Source: Paraburkholderia fungorum
Lineage (GTDB): Bacteria > Pseudomonadota > Gammaproteobacteria > Burkholderiales > Burkholderiaceae
Assembly (NCBI RefSeq): GCF_900099835.1
Contig: NZ_FNKP01000002.1
Location: 186,001-250,000 of the forward strand
Direction: 5' to 3'
Length of the DNA: 64,000 bases
The notes below the pieces were generated by a model. It had not been told where the DNA came from, did no database searches, and saw nothing but the letters and a program-made list of their open reading frames with translations. Of this stretch, positions 1-64,000 are shown piece after piece; positions within the stretch are counted from its first letter, which is position 1, and each line of letters starts with the position of its first letter. The position numbers and the translations under genes were made by a program.

Positions 1-1
1 C

Positions 2-1006
2 GTACTGAGTACTCTCGTGAGCGGTGCCGTGCTCGCGAGTCTGAGCCTTGCCGCGCCGCTCGCGCATGCGAGCAAGGACCATCCGGAAATTGGCTTCTGT
101 ATCGACGATCTGCGCGTCGAGCGCTGGTCGCGCGATCGTGACTATTTCGTCGCCGCAGCGGAAAAGCTCGGCGCGAAAGTGTCGGTGCAATCCGCCGATG
201 CGAGCGAAGAGCGTCAGGTTTCGCAGATCGAGAACCTGATCTCGCGCGGCGTCGACGTGATCGTGATCGTGCCGTTCAATTCGAAAGCACTCGGCAATGT
301 GGTCGCCGAAGCGAAGAAGGCGGGCATCAAGGTCGTGTCGTACGACCGCCTGATTCTCGACGCCGATGTCGACGCGTATATCTCGTTCGACAACGAAAAG
401 GTCGGCGAAATGCAGGCACAAGGCGTGTACAACGTACAGCCGAAGGGCAACTACTTCCTGCTAGGCGGCGCACCGACCGACAACAACGCGAAGATGCTGC
501 GCGCAGGCCAGTTGAAGATTCTGCAACCGGCTATCGACAAGGGCGACATCAAGGTGGTCGGCCAGCAGTGGGTGCCTGAATGGAGCGCATCGACGGCGCT
601 GCGCATCGCCGAAGATGCACTGACCGCGAACAACAACAAGATCGACGCAATCGTCGCGTCGAACGACGGCACGGCGGGCGGCGCGATCCAGGCGCTGGCC
701 GCGCAGCATCTGGCGGGCAAGGTGCCGGTTTCGGGTCAGGACGCGGATCTCGCGGCCGTCAAGCGCGTGATCGCCGGAACCCAGACGATGACCGTGTACA
801 AGCCGCTGAAGCTGATCGCCGGCGAAGCGGCGAAACTCTCGGTGGCGCTTGCCAAGGGCGAAAAGCCTAACTTCAATGCGCAATACGACAACGGCAAGAA
901 GAAGGTCGACACGGTGCTGCTGCAACCTACGTTGCTGACCAAGGCCAACGCCGATATCGTCGTCAAGGACGGTTTCTACACCCAGGCCCAGCTCGCGAGC
1001 CAGTAA
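2..1006 (+). CDS. xylF: D-xylose ABC transporter, periplasmic binding protein (5' end outside window)
   Basis: Periplasmic sugar-binding protein that delivers D-xylose to the XylGH membrane complex. The reading frame is open to the left edge, so the true start lies upstream; the visible part begins inside a signal peptide whose hydrophobic core ends in AHA-S near base 76. The mature protein starts with a type I periplasmic-binding fold ([13 protein letters not shown], a XylF-type N-terminus with the usual S changed to C), followed by [13 protein letters not shown] and the second lobe motif [12 protein letters not shown]. About 330 residues are visible, normal for XylF. xylG and xylH follow on the same strand. 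A strong stem-loop separates it from xylG, as often seen after highly expressed binding-protein genes. The family call is firm; xylose rather than another pentose is inferred from sequence resemblance. Confidence 0.93.
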
Positions 1007-1026
1007 CCGTAACGCGCGTGCGATCA

Positions 1027-1055
1027 GCCGCGATACGCACGACGCGTATCGCGGC
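1027..1055 (+). promoter_or_regulatory. Perfect stem-loop between xylF and xylG
   Basis: GCCGCGATACGC (1027-1038) and GCGTATCGCGGC (1044-1055) form a perfect 12-bp stem with a 5-nt loop. It lies in the 100-nt gap after the xylF stop and no T-run follows. This position and form fit an mRNA 3'-end stabiliser or partial terminator that keeps binding-protein expression above that of the ATPase and permease. The function is inferred. Confidence 0.6.
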
Positions 1056-1106
1056 ATATTGCGATCTGTCGCGATCGATCGCGCGCCTTGCAGCGAGGCA
1101 CTTCGA

Positions 1107-2666
1107 ATGACGCAACCTCTGTTGACGATGCGCGGCATCGTCAAAACTTTTTCAGGCGTGAAAGCGCTCGACGGTATCGACCTGACGGTCGCGCCGGGCG
1201 AGTGCGTCGGTTTATGCGGCGAGAACGGCGCAGGCAAATCGACGTTGATGAAAGTGCTGTCCGGCGTGTATCCACACGGTACCTGGGATGGCGAAATAAC
1301 CTGGGAAGGCGAAACATTAAAAGCCACCAGCGTGCGCGACACCGAGCGTGCCGGGATCATCATCATTCACCAGGAATTGATGCTGGTGCCGGAGTTGTCG
1401 GTCGCGGAGAACATTTTTCTCGGCAATGAAATCACGCTGCCGGGCGGCCGGATGAATTACGCCGCGATGTATCAGCGCGCCGACGAATTGCTGCGCGAAC
1501 TCGGTATCAGCGGCATCAATGCCGCGCAGCCGGTGATGAACTACGGCGGCGGTCATCAGCAGTTGATCGAGATCGCCAAAGCGCTCAACAAGCGCGCCAA
1601 ACTGCTGATTCTCGATGAGCCGTCGTCGTCGCTGACGTCGTCGGAGATCGCCATTCTGCTGGACATCGTGCGCGATCTGAAGCGGCGCGGCGTGGCGTGC
1701 GTGTATATCTCGCACAAGCTCGACGAAGTGGCCGCCGTGTGCGACACGATCAGCGTGATTCGCGACGGCCGGCATGTCGCGACCGAACCCATGCACTCGC
1801 TCACAACCGACCGCATCATCTCGCTGATGGTGGGCCGCGAAATCAAGAACCTGTTCCCACGTGAGCCGCATCCGATCGGCGACGTGATCTTCGAAGCGCG
1901 CAACGTCACCTGTTTCGACGTCACCAATCCGCGCCGCAAACGCGTGAACGATGTGTCGTTTTCGCTGCGGCGCGGCGAGATTCTGGGTGTCGCCGGTCTG
2001 GTCGGCGCGGGTCGCACGGAACTGATGCAGGCGATCTTCGGCGCGTATCCCGGCGTGAGCGAAGCGACGGTCGTGCTGGAAGGCAAGCCGCAAAAAATTC
2101 GCGCGCCGATCGACGCGATTCGCGCGGGCATCGGCATGGTGCCGGAAGATCGCAAACGTCATGGCATCGTGCCGGGCCTCAGCGTCGGGCACAACATCAC
2201 GCTGGCGGTATTGCAACGCTTTGCGAAAGGTGGACGGATCGATTCCGCCGCCGAACTCGACACGATTCACACGGAAATGAAGCGGCTGTCGGTGCGTGCC
2301 GCAACACCGATGCTGTCGATTGCGAGCCTGTCGGGCGGCAATCAGCAGAAGGCCGTGCTGACCCGCATGCTGCTGACCGATCCGAAGGTGCTGATCCTCG
2401 ACGAACCCACACGCGGCGTCGATGTCGGCGCAAAGTATGAAATCTACAAACTGATTTTCCAGCTGGCACAGCGCGGCATGTCGATCGTGATGGTGTCGTC
2501 CGAATTGCCCGAAGTGCTCGGCATCAGCGATCGCGTGCTGGTGATCGGCGAGGGCGAATTGCGCGGCGACTTCGCCAACGACGGCCTCACGCAAGAGGAC
2601 ATTCTCAGCGCCGCGATCCGCCCCGTGCAGCCATTCCCGAACCCAACCGCAGCGAGTGCCGCATGA
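1107..2666 (+). CDS. xylG: Xylose ABC transporter, ATP-binding protein
   Basis: Cytoplasmic double-ATPase subunit that powers xylose import. Two ABC domains are visible: Walker [10 protein letters not shown] near residue 40 with signature YGGGHQQ and Walker [11 protein letters not shown] in the first half; a degenerate Walker A region (GLVGAGRTE), signature LSGGNQQK and Walker [12 protein letters not shown] in the second. The weak second Walker A is normal for sugar ATPases of the RbsA/XylG/MglA group. The ATG at 1107 was chosen because GAGG sits about 9 nt upstream and the protein then begins [15 protein letters not shown]; a TTG at 1059 in the same frame lies in the hairpin region. The 519 residues match XylG length. 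Its stop overlaps the xylH start (ATGA), so the two are translationally coupled. Confidence 0.95.
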
Positions 2667-3862
2667 CCCCCGACGTTACTACCCAACGCGCCGACGCGAC
2701 TGCTCCCCGAGGTGCATTCGGCAGTTCGCAGCGCATCCAGCAACTGTTCGCGCGCTACAAGATTCTCGCGCTCTTGATCGCCGTGGCCGTGATCTGGATT
2801 TTCTTTTCCGCGCTGACGCATGGCGCGTTCGTCACGCCGCGCAATCTGTCGAACCTGCTGCGGCAAATGTCGATCACCGGCATGCTCGCTTGCGGCATGG
2901 TGTTCGTGATCATCGCGGGCGAAATCGATCTCTCCGTCGGCTCGCTGCTCGGTCTGCTCGGCGGCGTCGCGGCGATTCTCGATGTGAACCGGCACTGGCC
3001 GATCGGCGTCACGGTGCCTGTCGTGATGCTGCTCGGCGTGCTGGTCGGCATGTTCAACGGATGGTGGTCGACCTACCGCCGCGTGCCGTCGTTCATCGTC
3101 GGGCTCGGCGGCATGCTCGCGTATCGCGGCATTCTGCTCGGCGTGACCGGCGGTTCGACGATCGCACCGGTCTCGGACGATTTCGTATTCATCGGACAAG
3201 GCTACCTGCCGCGTCTCGCGGGCGATTCGCTGGCGGTCGTGCTGTTCCTGCTGCTCGCGTTCCTGACGGTACGTCAGCGGCAAAACCGCGAGCGTTATCA
3301 ATTGCGCGTGGTGCCGGTCTGGCAGGACGTCGCGAAAGTGGTCGGCGCGGGCGCGATTCTGGCGGGCTTCGTCGCGACCCTTGACCGTTACGGCGGCATT
3401 CCCGTGCCGGTTCTGCTGCTGCTCGCACTGCTCGGCATTTTCACGTGGATCGCGACGCAAACCGTGTTCGGCCGCCGCATTTACGCGGTCGGTTCCAATC
3501 TCGAAGCGACGCGTCTGTCCGGCGTCAACACGAACCGCGTGAAGCTCGCGATCTTCGCGCTGATGGGTTTGATGTGTGCGTTCGCCGGGATCATCAACAC
3601 GGCGCGGCTCGCGGCCGGCTCGCCGTCGGCGGGATCGATGGGCGAACTCGATGCCATCGCCGCGTGCTTTATCGGCGGAACCTCGATGCGGGGCGGCTCC
3701 GGCACCGTGTACGGCGCGCTGATCGGCGCGCTGGTGATGGCGAGCCTCGACAACGGCATGTCGATGCTCGACGTCGACGCGTACTGGCAGATGATCGTGA
3801 AGGGCGGCATTCTCGTGCTGGCCGTGTGGATCGACGTCGTGTCGGGCTCGAACCGCCGCTGA
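2663..3862 (+). CDS. xylH: Xylose ABC transporter, permease
   Basis: Inner-membrane permease subunit of the xylose importer, BPD_transp_2/RbsC family. It has about ten hydrophobic segments, the conserved stretch [13 protein letters not shown] near residue 90, and the family's late motif [19 protein letters not shown]. The 399 residues are usual for XylH, which is longer than RbsC. The ATG overlaps the xylG stop by 4 nt. No xylose isomerase, kinase or regulator follows; an inverted repeat 20 bp after the stop appears to end the operon. Confidence 0.94.
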
Positions 3863-3880
3863 TCGAATGAAGCAAACGAC

Positions 3881-3913
3881 GGTGCGTCGGCACGAAACCG
3901 GGGCCGACGCACC
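3881..3913 (+). terminator. Putative terminator of the xylFGH operon
   Basis: GGTGCGTCGGC (3881-3891) and GCCGACGCACC (3903-3913) form an 11-bp perfect stem around an 11-nt loop, starting 19 nt after the xylH stop. The following bases contain only a short ATTT, so termination may need help from Rho. The rest of the gap to 4123 holds three near-repeats of GCGATTTAA (around 3916, 3936 and 4002) and no gene. Confidence 0.55.
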
Positions 3914-4123
3914 GCGCGATTTAATGAAACGCCCCGCGATTTAAGTCCTTCCGCACCAATCGCCTCATCCCCCGTCCCAAGCCCGCTCGGCCTGAGCGCG
4001 CGAATTTAAGTCTCCCGCGCCTTCAGCCGTCTTATTACCATTCCGAAGAAACAGCGCGACGCAATTCATTGCGCGCGCCTGGCACAGCTTTCCTGCTCTC
4101 GCGAAAGCGGATCGAGTCACGTC

Positions 4124-6394
4124 ATGTTGAAGCGCAGAACTTTCCTGCTCGGCGGCGCCGGCGCTTTAGGCGCGCTGCTGGTCGGCTGGTCGGTGCTGCC
4201 GCCGGGTCAGCGTTTGACCACCTCGACGCCGCTGCCCGCAGAGGGCACGCAGGCCGCGCTGAACGGCTGGGTCAAGATCGCCGCCGACAACAGCGTGACG
4301 ATCATGATGTGCAAGGCGGAAATGGGGCAGGGCATTCACACGGGGCTCGCCATGCTGCTCGCCGAGGAACTCGACGCGGACTGGTCGCAGGTGCGCGTCG
4401 AAGATTCGCCGATCGACAATATCTACAACAGCGTGCAGAGCATTATCGACGACCTGCCGTTTCGTCCCGACGACGACAGCCTGGTCAAGCGCACGACGGT
4501 CTGGTTCACCCGCAAAGCCGTGCGCGAGGCGGGCACGATGATGACCGGCGGGTCGTCGAGCATCAACGATCTGTGGACGCCGATGCGCGAAGCCGGCGCG
4601 TCGGCGCGCGCGATGCTGATCGGCGCGGCGGCCGAGCAATGGCACGTACGCGCCGACGAATGCCGCGCCGAAAGCGGCCACGTATTGCATACGTCGGGCC
4701 ACAAGGCGAGCTTCGGCGAGTTGTCGTCGATGGCCGCGCAACAGCCGCTGCCGCGCCACGTCACGCTGAAGAATCCCGCCGATTTCAAGCTGATCGGCAA
4801 GCCGGTGCGCCGCCTCGAAGCGGCGTCGAAGATCAACGGCACGGCGCGTTTCGGCATCGACGTGCTGCCCGATGGGCTGCTGTATGCGAGCGTCGTGATG
4901 TGCCCGACCTTGGGCGGCTCGGTCGCGCATTTCGACGCAATACCGGCTGCCGCGCTGCCGGGTTTCATCAAGGCGTTCGCCGTGCCGCCGTTCGGTGGCG
5001 GAACGGGCGGCGTCGCGGTCATCGCGGACAACCCGTTTCGCGCGATGAACGCCGTCAGCGCGATCAACGTGGAGTGGGCGAACGGCGCGGCGTCGGCGGT
5101 ATCGAGCGCGGACGTGGATCAGCGGCTCACCAGGGCGCTCGACGAAAGCGACGGTCACGCGTACTTTCATCGCGGCAATGTCGAGGCCGCGATGACCGGC
5201 GCGGCGCGTACCGTCACCGCCGACTACCACGCGCCGTACCTCGCGCATGGCGCGGTCGAGCCGGTCAATTGCACGGTGCAGGTCGCGGACGGCGCGGCGA
5301 CGGTCTGGGTGTCGACGCAAGTGCCCGCGCTCGCGCGTCAGCATGTGGCGAAGGCGCTGGACATCGACGCCGATAAGGTCGACGTGCAAACGCAATTGTT
5401 GGGCGGTGCGTTCGGGCGTCGGCTGGAACTCGATTTCATCGCGCAGGCGGCGGTGATTGCGCGCGAGGGCGGCGGCCGTCCGGTGCAGACCATCTGGTCG
5501 CGGGCGCAGGATTTTACCCACGACTTTTACCGTCCGGCCTGCGTGTCGAGGCTGACGGCGGGGTTCGATGCGGGCGGCAGGCTGGTTGCGTGGCGCAGCA
5601 CGTCGGCGAGTCAGGCGATCGTGCCGGAAGCGCTCGCCCGCTATTACGGCGTGCCGCGCATTCCGATCGACAAAACCACCTGCGAAGGCGCATTCGATCA
5701 ACCGTACGAATGGCCTGCCGCGCGGGTTGCGCACAAGATCGTCGAGTTGCCGGTGCCGGTCGGTTTCTGGCGCTCGGTCGGCCATTCGCACCAGGCGTTT
5801 TTCACCGAGAGTTTCACTGATGAACTCGCCGTCGCGACCGGCCAGGACCCGATTGCGTTTCGCGTGGCGCTGCTCGCGCAGCATCCGCGGCATGTGGCGG
5901 TGTTAAAGCGTGTTGCTGCGCTGTCGGGCTGGGGGCATCCGTTGACGCATGCCGCCGACGGCGCTCCGCGAGCGCGCGGTGTTGCGCTGCACGAGGCGTT
6001 CGGCAGCGTCGTCGCGCAGGTGGCGGAAGTGTCGATCGGGCCGGATAAGAAGATTCGCGTGCACCGGGTCGTGTGCGTGATCGATTGCGGTTTGCCGGTG
6101 AATCCGAACCTGATCCGGCAGCAGATGGAGAGCGGGATCGTGTTCGGTCTTTCGACCGCGCTGCAGGATGAAATCACGATTGTCGGCGGCCAGGTGCAGC
6201 AGAAAAACTTCGTGGATTTCCCGGTCGTGCGCATGAACGATTGTCCGGTGATCGAAACCGACATCATGCCGAGTCAGATGCATCCGCAGGGTGTCGGCGA
6301 ACCGGGCGTGCCGCCGGTTGCGCCAGCGGTTGCGAACGCGGTATTCGCGCTGACGGGCAAGCGCTTGCGCAGCTTGCCGCTGAAGCTTGCATAA
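4124..6394 (+). CDS. Molybdopterin-binding subunit of a xanthine-dehydrogenase-family hydroxylase (isoquinoline 1-oxidoreductase beta-like)
   Basis: Large catalytic subunit of a molybdenum hydroxylase, which inserts water-derived oxygen into an N-heterocycle or aldehyde. The N-terminus is a twin-arginine signal (KRRTFLLGG then a hydrophobic run), so the enzyme is exported folded to the periplasm or held in the inner membrane. Family marks are GFWRSVGHSHQAFFTESF, the molybdopterin stretch GGAFGRRLELDF, and the C-terminal catalytic glutamate in QGVGEPGVPP (about Glu726). The 756 residues match IorB-type subunits. The 2Fe-2S subunit follows 49 bp downstream; no FAD subunit is present, as in isoquinoline oxidoreductases, where a cytochrome or quinone is thought to take the electrons. 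The substrate cannot be told from sequence. No XdhC-type maturation gene is nearby. Confidence 0.88.
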   Translation: MLKRRTFLLGGAGALGALLVGWSVLPPGQRLTTSTPLPAEGTQAALNGWVKIAADNSVTIMMCKAEMGQGIHTGLAMLLAEELDADWSQVRVEDSPIDNIYNSVQSIIDDLPFRPDDDSLVKRTTVWFTRKAVREAGTMMTGGSSSINDLWTPMREAGASARAMLIGAAAEQWHVRADECRAESGHVLHTSGHKASFGELSSMAAQQPLPRHVTLKNPADFKLIGKPVRRLEAASKINGTARFGIDVLPDGLLYASVVMCPTLGGSVAHFDAIPAAALPGFIKAFAVPPFGGGTGGVAVIADNPFRAMNAVSAINVEWANGAASAVSSADVDQRLTRALDESDGHAYFHRGNVEAAMTGAARTVTADYHAPYLAHGAVEPVNCTVQVADGAATVWVSTQVPALARQHVAKALDIDADKVDVQTQLLGGAFGRRLELDFIAQAAVIAREGGGRPVQTIWSRAQDFTHDFYRPACVSRLTAGFDAGGRLVAWRSTSASQAIVPEALARYYGVPRIPIDKTTCEGAFDQPYEWPAARVAHKIVELPVPVGFWRSVGHSHQAFFTESFTDELAVATGQDPIAFRVALLAQHPRHVAVLKRVAALSGWGHPLTHAADGAPRARGVALHEAFGSVVAQVAEVSIGPDKKIRVHRVVCVIDCGLPVNPNLIRQQMESGIVFGLSTALQDEITIVGGQVQQKNFVDFPVVRMNDCPVIETDIMPSQMHPQGVGEPGVPPVAPAVANAVFALTGKRLRSLPLKLA

Positions 6395-6443
6395 GCGCTG
6401 GAAGATTCAAGGCGACTGAAAAATAGCCACTCAGGAGACAAGC

Positions 6444-6905
6444 ATGGGATCGCTCAATATCAACGGACGGGCCGTCGCCGTGCAGGCCGACCCGGACATG
6501 CCGCTGTTATGGGTGCTGCGTTGCGACCTCGGCATGACCGGCACCAAGTTCGGCTGCGGCGTGGGGATTTGCGGCGCGTGCACGATTCATCTGGACGGCG
6601 CCGCGTGCCTCGCCTGTCAGACGCTGATGTCGAGCCTGCATACGCAGAAGATCACAACAATCGAAGGCGTACAGGGCCCTGAAGCACAGGCGCTCAAAGC
6701 CGCGTGGATCGACCTCGACGTGGTGCAGTGCGGCTATTGCCAGAGCGCTCAACTGATGGCGGCGAGCGCGCTGCTCAAACAAAAACCGCATCCCACTGAC
6801 GCGGATATCGACGCGGCCATGAGCCATATTGTGTGCCGTTGCGGCACGTATCCGCGAGTGCGGGCGGCGATTCACCAGGCGGCGGGGAGTCGGCCTCCCG
6901 GCTAA
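6444..6905 (+). CDS. 2Fe-2S subunit of the molybdenum hydroxylase (isoquinoline 1-oxidoreductase alpha-like)
   Basis: Electron-transfer partner of the preceding molybdopterin subunit. It carries two [2Fe-2S] sites: a plant-ferredoxin type with Cys38, Cys43, Cys46 and Cys58, and the helical type typical of the xanthine oxidase family with Cys96, Cys99, Cys131 and Cys133 (QCGYCQ and CRCGTYPR). The length of 153 residues is standard. CAGGAGA lies 8 nt before the ATG. It has no signal peptide and is probably co-exported with the Tat-signal-bearing large subunit; this is inference from the family. Confidence 0.92.
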   Translation: MGSLNINGRAVAVQADPDMPLLWVLRCDLGMTGTKFGCGVGICGACTIHLDGAACLACQTLMSSLHTQKITTIEGVQGPEAQALKAAWIDLDVVQCGYCQSAQLMAASALLKQKPHPTDADIDAAMSHIVCRCGTYPRVRAAIHQAAGSRPPG

Positions 6906-6911
6906 ACCCGC

Positions 6912-7004
6912 TCAATTCGCCAGCATTTCCACGACAGCAACCACCGCTGTGAAGATGCCGATGCAGCCACCCAAAGAAACTACGCCGCGCATGAAATCCG
7001 ACAT
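6912..7004 (-). CDS. Possible small membrane protein (30 aa)
   Basis: A short minus-strand frame encodes 30 residues starting MSDFMRGVVSLGGCIGIF and continuing into a hydrophobic helix before EMLAN. The ATG at 7004 has GGGGG about 6 nt upstream. The whole peptide is one predicted membrane segment. It lies 90 bp downstream of the outer-membrane efflux gene on the same strand and converges with the 2Fe-2S gene, with 6 bp between the stops. I do not recognise the family. Short unrelated frames of this kind also arise by chance, so the call rests on the ribosome site and the helix. Confidence 0.35.
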   Translation of the reverse strand: MSDFMRGVVSLGGCIGIFTAVVAVVEMLAN

Positions 7005-7094
7005 ACGTGCCCCCGAAAGTGCGTGATTGGTGGCTCGTATTTAATCGGAATTGAAAGCTAAAAGAAAGCTTTTCAAAAACAATTTGTCGGCCAG

Positions 7095-8663
7095 TCAGGG
7101 CGCTTTTGCGGGTGTCGCGGCTGCTGTGGTTGGCGCGGTTGGCGGTGTTGTCGGCGGCGACGAAATTGAAGCCGAAGCCGGAACACTCTTCGCGGAGGCC
7201 GCCGCCGCACCTTGCGCATCCGTCTCCCAGCCGCCGCCCAGCGCGAGGAACAGATTCACCTGATCGACCGCCACCTGGCCTTCCGCCGCTGCCACTTGCG
7301 ATTTCGCCGACGTCAGCGTGCGCGTCGCGTCCAGATCCGAGATGAACGACTCGCGTCCCGCCAGATACAGCCGGTGCGTTTCATCCGCCGATTCACTCGC
7401 CGACTTCACCGCCGCGCGCAGCGACTCGGCGCGCGCATAGTCGGATGCGTAAGTGGCGAGATTGGTTTCGGTTTCGCGCAGTGCGGTCAACACCACGCCG
7501 TCGAACTTGGCGAGCGCAACGTTGCTCGACGCCTCCGCCTCGCGCACGCGGCCGCGCGCGCCGTTGGTCGGGAAATTCCAGTTGAGCAGCGGACCGAACG
7601 CCCAGCGCGCGGTCGGCAAGGTCGGGATGTCTTCGAGAATCCCCGTATATCCCGCCGATGCCCCGAAGCTGATGGTCGGATACAGCGCGCCAGTCGCCAC
7701 GCCAATGCGTGCCGTCGACGCCGCCAGTTGGCGCTCGGCCTCGCGCACGTCCGGACGGCGCTTGAGCAGCCCGGCACCGTCGCCGACCGGAATCGGCTGA
7801 TGAATTTGCGGCAGCCGGTCGCAAGCCAGCACGGCCGGCGGCAGGCTCGACGGCGCGCGTGCGAGCAGCGCGGCGAGCCGGTATTGCGCGATCTTGCGGC
7901 GTGCCGTGTAGCGCGGAATATCGGCGGTCAACGTATCGACCTGAGTCTGGCCGCGCGTCACGTCGGGCTGATTGCCACGGCCCGCATCCCGCAGACGGCG
8001 CGACACATCCACGCGCTGCTTCTGCAACGCGAGCGATTGCTGCGCGATCCGCAGTTCTTCGGCAGCCGAACATTCCTCGACGTAAGAGCGCACCACGTCC
8101 GCGACCACGGTGATTCGCGCGAGATCGCCCGCGGCCTGGACCGATTCGGTGTCCGCCTGCGCCGCTTCTACGCCGCGCCGCAGCTTGCCGAACAGATCGA
8201 ATTCGTACGAGATGCTGATGCCGAAGTTGCCTTCGTTGGCGACCGGCAGCTTCTCGAACAACAGGTATTGTTCCGCCGATTCCTGCGCGCGCTCGACCGC
8301 CGCCGACGCGCTGCCGGAAAAGCCGCCCTGCGCCTGCGCAACACCCAGCGCCTCACGCGAGCGCGCGAGATTCGCGGCGGCGACGCGCAGGTCGGTGTTC
8401 GATTGCAGCGCCTCGTCGACGAGACTGTTCAGCACCGGATCGTCGTACATCTTCCACCAGACGGCCGGCACGTTCGCGTGCGAAGTCAGCGCGGTGTCGG
8501 CGCCGTCGATCGGGCCGTTGGCGAGCGGCGCGTTGATCAGCGCCTGCTGCGGCAGCGCGTAGTTCGGGCCGACGGTCGTGCAGCCGTTCAGCGCAACAGC
8601 CAGCGGCAAAAGTGGCAGAAGCGGCAGCCACGGCAATGAGGGCAGGGAGCGCGACAGCTTCAT
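7095..8663 (-). CDS. Outer-membrane efflux lipoprotein (NodT/OprM family)
   Basis: TolC-like outer-membrane channel of a tripartite efflux pump. The signal peptide ends in a lipobox (ALNGC, Cys28), so the protein is probably acylated. GPNYALPQ follows the cysteine as in NodT/OprM proteins, and two OEP repeats follow (LRVAAANLARSREALG; RRPDVREAERQLAASTARIGVA). The C-terminal 35 or so residues are an Ala/Ser/Pro/Thr-rich tail not needed for the barrel. The start overlaps the HlyD adaptor stop by 4 nt, and it is the last clear gene of the five-gene efflux operon. Confidence 0.92.
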   Translation of the reverse strand: MKLSRSLPSLPWLPLLPLLPLAVALNGCTTVGPNYALPQQALINAPLANGPIDGADTALTSHANVPAVWWKMYDDPVLNSLVDEALQSNTDLRVAAANLARSREALGVAQAQGGFSGSASAAVERAQESAEQYLLFEKLPVANEGNFGISISYEFDLFGKLRRGVEAAQADTESVQAAGDLARITVVADVVRSYVEECSAAEELRIAQQSLALQKQRVDVSRRLRDAGRGNQPDVTRGQTQVDTLTADIPRYTARRKIAQYRLAALLARAPSSLPPAVLACDRLPQIHQPIPVGDGAGLLKRRPDVREAERQLAASTARIGVATGALYPTISFGASAGYTGILEDIPTLPTARWAFGPLLNWNFPTNGARGRVREAEASSNVALAKFDGVVLTALRETETNLATYASDYARAESLRAAVKSASESADETHRLYLAGRESFISDLDATRTLTSAKSQVAAAEGQVAVDQVNLFLALGGGWETDAQGAAAASAKSVPASASISSPPTTPPTAPTTAAATPAKAP

Positions 8664-9700
8664 TGCGATGCGCCCGAAGTAACGGTAGCTGCCGAAGCAG
8701 GCTGCGCGGAGGAGGCCGAAGGCGTCACCGGGCTAGCCGAAGCCGAACCTGCTGACGAACCCGAAGCAGCAGCCGACGCCCCCGACGCATCCACGGTCCC
8801 CAACGCCTCCGGCGTCGCCCGCCGTTTCACCGGCGACAGATCCCGCACCGACACCGTCGCCGTGCGTCCGGCGATCATCCGGAAGTCGGCCGGCACTTCG
8901 TCGAGCGCGACCCGCACCGGAATCCGTTGCGCGAGCCGCACCCAGCTGAACGCCGGATTCACGTTCGGCAGCAGATTCGTGCCCTGCGTCCGATCACGGT
9001 CTTCGATACCGGCGACGATGCTCTGCACGTGCCCGCGCAGCGGCGTCGGCTCGCCCATCACCGAGATATCGACCGGCTGGCCGATGTCGATGCCGCGCAA
9101 CTTGGTTTCCTCGAAATACCCATCGACGCGGAACGAATGCATGTCCACCACCGCGACCACCGCGCGTCCCGCCGACACGAATTCGCCCGCACGCGGCGCG
9201 CGATCGTTCAGATAGCCGTCGACCGGACTCATGATCGTCGCGCGCTGCAGGTTCAGTTTCGCGGTGTCGATCGCGACGTTTGCGTCGGCGAGCGCGGCTT
9301 CACCGGCTTCGACGCGCGAGCGGCTTTCTTCCGCGACTTCGGCGGCGACCAGGTTGCCGAGCTTGCGGTTACGCGCATCTTCGCGGCGCGCCTGATCGAG
9401 CGTCGCGCGACGCTGCTGCGCGGTGGCCTGCGCCTGGCGCAGCGCCAGCGTGTAGCGCGCCTGATCGATGACGAACAGCACCTGGCCCTGCCTGACCTGC
9501 TGATTGTCGACCACTTCGACCGACGAGATCAGCCCCGAGATATCCGGCGCGACCTGGATGACGTCGGCTCGGACGTGTCCGTCGCGGGTCCACGGCGCGA
9601 ACATGTAATAGGCGACCAGCTTCCACAGCACGAGGGCTGCCACCACGACGACGATCAGCGTCAGCAGAATCTGACCGAGAGAGAACCAGGTTTTTTTCAC
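8660..9700 (-). CDS. HlyD/EmrA-type periplasmic adaptor of the FUSC efflux pump (AaeA-like)
   Basis: Membrane-fusion protein joining the inner-membrane FUSC permease to the outer-membrane channel. It has one N-terminal membrane anchor (residues about 10-30), then the biotinyl-lipoyl-like half motifs (VAPDISGLISSVEVVDNQQV and MSPVDGYLNDRAPRAGEFV) around an alpha-helical hairpin, and a beta-barrel domain. In AaeA/EmrA systems this part recognises aromatic acids or drugs. The last 50 residues are low-complexity Ser/Ala/Gly, an extension beyond the usual family end. It overlaps DUF1656 upstream and the channel gene downstream by 4 nt each. Confidence 0.92.
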   Translation of the reverse strand: MKKTWFSLGQILLTLIVVVVAALVLWKLVAYYMFAPWTRDGHVRADVIQVAPDISGLISSVEVVDNQQVRQGQVLFVIDQARYTLALRQAQATAQQRRATLDQARREDARNRKLGNLVAAEVAEESRSRVEAGEAALADANVAIDTAKLNLQRATIMSPVDGYLNDRAPRAGEFVSAGRAVVAVVDMHSFRVDGYFEETKLRGIDIGQPVDISVMGEPTPLRGHVQSIVAGIEDRDRTQGTNLLPNVNPAFSWVRLAQRIPVRVALDEVPADFRMIAGRTATVSVRDLSPVKRRATPEALGTVDASGASAAASGSSAGSASASPVTPSASSAQPASAATVTSGASQ

Positions 9701-9906
9701 GTTATTAGTCTGTGCGAAACAACAACGACAAGGCCCAGCACCAGCACATAGATGCCGAGATCGAAGATGGAGCGATGCCAGACGAGCCGGTAGAAACCGA
9801 CGCGCGCCAGCACCGTGCGGATAACCAGGTTGATCAGATAGGCGATCAGCATCAGCACGAGAATGGCCGGTACGAACACGCCGAAGATATCGATTTCACC
9901 GATCAT
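9697..9906 (-). CDS. DUF1656 small membrane protein (AaeX-like)
   Basis: A 69-residue protein with two hydrophobic segments (residues about 9-28 and 47-66) matching DUF1656, the AaeX component that accompanies AaeA/AaeB-type aromatic-acid efflux pumps. It begins MIGEIDIFGVFVPAIL, typical of the family, whose exact role is unknown. It lies between the FUSC permease (45 bp upstream) and the adaptor (4-nt overlap). Confidence 0.9.
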   Translation of the reverse strand: MIGEIDIFGVFVPAILVLMLIAYLINLVIRTVLARVGFYRLVWHRSIFDLGIYVLVLGLVVVVSHRLIT

Positions 9907-9951
9907 CGCGATAACTGGAAAAGAGGGGGGAACGGGGGCGGGTTGCGTGCA

Positions 9952-12054
9952 TCAGGCAGCGGCCTCCGGTTCGGGCGGCGTCGGTTTTACCAGCGTGGCC
10001 GGAAACAGCGAAAGACGCAAGCCGACCAGCGCATGCAGCGCCTCGCGCAACAGCCGCGCCGAGGTGGGCGACGTCGCGGTCGGCGCGGCGGCGTTGGCGA
10101 GCCCTTGCGAGACGACGCGCGCGAGCGCGGTGTCGATTGACGTCATCAAACTTTCCGGCACTGTGACACGCTTGCGGTCGTTGACGCAGTCTTCGTAGTA
10201 AATACGCACTCCATCCAGCACGTTGGCGATCGCGGCCGGCGATTCGCCGCCGAGCTTGCGGGTCAGTCGCCGCAGATCGAGCGCATTGAAGGCAATGCGC
10301 AGATCGCGAAAGCTTTCGATCGACGGATGCCGGTGGTCGTCGGTGGCGGCAAGGCGCGGGATCAGCTGCATCAGGCGGTCGAGCATGCGCGCGGCCAGAT
10401 TGCGCGGATCTTCGATCGGCGACGTCGAGGCCGTGAGCGCCACGTCCGCCCAGCTGGAGCGCAACAGACGCGACGCCGCGAGTTCTGCGCCGAACGGGCG
10501 CGTCACACGGGTCCACAGATACGCGTACAGCAACCCGGCCAGGCCCGCGAGATTGCTGTTCATGAACACGAGGAAGTTGGCGTCGTACGCGTCCTGAATG
10601 CTGATGAAGGTGGCGGTGTTCACCGCGACCAGCACCGTCGCCATGTTGAACTGCGGACGCGGAATCAGCGTGCCGACCAGGATAAACGGCGCGGCGAACA
10701 GGATCACCAGCATCGGGAAGTCGTGCACGTGCGGCAGCACCGCAAACAGATAGATACCCGCCGCGACCACGCTGATGCCGGTCGCGAGGAAAAAGCGCAT
10801 CACCATCGGCGCGGGTTCGTCGAGCGCGGCGAAGAAGCAGACGGCCACGGCGGCCAGCGTCACCGCGCCCGCGCCGTCGTTCCAGCCGGAGCTGATCCAG
10901 ATGCTGCACGCGAGTATCACCGCCGCCGCCGCCGAGCCGGTCGAGAACAGCATGATGCCGCGATCGTAGAAACGTTCGGTACCGCCCAGCCGCCAATGAC
11001 GGAAATGCGGCCGCCACGAACCCTCTTCGCGCGTGATGATGACGCGCAGCGAGCGGCAGTCCTGCCACACGTCGATCACCTGTCTCATGCGCCACAGCGC
11101 GTTCGACAGGAGCGCGCCGTCCCAACTGGTCAGCGCGGCGGCGGGCGGCTTCATCGCCGCGATGCGGGCGCGCAATGCGTTGGCGGTTTCGTCGGCGTGA
11201 TAGCCCTGACTGGGCGCGGGCAGCGGCTGCCCGAACCACTTGATCACATCGTTGAGCAGCGCTTCGAGACCTTCCGGCCAGGTCTGCCGGCCGCTGTTGT
11301 ACAGCGCCACCAGCGGATCGGCGAGCGACGACATGATTGGCAGAAACAGCTGCATGCGCCCGCGCAATTCGTGCGCGCGCCCCACTACGTCGGGTCGCGT
11401 GTGGTCGTAGGCGAGCTGGCTCAGCAGCAGCTCCAGACCGTTGATGATGCCCGCCAGCCGTTGCCGTGCACCGGAAATCGCCGAGCCGGCGATCCGGCCG
11501 GACAGCGTTTCGGTCGCGTAGAACGCGGCGTCGCGAAACCACGCATCGGTCCGCTCGATGATGGTCGGCGCCAGCCGGCTCGGCAACAGCACACTCCCCA
11601 CCACGCTCGCGCACACGATGCCGACCAGAATTTCTTCGGTACGGCTGACGGCGAGATCGAACACGCCGGCCGGATTGGTGACCGACGGCAGCGCGATGAT
11701 CGGCATCGTGTAGCCGGCCAGCATGAACACGTAACTCCGCGCGGTGCGGTCCGACACGGCCAGATAGAGCAGCGTGCCGGTCCACAGCGCGACGATTACG
11801 CTGAACAGATACGGCGATTCGACAAACGGCGGCACCAGCAACACCGCCGCCGATGCGCCGAGGGCGGTACCCAGCGCCCGGTACAGCGCCTTCGAGCGGG
11901 TCGCGCCGACAAACGGATTCGATACGATGTAGACGGTGGCCATCGCCCAATACGGACGTGGCAGCTCGAAATAGAGGCCGATGTAGAGCGCGATCATCGC
12001 CGCAGCGAAGGTCTTGACGGAGAACAGCCAGTCGCGAAGGGTGGGATAGACCAT
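9952..12054 (-). CDS. FUSC-family inner-membrane efflux permease (AaeB-like)
   Basis: Energy-coupled inner-membrane component of an aromatic compound efflux pump. The 700 residues show the FUSC/AaeB plan: an N-terminal cluster of about six membrane helices beginning FSVKTFAAAMIALYIGLYFELPRPYWAM, a long cytosolic region of about 170 residues, and a second helix cluster from about residue 370. PRPYWAM is a family mark. It starts 6 bp after the MarR gene, so both are probably made from one transcript under MarR control. Substrates in the family include p-hydroxybenzoate and fusaric acid; which one applies here is unknown. Confidence 0.92.
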   Translation of the reverse strand: MVYPTLRDWLFSVKTFAAAMIALYIGLYFELPRPYWAMATVYIVSNPFVGATRSKALYRALGTALGASAAVLLVPPFVESPYLFSVIVALWTGTLLYLAVSDRTARSYVFMLAGYTMPIIALPSVTNPAGVFDLAVSRTEEILVGIVCASVVGSVLLPSRLAPTIIERTDAWFRDAAFYATETLSGRIAGSAISGARQRLAGIINGLELLLSQLAYDHTRPDVVGRAHELRGRMQLFLPIMSSLADPLVALYNSGRQTWPEGLEALLNDVIKWFGQPLPAPSQGYHADETANALRARIAAMKPPAAALTSWDGALLSNALWRMRQVIDVWQDCRSLRVIITREEGSWRPHFRHWRLGGTERFYDRGIMLFSTGSAAAAVILACSIWISSGWNDGAGAVTLAAVAVCFFAALDEPAPMVMRFFLATGISVVAAGIYLFAVLPHVHDFPMLVILFAAPFILVGTLIPRPQFNMATVLVAVNTATFISIQDAYDANFLVFMNSNLAGLAGLLYAYLWTRVTRPFGAELAASRLLRSSWADVALTASTSPIEDPRNLAARMLDRLMQLIPRLAATDDHRHPSIESFRDLRIAFNALDLRRLTRKLGGESPAAIANVLDGVRIYYEDCVNDRKRVTVPESLMTSIDTALARVVSQGLANAAAPTATSPTSARLLREALHALVGLRLSLFPATLVKPTPPEPEAAA

Positions 12055-12060
12055 AAACCG

Positions 12061-12705
12061 TTACGCCGGATCGTCGGCGTCTTGCGGCGCCGCTTTGTCT
12101 GCGTCGCGTTGATTGTTTCGCGCTTTGGCGGCTCGTGTGATTTTGGCGGGGGATTTGCGTTCAGTGCGCTCCGTGCGCCGGTCATGCGTCTGACTGCGTG
12201 GCTGACGTGGCTCGCGTTCTACGCTGCCCGGATCGGCACGGCCAGTATCGGCACGGCCAGTCTCGGCATGGTCGGCGGGGTCTGCGGTGAACGCCGCCAG
12301 CACGCGCAGCGCCGCTTCGAGATCGCTACGCGACACGTCTTTCAAAGCTTGCGCGCGCAGCGTGACGAGTTCTTCTTCCATTTTCGCGGTGACGGCGCGG
12401 CCTTCGTCGGTCAGCGCCACGGTTTTCGCGCGACGGTCTTCGGGATCTTCGTCGCGACGCATCAGGCCGGCCGCGCACAACTGATCGAGCAGACGCACGA
12501 GCGACGGCCCCTCGATGCCGACGTGATCGGCCAGCGTGACCTGACGCACCGCCGAGCCGAGTCGGCTGGCGGTGAGCAGCGGGGTGGCGCACGCTTCTGA
12601 CACATTGAAAGCCGCCAGCACGCCATGGCTCGTGCGCCGCCATTTTCTGGCAGCGACGACCAGGGTGCTGCTGACAGTCCGGCGCAGGGTATCGAGGTTC
12701 GGCAT
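12061..12705 (-). CDS. MarR-family regulator of the efflux operon
   Basis: Winged-helix repressor, probably sensing an aromatic ligand and controlling the efflux operon it heads. Recognition features are VRQVTLADHVGIEGPSLVRL (HTH) and DPEDRRAKTVALTDEGR (wing), the SlyA/HpaR-like pattern. The MarR domain ends near residue 145; the remaining 70 or so residues form a charged, disordered tail (residues R, D, E, T, K) containing short repeats of the type GRAD from a 15-bp DNA repeat. Such a long tail is unusual for MarR proteins. A SlyA-type operator lies 30 bp before the start codon, suggesting autoregulation. Confidence 0.88.
   Translation of the reverse strand: MPNLDTLRRTVSSTLVVAARKWRRTSHGVLAAFNVSEACATPLLTASRLGSAVRQVTLADHVGIEGPSLVRLLDQLCAAGLMRRDEDPEDRRAKTVALTDEGRAVTAKMEEELVTLRAQALKDVSRSDLEAALRVLAAFTADPADHAETGRADTGRADPGSVEREPRQPRSQTHDRRTERTERKSPAKITRAAKARNNQRDADKAAPQDADDPA
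12232..12276 (-). repeat. 15-bp tandem repeat inside the MarR gene tail
   Basis: ATCGGCACGGCCAGT occurs at 12232-12246 and again at 12247-12261, followed by a degenerate third unit to 12276. The unit is a multiple of three, so copy changes would only lengthen the GRAD-rich tail of the regulator. Confidence 0.7.
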
Positions 12706-12733
12706 GGCCGGTATTGTATTTCCAAAAGATTCG

Positions 12734-12745
12734 TTAGCAAGCTAT
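12734..12745. promoter_or_regulatory. SlyA/MarR-type operator before the efflux operon
   Basis: TTAGCAAGCTAT matches 11 of 12 bases of the TTAGCAAGCTAA consensus known for SlyA-type MarR regulators. It lies about 30 bp upstream of the MarR start, in the AT-rich part of an otherwise GC-rich gap, where a promoter would be expected. Binding by the adjacent regulator is inferred. Confidence 0.55.
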
Positions 12746-13040
12746 TGAATTGCAAATTTTTGTGTGACGGCGACGGGATGCGGCGGGAACGCAACAACGG
12801 CATTCAGATGGACAAGACGTCGCACGCATGACAAGCCGGCGGCCGCATGCGTATTGAATTACGCGACTTTGGGGATCGACGGGATTTGGAAGGCAGTGTG
12901 ACTGCGGAATTTGACAGCGCGACGTGTGTCACGCGCGAAGTGATGAGCAACGCAAAGCTGGGCGCCGTCAATGATGCAACTAACTGTCAGTGACAGGCGC
13001 GCCCGCCTTTGCCCGCCAAAAACCCGCGGCCCAACACAAA
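12746..13040. other. Intergenic region between MarR operon and histidine kinase gene
   Basis: No gene is apparent. It holds a perfect inverted repeat GCGTA-TTGAAT-TACGC (12849-12864), whose core TATTGAATT recurs at 12743-12751 near the SlyA-like site, and a palindrome CTGTCA-G-TGACAG (12984-12996). Either could be a regulator site for the MarR-side promoter. A clear terminator for the kinase gene was not seen. Confidence 0.45.
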
Positions 13041-14705
13041 TCAGGCCGCCAGCCCCAACCGCACCGTACGCGCCAGATCGTCGAGCTGGAAAGGCTTGCG
13101 CAGAATCGTGCAGCGTTTCACTGCCAGGCCTGAAATGTCCACGTCGGCGTAACCGGTTGCCAGAATCACCGGCAGATCCTCACGCATCTTGCGCGCCTCG
13201 GCGATCACGTCGATGCCGTTCATCCCCGGCATCGCGAAGTCGACCATCAGCAGATCCGGCTTGTCGTCTTTCAGGCGGTTAAGGCCCGACTGGCCGTCCG
13301 CTGCCTCGGTCACCGTGTAGCCGAGCATTCTCAGCGACTCGACCAGCATTGCCCGCACCTCGCCGTCGTCCTCGACGACCAGCACGCGCTTTTCGCCGAC
13401 CGCGTTCGCCTCGGCGTCGGACGCCGCTTCGGCTTGCGGCGCGACCGGTTCGCGCAACGGCAGCCAGATTTCGACAGTGGTGCCCGCGCCTTCCTCGCTG
13501 AAAAGGCGCGCGGTGCCGCCCGCCTGCCGCGCGATTCCGTAGACCTGGCTCAAACCGAGGCCCGTGCCCTTGCCGATCGGCTTGGTCGTGAAAAACGGGT
13601 CGAACACGCGCGACACTACGTCGGGCGGCACCCCCGTACCGGTGTCGGCGACTTCGAGCACGACGTACTGGCCGTCCGCAAGTGTCTGATCGGGCGCGGT
13701 GCGCTCCTTCACGCGGATGCCGAGCTGACCGCCGCCCGGCATCGCGTCGCGTGCGTTGATCGCCAGATTGAGGATCGCCAGTTCGAGCTGGTTGGCGTCG
13801 GCCTGGGTCCACATTTCGTCAGCGTCGAATTCGTTGGCGTAGCGAATGCTCGACCCCAGCGACACCGTGATGATGTCGCGCATGCCTTGCAGCAGCGCCA
13901 CCACGTTGACCGCTTTCAGATCGAGATTGCTATTGCGCGAGAACGTCAGCAACTGGCCGGTAAGCTTCGCGCCGCGTTCGGTCGCGCGCTTGACGGTGGC
14001 GGCCATGCCGCGAATCCGCTCATCGCTGCTGACCCGCGCGATCAACTCCGAGTTGACCATGATCACGTTCAGCAGGTTGTTGAAGTCGTGCGCGATGCCG
14101 CCGGTGAGCTGCCCAAGCGCTTCCATCTTCTGCGACTGCACCAGCACCGCCTGCACCTTGGCGCGCTCGTGAATCTCCATCATCAGACGGTTGTTCGCGG
14201 ATGCGAGTTCGTGCGTGCGTTCGGCAATACGGCTTTCGAGCGAATCGTTCAGCTGCACCAGCGCCTCTTGCGCCTCGATCCGCTCCGCGAGATGGCGGCG
14301 CGACTGGTACTGCCGCGCGCGCGCCCGCAGCGACGACGCCACCGCGCGCCGCAGCGTCTCCGAATTCAGCGGACGTTCGAGCACGACCACGTTGCCGAGC
14401 TGTTCGAGCACGTCGAGTCCGCTCGCCGAACGATGCCCGAGCCGCGACGCGGCGAGCAGGATGAACGGAAAATCGGACCATGCCGGCTGCTGCCTGAGCC
14501 ACGCGAACAGACGCGACGCATGATTGCCCGCAAGCGCTTCCTCGGCGATCAGCGCGGCACCCGCACCGACGTCGAGCGCCTCGGAAAGCGCGTCGGCGTC
14601 GCGGCAGGTCACGCAGATCCGCGAGTCCTTTTGCAGCACTTCGGCAATCACATCGGCGTCGCGGCCGAACGGCGCCAGGATGAGGACGCGTTGCTCCATC
14701 GCCAT
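13041..14705 (-). CDS. Soluble hybrid histidine kinase with C-terminal receiver, partner of KaiC-like ATPase
   Basis: Cytosolic signalling protein of 554 residues with no membrane segment. Residues 1-130 resemble a receiver fold but have no clear phospho-acceptor Asp (AALIAEEALAG lies where it would be), so this looks like a pseudo-receiver. A coiled coil (about 135-190) leads to the HisKA box with phospho-acceptor His206 (GGIAHDFNN), then the HATPase domain with N box (LAILNLAINARDAMP) and G boxes (ADTGTGVPP; GKGTGLGLSQVYG). The C-terminus is a canonical receiver with Asp489 (MVDFAMPGMNG) and Lys near 537. The ATG overlaps the KaiC stop by one base (TAATG), so the pair is translationally coupled. 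Confidence 0.9.
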   Translation of the reverse strand: MAMEQRVLILAPFGRDADVIAEVLQKDSRICVTCRDADALSEALDVGAGAALIAEEALAGNHASRLFAWLRQQPAWSDFPFILLAASRLGHRSASGLDVLEQLGNVVVLERPLNSETLRRAVASSLRARARQYQSRRHLAERIEAQEALVQLNDSLESRIAERTHELASANNRLMMEIHERAKVQAVLVQSQKMEALGQLTGGIAHDFNNLLNVIMVNSELIARVSSDERIRGMAATVKRATERGAKLTGQLLTFSRNSNLDLKAVNVVALLQGMRDIITVSLGSSIRYANEFDADEMWTQADANQLELAILNLAINARDAMPGGGQLGIRVKERTAPDQTLADGQYVVLEVADTGTGVPPDVVSRVFDPFFTTKPIGKGTGLGLSQVYGIARQAGGTARLFSEEGAGTTVEIWLPLREPVAPQAEAASDAEANAVGEKRVLVVEDDGEVRAMLVESLRMLGYTVTEAADGQSGLNRLKDDKPDLLMVDFAMPGMNGIDVIAEARKMREDLPVILATGYADVDISGLAVKRCTILRKPFQLDDLARTVRLGLAA

Positions 14706-16222
14706 TACTGCCGGACCGTTTCGATGACACGCTCCGTCGCGCCGAGCAGCGCGGTGCTGCCGCGATACGAAGGCAGTCCGGACAGCACGCCTTCGAAGTC
14801 GCGCAACGCTTCGCCGACCTCCACGCCCCGCACGCCCAGACGGAACTGGCGGATCGAGCGCTCGTGCGCATTGGCGCGGCTTTTCACGGCGGTGACGGCG
14901 GTCAGCACTTCGCCGTGGTGTTCGAAGTAGCGGAACAGCACGACCACGTCGCTGAGGTAACTGATGTCGATATCGTTCTGCACTTCGCCGATGATGCCGT
15001 GCTGCCCCAGCACGAGCATCGTGATCACGCCTTGCTGGTTCAGATAGCCGAGCAGTTCATGCATCTGCAGTAGCAGGTAGCGCTCGCCGGGCATCGCCTG
15101 CAGATAGGCGTTGAGACTGTCGATCGCGACGTAGCGCACGTTGTCTTTCTCAACCGCGGTGCGCACGTTGCTCGCAAACTCGCCCGGCGAAATCTCGGCG
15201 GGATCGATCTGGCGCAGCGTCAGCAAGCCGCTTTCGACGTGCGGCGCGAGCTGCATGCCGAGTGTCGAGCAGCGGATCATCAGTGTGGTGAGCGTTTCGT
15301 CGAACACGTAGTAAGCGCAGCGTTCGCCGCGTTCGAGCGCGGCGATCAGGCAGGACACCACGGTGGTCGTCTTGCCGACCCCCGACGGGCCGATCATCAG
15401 CGCGTTGGTGCCCGGAATCAGGCCGCCGCCAAGCAGCGCATCGAGTCCGTCGGTGCCGGTGCTGACGACTTGCGTGTCGAACTCGGCGTGATGCTCCGCC
15501 GCCACCAGGCGCGGATAGACATTGATGCCGCCCGTGTCGAGCGTGAAGTCGTGGTAGCCCTCGCGGAACTTGATGCCGCGCATCTTCGCGATGCGCGCGC
15601 GGCGCCGGTTGCCGCCGTAATCGTGGGCGATGTTGTCGAGGCTGATGACACCATGCGCGATGCTGTGCAACTGCACGTCGCCGGGCTCGGACGAGTTGTC
15701 GTCGAGCAGCAGGACCGTGCATTCGCGGGTCGCGAAATAGCGCTTGAGCGCGAGAATCTGCCGGCGATACCGCAACGGATTCTGCGACAGCAGCCGCAAT
15801 TCCGACAGGCTGTCCAGCACGATCCGCGTGGGCTTGAGGTCGTCGACCTGCTTGATCACGTTGCGCACGGTCTCGCCGAGTTCGACCTCGGCCGGATGCA
15901 GCACGGTCTGCTCGTATTGCGGATCGAGGCCTTCGTCCGAAAGCAGTTCGAGAATCGTGAAGCGGCTGACGTCCCAGCCATGACTTTCGCCGACCGCGAT
16001 CAACTCGGAGCGTGTCTCCGACAGCGTGATATAGAGGCCGCGCTGTCCTTCCTCGACACCTTTAAGTAAGAATTGCAACGCGAGGGTAGTTTTGCCGGTG
16101 CCGGGCGCCCCTTCCACGAGGTACATGCGACGAGGTGTCAGGCCCCCGCCCAGAATGTTATCGATCCCGTCGATTCCGGAGGAAAGGCGGCCGGTCGTAC
16201 CAGCGGCAGGTTTGTTTGACAT
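14705..16222 (-). CDS. kaiC: KaiC-like double-domain ATPase
   Basis: RecA-fold signalling ATPase of 505 residues with two KaiC domains. The first has Walker A GAPGTGKT (38-45) and Walker B IVLDSLSEL (about 134-142); the second has Walker A GPSGVGKT (278-285) and Walker B VAIDSLNAYL. Neither kaiA nor kaiB is present. In cyanobacteria KaiC is the clock kinase, but stand-alone KaiC homologues in proteobacteria are linked to stress or light responses and usually sit beside a histidine kinase, as here. Coupling to the hybrid kinase suggests the ATPase state feeds the phosphorelay; this is inference. Confidence 0.9.
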   Translation of the reverse strand: MSNKPAAGTTGRLSSGIDGIDNILGGGLTPRRMYLVEGAPGTGKTTLALQFLLKGVEEGQRGLYITLSETRSELIAVGESHGWDVSRFTILELLSDEGLDPQYEQTVLHPAEVELGETVRNVIKQVDDLKPTRIVLDSLSELRLLSQNPLRYRRQILALKRYFATRECTVLLLDDNSSEPGDVQLHSIAHGVISLDNIAHDYGGNRRRARIAKMRGIKFREGYHDFTLDTGGINVYPRLVAAEHHAEFDTQVVSTGTDGLDALLGGGLIPGTNALMIGPSGVGKTTTVVSCLIAALERGERCAYYVFDETLTTLMIRCSTLGMQLAPHVESGLLTLRQIDPAEISPGEFASNVRTAVEKDNVRYVAIDSLNAYLQAMPGERYLLLQMHELLGYLNQQGVITMLVLGQHGIIGEVQNDIDISYLSDVVVLFRYFEHHGEVLTAVTAVKSRANAHERSIRQFRLGVRGVEVGEALRDFEGVLSGLPSYRGSTALLGATERVIETVRQ

Positions 16223-16299
16223 GGCGTAGCGGTCTGCGTCGTATTGGAATGGCGGGCGTTTGCCCGTCCGGTACGGCGAGATTGCAATTTACGTGCCAT

Positions 16300-17217
16300 T
16301 CAATTGCGAACGCGCTCCTGAACTAACTGGATAAACCGCGTCGCCGCGCTGTTGTGCAGCGCTTCGGGGTAAGCGAGATGCAGCGGCGCGCTCAACCCGG
16401 ACGGGTTGGTCAGCGTGCAATACACGGTGCCGAGCTGGTCGTAACGTTGCATCGACGCGGGCACCAGCGTCACGCCCATGCCCGTCGCGACGAGGTTGAT
16501 ACCCGACACCATGCGCGGCACCTCGCGCGCGACTCGCGGGACGAACCCCGCCTGCCGGCACGCGGCGAGGATATCCGCGTACATGCCTGGCGCGCCGGGG
16601 CGTCTCACGAGAATGAAATCTTCGTGCGCGAGCGCCTTCAGCGAAACTTGCGGCGGCTTCCTGCCGTCTTTCCCGCGGCCTTTGAGCAGCGGATGCCCGA
16701 CCGGCAGCACGACGACCATCGGTTCGTCGAGCAACAGTTCGAACGCGACGCCCTCGCGCACATCGACCGGTTTGCGCAGAAACGCCGCCTGAATCTGGCC
16801 CGCCGCGAGGCGCTCGATAATCTCCGCCGCGTTGAGTTCGGCGAGTTCCACCGACACCTCGGGATACACGGCCCGGAACTCGCGGATCGTCTCGGTCGTG
16901 AACGGATGGAACGCAGCAGAACTGGTCAACCCGATAGAGATCGTGCCGAGCTCGCCGCGCGCGATCCGGCTGGCTTTGTCCACCGAGGCTTGAAGGTTTT
17001 GCAGCAGACGTTGTGCGTCGTCCGCGAATGCGTGGCCTGCCGGTGTGAGCGTCACGCCGCGCGGCATGCGGATAAACAGCTCGAAGCCGATCTCTTCTTC
17101 CAGCGCGCGGATCTGTTGCGAAAGCGGCGGCTGTTGCATCGACAGCCGTTCGGCGGCGCGCGTGAACTGGCCTTCTTCGGCGACCGTCAGAAAGTAGCGC
17201 AGATGGCGCAGTTCCAT
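16300..17217 (-). CDS. LysR-family transcriptional regulator
   Basis: Typical LysR regulator of 305 residues. The N-terminal HTH (MELRHLRYFLTVAEEGQFTR, then AAERLSMQQPPLSQQIRALE) is of the CatR/BenM-like group, followed by a periplasmic-binding-like effector domain. The ATG at 17217 was chosen because AAGGAG lies upstream and LysR proteins begin at this MELRHL; an in-frame extension to 17388 covers the shared promoter region. It is divergent from the porin/hydrolase/transporter operon at 17421-22043 and is likely its activator. A palindrome fitting a LysR box lies between them. Confidence 0.92.
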   Translation of the reverse strand: MELRHLRYFLTVAEEGQFTRAAERLSMQQPPLSQQIRALEEEIGFELFIRMPRGVTLTPAGHAFADDAQRLLQNLQASVDKASRIARGELGTISIGLTSSAAFHPFTTETIREFRAVYPEVSVELAELNAAEIIERLAAGQIQAAFLRKPVDVREGVAFELLLDEPMVVVLPVGHPLLKGRGKDGRKPPQVSLKALAHEDFILVRRPGAPGMYADILAACRQAGFVPRVAREVPRMVSGINLVATGMGVTLVPASMQRYDQLGTVYCTLTNPSGLSAPLHLAYPEALHNSAATRFIQLVQERVRN

Positions 17218-17272
17218 GGTGTTCCGTCTCCTTGCTGGCAGTGGCCGTCGTCCGTTTCGACGCGACTCAATG

Positions 17273-17291
17273 CCATATCTAATAAATATGG
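17273..17291. promoter_or_regulatory. Candidate LysR box in the divergent promoter
   Basis: CCATAT-CTAATAA-ATATGG is a perfect inverted repeat with 6-bp arms and 7-bp spacer. It contains the T-N11-A pattern expected for LysR-type regulators and lies 56 bp upstream of the LysR start, in the AT-rich centre of the divergent gap. Binding is inferred. Confidence 0.5.
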
Positions 17292-17420
17292 ACAGTGCAT
17301 AAAACAGGTATTTTACATTTGCCAGCGGCGCTCCTACGATCTCGTCCATCGCATCGATCCAGCCCTTCCAGGGGGGGCGCTGAGACATGCGAAGAACAAA
17401 ACGAAATGGAGACGACCTCG

Positions 17421-18473
17421 GTGAAAAAACAATACGCAGCGGCCGCGCTGGCCATGGTGAGTTGTGCAGGCGCGCACGCGCAGTCGTCGGTGACGTTGTA
17501 CGGCGTAATCGACACCAACCTCGAATTTCTCAACCATGCGGGCGCGGACGGCGGTTCGCTGGTGCGTCAGAATTCCGGCGGCCTGAGCAATTCGCGCTTC
17601 GGCTTCCGGGGCGACGAAGACCTCGGCGGCGGCAATCGCGCGTTCTTCATTCTCGAAGGGGGATTCAACGGCAACGACGGCACCAATGCGAGCGCCGGCG
17701 TGCTGTTCAACCGGACGGCGGCGGTCGGGTTGGCGAATGCGTACGGCGCGGTGTCGGCGGGTTTGCAGTACACGGCCATGTACGACACGCTGATCAAATA
17801 CGATCCGATGGTGTTCGGCCAGCAATACACGTGGATGCCGAGCACCGGCCTGTCGGACAGCTTTTCGTTCAAGGCGCGGGTGAACAATTCGGTCAAGTAC
17901 GTAGGCCACTTCGGCGGATTGACGGCGACCGGCGTCTACAGTTTCGGCGGCTCGGCGGATTCGTTTCAGAGCAGTGCCGCGTATGGCGGCGCGCTCGACT
18001 ACAACATCGGCAGCTTCGCGGCGGCGCTCGCGTACGACTACCGCAACGGCGCGATCAATTCGAGCAACCTGTGGACCAAATCGCGCAACTGGAGCGCGTC
18101 GGCTCGCGAGCAGATCGGCGACGCGACGCTGATGGGCGGCTACGAGCACTATCTGTATAACCCGACTAAAGGCAAGTCGGTGTCGTCGGCATTGTGGTTT
18201 GGCGGCGTGCGTTATCTGGTCAAGCCGGAACTGCGCGTGACGTTGGCCGCTTACTACCAGAGCAACAAGGCGGACAACGTGTCGAACGCGCTGATGGGCG
18301 TGCTGGGCGCGGACTATATTCTGTCGAAACGAACCGACGTCTACGCGACCGTCGCCTACGCTGCGGCCACCCGTTATGCCGATGGTCAGTACACGCCGGT
18401 CGGCGTGACGAGCGACACCGCGTTCGGTCCGGATCAGACCGGCGTGACGCTCGGCATCCGGCATCGTTTCTAA
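17421..18473 (+). CDS. Gram-negative porin, first gene of the hydrolase/transporter operon
   Basis: Trimeric 16-strand porin of the burkholderial OmpC-like family (Porin_4). A signal peptide ends AHA-Q, the mature N-terminus SSVTLYGVIDTNLEF is standard, and the C-terminus ends in aromatic phenylalanine (GIRHRF) as needed for BAM insertion. GTG at 17421 was chosen because GGAG lies 9 nt upstream and gives the usual MKKQ start; an ATG at 17406 is the alternative with a weaker ribosome site. Its place before an exported hydrolase suggests it admits that enzyme's substrate. Confidence 0.9.
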   Translation: MKKQYAAAALAMVSCAGAHAQSSVTLYGVIDTNLEFLNHAGADGGSLVRQNSGGLSNSRFGFRGDEDLGGGNRAFFILEGGFNGNDGTNASAGVLFNRTAAVGLANAYGAVSAGLQYTAMYDTLIKYDPMVFGQQYTWMPSTGLSDSFSFKARVNNSVKYVGHFGGLTATGVYSFGGSADSFQSSAAYGGALDYNIGSFAAALAYDYRNGAINSSNLWTKSRNWSASAREQIGDATLMGGYEHYLYNPTKGKSVSSALWFGGVRYLVKPELRVTLAAYYQSNKADNVSNALMGVLGADYILSKRTDVYATVAYAAATRYADGQYTPVGVTSDTAFGPDQTGVTLGIRHRF

Positions 18474-18546
18474 CTTTCGTTTCCATAAACGGATTCGGCG
18501 ACGCGCTGCGTTTAACCCACTGCACGGTGATCAGGAGTCAGGCTGG

Positions 18547-19629
18547 ATGATTATCAATTTCTCTCGATATCTCGCGCGACTGTGCGCGGCTGCTTCGGCG
18601 AGCAGCGCGATGCTGCTGTCGTTCGCGCAGCCTGCACTTGCGGTGCATGCGTACGAGCCGCATCTGAAGCCGGTGGCGACGATCGCGGACACGCGCTTCA
18701 CGCTCGACACGCCGCAAGGGCACGCCGAATTTCCGTTGTATCTGTCGAAAGACTGGAGCGTCGCGCAGCCGCAGATCACGCGCGCGGTGATCGTGATTCA
18801 CGGCAAGTTGCGCAATGCGGACGTGTATTTCCGCACCGCGCAGAAGGCCCGCGACGCGGCGCATGCGGACCCCGACGCGACGTTGCTGATCGCGCCGCAA
18901 TTTCTCGCCACGCTCGATCTGCGCATTCACGACGAGCCCGCCGATCTGCTGCGCTGGAGCGGCAACGGCTGGATGGGCGGCGAAGCGGCGCAAGCGCCTG
19001 TGTCGATCAGTTCGTACGACGTGCTCGACGCGATCGTCACGCGTCTCGCCGATCGGAAGCTGTTCCCGAATCTGCGGCACGTCGTGTTCGCCGGACACTC
19101 GGGCGGCGCGCAGGTCGTGCAGCGCTACGCGGTCGCCGCACGCAACATCGCCGCGCTGACCGATGAGGGCATCGACGTGCGTTATGTGGTGGCGAGCCCG
19201 TCCACGTATGCGTATTTCGATGCGCAGCGGCCCAACGCGCAAGGCGTCGCCGCGCCGTTCGATGCAGCACAGTGCCCCGATTTCAATCAATGGAAATACG
19301 GCATGGACCAGCGGCCGCCTTATCTCGACGACCGCTCGCCTGCGCAACTCGAAGCGGCCTATGCCGCGCGCCGGATCGATTATCTGGTCGGCGGCGACGA
19401 TGACGATCCGCAGCAAAGCGCGCTCGATAAAACCTGTGCCGCCGAGGCGCAAGGGCCGCAGCGCGTCGCGCGTGCCGAAGCGTATTACCGTTATATCCGC
19501 GCGCGTCATACGGATCATCTGCAACAGAGTTTTCATATCGTGCCGGGCGTCGGCCACAACGGCGCGCGGATGCTGACGTCGGTCTGCGCGCTCGCGGCGA
19601 TGTTCGATACCCAAGGATGCGAGCCATGA
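18547..19629 (+). CDS. Exported alpha/beta hydrolase
   Basis: Secreted or periplasmic alpha/beta-fold hydrolase of 360 residues. The signal peptide ends near residue 32 (PALA). The nucleophile elbow is GHSGGAQVV (Ser185), an oxyanion-type motif IVIHGKLRNAD lies near residue 85, and the catalytic His is probably in GVGHNGARM near the C-terminus. CAGGAG lies 9 nt before the ATG. It is paralogous to the cytosolic hydrolase at 21036, sharing LRNAD, PQFLAT, WMGG, GHSGGAQVV and WKYG. The next gene, a transporter, overlaps by 4 nt. The substrate is unknown; an ester or amide is expected. Confidence 0.8.
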   Translation: MIINFSRYLARLCAAASASSAMLLSFAQPALAVHAYEPHLKPVATIADTRFTLDTPQGHAEFPLYLSKDWSVAQPQITRAVIVIHGKLRNADVYFRTAQKARDAAHADPDATLLIAPQFLATLDLRIHDEPADLLRWSGNGWMGGEAAQAPVSISSYDVLDAIVTRLADRKLFPNLRHVVFAGHSGGAQVVQRYAVAARNIAALTDEGIDVRYVVASPSTYAYFDAQRPNAQGVAAPFDAAQCPDFNQWKYGMDQRPPYLDDRSPAQLEAAYAARRIDYLVGGDDDDPQQSALDKTCAAEAQGPQRVARAEAYYRYIRARHTDHLQQSFHIVPGVGHNGARMLTSVCALAAMFDTQGCEP

Positions 19630-20987
19630 GCGAAGCGACTTTCCATCGACGCGAAGGCGCAAGCTCCGCCAACGACCACACGCCAAACGCTTTGAGTCCG
19701 GCGATGGTGCGGCGCGCGATCTTCGCGTCAGTGCTCGGCAACGGGCTCGAGTGGTTCGACTTTCTGATCTACGGCTACTTCGCGAAGATCATCGCGCAGG
19801 TGTTCTTTCCTGGCGGCAACGGCTTCGTGTCGATCATGCTGACGCTGGCCACGTTCGCGGTCGGCTTCATCGTGCGGCCGATCGGCGGCATTCTGCTCGG
19901 CATTTACGCGGATCGCGCCGGGCGTCGCAAGGCACTCTCGCTGCTGATCATCTCGATGGCCGCCAGCACGCTGCTGATGGGCCTCACGCCCGGTTACGCG
20001 CACATCGGTATCGCGGCGCCGTTGCTGGTAGTGCTCGCGCGGCTGCTGCAAGGGCTGTCGGTCGGCGGACAGTTCGCGACCGCGTCGGCGATGCTGGTCG
20101 AGTACGCCCCGCCGCACAAGAAGATGTTCTATGGCAGCTTCAACATGTCGGCGCAGGCGTTTGCGTTGCTGCTGTCGTCGGGCGTCGGCTACCTGCTGAC
20201 CACGCAATTGACGCATGAACAACTGGTGTCGTGGGGATGGCGTCTGCCGTTTCTGTTCGGCGCGCTGGCGGGGCCGTTCGGGTTTTATATCCGGCATCGC
20301 GTGGCGGAGTCGCCGGAATTCGAACGCCTGCGCGATAGCAAGGACAAGCCGCCGCGCGTCACCGTCCGGCAGTTTTTCCGCGACAACGGCGATGCGGCGA
20401 TCTGCGCGATGGGCGTGATCATCGTCGGCGCGGCGACGAATTACGTGTGGCACTCGTATCTGTCGGTGTATGTCGAGCGGCAATTGCATTTGCCGTTATC
20501 CACCGCGCTGCTCGGCGCGTTCGTGTCGGGCGTGCTGAATCTGTTCCTGTTCCCGCTGTCGGGCAAGCTTGCCGACCGCTACGGCGCTTACCGTCTGTTC
20601 TATCCAATCGTGATTGCGTGGATGGTCTGCGTGTATCCGCTGTATCAGTTCGTCGTGACGAATCCGACGCCGGGGCATCTGTTCATCGCGCAACTCGTCG
20701 CCACAGTGTTTCTCGCGGCGATGTCCGGCTCGCATCCCGGCATGCTCGCGACGCTGTTCCCGGTGCGCAGCCGCTCGGCGGGCGTGGCGCTGTCGTACAA
20801 CATCGCGGTGACGCTGTTCGGCGGCATGGCGCCGCTCACCATCACCGGTCTGACGCGCGTGACCGGCAGCAGTCTCACGCCCGCGTTCTACCTGATTTTT
20901 GCCGGCTTCGTTTCGCTTGCGATGGTGTACTTCACGCGCTCGGGACGCGAGCCGCGCGGCACGGCGGCGCGACCCGCCGCTCATTAG
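19626..20987 (+). CDS. MFS transporter, metabolite:H+ symporter (MHS) type
   Basis: Inner-membrane importer of 453 residues with about 12 helices. The N-terminus GNGLEWFDFLIYGYFAKIIA and the loop motif GIYADRAGRRKAL mark the MHS group (citrate, proline, shikimate and aromatic-acid symporters). ATG at 19626 overlaps the hydrolase stop as ATGA and has AAGGA 8 nt upstream; an ATG 9 nt earlier is less favourable. Placed between an exported and a cytosolic hydrolase of one family, it probably imports a product or smaller ester made outside. The substrate is not determinable. Confidence 0.88.
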   Translation: MSEATFHRREGASSANDHTPNALSPAMVRRAIFASVLGNGLEWFDFLIYGYFAKIIAQVFFPGGNGFVSIMLTLATFAVGFIVRPIGGILLGIYADRAGRRKALSLLIISMAASTLLMGLTPGYAHIGIAAPLLVVLARLLQGLSVGGQFATASAMLVEYAPPHKKMFYGSFNMSAQAFALLLSSGVGYLLTTQLTHEQLVSWGWRLPFLFGALAGPFGFYIRHRVAESPEFERLRDSKDKPPRVTVRQFFRDNGDAAICAMGVIIVGAATNYVWHSYLSVYVERQLHLPLSTALLGAFVSGVLNLFLFPLSGKLADRYGAYRLFYPIVIAWMVCVYPLYQFVVTNPTPGHLFIAQLVATVFLAAMSGSHPGMLATLFPVRSRSAGVALSYNIAVTLFGGMAPLTITGLTRVTGSSLTPAFYLIFAGFVSLAMVYFTRSGREPRGTAARPAAH

Positions 20988-21035
20988 CACGGTGGCGCGC
21001 GGCGCCCCCTGGCAGATTAACCACGAGCTCATTGC

Positions 21036-22043
21036 ATGACCCAGCCTTTGATTACAGACGACGAGCGCGCGCCCAATGAACGTCCGGTGGCGGTCGTCGC
21101 GAACCGGCATCTGACTGTCACGACCGATGCGGGCAGCGGCACCGTGCCGGTGTTCGCGAACGGCGACTGGCTTCTCCCCGCGCGCGGCATCGAACGCGCG
21201 GTGATTCTGATTCACGGCCGCCTGCGCAATGCCGATACGTATTTCGACCTCGCACAGCGGGCCTGCGCGCTGGCGGGCGGCAGCGCCGCCGATACGCTGC
21301 TGATCGTGCCGCAGTTTCTCGCGACCGCCGATGTGGCCGCGCATGAGGTCCCGCCATCCACGTTGCATTGGGAGTGGACCAGCTGGATGGGCGGTGGCGA
21401 GGCCGAAGGTCCGGCGCCGCTCAGTTCGTTCGACGTGCTCGATGCCATCGTGCAGACGCTCGCTTCGGACGACCGCTTTGCATCGCTGACCGAGGTCGTG
21501 ATCGCGGGGCATTCGGGCGGCGCGCAGGTGGTGCATCGCTATGCGGTGGTGGCGCGCGAGCAGGCGTCGCTGGCCGCGCGGGGTGTCGGGTTGCGGTATG
21601 TGGTCGCGAATCCGTCGTCGTATGTGTATTTCGATGCAATGCGTCCGACGGCATCCGGCGAGTTCGCTGCGTTCGATGCGGCTCGGTGTCCGTCGTTCAA
21701 TCGCTGGAAATATGGGCTCGAAGATTTGCCCGCTTACACGCGTGGCGAAGATGGCGCGGCATCCGCCGACGGGCTCGAAGCACGCTATGCGCGCTCCGAT
21801 GTCACCGTGCTGCTGGGCGGCGCGGATTGCGATCCGCAGCATCCCGCGCTCGACCGCTCATGTGCGGCGATGACCCAAGGCACGAACCGGCTTGAGCGTG
21901 GGCTCGCGTACGCGCGGTATATGGCGTTGCGGCATCCGCAAGGATTGGCGACCCACCGGACGTTCGTGATCGATGGCGTCGGGCACGATGCGAACGGGAT
22001 GTTTGCTTCTGAGCAGGGGCTGGCGGCGGTATTTGGCGTCTGA
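21036..22043 (+). CDS. Cytosolic alpha/beta hydrolase, paralogue of the exported one
   Basis: Alpha/beta-fold hydrolase of 335 residues without a signal peptide. Nucleophile elbow GHSGGAQVV (Ser160), motif VILIHGRLRNAD near residue 60, and final His in GVGHDANGMF. It is collinear with the exported hydrolase at 18547 over its whole length but starts directly with a cytosolic N-terminus. The two copies flank the MHS transporter, suggesting stepwise hydrolysis on both sides of the membrane. It lies 48 bp after the transporter gene, probably in the same transcript. Confidence 0.8.
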   Translation: MTQPLITDDERAPNERPVAVVANRHLTVTTDAGSGTVPVFANGDWLLPARGIERAVILIHGRLRNADTYFDLAQRACALAGGSAADTLLIVPQFLATADVAAHEVPPSTLHWEWTSWMGGGEAEGPAPLSSFDVLDAIVQTLASDDRFASLTEVVIAGHSGGAQVVHRYAVVAREQASLAARGVGLRYVVANPSSYVYFDAMRPTASGEFAAFDAARCPSFNRWKYGLEDLPAYTRGEDGAASADGLEARYARSDVTVLLGGADCDPQHPALDRSCAAMTQGTNRLERGLAYARYMALRHPQGLATHRTFVIDGVGHDANGMFASEQGLAAVFGV

Positions 22044-22172
22044 CGGTGTTCGCGATGAGCCTTGGCGATCACGTCGGTCGGGCCAGCATGGGCACAAAGC
22101 CTGCTACCGCAGCAGTGACCACGCGGATCGATGTTGATGATCCGCACGCCACCGTCCGAGGAGCGTGTCGAC

Positions 22173-22613
22173 ATGAACAAAACCCGAATACTCGCCACCG
22201 CGCTTGCCGCTGCATCGCTAGGTGCGCTGTTGCCCTGCAGCGCACAGGCCGACGATGCCCCCAGCCCGTGCGCGTCGCTCAAACGAATCGTGGCGGCGGC
22301 GCCGGGCGGCCTGGCTTCAATGACACCCGAGGATGGCAAAGGCATCGCGCAACCCTACGGCGACGATGCCCAATGTGCTGCGAGCCCAGGCAGCTACCAG
22401 TGCACGTGGACGCCGCATCACGACGCCGGTTCGAATGCCGCCGCGTTGCAGGCGGTCGCAGCCGACATCGCGTCGTGTCTGCCCGAAGCGACTCACGATC
22501 AGAATTCACCGGGACGCCAGCACTTTTATGTCGGCGATAAAGGCAAGCGGACCGGCATCACGCTGACGCCCACGGGTTCGAACAAACTGCGGCTGGTGGT
22601 ATCGGGTCAGTGA
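22173..22613 (+). CDS. Small secreted protein of unknown function
   Basis: A 146-residue protein with a clear signal peptide (MNKTRILATALAAASLGALL, cleavage near AQA-D). The mature part is acidic and has four cysteines that could form two disulfides, ending in GITLTPTGSNKLRLVVSGQ. GAGGAGCG lies 8 nt before ATG 22173, which fixes the start; an upstream in-frame ATG at 22131 lacks such a site. I do not recognise the family. It may belong to the preceding operon or stand alone, 130 bp away. Confidence 0.6.
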   Translation: MNKTRILATALAAASLGALLPCSAQADDAPSPCASLKRIVAAAPGGLASMTPEDGKGIAQPYGDDAQCAASPGSYQCTWTPHHDAGSNAAALQAVAADIASCLPEATHDQNSPGRQHFYVGDKGKRTGITLTPTGSNKLRLVVSGQ

Positions 22614-22677
22614 CCGGCGGGCTAGTTAATGAGTAGCTGCGGTGTCCCGATAAATTGAAGTTGAACGGCGGCGACAG

Positions 22678-23280
22678 TCAGCTTGCCGACGGCCGCCATG
22701 TCCAGCCGCGCGACGAGCGCCGCAATTCGACCAGCGACAGCGGCGCGATTTCAATCCGCGCAAATATCTCGGGCGATGCCCCCAGCGCATGCACAATCGC
22801 GGCCCGCAGCAGCGGGGCATGCGTGACAGCAACGACATGGCGCGGATGGTTCGATGCGTGGTCCGCAGTCGTAGGGTTCAACGCGTCGAGCCACGCTCCC
22901 ACCCGCTTCACGAGCGCAGCGAACGACTCGCCTCCGGGCGGCGCGGCGTCGGGATCGCGTGTCCATGCGGCGAGTTCCTGGGGCGCTTCGTTGGCTATGT
23001 CGATGAGCCGCTGGCCACGCCATCTGCCGTAATTTATATCCGCCAGAGCTTCGTCGACCGTCGCGGCCAGTCCGAGTGCTGAGGCCGTTTCGCGCGCGCA
23101 AACCGCCGGGCTGACGAACGCGGCGGCATCGCCGGAAAAGGCCATACGCGCCCGCACAGCTTCCGTTTCGCCGATGCTACGGGCGTCGAGCGCGTCGTCG
23201 TCGATGGGAAAGCGGCCTGCGCGCTGCGCGGCCGTCGACGCGTGGCTGACCAGTAACAGTCGTAGGTCCATTCTTTTCAT
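22678..23280 (-). CDS. Histidine-phosphatase-superfamily protein beside cbtBA, with altered active-site arginines
   Basis: A 200-residue protein of the histidine phosphatase (phosphoglycerate mutase-like) fold, placed where CobC-type alpha-ribazole phosphatases would be expected next to cobalt genes. The N-terminal RHG motif is changed to SHA (LLLVSHAST), and the second pocket arginine in the SPxxRAxxTA motif is Cys (SPAVCARETA). Both histidines, His in SHA and His in VAVTHAPLLR, are kept, as is INYGRWRG. Loss of both phosphate-binding arginines argues for reduced or changed activity. It is divergent from the riboswitch-controlled cbtBA genes. A second ATG at 23271 is possible. Confidence 0.7.
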   Translation of the reverse strand: MKRMDLRLLLVSHASTAAQRAGRFPIDDDALDARSIGETEAVRARMAFSGDAAAFVSPAVCARETASALGLAATVDEALADINYGRWRGQRLIDIANEAPQELAAWTRDPDAAPPGGESFAALVKRVGAWLDALNPTTADHASNHPRHVVAVTHAPLLRAAIVHALGASPEIFARIEIAPLSLVELRRSSRGWTWRPSAS

Positions 23281-23365
23281 TTCCGTTCAAACGATGCCGA
23301 AACGCGGCGCGGACGGCACGTCCAGGGTCGCGGAGGCCCGAGTTTAGCGCGTAGAATAGCGGGAC

Positions 23366-23452
23366 TGCGAAGCACGGAAGCCGGTGAGAGCCCGGCGCGG
23401 TCGCGCCACTGTAATCGGCATCGCAAGCCGAAAGCCAGACCTGAGCTTCGCA
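23366..23452 (+). ncRNA. Cobalamin riboswitch upstream of cbtB
   Basis: The segment GAAGCCGGTGAGAGCCCGGC followed by GCGGTCGCGCCACTGTAAT matches the conserved core of cobalamin riboswitches (B12 box), with AGCCAGACCTG further on. The outer helix closes between TGCGAAGC (23366-23373) and GCTTCGCA (23445-23452), a perfect 8-bp pairing. It is a compact version. Downstream, GGGG (near 23477) and CCCC (near 23487) could pair just before the CAGGAG ribosome site of cbtB, giving translational control. Family knowledge: such switches turn off cobalt or cobalamin uptake genes when the cofactor is plentiful. Confidence 0.93.
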
Positions 23453-23504
23453 CCATTCCTTTGCAATCGACTTTCGGGGCGCGCTACCCCCAGGAGATGT
23501 CACT

Positions 23505-23726
23505 ATGAACGACACCGTTTTCAATTCCGCGACCCAGCCCGTTGCGCAACCCACGCCTATCCCGTTGCGTGAGTTGCTGCCTTGGGTCGTATTCGGCGGC
23601 TTGCTGTTATTGCTCGCGATTTACTTCGTTGGTGCAGAAGAAGGTGCCACGTCGCTGGTGCCCGGCATGTACGTGCATGAATTCGTGCACGACGGTCGCC
23701 ATCTGCTCGGCTTTCCCTGCCACTAA
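23505..23726 (+). CDS. cbtB: Cobalt transporter subunit CbtB
   Basis: A 73-residue membrane protein with one helix (about residues 25-42) and the His/Cys-rich C-terminal metal motif HEFVHDGRHLLGFPCH typical of CbtB. It is thought to bind or pass cobalt to CbtA. CAGGAG lies 8 nt before the ATG, directly downstream of the riboswitch, and cbtA follows after 11 bp. Confidence 0.95.
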   Translation: MNDTVFNSATQPVAQPTPIPLRELLPWVVFGGLLLLLAIYFVGAEEGATSLVPGMYVHEFVHDGRHLLGFPCH

Positions 23727-23737
23727 CGGAGCCGGAC

Positions 23738-24478
23738 ATGGTTGGTAAATTGTTGGTACGCGGGATGCTCGCCGGCATCGCCGCGGGACTGCTCACGTTC
23801 GGCTTCGCGCGACTGGTAGGCGAGCCGCAGGTCGATCAGGCCATTTCGTTCGAAGAAAAGGCAGACGCCGCCAAAGGCGAAGCGCCCGAGCCTGAACTCG
23901 TGAGCCGCGAGACCCAGGCGGGCCTCGGATTGCTGACCGGCGTGGTGACGTTCGGCGCGGCGGTCGGCGGTCTGTTCTCGCTGGTGTTCGCGTATGCGTA
24001 CGGACGTGTCGGCGTGCTGGGCGTGCGCGCGTTGTCCGCGTGGCTCGCGCTGGCGGCGTTCATTGCGCTGGTGATCGTACCCAATATCAAGTACCCGGCT
24101 AATCCGCCATCGGTAGGCGACCCCGAGACGATCGGGATGCGCACGGGCCTGTTCTTTCTGATGATCGCGATCTCGATCGCCGCGATGGTGTTCTCGCTGA
24201 AGGTGCGACGCCGCGCGGTGCTGAAGCTGGGCGCGTGGAACGGCTCGATTGTCGCGGGACTGGTGTTTATCGTGATCATCGCGGCAGTGCAACTGTCGAT
24301 GCCGGTCATCAACGAAGTGCCGGCGGCTTTCCCGGCGGTGCTGCTGTGGAAGTTCCGGGTGGCCGCGATCGGCATGCAGGTCATCATGTGGACGACGATC
24401 GGGCTGCTGTTCGGCGCGCTGGTCGAGCGCAGCGATTTCGCACGGCTGAATGTGCGTGGCGTGGCGAAGTCGGCTTGA
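23738..24478 (+). CDS. cbtA: Predicted cobalt transporter CbtA
   Basis: Inner-membrane protein of 246 residues with five hydrophobic segments, of the CbtA family found next to cbtB under B12 riboswitches. The opening LLVRGMLAGIAAGLLTFGFARLVGEP, with an acidic loop (EKADAAKGEAPEPE) after it, is characteristic. The role in cobalt uptake is a family prediction from riboswitch linkage. Confidence 0.94.
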   Translation: MVGKLLVRGMLAGIAAGLLTFGFARLVGEPQVDQAISFEEKADAAKGEAPEPELVSRETQAGLGLLTGVVTFGAAVGGLFSLVFAYAYGRVGVLGVRALSAWLALAAFIALVIVPNIKYPANPPSVGDPETIGMRTGLFFLMIAISIAAMVFSLKVRRRAVLKLGAWNGSIVAGLVFIVIIAAVQLSMPVINEVPAAFPAVLLWKFRVAAIGMQVIMWTTIGLLFGALVERSDFARLNVRGVAKSA

Positions 24479-24709
24479 GGCTGGCCTGGCACTGGGGCGC
24501 TTGTCGGTACTTCTGGCGCTCCGGTGCTTACGGCGCGACTGTGTAAGCGGTCGCGCCAGGTGCGCAAGGCTCGACTCTGGTTTGGTATCAAGGACTTGGC
24601 CCGGTTGTGGATAGGTTATCCACAGGCTTGCGAACATTTTCTGTGGACAAGTTCGCCGGGTTTCTCGTGTTGGCCGGTAGCTGTTCCTGTATTCGTCTCC
24701 GTAGTTGCC

Positions 24710-24748
24710 GCGAGTTGCCGCGATAAGCACGCAGACGCGGCAACTCGC
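24710..24748. terminator. Bidirectional terminator-like hairpin between cbtA and FUSC gene
   Basis: GCGAGTTGCCGCG (24710-24722) and CGCGGCAACTCGC (24736-24748) form a perfect 13-bp stem with a 13-nt loop. It lies between two convergent genes, 8 bp past the FUSC stop. There is no T-run on either strand, so Rho-assisted ending or 3'-end protection is also possible. The rest of the gap (24479-24709) has no gene. Confidence 0.6.
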
Positions 24749-24755
24749 CCTCGTC

Positions 24756-26714
24756 TCACACCCCTTTTCCCCGCAACGCCCAGTTGAACATGCGTCGCGC
24801 TTTCCCGGTAGGCTGCGTCAACCGGTCGAACAGTTGCGCGACCGCGCCATCCAGTTGAGCCAGCGCCGGTGATTTTGCCGGATCGACCTCGATCCCCACT
24901 GCAGCCGACGCACGCTCGTTCGTTGCATCACGCGCCGAACCGCTCGGCTGTCCGTTGTATCGGGCGATCAGCGAGTCCAGTCGCGCCACGATCGATTCGA
25001 CATGGGCCGCGCTGATATCCGCCGCATTGAGCGCCGCCGCTTCCTCGTTAGACGGCATCCCGCGCCGCGCCGGATCGCTCAACACCCGCGCCCAATGCAG
25101 GCAGCACAGCAGCGAACCCGTGGCTAGTTCGACATCGGGATTCCACGTCACTACACGCTGGGTTTGCAGCGGCTTTAATGCAATCCGAAGATCGTGCCAG
25201 CCACGATCCAGCCGGCGCATGGCAGCACGCGTTTCAGACGCGCTCACGCTAGCAGCACCAGCACCAGCACCAGCACCAGCACCCGCACCCGCACCCGCCG
25301 CAAGCCGGACCACCTCGCGCAGCGCTCCGAGCACAGCGCCCAGCCGAACCTCGACATGACGGGTGGCCGAAAGCGGCATCATCAGAATGGCGACGGCGAA
25401 CGACACGATGCAGCCCACCAGCACTTCCTCGATCCGCAATTCGACCAGCGGTCCCATGGCGAAACCCAGTTCGCCGTAGACCAACCCCACGAGCACGGTA
25501 ATGAAGAACACCCCCGGCGCGTAAGCGCTGAGGATGAAGTACGCCCAACCGAACACGCAGAGCACCATCGCAGCTACTAATAGTGTCGGCGAGTCGTGCA
25601 GCGGCGCGACCAGCATGACGCTGACCAGCGCGCCAGCCAGCGTGCCGACCAGACGCTGCGCGCCGCGATAGACCGTATCGGCGCGAGATCGCGTACCGAG
25701 AAACACGACGAATGTCGTGATGACGGCCCAGAACCAGCGCTCGGGGGAGAGCGAATGGCCGATCAGCATCGCCAGAAACGCCGCAGTCGTGGCGCGTGTG
25801 GCAGGCAACCAGCAGAGTTTGGCGCGCATGTCGGCGAGGCGTCGGGAGAACGGCGAAGCGATCGCGTTGTTGCTGGCCGGCACAAACGAAGCGTGCCGAT
25901 GCGTCAGTTCCCTGAGCCGCGTCATCGCGTGACGAAGCATGTCGGCTGTGGTCGGGGCGTTGTGCCCGGCGGCGTGGCTCGACGCGAAGGCATGCTGCCC
26001 GGCCGCCACTTCGACTTCGACAATCCGCTCGCGAACCGTGCCCGCGTCGGATGGGTTGAGCAACGCGAGCTGCTCCTCCAGCGACAGCGCGGCTTCGTTC
26101 AACGCGGAGAGATTGGCGGCGGCTGGCGTATGGAGCACACGCGACGCACGCAGCGTCAGCGTGTGAATGGCGAGCCGGAACGTGGCAGCAGGACGCAGCG
26201 GCAAGACCACGCGGCCGATCAGCGCGACCATCAACGGGCCGAAGGCGGAAAACATCAGCGATTGCGTGAGATGCGCGATCGACGGATGCAGATACAGGCC
26301 GAGGTAGAAACACACGACGCCCAGCATCGCGCAACCCAGCGCACGCGGGCCGCAGGCCTGGCAAAGCATGCCGATGAACATCACGAGCAGAAAGCCCGCA
26401 TCGGCGGCCAACGGGTAGCGACTCAGCACGGCCGCGACGGCGAAGCACGCGCAAGCGCACAGATAGAGGTAGGTGAGTGTGGCGAACCAGGCGGAGCGCC
26501 GGGCGTCGCGCAGGAACAGCGGCGCGACCATCGCGAACAGGACGCCGGGCGCAGCGAGGATGACGGGTTGGCGATGGGCGACGGTCCACGCGATGCTCGC
26601 CACGCCAGTCAGCAGGCAGGCAAGCGCGACGCGCAGCGCGGTGTGGAGGCGCACGAGTCCGGGGTCCGCGGCTAGCAGACGGTCGGCGACGCGCGAAAAC
26701 GCGGCAGCAATCAT
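24756..26714 (-). CDS. FUSC-family membrane protein (second copy, stand-alone)
   Basis: Inner-membrane protein of 652 residues with the FUSC/YccS plan: an N-terminal helix cluster from residue 25 (LHTALRVALACLLTGVASIA), a central soluble region, and a second helix cluster beginning PATRATTAAFLAMLIGHSL with PERWFWAVITTF. ATG 26714 was chosen because the hydrophobic family start follows; the open frame upstream to 27035 reads like non-coding sequence. Residues about 472-486 are a Gly-Ala repeat made by a hexamer DNA repeat. Unlike the FUSC protein at 9952, it has no adaptor, DUF1656 or channel partner nearby. Confidence 0.85.
   Translation of the reverse strand: MIAAAFSRVADRLLAADPGLVRLHTALRVALACLLTGVASIAWTVAHRQPVILAAPGVLFAMVAPLFLRDARRSAWFATLTYLYLCACACFAVAAVLSRYPLAADAGFLLVMFIGMLCQACGPRALGCAMLGVVCFYLGLYLHPSIAHLTQSLMFSAFGPLMVALIGRVVLPLRPAATFRLAIHTLTLRASRVLHTPAAANLSALNEAALSLEEQLALLNPSDAGTVRERIVEVEVAAGQHAFASSHAAGHNAPTTADMLRHAMTRLRELTHRHASFVPASNNAIASPFSRRLADMRAKLCWLPATRATTAAFLAMLIGHSLSPERWFWAVITTFVVFLGTRSRADTVYRGAQRLVGTLAGALVSVMLVAPLHDSPTLLVAAMVLCVFGWAYFILSAYAPGVFFITVLVGLVYGELGFAMGPLVELRIEEVLVGCIVSFAVAILMMPLSATRHVEVRLGAVLGALREVVRLAAGAGAGAGAGAGAGAASVSASETRAAMRRLDRGWHDLRIALKPLQTQRVVTWNPDVELATGSLLCCLHWARVLSDPARRGMPSNEEAAALNAADISAAHVESIVARLDSLIARYNGQPSGSARDATNERASAAVGIEVDPAKSPALAQLDGAVAQLFDRLTQPTGKARRMFNWALRGKGV
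25255..25296. repeat. Hexamer microsatellite within the FUSC gene
   Basis: Seven consecutive copies of GCACCA or GCACCC (four then three). On the coding strand this gives an alternating Gly-Ala stretch in the soluble C-terminal part. Copy changes keep the frame, so this is a possible length-variable linker. Confidence 0.85.
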
Positions 26715-27326
26715 GATCGATGATGTCCAGGCTAAGTGGCCGCCATCGGCTTTTGGCCGATCGCGGCAGGGCGGATCACGCGGGACCCGCCACCTTTGTA
26801 TCGCCGGATTGGACCCTCGTGCCGGGATCACCGGCTGAAAGCCCCGTCCGACGACGGGCGATAACCTCGAACAAGCACGCCGGACGCGCTGCAAAGGGTG
26901 GGGCAGCACATCGGCAGGTTCGGGTTTTCCCGGATGATAGCTTGTCAAAATTGAGGCGGCGAATATTTGGGGACCGTGGTGCTCTTTGGCTCCTGGTTCG
27001 CGGCGCGCGGATTGGTTGCGGACTGCGGTGGACAAATAGCAGTTGCGTGTGGGAGCGGCGGCGATCTCTACACATATAGACGGCGCGAGCGCCCTGAGTT
27101 ACCTGCCATCGTTCGACCGGGCTCGTGACGAGGCTGACGTTCATTCTCGGTCGGCCACGTGTCCATGTCCCGATGCTCGGGATGTCGTTACGGATGTGCT
27201 GTCGTTTTAGGCACGCTATAACAGCGCATCTCAAATTGAGTCGGATGACTAACTAATTTGCAATTGGTGCGAAAGTGCCTATTTTTATAGCGCTCTTATT
27301 TTTTAGAAAATAATTGCACAAGAGGG
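26715..27326. other. Long intergenic region upstream of the rrn operon
   Basis: About 600 bp with no supportable gene between the divergently placed FUSC gene and the rrn promoter. Composition drops from GC-rich to strongly AT-rich from about 27230 onward (runs such as TATTTTTATAG and TTATTTTTTAG), which looks like an UP element and Fis-binding region just upstream of the rRNA promoter. Confidence 0.6.
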
Positions 27327-27355
27327 TTGACGGGGTTCGGTCTGATCGCCATAAT
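27327..27355 (+). promoter_or_regulatory. rrn P1 promoter
   Basis: TTGACG (27327-27332) and CATAAT (27350-27355) are separated by 17 bp, a near-consensus sigma-70 promoter, preceded by an AT-rich UP-like tract and followed by a leader of about 290 nt to the 16S gene. No second equally good promoter was seen. Confidence 0.8.
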
Positions 27356-27437
27356 CTCGTTTCTCTGCTGCAGACGCAGCGACGCAGAACGAAGCGGTGC
27401 CGGGTGGTTGAAGTGGGCGCAGTTTTGTGAGCGGATC

Positions 27438-27464
27438 GATCTTTAAAAATTAACAGCCGATAAG
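27438..27464 (+). promoter_or_regulatory. rrn leader: boxA-like element and 16S processing stem, 5' arm
   Basis: GATCTTTAAAAAT (27438-27450) resembles the boxA antitermination signal. Right after it, ACAGCCGATAAG (27453-27464) is perfectly complementary to CTTATCGGCTGT (29207-29218) beyond the 16S 3' end, forming the long stem that RNase III cuts. Confidence 0.7.
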
Positions 27465-27642
27465 TGTGGGCGCTTGATACGCGATGCGAGTGGATCCTTC
27501 GGGGTCTGCTGCAAAGCAAAAGCATCAAGTCTCACACAGTAATGAAAGGAAGGTTTTTCTGTCCTCGGACAGATGAATCATTCGTCAGTACGTTGAGTGA
27601 GCGACCGGTTCTTAACGGAACCGAAAAACAGTAACAGGTTTG

Positions 27643-29174
<1,532 letters not shown>

Positions 29175-29236
29175 CGAGCTAACGCATCAAGTGTTGAGCG
29201 CTCACGCTTATCGGCTGTAAATCAAGACAGACTCAG

Positions 29237-29313
29237 GGGTCTGTAGCTCAGTCGGTTAGAGCACCGTCTTGATAAGGCGGGGGTCGATGGTTCGAATCCA
29301 TCCAGACCCACCA
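29237..29313 (+). tRNA. tRNA-Ile (GAT)
   Basis: 77-nt tRNA in the 16S-23S spacer, starting GGGTCTGTAGCTCAG and ending with encoded CCA. The anticodon GAT is at 29271-29273 and the T-loop is GGTTCGAATCC. Its pairing with tRNA-Ala is the usual spacer arrangement. Confidence 0.97.
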
Positions 29314-29370
29314 CTGTTTCTGCGGTGGCTGCACTAATCGATAAAAAACCTCTGTGATATCTGTATGACT

Positions 29371-29446
29371 GGGGGATTAGCTCAGCTGGGAGAGCACCTG
29401 CTTTGCAAGCAGGGGGTCGTCGGTTCGATCCCGTCATCCTCCACCA
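29371..29446 (+). tRNA. tRNA-Ala (TGC)
   Basis: 76-nt tRNA starting GGGGGATTAGCTCAG and ending CCACCA with encoded CCA. Anticodon TGC is at 29404-29406, in the stem-loop CCTGCTTTGCAAGCAGG. It lies 57 bp after tRNA-Ile in the rrn spacer. Confidence 0.97.
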
Positions 29447-29768
29447 ATCTTCAATGCCTAGTGTTCTGTGAATGCGCAGAACGTTATGCATTGGCGATTG
29501 AGCCAGTCAGTAGGGATACGCGGTTATAGCAATCGCGATATCGGCTGTCGTTCTTTAACAATCAGGAAGAAGTAGTAAAGAGATTCACGAAAGCATACTT
29601 AGAGATGGGTGTGTGAGTAGGTGGATCAGGGTTGTGATTGTATCAATGTATGAAAAGGTGATCGAAAGATTGCCTTGGAATACGGCGCAACACGAATACT
29701 CAACCTGTAGCGAGTGTGAGAAAACGCGGTCTTCCCAGTGAAGACGGCGGGAGACACACCCGTTATAG
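29447..29768 (+). promoter_or_regulatory. tRNA-Ala to 23S spacer with boxA
   Basis: A 322-bp spacer. GTTCTTTAACAA (29550-29561) is a clear boxA antitermination signal. The last bases, GTTATAGGGTCAAGC (29762-29776, running into 23S), pair with GCTTGATCCTATAAC (32639-32653) with one mismatch to form the 23S processing stem. No gene is seen. Confidence 0.75.
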
Positions 29769-32649
<2,881 letters not shown>

Positions 32650-32812
32650 TAACAGGTGTGTCTTGCTCCCGCAAAGGGACACGAGACGCACGGTTGAGAT
32701 CAGTGTTGTGCCAGAAACAGCACAACCCCAAAAGCTTCTCTGGTGAGCATCACCAGAAACTACTTCTTCCAGATTGGTTGTGTTGCCCCAAAGGCGACAC
32801 GACAACAAGTCA
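32650..32812 (+). other. 23S-5S spacer with tandem hairpins
   Basis: Contains GTTGTGC-CAGAAACA-GCACAAC and TCTGGTGA-GCA-TCACCAGA, both perfect stems, then an imperfect stem around GTTGTGTTGCC near 32776. These are likely rRNA processing structures. No tRNA is present. Confidence 0.6.
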
Positions 32813-32928
32813 TGCCTGATGACCATAGCGAGTCGGTACCACCCCTTCCCATCCCGAACAGGACCGTGAAACGACTCCACGCCGATGATAGTGCGGATTG
32901 CCCGTGTGAAAGTAGGTAATCGTCAGGC
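32813..32928 (+). rRNA. rrf: 5S ribosomal RNA
   Basis: About 115 nt, starting TGCCTGATGACCATAGCGAG and ending CGTCAGGC, which pairs with the start. It contains the conserved CCATCCCGAACAG loop. It is the last gene of the rrn operon. Confidence 0.95.
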
Positions 32929-32942
32929 TCCCCAGCAGTATC

Positions 32943-32976
32943 AGAAACCCCACCCCGCAAAGGTGGGGTTTCTGCG
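32943..32976 (+). terminator. rrn operon terminator
   Basis: AGAAACCCCACC (32943-32954) and GGTGGGGTTTCT (32962-32973) form a perfect 12-bp stem with a 7-nt loop, 15 nt after 5S. The T-rich 3' arm and GCGTTT after it fit an intrinsic terminator. Confidence 0.85.
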
Positions 32977-33368
32977 TTTACAGGCCAGGTTCTGATAACT
33001 CCGATTGCTACGGCAGTTGTAGCGCAAGCGAGCAGGAATAACCGAGCGCTTCGCAGTGGCCGCGAGTGCCCTCAGCCATCCGATGCTGACGTCGGCAGAT
33101 TTAAGCGCCAGACGTTGATCTATTTGGCGCGCCAGATCTATTTGAAAAAGCGATGTGTAGACGGATGAAATTACTCTCCGCTCGCCGTTTGTGCGTCGGT
33201 TAACCGCCGAAATGTGCAGAGAAACGCGGCATCATCGTTTGCGCGCGTGCTAAAAAGCGATGAGCAAATAGACCCACTTTCGCCAGTCACAATTTCAGGC
33301 AAGCTGGAATCCCAATTGCTGCAGTCAATCCGCGAGCAAAAGCAGCAAATCTCCCTTCCCGAAGTACT
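32977..33368. other. Intergenic region after the rrn operon
   Basis: About 390 bp with no gene I can support. It contains a direct repeat of GATCTATTTG at 33117-33126 and 33135-33144, separated by GCGCGCCA-type sequence. Otherwise nothing recognisable is seen. Confidence 0.4.
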
Positions 33369-33767
33369 CTAAAAACCTTCGTCGGGAATAGAAAGTCCGA
33401 GTTCATCAAGAACTTCGCGCGCACTTCGAAACGCTTCCACCGCCGCGGGCGCGCCTGCGTAGATCGCGCTATGCAGCAGTACCTCGCGAATCTCGACGAC
33501 GCTAGCGCCATTGTTAATCGCGCCACGTACGTGTCCCTTGAGCTCCGTGCTCTTACCAAGCGCCGCGAGCATCGCACACGTGCACAGACTGCGCGTCTTC
33601 AGATCAATACCCTCCCGAAGCCAGGTACTGCCCCACGCATGTTCGTTGAGCCACTCTTGCAGCGGTCGATTGAACGCGTCCAGTCCATTCATCGCGCGAT
33701 CAACGAAGGGCGCTCCCATCACCTGAGTACGACGCGCTTTGCCCGCGCTCTGTTCCTGATCGCTCAT
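33369..33767 (-). CDS. Carboxymuconolactone decarboxylase (CMD) family protein
   Basis: A 132-residue CMD-fold protein resembling the PcaC group, which decarboxylates 4-carboxymuconolactone in protocatechuate degradation. The core LKTRSLCTCAMLAALGKSTE followed by LKGHVRGAINNGAS matches the family, although no other pca genes are near, so the true substrate is uncertain. ATG 33767 is preceded by GGGAGA 7 nt upstream; the longer in-frame start at 33842 lacks that support. The CTC motif is only loosely like the CxxC of AhpD-type peroxidases. Confidence 0.8.
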   Translation of the reverse strand: MSDQEQSAGKARRTQVMGAPFVDRAMNGLDAFNRPLQEWLNEHAWGSTWLREGIDLKTRSLCTCAMLAALGKSTELKGHVRGAINNGASVVEIREVLLHSAIYAGAPAAVEAFRSAREVLDELGLSIPDEGF

Positions 33768-33915
33768 GCTGTTCTCCCGAGACAATGTGACGAAACGAAG
33801 TGACGTACCGCATCGAATCTTAGTGTAGTGTGAGCCGGACAATACTCAGAAGCCGAGCTCGTCGACTGAGTACAGCGCGCCCTTATCTCACCCTTCCTCT
33901 CCGCAAGGTGAATCC

Positions 33916-34428
33916 ATGCCCAGCAATCGTTTGTCGCTAATCTTCGCTGCCGTCGCCGGGTCGTTGCTGGCAGCATGCACGACAACATCGTCATCACCCG
34001 TCGCTGCTTCCATCGATCCACCTCAAGCCGAACGCGTGATGAGCCTGGCGGCATCCGGCGTGCAAACGTACTCATGCGAGTTCGACACTCAGCATCGCCT
34101 GGGATGGGTATTCAAAAGCCCGCAAGCAATCCTGTTCGACACAAGCGGGCATGCGGCCGTCCGCCATGGTGCGGGGCCGTCCTGGGAAGCGGAAGACGGA
34201 AGCCGGATTCAGGGGCGCGTACTCGCACAGCAGCCCAGCGCCACCCCGGCAAGCATCCCGCAGCTCCTGCTGGAGACGCATAGCACGGCCGGCAGCGGCA
34301 CGCTTTCAGCGATCCGCTATGTCCAGCGCGTGCATACGGTCGGCGGGCTGACGCCTTCGGCTTCATGTTCGACGGAACACCAAACCGGAAGCTCGCCTTA
34401 TCTCGCCGACTACATTTTCTACCGATAA
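33916..34428 (+). CDS. DUF3455-family lipoprotein
   Basis: A 170-residue predicted lipoprotein: short signal peptide with lipobox LLAAC (Cys21), then a domain of the DUF3455 type (GVQTYSCEF near residue 48, HGAGPSWEAEDGSRIQGRV, and IRYVQRVHTVGGLTP near the end). Function in the family is unknown. It ends directly at a strong palindromic terminator shared with hmp. Confidence 0.75.
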   Translation: MPSNRLSLIFAAVAGSLLAACTTTSSSPVAASIDPPQAERVMSLAASGVQTYSCEFDTQHRLGWVFKSPQAILFDTSGHAAVRHGAGPSWEAEDGSRIQGRVLAQQPSATPASIPQLLLETHSTAGSGTLSAIRYVQRVHTVGGLTPSASCSTEHQTGSSPYLADYIFYR

Positions 34429-34456
34429 CGGAATAAGGCATTAATGCCTTATTCCG
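34429..34456. terminator. Bidirectional terminator between the DUF3455 gene and hmp
   Basis: CGGAATAAGGCATT followed directly by AATGCCTTATTCCG is a perfect 28-bp palindrome starting right after the stop codon of the DUF3455 gene. Both flanking genes converge on it. Confidence 0.85.
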
Positions 34457-34473
34457 CCCGTCACCTCGCCAAC

Positions 34474-35655
34474 CTATTCAAGCGCTGAAGCCGGTCCAAA
34501 AAACTCATACCGGCTTTGCGATTCCGGCACGCCAATCGCCTTGAGGTGCTTTTTGATAGCCTTCATGAAAGCAATCGGCCCGAGATAATACACATCGACG
34601 TCACGCGTTTCCGGCAACCATTCTCCCAATCTCTTCTCGTCGATATAGCCGACACCGTGCGCATTTGCATCGCCTGTGCGGTGCTGTTCATAGCAATAGA
34701 AGCGCTTCAATTGCGGATGATGCGCGGCCAACGCGTCAATCGCATCGCGAAAGGCATGCACGCCGCCATGACGGGCCGCGTGAATAAAATGCACGGCGCG
34801 ATTGGTTTTCAGCGCAGCTTGAAGCATAGCGAGAGTCGGCGTAATACCGACGCCGCCGCTAATCAGCACCAGCGGCTTATCGTTAGGTTCGAGTTTAAAA
34901 TCACCGGCCGGCGCAAACAGTTCGACCGCATCGTTTTCATTAACGCGCTCATGCAGATAGTTCGAGACTTTCCCGTTCGGTTCGCGCTTCACGCTAATGC
35001 GGTACTCGTGACCATTTGCCATTGCCGAGAGCGAATAATTGCGCCGCACTTCTTCGCCGTCGATCATTAACCGTACGCCGATATATTGCCCCGGATAAAA
35101 CGCCAGCAACTCGCCGTTGTCGTCCGGACGCAAATAAAACGACATGATCTCTTCGCTTTCCCGCACTTTTCGCGCGACGCGGAAAACCCGCGTACCACGC
35201 CATCCGCCCGGCGCTGCTTCTCGCTCCGAATACATCTTCTCTTCGAGTCCGATCAGTAAATCGGCGAGTTGCTGATAAGCAGCGGCCCACGCTTCGATCA
35301 CCGCATCCGTCGCGATTTCCGCGCCGAGCACTTCGCGGATCGATCTCAGCAGACACTGTCCGACGACCGGATAATGCTCCGGCTGGATATTCAGCGCGAC
35401 ATGCTTGTTGATAATCTGCGAGACGAGTCCGCCAAGCTGTTCGAGTTGATCGATATGGCGCGCGTACATCAGCACGCCGTTGGCCAACGCGCGCGGTTGC
35501 GCGCCGCTGGCCTGATTGGCCTGATTGAACAGAGGACGCACTTCGGGATGTTCACTCATGAGCATCTTGTAGAAATGCGTGGTCAGCGCTTCGCCCCCGC
35601 TTTCGAGGAGGGGAACCGTGGCTTTGATGATGGCGCGGTGTTCGGCGGTGAGCAT
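34474..35655 (-). CDS. hmp: Flavohemoprotein, nitric oxide dioxygenase
   Basis: Converts nitric oxide and O2 to nitrate using NAD(P)H, in the cytosol. The 393 residues comprise a globin domain (1-140) with proximal His85 (IINKHVALNIQPEHY) and distal-side Tyr29 in THFYKML, a FAD domain with RRNYSLS (about residue 206), and a NAD domain with ISGGVGITPTLAML and YYLGPIAFMKAI. All catalytic features are intact. It is divergent from norR with 116 bp between, the classic arrangement in which NorR and sigma-54 switch on NO detoxification. Confidence 0.97.
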   Translation of the reverse strand: MLTAEHRAIIKATVPLLESGGEALTTHFYKMLMSEHPEVRPLFNQANQASGAQPRALANGVLMYARHIDQLEQLGGLVSQIINKHVALNIQPEHYPVVGQCLLRSIREVLGAEIATDAVIEAWAAAYQQLADLLIGLEEKMYSEREAAPGGWRGTRVFRVARKVRESEEIMSFYLRPDDNGELLAFYPGQYIGVRLMIDGEEVRRNYSLSAMANGHEYRISVKREPNGKVSNYLHERVNENDAVELFAPAGDFKLEPNDKPLVLISGGVGITPTLAMLQAALKTNRAVHFIHAARHGGVHAFRDAIDALAAHHPQLKRFYCYEQHRTGDANAHGVGYIDEKRLGEWLPETRDVDVYYLGPIAFMKAIKKHLKAIGVPESQSRYEFFGPASALE

Positions 35656-35716
35656 GGTGACGTTCCTGTGTGATGGATGAGCAGTCAGCCGGACTGCGGC
35701 TGAACGCGTCTATCTA

Positions 35717-35732
35717 TCCATGATTCGTGCCA
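35717..35732 (-). promoter_or_regulatory. Candidate sigma-54 promoter for hmp
   Basis: On the minus strand TGGCACG-AATC-ATGGA keeps the -24 element fully (TGGCACG) but has a weak -12 element (ATGGA against TTGCA). It lies about 60 bp before the hmp ATG. The presence of a sigma-54 activator gene alongside supports it; the weak -12 lowers confidence. Confidence 0.45.
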
Positions 35733-35771
35733 GGTATAAACTGTAGGTAAATCAACGATCTGGATTCGATA

Positions 35772-37376
35772 ATGGTCGATTCGACCCTGGTCAAAGAGAC
35801 CAGTAAGGCAGTCAGTTTGACTGCAGAAGCGCTGCTGGATGCTCTCACGCCGCTGATCCTCGACCTGTCGCGCGAGTTGTCCGATCGCGAGCGCTATCGC
35901 CGCTTGCTCAGCAGTCTGCGTACGCTGTTTCCCGGCGATGCCGCCGCGTTATTGCGTCTGGAGGGCGACACGCTGGTGCCGCTCGCTATCGACGGCTTGA
36001 GCAGCGACACGCTCGGCCGGCGTTTTCGCGTCGGCGATCATCCGCGTTTCGCGCAGCTTTTATCGCGCGCCGAACCCACCCGTTTCGCCGCCGATTCCGA
36101 TTTGCCCGATCCCTACGACGGCCTCGTGCAAGGTGTCGCCGGCAAACTTCATGTTCACGATTGCCTCGGCTGTCCGCTGTTTATTCGTGGACAACCGTGG
36201 GGCCTGCTCACGCTCGACGCACTGGACCCGGCGCGTTTCGATTCGCTCGACATGGCCTCGTTTCGCGCCTTCCTCAGCCTGGCGGCCGCGACCGTCAGCG
36301 TCGTGGAGCGCATCGACACGCTCGCGCGCACCGGCGAGGAGGAGCGTCGCCGCGCCGAAGCGTATCGCCAGGCGAGCAGCGGCACGCATCGTGAGTTGAT
36401 CGGCAGCAGCGATGCTCAAAGTCAGCTGGTCAAGGAAATCGAGGTCGTCGCGGGCAGCGATCTGACCGTGCTGATTACCGGCGAGACGGGCGTCGGCAAG
36501 GAGCTTGTGGCCAACGCGATTCACGCGTTGTCGTCGCGCGCGAACAAGCCGTTGATCAGCCTGAACTGCGCGGCATTGCCGGATACGCTGGTCGAGAGCG
36601 AACTTTTCGGCCACGTGCGCGGCGCGTTTTCTGGAGCGTCGGCGGATCGGCGCGGCAAATTCGAACTCGCGGATGGCGGCACGATCTTCCTCGATGAAGT
36701 CGGTGAGTTGCCGCTCGTCGCGCAGGCAAAACTGCTGCGGGTTCTGCAGAACGGACAACTGCAACGGATCGGCTCCGATAGCGAACACAAGGTCGATGTC
36801 AGGCTGATCGCCGCAACGAATCGCGATCTCGCGGAAGAGGTGCGCGCGGGCCGGTTTCGTGCGGACTTTTATCATCGGCTGAGTGTTTATCCGCTACGTG
36901 TGCCGCCGTTGCGCGAACGCGGCCGCGATGTGTTGCTGCTGGCCGGGTATTTCCTCGAAGAAAATCGCTCGCGGCTTGGGCTGTTGAGCCTTCGTCTCGC
37001 GGCAGATGCGCAGGCTGCGTTGCTGCGCTATTCATGGCCGGGAAATGTGCGTGAACTCGAGCATCTGATCGGCCGCAGCGCGCTCAAGGCACTCGCCGCG
37101 AATCGCGAACGCCGGCGCATTCTGACTTTGACCGCCGCCGACTTTGCGTTGTCCGATGCATCGGCATTGATATCGGCGTCGGCTCAGGAAACAGCGGCGG
37201 CTGACGGAGCGCAGAACGTGTCGAAGGATTTTCGCAGCGCAGTGACGGAATTCGAGCGAAACATGGTTCTCGATACGCTGGCGCGTCACAACCAGAATTG
37301 GGCTGCAGTGGCGCGCGAGCTAGGGCTCGATCGGGCCAACCTGAACCGCCTCGCGAAACGTCTCGGCCTTAAATAA
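35772..37376 (+). CDS. norR: NO-responsive sigma-54 activator NorR
   Basis: Activator of 534 residues that senses nitric oxide and drives sigma-54 transcription. An N-terminal GAF domain (about 20-180) binds the iron sensor; the AAA+ domain has Walker A GETGVGKE (237-244), Walker B GGTIFLDEVGELP (from 302) and the sigma-54 contact loop GAFSGA (284-289), where Ser replaces the usual Thr. The C-terminus is a Fis-type HTH (LARHNQNWAAVARELGLDRA). It is divergent from hmp, its probable target. Confidence 0.95.
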   Translation: MVDSTLVKETSKAVSLTAEALLDALTPLILDLSRELSDRERYRRLLSSLRTLFPGDAAALLRLEGDTLVPLAIDGLSSDTLGRRFRVGDHPRFAQLLSRAEPTRFAADSDLPDPYDGLVQGVAGKLHVHDCLGCPLFIRGQPWGLLTLDALDPARFDSLDMASFRAFLSLAAATVSVVERIDTLARTGEEERRRAEAYRQASSGTHRELIGSSDAQSQLVKEIEVVAGSDLTVLITGETGVGKELVANAIHALSSRANKPLISLNCAALPDTLVESELFGHVRGAFSGASADRRGKFELADGGTIFLDEVGELPLVAQAKLLRVLQNGQLQRIGSDSEHKVDVRLIAATNRDLAEEVRAGRFRADFYHRLSVYPLRVPPLRERGRDVLLLAGYFLEENRSRLGLLSLRLAADAQAALLRYSWPGNVRELEHLIGRSALKALAANRERRRILTLTAADFALSDASALISASAQETAAADGAQNVSKDFRSAVTEFERNMVLDTLARHNQNWAAVARELGLDRANLNRLAKRLGLK

Positions 37377-37520
37377 GCTGTGGCGTTTCATTCACAGGCT
37401 GTCGAGCGAGCCTTAGGAAAAGCCCGAGGACCGCTGCAAAAATGCGAACTTCGCAGACCGTAGCGCCTCGTTCATAGTACGGTTCAATCAACTCAACAAG
37501 CGCATCTGGAGACTTGGCCC

Positions 37521-38375
37521 ATGTCTGCTTCCTCAGAGAAACTCGACGACTGGCTCGACAAGGAAGAGGTGGTGAAAGACGACATCGCTGCTTTTCCGCT
37601 GACGGCGATGGCAGCCACGCTTGATTGCGAATCGAGCGGCTCAGCCAACGGCGATACGTTGCCCCCGCTCTGGCACTGGCTGTACTTTCTGCCGGTTTCG
37701 CCGATGTCCGATGCCGGTCCAGATGGTCATCCGAAGCGCGGCGGTTTTTTGCCGCCGGTGCCGTTGCCGCGTCGCATGTGGGCCGGCGGCCGGCTGACGT
37801 TTCACGCGCCGTTGAAAGTCGGTGAGCAGGCCACGCGCACGTCGACGATTGCGAATATCGAAGACAAAACCGGCCGTTCAGGCCGTCTCGTGTTCGTCAC
37901 GGTTCAACATACGATCGAAGTCGGCGGAGAACTGAAGCTCGAAGAAGAGCACGACATCGTCTACCGCGATGCATCGCAGGAAGGCGCGCGGCCGCAACAG
38001 CCGCAACGCGCGCCGGACGGTGAAACGTGGCAACGCACGATCGACGCGGACGCGGTGATGTTGTTCCGCTACTCGGCGCTGACCTTCAACAGTCATCGCA
38101 TTCACTACGACTACCCCTATGCCACTCAGGTGGAGGGCTATCCCGGCCTGGTCGTGCATGGTCCGCTGATCGCGACGTTGCTGGTCGAACTCGTGCGCCG
38201 CGAGCTTCCCGGCGCGACGTTGCAAAGCTTCGCGTTCAGAGCGTTGCGCCCCACTTTTGCAGGTCAACCGTTCACGGTATGCGGCCGGCTTTCCGCCGAT
38301 GGCACGACCATCGACCTGTGGGCCAAAGATCACGAGGGTTATCTGACCATGCGGGCTACGGCGGCCATCGCCTGA
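37521..38375 (+). CDS. FAS1-like/MaoC acyl-CoA dehydratase (mesaconyl-C4-CoA hydratase-like)
   Basis: Double hot-dog-fold protein of 284 residues with an N-terminal FAS1-like dehydratase half (PPLWHWLYFLPVSPMSDAG; RRMWAGGRLTFHAPLKVGE) and a C-terminal MaoC-like half carrying the hydratase motif (RYSALTFNSHRIHYDYPYA, then GLVVHGPL). The pattern is that of HTD2-type or mesaconyl-C4-CoA hydratases, which add water to an enoyl-CoA. There is no CoA ligase or transferase beside it, so the pathway is unknown. ATG 37521 follows a GGAG about 9 nt upstream (TCTGGAGAC). Confidence 0.82.
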   Translation: MSASSEKLDDWLDKEEVVKDDIAAFPLTAMAATLDCESSGSANGDTLPPLWHWLYFLPVSPMSDAGPDGHPKRGGFLPPVPLPRRMWAGGRLTFHAPLKVGEQATRTSTIANIEDKTGRSGRLVFVTVQHTIEVGGELKLEEEHDIVYRDASQEGARPQQPQRAPDGETWQRTIDADAVMLFRYSALTFNSHRIHYDYPYATQVEGYPGLVVHGPLIATLLVELVRRELPGATLQSFAFRALRPTFAGQPFTVCGRLSADGTTIDLWAKDHEGYLTMRATAAIA

Positions 38376-38487
38376 ACCCGGGCGGTAATCGCATGGTCGC
38401 AGCGGCCCGATAAACCAGCCGATGCCTCGTTGCTGCGCTTATCGGTCTAACGTCTGCCCCAAATGAGTGCGCGACGCTGTGGAAGTA

Positions 38488-38856
38488 TCAGCAGACGGCG
38501 GGTGCCGTCATGCCGTTTTCGCATTCGGCCAGCAGTGACAGCAGCTTGTCCAACGCGAACGGTTTCCTGAGAAAACCTTTCACTGGCAACGATGGGGTTT
38601 CGCCGCTGCCACTTGTCAGGATGACGGGCACGGATGCCAGTTCACTTCTCGTCTGCATCGATTCGATCAGCCCGGCGCCGTCCATGTTGGGCATGCGCCA
38701 GTCACACACCACGGCGCTTACGCGCGTGCGCTGCAGGCGCTCGAAAGCTTCGGCGCCGTCCGCTGCGGTGGCCACCGTGTAGCCACGGCCGACCAGCACG
38801 GCGCGTAGCGCGGACAATGCTTCGGGTTGGTCATCTACCAGTAAAACGCGACTCAT
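38488..38856 (-). CDS. Single-domain response regulator
   Basis: A 122-residue stand-alone receiver domain: acidic pair in LLVDDQPEAL, phospho-acceptor Asp in VVCDWRMPNMDG, Thr/Ser in ILTSGSGE, and Lys in FLRKPFALDKL. There is no output domain, so it would act through protein contact or as a phosphate relay or sink. No kinase gene is adjacent. ATG 38856 was chosen as it gives the normal receiver start MSRVLLVDD. Confidence 0.88.
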   Translation of the reverse strand: MSRVLLVDDQPEALSALRAVLVGRGYTVATAADGAEAFERLQRTRVSAVVCDWRMPNMDGAGLIESMQTRSELASVPVILTSGSGETPSLPVKGFLRKPFALDKLLSLLAECENGMTAPAVC

Positions 38857-39688
38857 ATTGCTTATGCCTGAAAAATTCGGTTGGGGTGGCCGTCGCTCAT
38901 GCGTTGGGCCGCCCTGACAGCGGTGCGGGCGAAATCGCACCGCTTTGTGTCCTGCTGTCGAGCCGCACAATTAAGCAAGTGCTGTGCCTGTTTGTTTTAA
39001 TCGATATGTTCACGCGCTTTTGCGTGCGAGGATCTGGCGTGTGCGGCCTGTTTGAACGCCGCGCGTGCGGGTCATTCGCCCGGAGTGTGCGCGAATAGCG
39101 TACGGGCGCATTCGATACAGCGGCTCACCATTCGCCCAGAGCGAGTCGAAGCTCGCGGTAAGCGGTTCAACCTTTACCGGTAAATGGGGACGAGGCGCGT
39201 GAGCTGAGAGGGGCAGTCGATTTTGTGCAGGTGCTCGGCGCGAGCTTCGTCAGGCTGCTGACATCGAGCATGATTCAGGGCGTTCATCATCAGCGTCGCC
39301 CGATGTGCTCGAGGCACGTCTGACATTGCGCATCGAGGTGGGTTAATTTCGAAGCCGCGTGCCGGAGTCGGCTGCATTGTGGCAAGGAAGCACAATTCAG
39401 ATATCCATCGGCCGTGTGAGAGTGATCTATAGGCCGGACGCAAAGCTCAATCTCGAGATCTGCTGCACGCAGTGCAAAGAACCCGCCATCTGTCGCGCGT
39501 GCTTTAGCCGACCGGCTGATGTCGCTCTGTCTGAAATACTGCCTTGCGCGGAAGCGGCTGGAATGCCCGATGGCGCTCGCCTAAACTGAAGACTTCATTC
39601 CAATCAACGATTGGCCCGCGACCGGACTGCTGACTGCTGCGTCAAGCAGGTCCCGCCGTCGAGACCGATCGATCAGGGCGTACCCATC
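38857..39688. other. Intergenic region of about 830 bp without a firm gene
   Basis: GC is lower than in neighbouring genes and codon use in open frames is poor. The best candidate is a minus-strand 50-residue frame at 39174-39326 (starting MSDVPRAHRATLMMNALNH) with fairly native third-position GC but no clear ribosome site. I would not call it a gene. The promoters of the receiver gene and the small secreted protein should lie here. Confidence 0.4.
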
Positions 39689-39931
39689 ATGAAGCCATTC
39701 AAACCGCTGCTCCTGCTTGGCGCGCTGCTTTGCGCCGCCGCGACCCAATCGGCGCAGGCCAATCCAGACGTGTCGTCCGAACGGGGTCAAGCCGTGACGG
39801 CTCAATGCGACTCGGTGAGCTTCGCTTCGGGGTCGCCGGCCAACCGCGCCGCTTGCCGGCGAATCTTTGCCCGCCAGATTCGACCTACTGTGCAAACTTC
39901 GCCGTTGACCGCATCGGACTTCAGCTCCTGA
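39689..39931 (+). CDS. Small secreted protein of unknown function
   Basis: An 80-residue protein with an obvious signal peptide (MKPFKPLLLLGALLCAAATQ, cleavage near SAQA-N) and a 55-residue mature part containing two cysteines (TAQCDSVSF and RAACRRIFA) that may form one disulfide. ATG 39689 was chosen for the signal sequence; AGGG lies about 11 nt upstream. The family is not recognised. Confidence 0.55.
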   Translation: MKPFKPLLLLGALLCAAATQSAQANPDVSSERGQAVTAQCDSVSFASGSPANRAACRRIFARQIRPTVQTSPLTASDFSS

Positions 39932-40011
39932 TTGACGCAGTAATGACGCAATAAAGCAGGATTAAAACGCGCGACACGCTTCGCACAACATGCGCGGCCC
40001 GCATGTCGTCT

Positions 40012-41085
40012 TCACACGTCGCGCGATGTCTCGCTGCTTTGCCGCGTCACCAGCTGAAAGCCGACATCGACCACTTTCGGCTCTGCCGCTCCGGCGTTTT
40101 CGTCGGCAGGCGTGTCGAGTTGCGACAGCAACTCTTGAGCGATCCGCAAGCCGATCGACGCGGCATGCGGCTGGATCGTCGTGAGCGGCGGCACGCAGAC
40201 CTGGCTGAACGGCAAATCGCCGAAACCGGTGACCGCCAGTTGCGCAGGCACGTCGATCCCGCGCCGCTGTGCTTCGAACAACACGCCGAGCGCCATCACG
40301 TCGTTGGAACAGGCAATGGCCTGCACATCCGGCATGCCGTCTAACGCAGCGGCCAGGGCTTCGCCGCCGCTGGTCGGCGACGCGCCGCTCTGCAAATCGA
40401 CGACGAACACGTCCACGCCTTTTCTCGCCAGCCAGTCACGCAGACCGTCGCAACGTTGCCGCGCGCGCAAGTCGCTGGTCATTCGCGCGCCCGCGAAGGC
40501 AATCCGCTGCGCGCCCAATTCGTACAGATGCGCGGCCAGCGTCTCGCCAACCGCGCGGTGCGAAAACCCCACCTGCAGATCGAACGGCTCGCCGCCGAGT
40601 TCCCACATCTCGGCGACCGGCGCGCGCGCCTGGCGCAACAGCATACGCGTCGCGTCGTCGTGCCGGCAGCCAGTGATCACCAGCGCGGTAGGCGACCACG
40701 ACAGAAACGTGCGCACCAGTTCGGTTTCGCGGACGGCATCGTAGTCGGTCGCACCGAGCAGCAACTGGTAGCCGTGACGATCGAATTCCTTCTGCATCGC
40801 CGCGACGGTTTCCGAAAAGAACGCGTTGCCGAGCGACGGCACTACCACGCCAATCGCGCGAGTGCGGGCGGCCGCCAGGCTGCCGGCGAGCAGGTTGGGC
40901 ACGTAGCCGAGCACGTCGATAGCCTGCTTGATACGCGGTGCGATGCGCGGCGACACCGCTTCGGGATTGCGCAGGAACAGGGAAACGGAACTGGGCGAGA
41001 CGCGCGCGCGCGCCGCGACGTCGTCCATCGTCACGCGGTTAGTGCCGCGCCTGACGCGAGGGGAGGCTTTGCTGGTCTGGGACAT
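40012..41085 (-). CDS. LacI-family repressor of the sulfoquinovose cluster
   Basis: Sugar-responsive repressor of 357 residues. The N-terminal HTH is RVTMDDVAARARVSPSSVSL (about residues 17-36), with a hinge and a periplasmic-binding-like effector domain (RTRAIGVVVPSLGNAFFSE; AIACSNDVMALGVLFEA; AVTGFGDLPFSQ) of the GntR/PurR type. ATG 41085 is used; a start 24 nt upstream is possible. It is divergent from the lactonase gene and the rest of the catabolic cluster. The 14-bp palindrome found both in this gap and before the symporter gene is its likely operator. The inducer is presumably sulfoquinovose or an intermediate. Confidence 0.9.
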   Translation of the reverse strand: MSQTSKASPRVRRGTNRVTMDDVAARARVSPSSVSLFLRNPEAVSPRIAPRIKQAIDVLGYVPNLLAGSLAAARTRAIGVVVPSLGNAFFSETVAAMQKEFDRHGYQLLLGATDYDAVRETELVRTFLSWSPTALVITGCRHDDATRMLLRQARAPVAEMWELGGEPFDLQVGFSHRAVGETLAAHLYELGAQRIAFAGARMTSDLRARQRCDGLRDWLARKGVDVFVVDLQSGASPTSGGEALAAALDGMPDVQAIACSNDVMALGVLFEAQRRGIDVPAQLAVTGFGDLPFSQVCVPPLTTIQPHAASIGLRIAQELLSQLDTPADENAGAAEPKVVDVGFQLVTRQSSETSRDV

Positions 41086-41217
41086 TCGGCCACATTTCGG
41101 GATATGCACTGTGAGTCAGCGCGGTGCGAGCCGGCTATTTTAAACCTCCGCAGCGCAATGAGCTATTCCATCAGTGATAACCCTGATGGCCCTGACAAGA
41201 ATCACAGCGCTATTATT

Positions 41218-41231
41218 TCGCAGCGCTGCGA
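41218..41231. promoter_or_regulatory. LacI-type operator 1 (lacI/lactonase intergenic gap)
   Basis: TCGCAGCGCTGCGA is a perfect 14-bp palindrome within the context ATTTCGCAGCGCTGCGATTT. A partial copy (ATCACAGCGCTATTAT) lies about 18 bp before it. An identical palindrome occurs at 43773. The even symmetry with central CG-rich core fits LacI-family operators. Confidence 0.7.
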
Positions 41232-41333
41232 TTTTCGCTTAAGGCGAGCAGTCGTGGTTTTTCAGCAGCATCGACCGGCGGTTTTTCGCCCCTCACCGAC
41301 CCGTTTGCCTAGCCCCGCCCGACTCGCCAGATC

Positions 41334-42230
41334 ATGACCGTTCTCTCCGTCTCCTCCGAATTCCAATGTGTGCTGAACGCCCAGGCCCAGCTTGGCGAAT
41401 GCCCGCGCTGGGACGAGCGCGAGCAGGTGCTGTACTGGGTCGACATCCTCGAACCCGCGCTGCATCGCTTCGATCCGGCGACGGGTGTCGATACGAAATT
41501 CATGCTGCCGGAACACATTGGCTGCTTCTCGTTGTGCGAAGGCGGCGGGTTTATCGCCGGGTTGCGTTCGGGCATCTGGACGCTCGACGAACACGCCCGT
41601 CCGCTCGACATGATCGCGTCGAATCCCGAGAATCAGCGCACCAGCCGCTTCAACGACGGCCGTTGCGACGCCGCAGGCCGCTTCTTCGCGGGCACCGTCG
41701 ACGAACCGAAGGCCGGCGGCAATGCGCATCTTTACCGGCTGGTTGCGTCGGCGCTGGGCGTGTTGAGCAGCGGTCTGATGACGTCGAACGGTCTCGCCTT
41801 CAGCCCTGACGGGCGCTGGCTCTATCACTCGGACACGCCGCGCTTCACCGTCTATCGCTCGCCGTACGACGTCGCCACCGGCGCCTGCGGCAAACGCGAA
41901 GTCTGGATCGAAGTCCAGCCGACGCAAACCGATCGCGGCCGCCCGGACGGCGCGGCGGTCGACGCAGAAGGCTACTACTGGAGCGCGTTCTACGAAGGCG
42001 GCCGGGTCGTGCGTTTTTCCCCGGACGGCGAAATCGACGCGGTCTACCCGCTGCCGGTGCGCTGCCCGACGATGTGCGCGTTCGGCGGCCCCGATCTGCG
42101 CACGCTGTACGTCACGAGCGCCCGGTCAGGCCGTCCCGCCGACGAACTCGCCCGCGAGCCGCTGGCCGGCGCGCTCTTCGCGCTGCGCACGGAAGTGCAC
42201 GGCCTCGTCGAACCCCGCTGGCGCGGCTGA
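41334..42230 (+). CDS. SMP-30/gluconolactonase-family lactonase, probable 6-deoxy-6-sulfogluconolactonase
   Basis: Six-bladed beta-propeller lactonase of 298 residues. Metal ligands of the SMP-30 family are present: Glu22 (LGECPRW), Asn152 (MTSNGLAFSPD) and Asp205 (GRPDGAAVD), plus RFNDGRCD at 105. In the sulfo-Entner-Doudoroff pathway this enzyme opens the sulfogluconolactone made by the SQ dehydrogenase. The substrate is inferred from the locus, since the family itself serves many sugar lactones. It is the first gene after the operator and is followed by the aldehyde dehydrogenase after 33 bp. Confidence 0.85.
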   Translation: MTVLSVSSEFQCVLNAQAQLGECPRWDEREQVLYWVDILEPALHRFDPATGVDTKFMLPEHIGCFSLCEGGGFIAGLRSGIWTLDEHARPLDMIASNPENQRTSRFNDGRCDAAGRFFAGTVDEPKAGGNAHLYRLVASALGVLSSGLMTSNGLAFSPDGRWLYHSDTPRFTVYRSPYDVATGACGKREVWIEVQPTQTDRGRPDGAAVDAEGYYWSAFYEGGRVVRFSPDGEIDAVYPLPVRCPTMCAFGGPDLRTLYVTSARSGRPADELAREPLAGALFALRTEVHGLVEPRWRG

Positions 42231-42263
42231 TCCGCGTCTTCCATCCTCACCGGTACTTTTCCC

Positions 42264-43730
42264 ATGCTGAATCTGAGAGATCCTGACCTGCTGCGCACGC
42301 AATGCCTGATCGGCGGCGAATGGTGTGATGCGCCCGAAGGCGGCACCATCAACGTAACCGATCCGGCCACCGGCGCGTTGCTCGGCACGGTGCCCGCGAT
42401 GGGCACGCGCGAAACCCGCGAGGCGATCGCCGCCGCGCAGGCGGCCTTGCCGGCCTGGCGCGCCCGCACGGCGCTGGAACGCGCCGGGTTGCTGCGCAAG
42501 TGGCACGAGTTGATCCTCGCGAATCAGGAAGACCTCGGTGCGCTGATGACCGCCGAGCAGGGCAAGCCGCTGGCCGAAGCCAGGGGCGAAATTGCGTTTG
42601 CCGCGAGTTTTATCGAGTGGTTCGCCGAAGAAGCAAGACGCGTGGATGGCGACGTGCTCGCGTCGCCGTCGAAAGACCGCCGCCTCGTCACGATCAGGCA
42701 GCCGGTCGGCGTGTGCGCCGCGATCACGCCGTGGAATTTCCCGGCCGCGATGATCACGCGCAAGGCCGGCCCGGCGCTCGCAGCCGGTTGCACGATGGTG
42801 CTGAAGCCCGCGTCGCAAACGCCGTTCACGGCGCTCGCACTCGCCGTACTGGCGCAGCGCGCGGGCATCCCCGCTGGCGTGCTGAACGTCGTGACCGGCG
42901 ACCCGCAAGCCATCGCCGACGAACTCACGAGCAATCCCATCGTGCGCAAGCTGTCGTTCACCGGATCGACGGCGATCGGCGCGCGGCTGATGGAGCAGGG
43001 CGCGCGCAATATCCAGAAGTTGTCGCTCGAACTGGGCGGCAATGCGCCGTTCATCGTGTTCGACGACGCGGACCTCGACGCGGCAGTCGAAGGCGCGTTG
43101 ATCTCCAAGTACCGCAACGCGGGTCAGACCTGCGTGTGTGCGAACCGTTTTTACGTGCAGGCCGGTGTCTACGACGCATTCGTCGGTAAACTATCGGCCC
43201 GCGCGCAAGCGCTGAAGCTCGGCGACGGCCGTGCGCCGGATACGCAGATCGGTCCGCTGATCGACGCCCGCGCGTTGTCGAAAATCACCGCGCTGGTCGA
43301 CGACGCCCGTTCGCAAGGTGCGAATGTGCTGTGCGGCGGCGAAGCGCTCGCGCTGTCCGCTGACGGCGTCGCGCGTCACTACGCGCCGACGGTGCTCACC
43401 GGCGTGACCCCCGGCATGCGGGTCGCGCGCGAGGAAATTTTCGGCCCGGTCGCGCCGGTGATGCGTTTCACCGACGAGCAGGACGTGATCGCACTCGCCA
43501 ACGACACCGAATTCGGTCTCGCCAGCTACTTCTACACGCGCGACATCGGCCGCGTGTGGCGGGTTGCCGAAGCGCTGGAGTTCGGCATGGTCGGCATCAA
43601 CACCGGCCTCATTTCAACCGCTGAGGCGCCGTTCGGCGGCGTCAAGCAATCAGGCATTGGCCGCGAGGGTTCGAAGTACGGAATCGACGAATACCTGGAA
43701 ATGAAATACCTGTGCATGCAGGTCGCCTGA
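42264..43730 (+). CDS. Aldehyde dehydrogenase of the succinate-semialdehyde type, probable sulfolactaldehyde dehydrogenase
   Basis: NAD(P)-dependent aldehyde dehydrogenase of 488 residues, GabD-like. Catalytic Cys290 lies in NAGQTCVCANRF, the general base Glu256 in LSLELGGNAPF, and the cofactor site in SFTGSTAIGARLM. In sulfo-ED bacteria a GabD-like enzyme oxidises 3-sulfolactaldehyde to sulfolactate, the last step before export. That substrate is inferred from the gene set; by sequence alone it would be called succinate-semialdehyde dehydrogenase. It is followed by a gap containing operator 2. Confidence 0.85.
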   Translation: MLNLRDPDLLRTQCLIGGEWCDAPEGGTINVTDPATGALLGTVPAMGTRETREAIAAAQAALPAWRARTALERAGLLRKWHELILANQEDLGALMTAEQGKPLAEARGEIAFAASFIEWFAEEARRVDGDVLASPSKDRRLVTIRQPVGVCAAITPWNFPAAMITRKAGPALAAGCTMVLKPASQTPFTALALAVLAQRAGIPAGVLNVVTGDPQAIADELTSNPIVRKLSFTGSTAIGARLMEQGARNIQKLSLELGGNAPFIVFDDADLDAAVEGALISKYRNAGQTCVCANRFYVQAGVYDAFVGKLSARAQALKLGDGRAPDTQIGPLIDARALSKITALVDDARSQGANVLCGGEALALSADGVARHYAPTVLTGVTPGMRVAREEIFGPVAPVMRFTDEQDVIALANDTEFGLASYFYTRDIGRVWRVAEALEFGMVGINTGLISTAEAPFGGVKQSGIGREGSKYGIDEYLEMKYLCMQVA

Positions 43731-43772
43731 CTTCGCGCGTGATGGAAACCGGCACTGTCGCGCGACCAGAAA

Positions 43773-43786
43773 TCGCAGCGCTGCGA
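43773..43786. promoter_or_regulatory. LacI-type operator 2 (upstream of the symporter gene)
   Basis: TCGCAGCGCTGCGA again, in the context AAATCGCAGCGCTGCGAAAC. Compared with operator 1 in reverse orientation, 19 of 20 bases agree. It lies about 80 bp before the symporter start, implying a second regulated promoter within the cluster. Confidence 0.7.
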
Positions 43787-43864
43787 AACTGACGCCAGCA
43801 AGATTCCGCATCCACGGGACCGGCGTCCGAATCCACCTCAAAGAAGAACACCGAGGAGACGATC

Positions 43865-45607
43865 ATTTTTACGATATTGAGTTTTGCCTTCTTTACCGCG
43901 CTGGTGGGATTCGTGTCCTACCTGTTCACGCGCCGCGCGAAAGACGTCGGCGCGCGCGGCTACTTCATGGCAAGCGGCGGACTGACCGGCTGGTTTATCG
44001 CCGGGTCGATGATGCTGACCAACCTCTCCGTCGAGCAGATGGTCGGGCTGAACGGCGACGCGTATGCGCACAACCTGTCGGCGATGGCGTGGGAGTGCAC
44101 GGCGGCGGTCGCCACGGTCGCGCTCGCGATGTTCTTTCTGCCGCGCTATCTGCGCGGTGGGTTTTCGACTTTGCCGCAGTTTCTCGAAGAGCGCTTCGAC
44201 GCGACCACCCGGCGCGTGGTCAGCGCGCTGTTCGTGGTCGGCTACATGCTCGTGGTGAATCCGTCCGGTCTGTACCTCGGCGCGATCACCTTCAATCAGG
44301 TGTTCGGCGTGCAGGCGATGCTCGGCACGTCGTATCCGGTGACGATCACGTTGCTCGTATGGATGTCCGGGATCATCGGTGCGCTGTACGCGATTTTCGG
44401 CGGTCTGCGCGCGGTGGCCGTGTCGGACACGATCAACGGCGTGGGCTTGCTGATCGCCGGTTTGATGGTGCCGGTGCTGGGCTTCTACGCGCTCGGTCAC
44501 GGCGACTTTTTCTCCGGTCTGCATACGGTCGCGACGCAGGCGCCGGAAAAGCTGTCGGCGATCGGCGGCCCGCATGACTCGGTGCCGTTCGGCACGCTGT
44601 TCACCGGCATGATCTTCGCGAACCTTTTCTACTGGTGTACGAATCAATCGATCGTGCAGCGGACCTTTGCGGCGAAGAACCTTGCCGAAGGGCAGAAGGG
44701 CGTGCTGCTGTCGGGCCTGCTGAAACTGCTGGTGCCGATTGTGATGATGCTGCCCGGCGTGATCGCGTTCCATCTGTATTCGAGCAATCCGCTGAGCCGT
44801 CCCGACCTCGCGTATCCGCAACTGGTGGCCGATCTGTTGCCGTGGTGGGCGAAAGGCTTCTTCGTCGCCGTGCTGTTCGGCACCGTGATGAGCCACTTCA
44901 ACGCAGTGATCAACAGTACCGCCACGCTCGTCGCGTTCGACTTTTATCGCGCGTGGAAACCGGATGCTTCGGACGAGAAACTGATTCGCGTCGGCAAATC
45001 GGCGAGCGTCGCGATTGCCGTGGTGTCGCTGCTGATCGCACCGCTGCTGATGTACGCGCCGGACGGCATTTACATGGTGATGCGCCGCTTCACCGGCTTC
45101 TTCAACATTCCGATTATCGCCGTGGTGCTGGTGGGTTTCTTCAACAAGAAGATCGAAGCGTTGCCCGCGAAGATCGTGCTGCTGCTGCACGTCATCGTCT
45201 ACACGTTGCTGATTTTCGTGTTCAAGGTCGACAAGGTGTACGGCATCAACTTCATTCACATCATGGGCATTCTGTTCGTGAGTGAAGTCGCGCTGATGCT
45301 CTTGCTCGGCATGCGTTTCCGCCGCGCGGTTCCGTATGAAGCGCAGTTCCGTCAGCACGGCGACCTCACGCCGTGGCGCTTCGCCAGCACGATGAGCGTG
45401 CTGCTGATGGCGATGCTGGTGAGTCTGTATCTCACGTTCTCGCCGCTGGGTGTCGCGCGGCAAGGCGGCGTGACGACGCAATACATGGTGTGGATGGCGA
45501 TTACGTGGTGCGTGGCCGTGGTGCTGATCGCGACGTTGCGCCGGCGTGAATCGGCTGCGCATCGTGGCGTGGAATGGCGTCATGCATCGCCGGAACAGCG
45601 GCACTGA
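43865..45607 (+). CDS. Sodium/solute symporter (SSS family), probable sulfoquinovose importer
   Basis: Inner-membrane Na+-coupled transporter of about 580 residues with some 14 helices; the SSS marks include [35 protein letters not shown] and FGTVMSHFNAVINSTATL. The start appears to be ATT at 43865: GAGGAG lies 6 nt before it and translation gives MFTILSFAFF, the expected N-terminus, while the nearest conventional start, TTG 43877, is 18 nt from that site. AUU starts are rare (infC is the known case). Within this locus the likely cargo is sulfoquinovose or its glycoside; that is inference. It ends 31 bp before the GH31 gene. Confidence 0.88.
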   Translation: MFTILSFAFFTALVGFVSYLFTRRAKDVGARGYFMASGGLTGWFIAGSMMLTNLSVEQMVGLNGDAYAHNLSAMAWECTAAVATVALAMFFLPRYLRGGFSTLPQFLEERFDATTRRVVSALFVVGYMLVVNPSGLYLGAITFNQVFGVQAMLGTSYPVTITLLVWMSGIIGALYAIFGGLRAVAVSDTINGVGLLIAGLMVPVLGFYALGHGDFFSGLHTVATQAPEKLSAIGGPHDSVPFGTLFTGMIFANLFYWCTNQSIVQRTFAAKNLAEGQKGVLLSGLLKLLVPIVMMLPGVIAFHLYSSNPLSRPDLAYPQLVADLLPWWAKGFFVAVLFGTVMSHFNAVINSTATLVAFDFYRAWKPDASDEKLIRVGKSASVAIAVVSLLIAPLLMYAPDGIYMVMRRFTGFFNIPIIAVVLVGFFNKKIEALPAKIVLLLHVIVYTLLIFVFKVDKVYGINFIHIMGILFVSEVALMLLLGMRFRRAVPYEAQFRQHGDLTPWRFASTMSVLLMAMLVSLYLTFSPLGVARQGGVTTQYMVWMAITWCVAVVLIATLRRRESAAHRGVEWRHASPEQRH

Positions 45608-45638
45608 TTTTTTCGATTTCGAAGCAAGGACGAATGTG

Positions 45639-47663
45639 ATGGACTGGCAGATAGATGCAGACGGCAAGCTGACGCTGCGCGTCGCGAACCGCACGCTGTT
45701 CGAACACTCGCCGCAAGCGCCGGCCGTGTTCGTCGGACGCGGTGTGGAAACGGTCGAGATGTATCGCGGCAACTTCGATATCAGCGACTACGTCGAGGAG
45801 CGCGTTGCATTGCGAGACGCGCGTCTCACGCAGAATGCGGACGGCAGCGCGCGCATCGAACTCGCGCGTCACGCGGATACCCCGGCGGAACTGGTGATCA
45901 CCGCGCAGCGCACGGCGAACGGCGTGCATCTCGCGTTGTCCGGCGATGCGTCGCTCAATCGCTTGTGGTGGCGCGTGCCCGCTCAGGCCGACGAACACGT
46001 GTGGGGTTGCGGCGAGCAGATGTCGTATTTCGATCTGCGCGGCAGGCACTTTCCGCTGTGGACCTCGGAGCCCGGCGTCGGTCGCGACAAGAGCACGCAT
46101 CTCACCTGGCAGGCCGACGTGACGTCGAAGTCGGGTGGCGATTACTACCACACCAACTATCCGCAACCCACCTTCGTTTCGTCGCAGAAGTACTGCCTGC
46201 ATGCGCAAACCACCGCGTATGCGGACTTCGATTTTCGCCATGACGGATGGCACGAATTGCAATTCTGGGCCGTGCCGGAGCGCCTCGAATTCATCGTCGC
46301 CGATGACTTCGTCACGCTGGTCGAACGCATTTCGATGCGCTTCGGCCGCCAGCCGACGTTGCCCGACTGGGTGATGAACGGCGCGATTCTCGGCCTCAAA
46401 AACGGTCGCGATCACGCGCAGGAAATTTTCGAAGCGAGCCGCGCAGCAGGCGTCGCGGTGAGCGGTTTGTGGTGCGAAGACTGGGCAGGCATTCGCCAGA
46501 CCTCGTTCGGCAAGCGTCTGTTCTGGGACTGGCGCTGGAACGACACGCGCTATCCCGGTCACGCGGAATGGCTCGCGCAACTGAAGCAGGACGGTGTGCG
46601 TTTTCTCGGTTACGTGAACCCGTATCTGTGCAATGACGGCACGCTGTATCAGGAAGCGCTTGCGGCCGACTATCTCGCGAAACACGCGGACGGCAGCCAG
46701 TATCTGGTCGATTTCGGTGAGTTCGATTGCGGCGTGGTCGACTTTACGAATCCGGCCGCGGCTCGCTGGTTCGAAGAGCGCGTGATCCGCGGCGAAATGC
46801 TCGACCGTGGACTCGACGGCTGGATGGCCGACTTCGGCGAATATCTGCCGACCGATCTGGTGCTCGCCAACGGCGTCGACGCGATGCTGATGCACAACGC
46901 GTGGCCGACGCTGTGGGCCGAAGTCAACGCCCGCGCGATTGCCGCAGCGGGACGCACCGGCGACGCACTGTTCTTCATGCGCGCAGGTTATACGGGTGTG
47001 CAGGCGCATTGCCCACTGCTGTGGGCCGGCGACCAATCGGTCGACTTCACGCGGCACGACGGCTTGCAGACGGTGATCTGCGGGGCGTTGTCGTCGGGCT
47101 TGCTCGGCAACGCGTATCACCACAGCGATATCGGCGGATATACGAGCCTGTTCGGCAATGTGCGCACGCCCGAACTGTTCCAGCGCTGGGCCGAAATGGC
47201 CGCGTTCACGCCGGTCATGCGCACGCACGAAGGCAATCGTCCGGCCGAGAATTTCCAGTTCTGGCAGGACGCCGACGTGCTCGCGCATTTCGCGCGCATG
47301 ACGCGTCTGTTCGTCGCGTTGAAGCCCTACGTACAAGGTCTCATCGACGAAGCCGCGGCGCGCGGTTTGCCGTTGCAGCGTCCGCTGTTCCTGCACTACG
47401 AACACGACGCCGCGACCTACGCGATTCAGGACCAGTACCTGTATGGCCGCGATCTGCTGGTCGCGCCCGTGCATGCCGCCGGCGCAACGCAATGGAGCGC
47501 GTATCTGCCCTCGGGCGATGCGTGGACGCATCTGTGGAGCGGTGTCGAATACGAAGGCGGTCAGCGCGTGACGGTTGACGCGCCGCTCGGCGAACCGCCG
47601 GTCTTCGTTCGACGTGGCGCGACGAATACCGCTCACTGGCTCGATCTGGTCAAGGCGCTCTGA
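45639..47663 (+). CDS. GH31 sulfoquinovosidase (YihQ family, KERWY clade)
   Basis: Retaining glycoside hydrolase of 674 residues that releases sulfoquinovose from sulfoquinovosyl glycerol or lipids. The nucleophile is Asp398 (GWMADFGEYLPTD) and the acid/base Asp465 (LWAGDQSVDF), matching Asp405 and Asp472 of E. coli YihQ. The sulfonate pocket residues align as Lys254 (LGLKNG), Glu280 (WCEDW), Arg293 and Trp296 (GKRLFW) and Tyr501 (IGGYTSL), the K-E-R-W-Y set described for Agrobacterium-type sulfoquinovosidases rather than the Q-Q-R-W set of E. coli. No signal peptide is seen, so it acts in the cytosol. ATG 45639 has AAGGA 9 nt upstream. It overlaps the next gene by one base. Confidence 0.92.
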   Translation: MDWQIDADGKLTLRVANRTLFEHSPQAPAVFVGRGVETVEMYRGNFDISDYVEERVALRDARLTQNADGSARIELARHADTPAELVITAQRTANGVHLALSGDASLNRLWWRVPAQADEHVWGCGEQMSYFDLRGRHFPLWTSEPGVGRDKSTHLTWQADVTSKSGGDYYHTNYPQPTFVSSQKYCLHAQTTAYADFDFRHDGWHELQFWAVPERLEFIVADDFVTLVERISMRFGRQPTLPDWVMNGAILGLKNGRDHAQEIFEASRAAGVAVSGLWCEDWAGIRQTSFGKRLFWDWRWNDTRYPGHAEWLAQLKQDGVRFLGYVNPYLCNDGTLYQEALAADYLAKHADGSQYLVDFGEFDCGVVDFTNPAAARWFEERVIRGEMLDRGLDGWMADFGEYLPTDLVLANGVDAMLMHNAWPTLWAEVNARAIAAAGRTGDALFFMRAGYTGVQAHCPLLWAGDQSVDFTRHDGLQTVICGALSSGLLGNAYHHSDIGGYTSLFGNVRTPELFQRWAEMAAFTPVMRTHEGNRPAENFQFWQDADVLAHFARMTRLFVALKPYVQGLIDEAAARGLPLQRPLFLHYEHDAATYAIQDQYLYGRDLLVAPVHAAGATQWSAYLPSGDAWTHLWSGVEYEGGQRVTVDAPLGEPPVFVRRGATNTAHWLDLVKAL

Positions 47664-48457
47664 TGACCGGTTCGTTCGTCCATCACCTGATGTTCGTCGT
47701 CTGCGTCGCGCTCGCGACGTTCACGCAAAGCCTGACCGGCTTCGCGTTCGGACTGGTGCTGCTCGGCCTCGTCGCGGTGTTTCATCTCGCGCCGTTGCCG
47801 GTCGCCGCCAACGTTGTCACGGTGATGGTGCTCGCCAACGCCGCGCTGCTCGTGCGCAGCCTGCCGGCTTTGCCGCGCCGCGTGGCAGTGCCCGCGTTCG
47901 GCAGCAGTCTGGTCGGCGTCGCGCTCGGCGCGTGCCTGCTCGCGTGGCTGTCGGATAACGCGATCGGCGTGGTGCGTGTCGCGCTCGGCATCGCGATTCT
48001 CGCGTGCAGCGTGTTGCTGGTCGTGCAGACGAAGCCGCGTGCGCAACTGTCGTCGCCGGGTGCGTTCGCTTTTTACGGCGTGGTGTCCGGCGTGATGGGC
48101 GGCGTATTTGCGAGCGCCGGTCCGCCGATGGTGTTTCACCTTTATCGCCAGCCGCTCGACCGGCTGGTCGTGCGCGACACGCTCGTGCTGGTGTTCGCGG
48201 TGAACGCGGTGTTGCGGCTTGGCATCGTGCTGCAGCAAGGCCGTTTCGACGCCGATTCGCTCGCGCTCAGCCTCGAAGCATTGCCGGTCGTGTTGCTGGT
48301 GACGTGGCTCGCGCGTCGTTATCCGCCCGCATGGTCGCCTGGCGCGGTGCGCCGCGTCGTCTTCGTGCTGCTCGCGATTGCGGGCGGGAGCCTCGTCGCT
48401 CCGGCCGTGACCTCGGCATTCGCGTCGCCGCACGCGCTTTCTCATCAATCTTCTTAA
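47663..48457 (+). CDS. TauE/SafE-family exporter, probable sulfolactate efflux
   Basis: Inner-membrane protein of 264 residues with eight or so hydrophobic segments and the TauE/SafE repeats (FTQSLTGFAFGLVLLGLVAVF; GAFAFYGVVSGVMGGVFASAGPP). Members export sulfite or C2/C3 sulfonates. In sulfo-ED organisms such a gene accompanies the catabolic set and is thought to release sulfolactate. The ATG overlaps the GH31 stop (TGATG). Confidence 0.88.
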   Translation: MTGSFVHHLMFVVCVALATFTQSLTGFAFGLVLLGLVAVFHLAPLPVAANVVTVMVLANAALLVRSLPALPRRVAVPAFGSSLVGVALGACLLAWLSDNAIGVVRVALGIAILACSVLLVVQTKPRAQLSSPGAFAFYGVVSGVMGGVFASAGPPMVFHLYRQPLDRLVVRDTLVLVFAVNAVLRLGIVLQQGRFDADSLALSLEALPVVLLVTWLARRYPPAWSPGAVRRVVFVLLAIAGGSLVAPAVTSAFASPHALSHQSS

Positions 48458-48476
48458 GCCTACGGCTCTCACTATC

Positions 48477-50219
48477 GTGCCAGACAAGCTCAAACAACTC
48501 GCCGATCTGCGCAGCCAGCGCTGGCTCGCTCCCGACGACATGCGTTCGTTCGCGCATCGTCAGCGCCTGCAGCAGATGGGCTTGCGCCGCGAAGAATTCA
48601 TGACGCGGCCGGTGATCGGCATCGTCAATACGTGGAGCGATCTTTCGCCGTGTCACGCGCATATGCGCGAGCGCGCGGAGGCCGTGAAGCGCGGCATCCT
48701 GATGGCGGGCGGCATGCCGTTCGAACTGCCCGCGATGTCGCTCGGCGAGGTCATGGTCAAGCCGACCACGATGATCTACCGCAACCTGCTCGCGATCGAA
48801 ACCGAGGAACTGCTGCGCTCGCTGCCGATCGACGGCGCGGTGCTGATGGGCGGCTGCGACAAGACTACGCCGGGTTTGCTGATGGGCGCGTTGTCGGCGG
48901 ATCTGCCGTGCATCTTCGTGCCGGCGGGGCCGATGCTCAGCGATCGTCATCGCGGACAGGTGGTCGGCGCGGGCACGCATACCAAGAAGTTCTGGGACGA
49001 ATACGTCGCGGGCAATCTGGAGCAGCCCGAATGGATCTCGCTCGAAGCGCGTATGACGCGCGCGCCGGGCACCTGCAACACGATGGGCACGGCGAGCACG
49101 ATGACCTCCATCGTCGAGGCGATGGGCTTCACGCTGCCCGGCGCGACCAGCATTCCGGCGATGGATTCCGCGCATACACGGATGTGCTCGGCGAGCGGCG
49201 AGCGCATTGTCGGCATGGTGTGGGAAGACCTGAAGCCGAGCCGCTTCTTCATTCGCGCGGCGGTCGAGAACGGCATCGTCGCGTATATGGCGTTAGGCGG
49301 CTCCACCAACGCGGCCATTCACACGATTGCGATTGCGGGGCGCGGCAATGTCGACCTGACGCTCGATGAGATCGCGCGCGTCGGCGCGAACATTCCGGTG
49401 CTGGCCGACGTGTTCCCGTCGGGCGCGCGTCTGATGGAAGACTTCTATTACGCGGGCGGCCTGCCTGCGCTGCTGTCGGAATTGAAGCCGCGTCTGTCGC
49501 TCGATTGCATGAGCGTGAACGGCAAGACGCTCGGCGACAACCTCGCGGCGTTCGAAGCGGGCCAGCGTCCGCAGAACGAGGACGCGATTCGTCCGCTGAA
49601 CAATCCGGTGACCGAAGGCGCGGCGCTCGGCGTGCTGCGCGGCAACCTTGCGCCGTCTGGCGCGGTGATCAAGCCGAGCGCGGCGAGCCCGCATCTGCTG
49701 AAGCATCGTGGCCGCGCGCTGGTGTTCGATTCGATCGCGGAAATGAACGCACAGATTCACGCGCCCGATCTCGACGTCGATGCCGACACCGTGCTTGTGT
49801 TGCGAGGCGGCGGCCCGATCGGCGCGCCGGGCATGCCCGAGTGGGGCAATCTGCCGATCCCGAAGAAGCTGCTCGCAGCGGGCGTGCGCGACATGCTGCG
49901 TATTTCCGATGCACGCATGAGCGGCACGCACTACGGCACCTGCGTGCTGCACGTCGCGCCGGAAGCGGCGGCGGGCGGCCCGCTCGCGCTGATCCGCACC
50001 GGCGACATCATCGAGCTCGATGTGGAAGCCGGGCGTCTCGACGTGCTGCTTTCCGTCGAAGAACTGGCGAGCCGCCGCGAAAGCTGGCGCGCTCCGCCGA
50101 AGGCACGTCAGCGCGGCTATATCCGCCTCTATGTCGATCACGTCACGCAGGCCGACAAGGGCTGCGACTTCGATTTTCTGGCCGGCTTCGAAGAACCGGT
50201 CGAACCGCCCATCTTCTGA
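48477..50219 (+). CDS. IlvD/Edd-family dehydratase, probable 6-deoxy-6-sulfogluconate dehydratase
   Basis: Iron-sulfur dehydratase of 580 residues in the IlvD/Edd family, closest in form to pentonate/hexonate dehydratases. Cluster cysteines are Cys59 (LSPCHAHM), Cys127 (GGCDKTTPG) and Cys200 (PGTCNTMGT), and the Mg-binding lysine region follows. In the sulfo-ED route it turns sulfogluconate into 2-keto-3,6-dideoxy-6-sulfogluconate. The start is GTG at 48477, 19 bp after the exporter; no strong ribosome site is visible, so coupling to the upstream gene is likely. The exact substrate is inferred from the cluster. Confidence 0.87.
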   Translation: MPDKLKQLADLRSQRWLAPDDMRSFAHRQRLQQMGLRREEFMTRPVIGIVNTWSDLSPCHAHMRERAEAVKRGILMAGGMPFELPAMSLGEVMVKPTTMIYRNLLAIETEELLRSLPIDGAVLMGGCDKTTPGLLMGALSADLPCIFVPAGPMLSDRHRGQVVGAGTHTKKFWDEYVAGNLEQPEWISLEARMTRAPGTCNTMGTASTMTSIVEAMGFTLPGATSIPAMDSAHTRMCSASGERIVGMVWEDLKPSRFFIRAAVENGIVAYMALGGSTNAAIHTIAIAGRGNVDLTLDEIARVGANIPVLADVFPSGARLMEDFYYAGGLPALLSELKPRLSLDCMSVNGKTLGDNLAAFEAGQRPQNEDAIRPLNNPVTEGAALGVLRGNLAPSGAVIKPSAASPHLLKHRGRALVFDSIAEMNAQIHAPDLDVDADTVLVLRGGGPIGAPGMPEWGNLPIPKKLLAAGVRDMLRISDARMSGTHYGTCVLHVAPEAAAGGPLALIRTGDIIELDVEAGRLDVLLSVEELASRRESWRAPPKARQRGYIRLYVDHVTQADKGCDFDFLAGFEEPVEPPIF

Positions 50220-50244
50220 ATTCACAGCATTCACAGGTTACGTC

Positions 50245-51081
50245 ATGACTCAAAGAATCAAGCAGGACCCCACGCGCAATGCGTTCCGTGATGCGTTGAA
50301 AGCACCGGCCGGCACCAGCACGATGCGTGCAAAACCGCTCGGCACATGGTTGATGGCGGGGTCCGCGGCGAGCGCGGAGGCGTTCGGTCATGCAGGCTTC
50401 GACTGGCTGCTGATCGACATGGAACACGTGCCGCTCGAATTCACCGACGTGCTGCATCTGTTGCAAGCGGTCGATTGCGGCGGCGCCGCGCCGATCGTGC
50501 GTCTGGCGAAAACCGACCCGACGCTCGCCAAGCGCGCGCTCGACATGGGCGCGCCGACGTTGATGTTCCCGTTCGTGCAGAGCGTGGAGGAAGCGCGTGC
50601 GGCGGTCGCATCGACCAAGTTCCCGCCGCTCGGAACGCGGGGTTTTGCCGCGATGCATCGCGCTAGCCGCTATGGCACGTGGAGCGAATTCGGCCGGCGT
50701 GCGAACGAAGCGACCGCGTGCATCCTGCAACTGGAAACGCCGGAAGCGATTGCGCAACTCGAAGCAATCGCCGCCGTGCCCGGCGTGGATGCGCTGTTCG
50801 TCGGGCCGGGCGATCTGTCCGCGGCGATGGGCAAGATCGGCAATCTCGCCGATGCCGACGTGCGTGCGGCGCTGGCCGATTGCGCGCGTCGCGCGAACGC
50901 GATCGGCATGCCGATCGGCATCGTCGGACCGACGCCCGCGATGGTGCGCGAGTTCATCGAAATGGGCTACGACTTCGTGGCTATCGCGTCGGACATGGGC
51001 ATGATGATGCGTCAGGCCAACGCGTTCATCGCCGAACTGACGCAGACGCAAGTCGCCGCCGATGCAGGCGGCCCGTACTGA
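50245..51081 (+). CDS. HpcH/HpaI-family aldolase, probable KDSG aldolase
   Basis: Class II pyruvate aldolase of 278 residues. The catalytic His61 and metal residues lie in LLIDMEHVPLEF (58-65); other marks are QLETPEAIAQLE and FVGPGDLSAAMG. In this locus it would split the keto-deoxy sulfogluconate into pyruvate and 3-sulfolactaldehyde. Related enzymes act on 2-keto-3-deoxy sugar acids, so the sulfonated substrate is inferred. ATG 50245 gives the proper family N-terminus; the frame is open upstream inside the dehydratase gene. The next gene starts 2 bp after its stop. Confidence 0.88.
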   Translation: MTQRIKQDPTRNAFRDALKAPAGTSTMRAKPLGTWLMAGSAASAEAFGHAGFDWLLIDMEHVPLEFTDVLHLLQAVDCGGAAPIVRLAKTDPTLAKRALDMGAPTLMFPFVQSVEEARAAVASTKFPPLGTRGFAAMHRASRYGTWSEFGRRANEATACILQLETPEAIAQLEAIAAVPGVDALFVGPGDLSAAMGKIGNLADADVRAALADCARRANAIGMPIGIVGPTPAMVREFIEMGYDFVAIASDMGMMMRQANAFIAELTQTQVAADAGGPY

Positions 51082-51083
51082 TC

Positions 51084-51977
51084 ATGACGGACGCTCACAC
51101 CCTGCTCGCATTGACGAGCGACGTCTGGCAGATACGGCTCGCGCCTTCGCTGGGCGGATCGATTATCGATGCGCGGTGGCGCGGCCACGACGTACTCCGG
51201 CCGACCACCGACGAGCAACTCGCGTTGAACAACGCGCGCAAGACGGCGTGCTATCCGCTGGTGCCGTTTTCGAATCGTGTGGGCTTCGGCCAGTTCGAGT
51301 TCGACGGCGAGAAGCACACGTTGCACGCGAATTTTCCGGGTGAACCGCACGCGGTTCACGGCGTTGGGTTTCAGCGCGCGTGGTACGTCGGCGAGCACAG
51401 CGATAGTGCGATCGACATGCATCTGACGCACACGCCTGATCGCTCGTGGCCGTTTGCGTTTGCCGCGCGTCAGCGCATTCGCATCGACGACGACAGGTTG
51501 ATGCTGACGCTGAGCGTGACCAATCTCGACAAACGTCGTGCGCCTTGCGGTCTCGGCTGGCATCCGTTTTTTCCGCTCGATACCGCCGCTGGAAAAACCC
51601 GGCTCGCGACCGAATGGGACGCGATGCTCGTCAGCGGCCCCGATCAGCTGCCGCGTGAGCGGGTCGAGCCGCCCGCATTACCCGCGCTCGACGACACCGT
51701 GGTCGATAACTGCTTTACCGGCTGGAACCGCCGCGCGTCGATCGATACGCCGCATCACCACATTCGCGTCGACGCCAGCGACACGCTGCGCTGCATCGTG
51801 CTGTTCCGGCCCGAAGGTCAGCCGTTTTTTGCGTTCGAACCCGTCAGTCATCCGAACAATGCGCTGAATGGTATCGAACCGTCGATGCATGTGCTCGAAC
51901 CCGGCGCGACGCTCGAAGGCGAAATCGCGCTGACGCTCTCGCCCCGCACAACCGATTCTTTAAGGACATCAGCATGA
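51084..51977 (+). CDS. Aldose 1-epimerase family protein, probable sulfoquinovose mutarotase
   Basis: Galactose mutarotase-like protein of 297 residues. A catalytic His is in PHAVHGVGFQRAW (His92), the second in LGWHPFFPLD, and the C-terminal FEPVSHPNNALN matches the family. It would interconvert alpha- and beta-sulfoquinovose after the glycosidase acts, feeding the dehydrogenase. ATG 51084 lies 2 bp after the aldolase stop, and its own stop overlaps the dehydrogenase start (ATGA). Confidence 0.87.
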   Translation: MTDAHTLLALTSDVWQIRLAPSLGGSIIDARWRGHDVLRPTTDEQLALNNARKTACYPLVPFSNRVGFGQFEFDGEKHTLHANFPGEPHAVHGVGFQRAWYVGEHSDSAIDMHLTHTPDRSWPFAFAARQRIRIDDDRLMLTLSVTNLDKRRAPCGLGWHPFFPLDTAAGKTRLATEWDAMLVSGPDQLPRERVEPPALPALDDTVVDNCFTGWNRRASIDTPHHHIRVDASDTLRCIVLFRPEGQPFFAFEPVSHPNNALNGIEPSMHVLEPGATLEGEIALTLSPRTTDSLRTSA

Positions 51978-52783
51978 AAGCCTCACGGCCAATCTATCCG
52001 GGCCTCGCGGGCCAGGTCGCGTTCATTTCCGGCGGCGCGTCGGGAATCGGCGAGGCGCTTGTCGAAGCGTTCTGGGAGCAGGGCGCGCAGGTCGCGTTCT
52101 GCGATATCGACAGTGATGCGGGCAACGCATTGTGCGAGCGACTCGCCGCGACCTCCGCCACCGACACACAGGTCGCGCGTCTGAAGCCATGGTTCGCTGT
52201 GTGCGACGTACGCGACATCGACGCCTATCGCGTCGTGCTCGACGACGCAGCGCGCGCACTAGGGCCGATCCGTACGCTGGTCAACAACGCGGGCCGCGAT
52301 ACGCGTCACGCGCTGGACGATCTGTCGGTCGACATGTGGCACGACATGCTCGCCGTGAACCTCACGCATCACGTGTTCGCAACGCAGCGCGTGGCCCCGG
52401 GGATGCAGGCGGCCGGCGGCGGTGCGATCGTCAATCTCGGCTCGATTTCGTGGTTGCGCGGGCGTCCCAATCTGATCGGCTATACCGCGTCGAAGGCGGC
52501 GATTTCCGGCATCACGCGCACGCTCGCGCGCGAACTTGGTGAGCACGATATTCGCGTGAATGCCGTGCTGCCCGGCGCGGTCGTGACCGAACGGCAGAGC
52601 GCGTTGTGGCGCGATGCCGCCGCCGATCAGCAGTTTATCGATCTGCAATGCCTGAAGTTTCGCGTCGAGCCGTCGCATATCGCCGATTCGGTGCTGTTCC
52701 TCGCAAGTCCGCAAGCGGCTGCGATCACCGGGCAGAACCTGCTGGTCGATGCGGGGCTCGCGCAGGTGTCGGTAGTGGGCTGA
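51974..52783 (+). CDS. SDR-family dehydrogenase, probable sulfoquinovose dehydrogenase
   Basis: Classical short-chain dehydrogenase of 269 residues. The NAD site is SGGASGIGEA (19-28) with Asp44 in AFCDID favouring NAD over NADP; NNAG is at 104, and the catalytic set is Ser157, Tyr170 and Lys174 (YTASK). In sulfo-ED this step oxidises sulfoquinovose to the lactone, the first committed reaction. The substrate comes from context. It is the last gene of the tightly packed run and is followed by a hairpin terminator. Confidence 0.88.
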   Translation: MKASRPIYPGLAGQVAFISGGASGIGEALVEAFWEQGAQVAFCDIDSDAGNALCERLAATSATDTQVARLKPWFAVCDVRDIDAYRVVLDDAARALGPIRTLVNNAGRDTRHALDDLSVDMWHDMLAVNLTHHVFATQRVAPGMQAAGGGAIVNLGSISWLRGRPNLIGYTASKAAISGITRTLARELGEHDIRVNAVLPGAVVTERQSALWRDAAADQQFIDLQCLKFRVEPSHIADSVLFLASPQAAAITGQNLLVDAGLAQVSVVG

Positions 52784-52809
52784 AGGCGGCCTGAAAAGTG
52801 AGTGGAAAA

Positions 52810-52827
52810 GCGGGCTAAAAAGCCCGC
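52810..52827 (+). terminator. Terminator-like hairpin after the SDR gene
   Basis: GCGGGCT-AAAA-AGCCCGC is a perfect 7-bp stem 26 nt after the stop, followed within 10 nt by GTTTGTT. It may end the main transcript or reduce read-through into the porin gene. Confidence 0.65.
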
Positions 52828-52887
52828 CGAAGTTTGTTCGCGTGATTCAAAAAAACAGAAAAAAGACAGCAGTTTGGAGACGCATTG

Positions 52888-54018
52888 ATGACATACGAAA
52901 ACAGGCAGTCACGGTATCGCACGAAACAGAACGACAAGAGCTTGAGAAAAGGCCTGGCGCTTTATGCCTTCACGGCCGGATGCGCGTTGCTGGGCGCGCA
53001 CACGGCGCACGCGCAATCGAGCGTCACGCTATACGGTATCGTCGATTCGGCGGTGCAGTACGGCAAGTTCAACAGCACCGTCTCGCCGACCGCGATGGCC
53101 GCGAGCGGCAACCTCCAGGCGTCGCGTTTCGGTTTTCGCGGCAGCGAAGATCTGGGGCAGGGGTATCGCGCGAACTTCCAGCTCGAAACGGGCTTTAATA
53201 CCTACACGGGCGTGGGCGGCGGTTCGACGCTGTTCAACCGGGGCGCGTCGGTCGGCCTGTCGAGCACGCGCTACGGCAGCATCGACGCGGGTGAGTTGTA
53301 TCTGCCGATTTACTGGGTGTTTCTCGCGTCGGACGTCGCTACGTATGGTCTGTCGAACCCGGCGGCGATCATGTCGCTTCAGCACAGTTCCACGCTCGGC
53401 AAGTCGGGCACCGGTGGCTTCTATCCGAATGCAGTGCGTTACCGGACTCCGGCGACACTGGGCGGATTGTCGGCGGAAATCGGTTATTCGTTCGGTTCGC
53501 AGAACACATCGGGTCAAACCGTCGACGGACGCAATATCGGCATGAACGTCCAGTACGCGAAGAACGGGCTGCTGCTCGGTTATGGCTTCAATCGCTACCA
53601 GTACTACGCGAACACGAGCACGCTGACGGCGTCGTCACAACTGACGCAGGTGGCGACCGCGACGTATCAGATCGGCAATAACGTGATCGGTGCCAACTAC
53701 GTGTACTCGAAGCGCACCGATGCGACCGCGTGGTTTGCTTCGTCGTTTCTGCTGAACGCGAAAATTCCGGCGGGTCCGGGCGATATCGAAATCGGTGTCG
53801 CGCGCCGGATCGAGAACGCCGAGGCGCGCGCGATGGCTTATAACGTCGGCTATGTGTACTACCTGTCGAAGCGCACGCAACTGTACGGCTATGCGTCGAT
53901 GATCTCGAACAACAGTCACTCGACGCAGGGCTTCGGATTGCTGAACTCGACGTACGCGACCGTGACGCCGGGCTTCGATCCGTGGGTGGTGACGGCGGGG
54001 TTGCGGACGTCGTTCTGA
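52888..54018 (+). CDS. Gram-negative porin at the end of the sulfoquinovose cluster
   Basis: Outer-membrane porin of 376 residues, burkholderial OmpC-like. The N-terminus is long for a signal (about 43 residues: basic stretch, then GLALYAFTAGCALLGAHTAHA, cleaved before QSSVTLYG). The mature part is a 16-strand barrel ending in Phe (AGLRTSF). ATG 52888 has GGAGA 7 nt upstream; a TTG one codon earlier is not needed. Its position suggests entry of sulfoquinovosyl glycerol or similar anionic sugars; no LacI operator was seen just before it. Confidence 0.88.
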   Translation: MTYENRQSRYRTKQNDKSLRKGLALYAFTAGCALLGAHTAHAQSSVTLYGIVDSAVQYGKFNSTVSPTAMAASGNLQASRFGFRGSEDLGQGYRANFQLETGFNTYTGVGGGSTLFNRGASVGLSSTRYGSIDAGELYLPIYWVFLASDVATYGLSNPAAIMSLQHSSTLGKSGTGGFYPNAVRYRTPATLGGLSAEIGYSFGSQNTSGQTVDGRNIGMNVQYAKNGLLLGYGFNRYQYYANTSTLTASSQLTQVATATYQIGNNVIGANYVYSKRTDATAWFASSFLLNAKIPAGPGDIEIGVARRIENAEARAMAYNVGYVYYLSKRTQLYGYASMISNNSHSTQGFGLLNSTYATVTPGFDPWVVTAGLRTSF

Positions 54019-54138
54019 AGTGACCATATCGACATGACCATGGAAATCGCGGACCAGTTGCGCTAGTCTCCAGCGTGCGCCGAATTGACCGGCGCTACCG
54101 GACGAGTCCGGGAAAAACAACCATGGGGACGTTTCGCG

Positions 54139-55383
54139 ATGTCGGACCAAAGCGGTAGTCAATCTGTCACGCTGCCCGAGCGGGCCGGCAATCAATCGGC
54201 ATTGCGCCAGGTTGCGGCTTCGCGGTTTTTTCTCGGCGCAACGATTGCGATGTTTCTGTCGGGGCTCGGCACGTCGGCGGCGGCACCGCAGATCGTGCCC
54301 TTCCTCGTGAAAGAACTCGGCGCGTCGCTGCCGCTCGCCGGGTTTTATTATCTGACCAGTCTTGCCGCTCCGTTCGCCGGATATTTCGTCGGCCGTTACT
54401 CTGATCGCACGGGCAATCGCCTCGGTCTGTTTCGCGTATGCGCCGTCGCGGGTTTTCTAGGTTGGGCGGGGCTGGCGCTTTCCACGTCGGTCTGGGTGCC
54501 GTTCGTCCTCGCTGTCGTTTTGCTGGCTGTTTCCGGTGCAACAGCCTCGCAGATTTTTGCGGCCGTTCACGATGAACTCAGCGAGAAGCCCGGCGACGCA
54601 AATGAGAGCGTGGTCGCCATCATCCGTATGGCGCTGACCGGTGGATGGATCGTTGGACCTGTGCTGGGCGCGTGGGTGGCGGCTGCGTACGGCCTGCGCC
54701 CGATGCTCTGGATGACCGCCATCTGCCTGCTTCTGCAGATCGCCCCTCTCGGCACGCTGAACCCCGTCGGCAAGCTCAAGCCGCAGCAGACGGGTGACGC
54801 GGCGCGTCACACCGGTCTGCGCGCGATGCTTCCCCTGCTGGCCTTCACGGCGCTCTTCGTCCTTGTCTATGCCGGCGAACCCGTGAAATACGGATTCCTG
54901 CTGATCTACATGGAGGAGCAACTCAAGCTGAGTCCGGCCGTGCGCGGAGCGGTCATCGGCATACAGCCGTTTATCGAACTGCTGATCATGCCGTTCAGCA
55001 TCGGACTGGGACGCAGGCTCGGCAACGTGTGGTTGATGTGTATCGCCGCCGCGATGGGGATATTCGCCAATCTCTGCTTCGCGCTGTGGCCGTCCGCAGC
55101 GGGCATGTTCGCCGGACAGATTCTCATGGGCGGTGTCTGGGGCATATTCATGGTCTTGGGGATCATCGTGGCGCAGCGCCTGCTTCCCGACGCGGTAGCG
55201 ACGGCGTCGGCCATCTTCATGAGTTCGACGGCGCTTGCATCGGCGTTGGGCGGCATGACGGGCGGCTTCGGCGTTGCATGGCTGGGCCTTCCGAATGTCT
55301 TCCTGCTGCCCGCCCTTTTCAGCGGTATGGCCGTTATCGGACTGGCGCTCATGGCGCGCACTGAACGCTTCAAGTTGTCCTGA
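54139..55383 (+). CDS. MFS transporter resembling SetA/SetB sugar efflux proteins
   Basis: Inner-membrane protein of 414 residues with 12 predicted helices. The stretch IIRMALTGGWIVGPVLGAWVAA and the loop VGRYSDRTGNRLGLF match the Set sugar-efflux group, which relieves sugar-phosphate stress by exporting sugars. It lies 120 bp after the porin and could belong to the sulfoquinovose locus as a safety valve, but no operator or overlap proves this. ATG 54139 with upstream GGGGAC was chosen over an earlier in-frame start. Confidence 0.78.
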   Translation: MSDQSGSQSVTLPERAGNQSALRQVAASRFFLGATIAMFLSGLGTSAAAPQIVPFLVKELGASLPLAGFYYLTSLAAPFAGYFVGRYSDRTGNRLGLFRVCAVAGFLGWAGLALSTSVWVPFVLAVVLLAVSGATASQIFAAVHDELSEKPGDANESVVAIIRMALTGGWIVGPVLGAWVAAAYGLRPMLWMTAICLLLQIAPLGTLNPVGKLKPQQTGDAARHTGLRAMLPLLAFTALFVLVYAGEPVKYGFLLIYMEEQLKLSPAVRGAVIGIQPFIELLIMPFSIGLGRRLGNVWLMCIAAAMGIFANLCFALWPSAAGMFAGQILMGGVWGIFMVLGIIVAQRLLPDAVATASAIFMSSTALASALGGMTGGFGVAWLGLPNVFLLPALFSGMAVIGLALMARTERFKLS

Positions 55384-55426
55384 TCTCGGCGGCGGGCTCA
55401 AGTCGAACCGGCTTGGCGAGATCCGT

Positions 55427-56350
55427 TCATCGTCCCTGCGTGCTGGCAGGAATCGCGCGACGTGCGTCCAGATTTCGCTGACGCAGCGCTTCGGTCGATT
55501 CGCCGGCACCGTCCGCGCGCCATCCCGGCGGCAGGATCACGTAGCAGATGGCAGTCCACACGCTGCCCGCCGATCCGATGTCGCGCGCAAGGCTGACCCA
55601 ATGTTCGAATTCGATCACTAGCGGATTGCGCGAGCGGGTCGGTGTCGTCAGTCCGTAGCGGCACGGTTCGTCTTCGCGTTCTTCGACGTAGGTGCCGAAC
55701 AGGCGGTCGAATATCACGAGTACGCCGCCGAAGTTCGCATCGAGATAATCGACGTTCGACGCATGGTGAACGCGATGCGCTGAAGGCGTGTTGAACACGT
55801 ATTCGAGCCAGCCGAGTTTCGGCGTCCAGGTGTTGTGCAGCCAGAACTGATAGAGCAGGTTGAAACTCAGCGTGGCCAGCACGATTTCCGGGCGCACGCC
55901 GAGCCACACGAGCGGCGCGAAAAATATCGCCGAGCCGGTCAGTTTGCCGGTCAGTCCGAGCCGGTACGCAGAGGAAAGCGTCAGTTGATTCGGCGAATGA
56001 TGAACTGCATGCGTCGCCCAGAAAAAGCGGATTCGATGCGACGCGCGGTGGTACCAGTAGTAGCAGAATTCCTGGCCGATAAAGAGCAGCAACAGCGTCA
56101 GCGCGCTGTTGAGCGTCACGGTAAACAGCCGGTGATCCCAGGCGAACGCGAATACCGGCGCCGCGAGCGAAAGCGGCAGCAGCGCGAGCAGCTTGCGACC
56201 GGCGACGTCGGCGAGTGAAATCCACACCTCGTACCAGTCGAAAGGCGCGGCGCTGCTGCGCTGTTTGCAGGTGAGCACGCAGGCTTCGATCAGCGAGACG
56301 CCGATCACGAATAACGTGACGCAAAGCGAGATTTTTCCAAGGTTCATCAT
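55427..56350 (-). CDS. Sterol desaturase/fatty acid hydroxylase family membrane protein
   Basis: Di-iron membrane oxygenase-family protein of about 307 residues with four or more hydrophobic segments. The three histidine motifs are present: YYWYHRASHR, FFWATHAVHHSPNQL and SAHRVHHASN, followed by FDRLFGTYVEERE. Members hydroxylate or desaturate lipids or alkyl chains; the substrate is unknown. The start at 56350 (MMNLGK) lacks a strong ribosome site and an earlier start is possible. It is convergent with the MFS gene, 43 bp apart. Confidence 0.85.
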   Translation of the reverse strand: MMNLGKISLCVTLFVIGVSLIEACVLTCKQRSSAAPFDWYEVWISLADVAGRKLLALLPLSLAAPVFAFAWDHRLFTVTLNSALTLLLLFIGQEFCYYWYHRASHRIRFFWATHAVHHSPNQLTLSSAYRLGLTGKLTGSAIFFAPLVWLGVRPEIVLATLSFNLLYQFWLHNTWTPKLGWLEYVFNTPSAHRVHHASNVDYLDANFGGVLVIFDRLFGTYVEEREDEPCRYGLTTPTRSRNPLVIEFEHWVSLARDIGSAGSVWTAICYVILPPGWRADGAGESTEALRQRNLDARRAIPASTQGR

Positions 56351-56945
56351 GGCGGGCAGATAACGGAGTGAGATGGGACGCGTCGTCTGCGGGACATGAC
56401 TGCTGGCGCGTCGGGTGAAGGCAATGTAGTGGGCTGCCCGGCGAAAGGCCATGCGGAAACTGTGTCGCCGGATGTCATGAAAATGCAGAGGCGCTCGAAG
56501 CCTCCGGCGGCGTGGGCCGCGAGAGGGCGGCGCGCTGGAGCGTGTAATACGGCGACATCTTCTGGATGGGATTCTTGAGGGCGAGGTGCCGCGAGGCAGG
56601 CGCGGTAACCACGTCAGCCAACGACGTGCCAGATACAACCCAGGGAATTTCCGAAGGGAAACGAGGTTTCTCTTCGTGTCGTTCTTCGGCAAGCATCCGG
56701 GCTTGCTTAAAAAAATAGAATCGCCAGCGCGGAGACCGGTTTCTACCCGCAGCCGGAGAATGACGGCCACCTCCCGTCAAGCGCAGTCAGCCAAGCTTTT
56801 CGAGGAAAATCAACGGTTTGCGCGTGACCGTGGCGTCTCATCCCAGCTCTTTATGGCTGGATGCTCCACCTTGCCGCCATAAAAACCCCCGTGTATAGTT
56901 TCCGAACTTACTGTTGTTTCGTATCGGAAATTAAAGGGGTTTTTC
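56351..56945. other. Intergenic region upstream of the ALDH7 gene
   Basis: About 595 bp with no supportable gene. It ends in two inverted repeats, each with an 18-nt spacer: TTTATGGC/GCCATAAA (56850-56857 and 56876-56883) and TTTCCGA/TCGGAAA (56899-56905 and 56924-56930). The second lies 15 bp before the ALDH start, where an operator or leader hairpin would act. Confidence 0.5.
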
Positions 56946-58445
56946 ATGGACGCTTCCAGCATCCTCGCCGACCTCGGCATCGCGCACGCGGCGCAGGCCG
57001 GCGATCTCGCGGTTCATTCGCCCATCACCGGCGAACTCATTGGCCGCGTGGCCATCAACACGGTGGCGGAAGTGGACACGGCCCTCGCCAATGCGAAGCA
57101 CGCGTACACGGCGTGGCGTAACGTGCCCGCGCCGCGTCGCGGCGAACTGGTGCGACTGCTCGGCAATCGTCTGCGTGAAAAGAAGCAGGCGCTGGGCAGC
57201 ATCATCACGCTCGAAACCGGCAAGATCCTCCAGGAAGGCATGGGCGAAGTGCAGGAAATGATCGACATCTGCGATTTCGCGGTCGGTCTGTCGCGCCAGT
57301 TGTACGGCCTGACCATCGCGTCGGAACGGCCGGGTCACCGGATGGCGGAAACCTGGCATCCCATGGGCACCTGCGTCGTGATTTCGGCGTTCAATTTTCC
57401 GGCAGCGGTTTGGTCGTGGAACGCGGCGCTCGCGCTGGTCTGCGGCAACTCGGTGATCTGGAAGCCGTCCGAGAAGACGCCGCTGACCGCGCTCGCCGTC
57501 AATCAGATTCTCAACGAAGCGCTGCAGGAATTCGGTGACGCACCCGCCGGCCTGACCGCGCTGATCAACGGCGGCCGCGACGTGGGCGCGAAGCTGGTGG
57601 CGGACCCGCGCGCGTCGATCGTCAGCGCGACCGGCAGCACCGAAATGGGCCGCACGGTCGGCGTGGAAGTGGCGAAGCGCTTCGGGCGCTCGCTGCTGGA
57701 ACTCGGCGGCAATAACGCGGGCATCGTCACGCAAACCGCCGACCACGAACTCGCGATGCGCGGCATCCTGTTCTCGGCGGTGGGGACGGCGGGGCAGCGC
57801 TGCACGTCGTTGCGGCGTCTGTTCGTGCACGACAGCGTGTACGACAAAACCATCGAACGTCTGACGCAGCTTTATCGCAAGGTGCCGCTCGGCAATCCGC
57901 TCGAAAAAGGCACGCTGATGGGCCCGCTGATCGACCAGCAATCGTATGCGCGCATGCAGGAAGCGCTGCAACAGGCCACAGCCGAGGGCGGCAAGGTGCA
58001 CGGCGGCGAGCGCGTCGAGGTAAGGGGCTACGAGGGCGGTTACTACGTGCGCCCGGCGATCGTCGAAATGCCGTCGCAAACGGCGGTCGTGCTGAAGGAA
58101 ACTTTCGCGCCGATCCTGTACGTGCTGCGCTACACCGATTTCGCCGACGCCGTCGAAGCGAACAATGCAGCGGTTCACGGTCTGTCGTCGTGCGTGTTTA
58201 CCACCGACCTGCGCGAAGCCGAGCGTTTCCTGTCCGATTCGGGCAGCGATTGCGGCATTGCGAACGTGAATATCGGGCCGAGCGGCGCTGAAATCGGCGG
58301 CGCGTTCGGCGGCGAGAAGGAAACCGGCGGCGGCCGCGAGTCGGGCTCGGATGCGTGGAAGGCCTACATGCGTCGCGCGACCAACACGGTCAACTATTCG
58401 TCGGCATTGCCGCTCGCGCAGGGGATCGATTTCAATATCGATTGA
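56946..58445 (+). CDS. ALDH7-family dehydrogenase, probable L-aminoadipate-semialdehyde dehydrogenase (AmaB-like)
   Basis: NAD-dependent aldehyde dehydrogenase of 499 residues in the antiquitin/ALDH7 group. Catalytic Cys286 is in GTAGQRCTSLRR, base Glu252 in LLELGGNNAG, and the family C-terminus GGGRESGSDAWKAYMRR is complete. This group oxidises piperideine-6-carboxylate/aminoadipate semialdehyde in lysine breakdown through pipecolate. The FAD oxidase next door supports that role. AAGGGG lies about 8 nt before the ATG. A 7-bp inverted repeat just upstream may be its operator. Confidence 0.88.
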   Translation: MDASSILADLGIAHAAQAGDLAVHSPITGELIGRVAINTVAEVDTALANAKHAYTAWRNVPAPRRGELVRLLGNRLREKKQALGSIITLETGKILQEGMGEVQEMIDICDFAVGLSRQLYGLTIASERPGHRMAETWHPMGTCVVISAFNFPAAVWSWNAALALVCGNSVIWKPSEKTPLTALAVNQILNEALQEFGDAPAGLTALINGGRDVGAKLVADPRASIVSATGSTEMGRTVGVEVAKRFGRSLLELGGNNAGIVTQTADHELAMRGILFSAVGTAGQRCTSLRRLFVHDSVYDKTIERLTQLYRKVPLGNPLEKGTLMGPLIDQQSYARMQEALQQATAEGGKVHGGERVEVRGYEGGYYVRPAIVEMPSQTAVVLKETFAPILYVLRYTDFADAVEANNAAVHGLSSCVFTTDLREAERFLSDSGSDCGIANVNIGPSGAEIGGAFGGEKETGGGRESGSDAWKAYMRRATNTVNYSSALPLAQGIDFNID

Positions 58446-58586
58446 TCGAGCGGGTTTTGGCGAAGCGCGGTGGCGGCGAGAGCTTAAATTTCGTCGCCGC
58501 GCTTTGTCTGAGCTGCCGTACACCCAGGCAATCCGTTTGCGCCGCCCGGCGTTTTCAGAGCGGCCACGCTATTCGTGGAGTAAGAC

Positions 58587-59759
58587 GTGAGTTCCAAAGT
58601 CGTGATCGTCGGCGGTGGGGTGATCGGCAGCTCGATTGCGTATTTCTTGCGGCTGTCCGATCCGACAGTCAGCGTCACGGTGATAGAGCGCGATCCGACT
58701 TACGCGAGTTCGTCGTCGGCGTTGTCGGCGGCATCGATCCGCCAGCAATTCTCCACGCCGCTTTCCATTCAGATGTCGCTGTTCGGCATTGAGTTTTTAC
58801 GCTCGATTGGCGAGCGGCTCGAAGTCGACGGTACGCAACCGTCGATCGATCTGCACGAAGGCGGCTATCTCTTTCTCGCGACGCCCGTAGGCATGCCGAC
58901 GCTGCGTGAAAACCACGCGCTGCAAACGCGTCTTGGCGCGGATATCAGCCTGCTCGACACACATGGCTTGCAGGCGCGCTTTCCGTGGCTCAATACCGAA
59001 GACCTCGCGGCGGGTGCGTACGGTGAAAGCGGCGAGGGCTGGTTCGACGGCTACGGTCTGGTGCAGGCGCTGCGCAAAAAAGCGCAGGCGCTCGGCGCGC
59101 GTTATGTCGCTGCCGATATCACGGCGATGCATCGCACAGGCAATCGCGTCACGCATGTGCAGAGCGCGAACGGCGAAACCTTCGCGTGCGACGTGGTGGT
59201 GAACGCCGGCGGTGCGTGGTCGCGCAAAATCGCGCAGATGGTCGGCATCGATCTGCCGGTTTACGCGCGGCGGCGGAGTATTTTCAATGTCACGTCGCCG
59301 GCGAAACTCGAACGGTGCCCGTTACTGATCGATCCCAGCGGCGTGTATTTCCGGCCCGAAGGGCAATCGTTTATATGCGGCACGTCGCCTTCCGCCGATA
59401 ACGACCCAGACGATCTGCCGCTCGACGAGGTCGATCACGCGTTGTTCGACGAGGTGATCTGGCCGACGCTTGCGCATCGCGTGCCGCAATTCGAGGCGCT
59501 GCGGGTGCAGAACTGCTGGTCCGGCTATTACGAGTACAACGTGCTCGACCAGAACGCGGTCATCGGCTATCACCCTGACGTCGCCAACTGCATTTTCGCC
59601 AACGGTTTTAGCGGCCACGGTTTGCAGCAGGGACCGGCAACGGGTCGTGGCATCAGCGAACTCATTTTGCACGGACGCTATACGACACTCGATCTGGATT
59701 CATTGAGCTTCGCGCGCGTGCTTGAAGACCGGCCGATAGTGGAAAAAAACGTCGTATAG
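58587..59759 (+). CDS. FAD-dependent amino-acid oxidoreductase (DAO family, AmaA-like)
   Basis: Flavoenzyme of 390 residues with an N-terminal Rossmann FAD motif (VVIVGGGVIGSSIAYFL) and the DAO-family C-terminus (NCWSGYYEYNVLDQNAVIG; ANGFSGHGLQQGPATGRGI). It resembles sarcosine oxidase-like proteins such as AmaA, which oxidises L-pipecolate to the substrate of AmaB. Pairing with the ALDH7 gene, 141 bp upstream, fits the lysine-pipecolate route; the precise amine substrate is inferred. The start is GTG with GGAG 8 nt upstream. Confidence 0.8.
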   Translation: MSSKVVIVGGGVIGSSIAYFLRLSDPTVSVTVIERDPTYASSSSALSAASIRQQFSTPLSIQMSLFGIEFLRSIGERLEVDGTQPSIDLHEGGYLFLATPVGMPTLRENHALQTRLGADISLLDTHGLQARFPWLNTEDLAAGAYGESGEGWFDGYGLVQALRKKAQALGARYVAADITAMHRTGNRVTHVQSANGETFACDVVVNAGGAWSRKIAQMVGIDLPVYARRRSIFNVTSPAKLERCPLLIDPSGVYFRPEGQSFICGTSPSADNDPDDLPLDEVDHALFDEVIWPTLAHRVPQFEALRVQNCWSGYYEYNVLDQNAVIGYHPDVANCIFANGFSGHGLQQGPATGRGISELILHGRYTTLDLDSLSFARVLEDRPIVEKNVV

Positions 59760-60337
59760 ACGCGCGAGTAATGCAGATTTAAAACGCGTCCGTTTTTCAT
59801 TCGCCGGTATCAAACGGAATGGATGTTTTTTGCGGGTGTTGTATCTCGAAAAATAATATTCACGCAGCCCCGCGTTCCGGTTCTTTCCATGTGACTCGAC
59901 GGACCATTATCCAAACCGGCTTGCGGAGAATGGAACCGCTGTTTGACTGCTCTTGTCCTCGCCAATTAAAAATTTGCGGAAAATGCGCCATACAGGCAGG
60001 GCGGGATCCGGTAATTTGTGCGGATAAACGCGATTCGGCGGTATTCCGCATCAGCTGGAATAGGCAGGCGCAGTCTCCCAACGGAGTTTTATCGCACTCG
60101 CAACGATTTAACCCGATTGGGCGAAGCTAATAGATACTCGCGTTGACGCGCTTATAAACAGGCTTTGAATTCTCACCGTGCCACCGCAGAAAAGTCAGTC
60201 GTTTGTTAAATGACATGCGAATACTGGCTAATAGTCAAAAACATCGGTTATCATCGCTGCCCTTGGAGATTGATTAAGCGCGCTTAATCCGTCACGCATC
60301 TACGTTAATACCGTCGCATCGAACCAGAAGAAATCAG
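59760..60337. other. Intergenic region upstream of the yfaATS-like operon
   Basis: About 580 bp with lower GC than the surroundings. Open frames here are short and have poor codon use. Nothing recognisable is seen apart from AT-rich stretches near 60190-60300 that could hold the operon promoter. Confidence 0.4.
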
Positions 60338-62128
60338 ATGAAGATGTCGCGTAAAAACATTGCAATCCTGGTAGTCGGTCTTCTGATCGTAACCGGCGTG
60401 GTTATTCAGGCGGTGTGGCGTCCGTTTGCGCATCGCAAGGCGACCGGCACCGAAGCACTGGCGTTCGATATTCATCGTCCCGACGCGGTGATCGACAGCG
60501 AGGCGCTGTCGCGTCTGCCGCGCGATATTCTGCGTGTGCCACTGCTGCACGACGTGCTCACACAAGACTTCGTCGACTATTACGAGTCGGACAACACGCG
60601 GCTCTCAGCCGAAGGCGCATTGCGGCGGCTCGCGTTCGAGCATCAACTCGACTGGCGCGAAGAACTGATACGCCGCGTCTTCGACGAACCCGCGCACGTA
60701 TTGCTGTGGCGCTCGCCCGACGGCCGCCTCGGCTACTGGGTCATGTCCATGCATCGCAACGGCCTGGCCAAACTGCTGCAAGGCATCGGCAACGTCGCCG
60801 CCAGCGATTCGCAATTGAGCCAGGTCGCCAAGCTATCCGGCGGCGTACCCGTCTACGCATTGAAGCTGGCGGTGGGGCGCACGCTGCTGTTCGCCACGAA
60901 AGACGACCGCCTCGTGGTGCTGTCCGCGCCCGGCGTGCTACTCGACGAAAAGGGCGGCTTGCTGAGCGACCGCGCCGATGCCGTGTCCGCGATGCTGTCG
61001 TCGGGTCACGACGATTCGGCGAGCGCCTATCAACTCGATGCGGCCGGCGATACGCCGAAGGGGCATCGGCTGGTGGTGTCGGCGAACTATCTGTCGTTCG
61101 GTTATCAGGCGTTTTTCTCCGGCATCAACGCGTTGCGCTTCGATTTTTCGTCGAATGGCAATGCTGCGGCGAACTGGCAGACCTCGGCGCTGATCGACCC
61201 GGACAAGCTGCCGCAACAGTGGAACAGCGCCGATTTGTGGCGCGCGTTGCCGGCCAATCCGGCGGCCTGTACGAGCTTGCCGGCGGACTGGAAAGAGGCG
61301 TCGGGCCTGCTAGGCAAGGTGACGGCGGATGCAGGCGGCGCGACTGCTATCGGCGATCAACTGACCGGCCCCGCGGCCGTGTGCTGGTACGCAAAGTCGA
61401 CGCTGGTCGCGCCGGTTTTCGTCGCGCGCGTGAAAACGCAGGACGCGGCGAGCGTCGCAGCGTTGAAGAGCGCGCTTGGCAAGACGTTTGGCGACGTGAT
61501 CGGCGCTTATGAAGCCAAGGCCGCTAATGCCGCTAACGCCGATTCGGGTTATCGGCGGTTGCCGGTCACGACGAAAGAGCAGGGCGCGGATGTCACCGTG
61601 TGGCAACGGCCCGTGAGCGCGCGCTCCGGGACGGCGCTGGCGAGCAAGGCCTCGTTCGCGTCGCAGTTGTCGGCGGAGCGGTATTTCCCCGTGACGCTCG
61701 CGCTCGCTCACGGTTACCTGATTTTTTCGCCGGACAGCCGCCTCGTCGACGACACGCTCGCCGTGCTCGACAAGCGCTACCCGGCGCTCGCCGACACGCT
61801 CGCGCCGCAGCGTCTGCCGCGCACGATCCTGACGTTGACACCTTCGTCGGCGGCGACGCTGGTCGAACGCGAGGCGGCCTCCGCGTTGCCGGTCGATCAG
61901 GAAGCGGTGTTCCGCAATGCGTCGCGCACGCATCTGGTGCCGAAGCTGCATGCGCTCGCGCACTATCCGCCGGTTTCGCTGACGCTGCCGCAACATCTGC
62001 CGGGTTCGGCGGGATGGGTGCCGGTGGAATGGTGGTTCGATCGCACGAAGGGCGAAGCGGGTTCGGCCGATGCAGGCGCGGGTGCGCTGGATGCGCCTGC
62101 GGATCAACCCGGCACAGAGGGCGATTGA
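60338..62128 (+). CDS. yfaA: DUF2138-family protein (YfaA-like)
   Basis: Predicted inner-membrane-anchored protein of 596 residues: one N-terminal helix (residues 9-26) then a large periplasmic part. It matches the DUF2138/YfaA family by its opening AFDIHRPDAVIDSEALSRLP and by FVDYYESDNTRLSAEGALRRL. Its biochemical role is unknown; it is the first gene of an operon with a DUF1175 protein and an alpha-2-macroglobulin, the same order as yfaA-yfaT-yfaS in E. coli. The next gene starts directly at its stop. Confidence 0.82.
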   Translation: MKMSRKNIAILVVGLLIVTGVVIQAVWRPFAHRKATGTEALAFDIHRPDAVIDSEALSRLPRDILRVPLLHDVLTQDFVDYYESDNTRLSAEGALRRLAFEHQLDWREELIRRVFDEPAHVLLWRSPDGRLGYWVMSMHRNGLAKLLQGIGNVAASDSQLSQVAKLSGGVPVYALKLAVGRTLLFATKDDRLVVLSAPGVLLDEKGGLLSDRADAVSAMLSSGHDDSASAYQLDAAGDTPKGHRLVVSANYLSFGYQAFFSGINALRFDFSSNGNAAANWQTSALIDPDKLPQQWNSADLWRALPANPAACTSLPADWKEASGLLGKVTADAGGATAIGDQLTGPAAVCWYAKSTLVAPVFVARVKTQDAASVAALKSALGKTFGDVIGAYEAKAANAANADSGYRRLPVTTKEQGADVTVWQRPVSARSGTALASKASFASQLSAERYFPVTLALAHGYLIFSPDSRLVDDTLAVLDKRYPALADTLAPQRLPRTILTLTPSSAATLVEREAASALPVDQEAVFRNASRTHLVPKLHALAHYPPVSLTLPQHLPGSAGWVPVEWWFDRTKGEAGSADAGAGALDAPADQPGTEGD

Positions 62129-62968
62129 GTGCGCCGCGCTCGCGTTTTGCGCGCGGAGGCTGAGACGCTGGCGGCGCGTGTGATTGCGGCGGCTGAGCGG
62201 CTGCGCCGTTGCCGCGTCGCCGCGCGTGCTGTCGGCGAGACGTCTCATGTGCGTGCAGCGCCAGGCACGCGCCACGCGCCCGTTCCCGCCCGCCGCACCT
62301 GGCTCGCACACGCCGCGTCCCTGATCGCTCTGGCTAGCCTCGCGCCCTACGCGCACGCGCTCACCTCAGCCACCGCTTCACCCGATCCCGACGCGCTCTC
62401 ACCCGAACAATCCGCGGCATTCCGCGCGTGGTTCGTGCGCATCGTCGATCAGCAGATGCGGCGCGGCCCCACGCCGCGCTGGACCCAACGCGATTGCGCG
62501 GGCCTCGTGCGCTTCGCGGTCGGCGAAACGTTGAAGCCGCACGACACCAAATGGCTGCGCGCAAACGGCATGACCGGCCTCGCGGATACCGGCAGCATGC
62601 CGCCTGAACTGCAACTGTCCGCGTCGCAACGCACGCTCGCGAATCGCTGGACGCAACTCGACGGATCGACCGGCGCGTATGCGTCGGCGATTGCGCTGAT
62701 TCAACGCAACAGCCGTTTTGTCTCGAAGGACGTCAACCAGGCGCTGCCCGGCGACCTGCTGTTCTTCGATCAGGGCGACGACCAGCATCTGATGATCTGG
62801 CTGGATCGCTACATCGCTTATCACACAGGCACCGTGACGCCGGCCGATACCGGTCTGCGCGCGGTCGCCGTTTCCGACCTGATGCAATGGAAAGATTCCC
62901 GCTGGCAGCCGCTCGACGGCAATCCGAACTTCGTGGGCGTGTTCCGTCTGGACTTTTTGACACCATGA
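62129..62968 (+). CDS. yfaT: DUF1175-family protein (YfaT-like)
   Basis: Exported protein of 279 residues from GTG 62129, immediately after the upstream stop. A hydrophobic signal segment lies at about residues 60-77 ([16 protein letters not shown]), so the first 40 residues are odd for a signal peptide and a GTG at 62249 may be the true start. The conserved domain has [19 protein letters not shown] and [19 protein letters not shown], an NlpC/P60-like arrangement with Cys and His in order. The role is unknown; it overlaps the macroglobulin gene by 4 nt. Confidence 0.8.
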
Positions 62969-64000
62969 GCCGAATGAATTCCGTCACCTCATCGAAGGGC
63001 TGGTTTGCCAATGCGCGCCGTCGCGCGACATTCATGTTCGCGGCATTGTTCGCGACGCTGACGCTCGCGGTGGCGCCGCCATCCGCCTATGCCGACGACA
63101 GCGCATCGAGCAGCGCCGCCGATACCAGCATCGCCGCGAATCCGACCTTGCAGAGCGCGCCGTCGAGCAACTTCAATTCGCAGAAAGTCGACGGCCAGCC
63201 GTTCTTCCTGCTCTCCGACGCGAGCTTCGGCAGCGATCAGGTCGCGCAGGTGCGGCTCGAAGCGCCGGGCCGCGACTTCAAGGACACGCTGCAAGGCTAT
63301 GGCGGCGCGGATATCGTCGTTTATCGCGTGCCGAAACCGCTGGAGTTTTTGAAGGCGCAGAAGAACCTGCATCGGCTGAACGTTGCGCCGAATTATCAGG
63401 GCGAAGGGCTCGCCAACACGCTCGCGTATTTGTGGGACCGCTGGTACACCGAGGCACGCCGCGCCTGGCAGCGCGTGCTGTCGTTTGCGACCCGCAGCAA
63501 GGCGACCGAAGCCGCGCCGCAATTCAAACTGGGCGAACAGACCGGCGCGCCGACGCACTTCGAGCAGAACTCGCAATTTGCGCCGCTGAAAGGCTACGAC
63601 GTGACCGCGCGTTTCCGCTACCCGATCTGGGATGCGAAGGTGATCGAGCCGCCCAAGGGCGTGGATCTCGCGGGCAGCAGTAGCAATTTCATCGAAGCCA
63701 GTTCCGGCAACGTGATGATTCCGGTCGGCAAGCTGCCGCCGGGGCTGTATATCGTCGAGGCGGTGATCGGCAACTATCGCGCGCATACGCTGCTGTTCGT
63801 GTCGGACACGGTGGCGGTCGTGAAAGCGGCGTCGAGCGGGATGCTGGTATGGACCACGCGGCGCGATAACGGCAAGCCCGTCGCAAATACAGACGTGAGC
63901 TGGACCGACGGCGTCGGCGTATTGCAGAGCGGCACGACCGGCAGCGACGGCGCGCTGGTGCTGCAGCACGTGAGCCCCGAGCGCAGCTATGTGCTGGGCG
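62965..64000 (+). CDS. yfaS: Alpha-2-macroglobulin family protein (YfaS-like), 3' end outside window
   Basis: Start of a large periplasmic protein; 345 residues are visible and the frame stays open at the right edge. An N-terminal signal ([21 protein letters not shown]) is followed by the region [20 protein letters not shown] and MG-type beta domains ([40 protein letters not shown]). Bacterial macroglobulins are thought to trap foreign proteases. The thioester site, if any, lies outside the window. It overlaps the DUF1175 gene by ATGA. Confidence 0.85.

Follow-up and report, generated by a model that had tools for sequence, protein, structure and literature searches.

A putative self-contained sulfo-Entner-Doudoroff operon for sulfoquinovose in a Paraburkholderia genome

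An 11-gene locus at positions 40012-54018 of the window (the whole stretch of 64,000 nucleotides that was analysed, from a Paraburkholderia genome of 8.58 Mb) is, with a probability of roughly 0.93, a self-contained sulfo-Entner-Doudoroff (sulfo-ED) operon for sulfoquinovose. This reading is based on gene content, gene order, the specificity residues of two enzymes and the uniqueness and conservation of a palindrome, all of which were seen directly. Every sulfo-ED enzyme family is represented according to Pfam, and all 11 genes are open frames at the expected positions and in the expected families, which confirms the complete gene set claimed in the original prediction. The accompanying claim that the genes lie on one strand holds for ten of them, which are co-directional on the plus strand, but not for the LacI gene (40012-41109), which is divergent on the minus strand. 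The five sulfo-ED step families and the mutarotase occur together in a single array, with the lactonase (PF08450), dehydratase (PF00920) and aldolase (PF03328) families all found in one cluster. Within the ten-gene array the intergenic gaps are at most 33 bases or small overlaps, except in front of the symporter (146 bases) and the porin (101 bases). Because of this tight co-directional spacing and the same gene order in relatives, chance can be excluded as the origin of the array. The outer-membrane general porin gene (52885-54018, plus strand, PF13609) also adjoins the SDR gene in relatives. The MFS gene at 54085-55383 was considered as a further member and rejected, since no counterpart turned up in those loci of relatives that were searched. 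Promoter-like sites (2 seen, 2.3 expected; none at the operators described below) and terminator-like sites (14 seen, 12.3 expected) were close to expectation.

The substrate is fixed, as judged from the sequences, by two enzymes, GH31 and SDR. The GH31 sulfoquinovosidase (45639-47663, plus strand) has the Agrobacterium sulfoquinovosidase (PDB 5OHY/5OHS) as its best solved relative with 971 bits; the best-scoring structure that does not belong to the sulfoquinovosidase group reaches 150 bits. Its residues K254, E280, R293, W296, Y501, D398 and D465 are those of the Agrobacterium enzyme, position by position, which places it in the KERWY subtype. We take the defining set of GH31 sulfoquinovosidases to be the sulfonate-binding K/Q-E/Q-R-W-Y residues plus two catalytic Asp, numbered by position; one such position, Asp405 of YihQ, was confirmed in the analysis. 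The E. coli YihQ (5AED) has Gln and Gln where the window and Agrobacterium enzymes have Lys and Glu. The earlier proposal that the GH31 pocket ties the locus to a sulfonated sugar is thus borne out by the complete sulfonate-binding set and the difference in score. The listed frame begins at 45546, probably too early, as the alignments of relatives begin at 45639. The NCBIfam name for the protein is alpha-glucosidase, and YihQ has also been deposited under this old name. A genome search found no second sulfoquinovosidase-type GH31.

The SDR (51974-52783, plus strand) has sequence features of an NAD+-dependent sulfoquinovose 1-dehydrogenase. Its nearest solved relative is PpSQDH 9GWU (255 bits, 55% identity over 246 positions), and all ten PpSQDH residues checked, as named in PMC12133307, are kept, eight of which are also kept in the similar solved SDRs 7WWX and 4LVU, so that only two discriminate. 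Of the 28 fetched loci, 26 retain these two, the sulfonate-site arginines Arg152 and Arg154, which are missing from 7WWX, from 4LVU and from the distant loci L034 and L035, whose SDRs were left out of the sulfo-ED counts. The best NCBIfam models, D-xylose 1-dehydrogenase for the SDR (287 bits, cut-off 400) and L-arabinonate dehydratase for the dehydratase (873 bits, cut-off 882), both fall below their cut-offs; they would suit the non-phosphorylative breakdown of an unsulfonated sugar (fucose, galactose, xylose or arabinose), in which the GH31 protein would be an alpha-glycosidase. Such a pathway is highly improbable, as the GH31 groups with solved sulfoquinovosidases and carries every sulfonate residue, the SDR keeps both arginines and, by eye, an L-fucose-like cluster is located elsewhere in the genome. 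Fucose and galactose as alternative sugars are thereby disfavoured, and the two sets of residues agree with the original view that each family is ambiguous singly, that the set is not, and that the GH31 pocket is decisive.

Another sulfosugar, such as sulfofucose (the C4 epimer), is a very unlikely true substrate. The PpSQDH contacts listed in PMC12133307 are with C1-C3 and the sulfonate and leave out C4, so that the SDR residues by themselves would also allow sulfofucose. Passages of PMC12421959 give two candidate sulfofucose routes for Paracoccus sp. Merri, one of them a dehydrogenase-lactonase-dehydratase-aldolase set. However, the same passages describe sulfofucose as rare, the GH31 is a sulfoquinovosidase-type enzyme, and the Paracoccus route has SuyAB as its last step, while no SuyB-type candidate was found in the window's genome. 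Four PF04295 proteins of the genome were inspected and none is of the SuyB type: one is over the galactarate-dehydratase cut-off, two are full-length relatives below it, and the fourth is shorter and lies within the fucose-like cluster. A split UxaA-like pair at C2:2999494 was considered as SuyAB and rejected, since its neighbours, read by eye (a sugar ABC transporter, an aldo-keto reductase, an amidohydrolase-type protein and an SDR), fit the L-fucose pathway pattern.

The remaining enzymes of the sulfo-ED reading are assigned mainly by family. The putative sulfogluconolactonase (41334-42230, plus strand) belongs to the SMP-30 family (PF08450, 279 bits). The predicted sulfogluconate dehydratase of the IlvD/Edd family (48477-50219, plus strand; PF00920 and PF24877) has the dihydroxyacid dehydratase 8EJ0 as its best solved relative (625 bits), and the predicted KDSG aldolase of the HpcH/HpaI family (50245-51081, plus strand; PF03328) has the 2-dehydro-3-deoxygalactarate aldolase 1DXE (198 bits). 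The putative sulfoquinovose mutarotase (51084-51977, plus strand) is of the aldose-1-epimerase family (PF01263), and its H92, H160 and E252, placed by motif position and not by alignment to HsSQM, lie in the usual mutarotase motifs; the catalytic His, His and Glu of sulfoquinovose mutarotase are thus present at motif level. The GabD-like aldehyde dehydrogenase (ALDH; 42264-43730, plus strand; PF00171, TIGR01780 above cut-off) is the candidate sulfolactaldehyde dehydrogenase. Its R166, R284, C290 and E256 sit in the motifs of RlGabD R171, R289, C295 and E261, and the residues compared, including both proposed sulfonate arginines, are common to the ordinary E. coli GabD, the closest solved relative, so they cannot tell it from a succinate-semialdehyde dehydrogenase.

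Sulfolactate released via the TauE/SafE-family protein (47663-48457, plus strand; PF01925), a probable exporter conserved within the cluster of relatives, is the likely fate of the sulfonate, since no SuyB-type enzyme and no protein over the Xsc cut-off was found in the genome. Further mineralisation of the sulfonate, or its reduction to DHPS, at the end of an otherwise unchanged sulfo-ED pathway is unlikely. In Vibrio splendidus, DHPS is the end product of sulfo-ED, according to parts of PMC13372026, and the sister loci L008-L010, together with L015, have no ALDH in the cluster; no such enzyme was found at E 1e-150 in the L009 genome, in a search that left out the genome of L012. Against this, the window operon has an ALDH, which is 84-85% identical to the cluster enzymes of the other lineage of relatives and only 64% to its best paralogue.

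The candidate importer is a Na+/solute symporter (SSF; 43877-45607 as listed, plus strand; PF00474; NF007790, 689 bits), whose probable, still putative, substrate is sulfoquinovose or its glycerol glycoside. Comparison of starts places its true start probably at an ATT or ATC 12-15 bases upstream of 43877, at 43862-43867; these codons are outside the start set of the ORF finder. No other symporter match was found in the genome at E 0.001, and in a class-wide sample the sole match was the window's own genome (1/369). At the position of vSGLT Gln428 the symporter has Arg403. Arg403 was tried as a sulfonate mark and rejected, because it is present in all 116 aligned homologues (those over 500 residues among the 120 listed, from 7801 matches), including distant ones from Alteromonas and Bacillus, and does not mark sulfosugar specificity. 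A Na+-coupled sulfosugar importer was not found in the portions of open-licence papers searched.

The divergent regulator has Pfam LacI and Peripla_BP_3 domains, and its nearest NCBIfam model is GntR-type, below its cut-off. The perfect palindrome TCGCAGCGCTGCGA lies between lacI and the lactonase gene (predicted operator 1, 41218-41231), and an identical one precedes the symporter gene (predicted operator 2, 43773-43786). Exactly two perfect copies exist in the 8.58-Mb genome, both within the locus. With at most one mismatch, operator 1 is kept in 7 of the 9 relative genomes for which this site was covered (the stretches first fetched for L011-L014 and L016 begin inside the lactonase gene and are uninformative) and operator 2 in 11 of the 13 read; L052 was merged with L008, and L057 with L016, as the same genomes. 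The palindrome is not enriched genome-wide at one mismatch or fewer (8 places; the reversed control has 22), and its five matches at two or fewer in the window alone were reached by 7 of 100 shuffles, which is not significant. The operator argument therefore rests on there being two perfect copies, on where they lie and on how they are conserved. Since the perfect copies occur only in the locus and are conserved in most relatives, the LacI regulon looks private to it, and we infer that the LacI protein pairs with both sites.

The relatives split into two lineages. In one (8 sampled genomes), a second, NAD-dependent sulfoquinovosidase of family GH188 lies 6.4-6.5 kb from GH31; with this dual form both alpha and beta glycosides would in principle be usable. 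The window's lineage is without GH188, and in three of its four genomes the cluster has no sulfolactaldehyde dehydrogenase gene. The loci of P. antibiotica and P. sejongensis are without this enzyme. GH188 was found neither in the window nor, at E 1e-60, in its genome. Ten related loci without a sulfoquinovosidase-type GH31 in the fetched stretch carry a GH188-like enzyme, whose gene is directly before the orthologous SDR gene in nine and one gene away in L022; two unrelated sulfoquinovosidase families thus keep company with this dehydrogenase. The GH188 NAD+-dependent sulfoquinovosidases treated in passages of PMC10755693 serve the same step as GH31; genes like them occur in Comamonadaceae-type loci among the relatives and, in lineage-B Paraburkholderia, next to GH31. 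The open-licence papers searched (among them passages of PMC10755693 and PMC11465081) gave no case of GH31 and GH188 sulfoquinovosidases located together. The odds are about even that the sulfo-ED loci of Paraburkholderia are private two-operator LacI regulons, supplied by a Na+-coupled (SGLT-like) sulfoquinovose symporter, and come both as a dual GH31 and GH188 form and as a GH31-only form, the latter repeatedly missing the ALDH from the cluster, so that close relatives may excrete different C3 sulfonates.

For the proposed mechanism, we infer the individual activities, what is transported and which way, and the control by LacI. Sulfoquinovose or its glycerol glycoside would cross the outer membrane by the porin and be taken inward by the Na+-coupled symporter. 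The GH31 sulfoquinovosidase would release free alpha-sulfoquinovose, whose anomers the mutarotase would equilibrate. The SDR would then oxidise sulfoquinovose with NAD+ to the lactone, the SMP-30 protein would open it, and the Edd-type dehydratase would form 2-keto-3,6-dideoxy-6-sulfogluconate, which the HpcH aldolase would split into pyruvate, retained by the cell, and sulfolactaldehyde. The GabD-like enzyme would oxidise sulfolactaldehyde to sulfolactate, which would leave by the TauE-type exporter. The LacI protein, on the two identical palindromes, would control this locus alone.

Sulfoquinovose, a sulfur sugar that plant membranes contain in abundance, is produced in amounts of about 10 billion tonnes per year according to part of PMC12133307, and the host is a soil bacterium. 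In a 2026 isotope-probing study, as described in parts of PMC13372026, a labelled Burkholderiaceae variant, in whose close relatives no canonical cluster was found, was treated as a likely secondary consumer; the window locus indicates that some Burkholderiaceae members carry a complete primary sulfoquinovose pathway. Its importer and operator can be put to the test, and the loci that have or lack GH188 and the ALDH make up a natural series. The sulfo-ED pathway was described in Pseudomonas putida SQ1 (Felux et al., 2015, via passages of PMC9594981 and PMC12890257), which has the same five catabolic steps in the same protein families, its PpSQDH being 55% identical to the window SDR. In the Burkholderiales, Herbaspirillum seropedicae AU14040 has a predicted sulfo-ED operon, whose sulfoquinovose mutarotase was proven in 2018 (parts of PMC5902678). 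Locus L015 of Herbaspirillum sp. LeCh32-8 shares the gene order of the window locus, with identities of 61-87%, but lacks both the ALDH in the cluster and, within two mismatches, the palindrome, which the window has. With the pathway known since 2015 and reported for a Burkholderiales bacterium in 2018, the window locus is a good new example and not a new kind of system.

All 11 genes named in the original prediction were found as open frames within the region at 40012–54018, and a Pfam search confirmed the family of each encoded protein, so that the claim of eleven genes and families is borne out. The lacI gene lies on the minus strand, divergent from the other ten, which follow one another on the plus strand in the order lactonase, aldehyde dehydrogenase, Na+/solute symporter, GH31, TauE, Edd-type dehydratase, HpcH aldolase, mutarotase, SDR and porin. 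The genes overlap or are separated by at most 33 bases, except for 146 bases before the symporter, which contain the second of two predicted operators, and 101 bases before the porin. Judged from its sequence, the cluster is a real and complete sulfo-Entner-Doudoroff (sulfo-ED) locus; the pathway is known, and a few testable details are new.

The genome has 8,581,175 bases in four contigs, and the window represents positions 186001–250000 of contig C2. Among 15 loci compared, the downstream flanking genes were matched only in Burkholderia sp. SRS-W-2-2016 (L008) and Paraburkholderia antibiotica (L010); since the loci extend to differing distances beyond the porin, with the second stretch of the L008 genome (L052) and the turned loci reaching little, differing surroundings are shown chiefly for P. 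sejongensis (L009) and L011–L017. Elsewhere in the window, a complete rRNA operon (16S, tRNA-Ile, tRNA-Ala, 23S, 5S) with G+C below its surroundings lies at 27642–32928, and an adenosylcobalamin riboswitch match at 23366–23452 scores barely over the gathering threshold (50.7 against 50).

The closest solved structures to the GH31 protein are 5OHY (971 bits), 5OHS (969), 8R56 (880), 6PNR (818) and E. coli YihQ (770), and the next structure after these sulfoquinovosidases reaches only 150 bits. By alignment mapping to 5OHY/5OHS, which we take to be the Agrobacterium sulfoquinovosidase, the sulfonate site (K254, E280, R293, W296 and Y501, the set named KERWY) and the catalytic D398 and D465 are the same in both enzymes. 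In YihQ, Asp405 is a catalytic residue (PMC11968277). The other two GH31 matches of the window genome are 29% and 27% identical. Within the genus, 13 genomes out of a sample of 144 carry the gene, and it was found at E 1e-180 in 10 of 398 genomes of a family sample in which two first-look candidates only were scored per genome.

The nearest solved protein to the SDR is the P. putida sulfoquinovose dehydrogenase, PpSQDH (255 bits, against 217 for 7WWX and 203 for 4LVU). According to PMC12133307, the residues that serve the cofactor, the sugar, the sulfonate or catalysis are Asp45, Asp99, Arg101, Asn119, Ser147, Arg152, Arg154, Tyr160, Lys164 and Gln198, and all ten are kept here. Eight of them are common to 7WWX and 4LVU as well, so Arg152 and Arg154 are the informative part; this pair is present in 26 of 28 related loci (L008–L033) and absent from L034, L035, 7WWX and 4LVU.

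Two arginines have been proposed to bind the sulfonate in RlGabD (PMC10599462). The aldehyde dehydrogenase of the window has both, but they are shared by ordinary E. coli GabD, the solved protein closest to it. The window enzyme appears to be a dedicated copy, because it is 84–85% identical to the cluster-borne enzymes of lineage B, the relatives with both GH31 and a GH188-like gene, compared with 64% to its best paralogue. Seven of the eight lineage-B genomes, all but G011, were read for it (L011, L013, L014, L016, L053, L055 and L056), and all seven carry the gene in the cluster. It is missing from the cluster in three of the four loci of the GH31-only lineage of the window (L008, L009, L010) and in Herbaspirillum sp. 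LeCh32-8 (L015). GabD-like enzymes lie elsewhere in the genomes of L008, L010 and L015 (best identity 63–69%), and none was found at E 1e-150 in that of L009. In these four, without a sulfolactaldehyde dehydrogenase in the cluster, the end product may differ. The resemblance of the dehydratase and aldolase to solved sugar-acid enzymes does not go beyond the family level.

The window genome encodes four proteins of PF04295, which we take to be the SuyB family: one is above the galactarate-dehydratase cut-off, two are its full-length relatives under the cut-off, and the fourth sits in a cluster resembling an L-fucose pathway. For Xsc, no protein of the genome passes the cut-off (best 300 against 676 bits). 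With no SuyB-type protein found among the four and none at the Xsc cut-off, in a search that covered these two enzymes, sulfolactate would most likely be exported via the TauE-type protein.

The same perfect 14-base palindrome forms predicted operator 1 (41218–41231), between lacI and the lactonase gene, and predicted operator 2 (43773–43786), before the symporter; these are its only perfect copies in the whole genome. With one mismatch it occurs at 8 places against 22 for a reversed control pattern, so the perfect copies carry the weight. Allowing up to one mismatch, the palindrome recurs at the first place in 7 of the 9 relatives for which that part of the genome was covered, and at the second in 11 of 13; L015 and L017 lack it at both. 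From position and uniqueness, we infer that the palindromes pair with the divergent LacI protein.

The symporter starts with ATG in L011–L014, L016, L017, L053, L055, L056 and L057 (the last from the genome of L016). At that place the window, L008–L010 and L015 have ATC ATT after a purine-rich GGAG, and in L008–L010 and L015 no ATG, GTG or TTG occurs from the last in-frame stop to this point. The symporter of the window thus probably starts with ATT or ATC rather than ATG (43862–43879), as in L008–L010 and L015. The TTG start chosen by the ORF finder, which is CTG in those four loci, is probably an internal leucine codon.

Ten further loci (L020–L028, L031), from Rhodoferax, Polaromonas, Comamonadaceae or unnamed betaproteobacteria, encode a GH188-like protein, its gene directly before the SDR in nine and separated from it by the mutarotase in L022. 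The L021 protein (322 bits to ArSqgA, 8QC3) has Tyr at the Leu170 position, a kind of variant described in PMC11465081. The SDRs of all ten have Gly for the NAD-specifying Asp45, perhaps pointing to NADP use. Among these Comamonadaceae-type sulfo-ED clusters, TctC-type receptor genes are present in L021, L023 and L026. In Candidatus Burkholderia humilis (L017), presumably a leaf-nodule symbiont, each of the matches to the lactonase, aldehyde dehydrogenase, symporter, GH31 and dehydratase is broken into pieces and the cluster gave no mutarotase match; it looks decayed, with draft-assembly errors as the alternative. Another locus of the genus (L054, genome G008) has a GH31 sulfoquinovosidase (66% identical), dehydratase (77%) and aldolase (64%). 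It also encodes an AraC regulator, a PhyH dioxygenase, components of an ABC transporter and a protein weakly resembling xylose isomerase. Within the 19 kb read, nothing matched SQDH or the lactonase, and the locus is possibly another sulfoquinovose route.

Sulfo-ED has been reported in alpha-, beta- and gammaproteobacteria (PMC9594981, PMC12890257), and within the Burkholderiales an operon has been predicted in Herbaspirillum seropedicae, its mutarotase being experimentally proven (PMC5902678); the species is counted among experimentally verified sulfoglycolytic organisms (PMC10599462). The part of the open-licence literature searched yielded no account of a sulfo-ED locus in Paraburkholderia or of its operator, of an importer of the symporter type, or of GH31 co-located with GH188; Felux 2015, Abayakoon 2018 and Li 2020 may hold earlier mentions.

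Among the 13 genomes of the genus that carry GH31, 8 hold both glycosidase families in one sulfo-ED cluster (G011, G021, G077, G078, G096, G102, G107 and G108), the GH188-like gene lying 6.4–6.5 kb from GH31, split over two frames in G021, and about 12.0–13.2 kb into each of L011–L014 and L016. A ninth match, in G075, is partial and without GH31. At E 1e-60, GH188 was not found in the window genome, Burkholderia sp. SRS-W-2-2016 (G092), P. antibiotica (G006), P. sejongensis (G082) or G008. The L011 protein scores 456 bits against ArSqgA (8QC3; PDB codes of GH188 structures from PMC10755693) and, in an alignment read by eye with the numbering fixed by a 14-residue offset at Tyr136, keeps Arg166, Leu170 and Lys172. 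According to PMC10755693, the GH188 clusters examined there lack GH31 and the distributions of the two families are complementary, but within this genus they are instead co-located.
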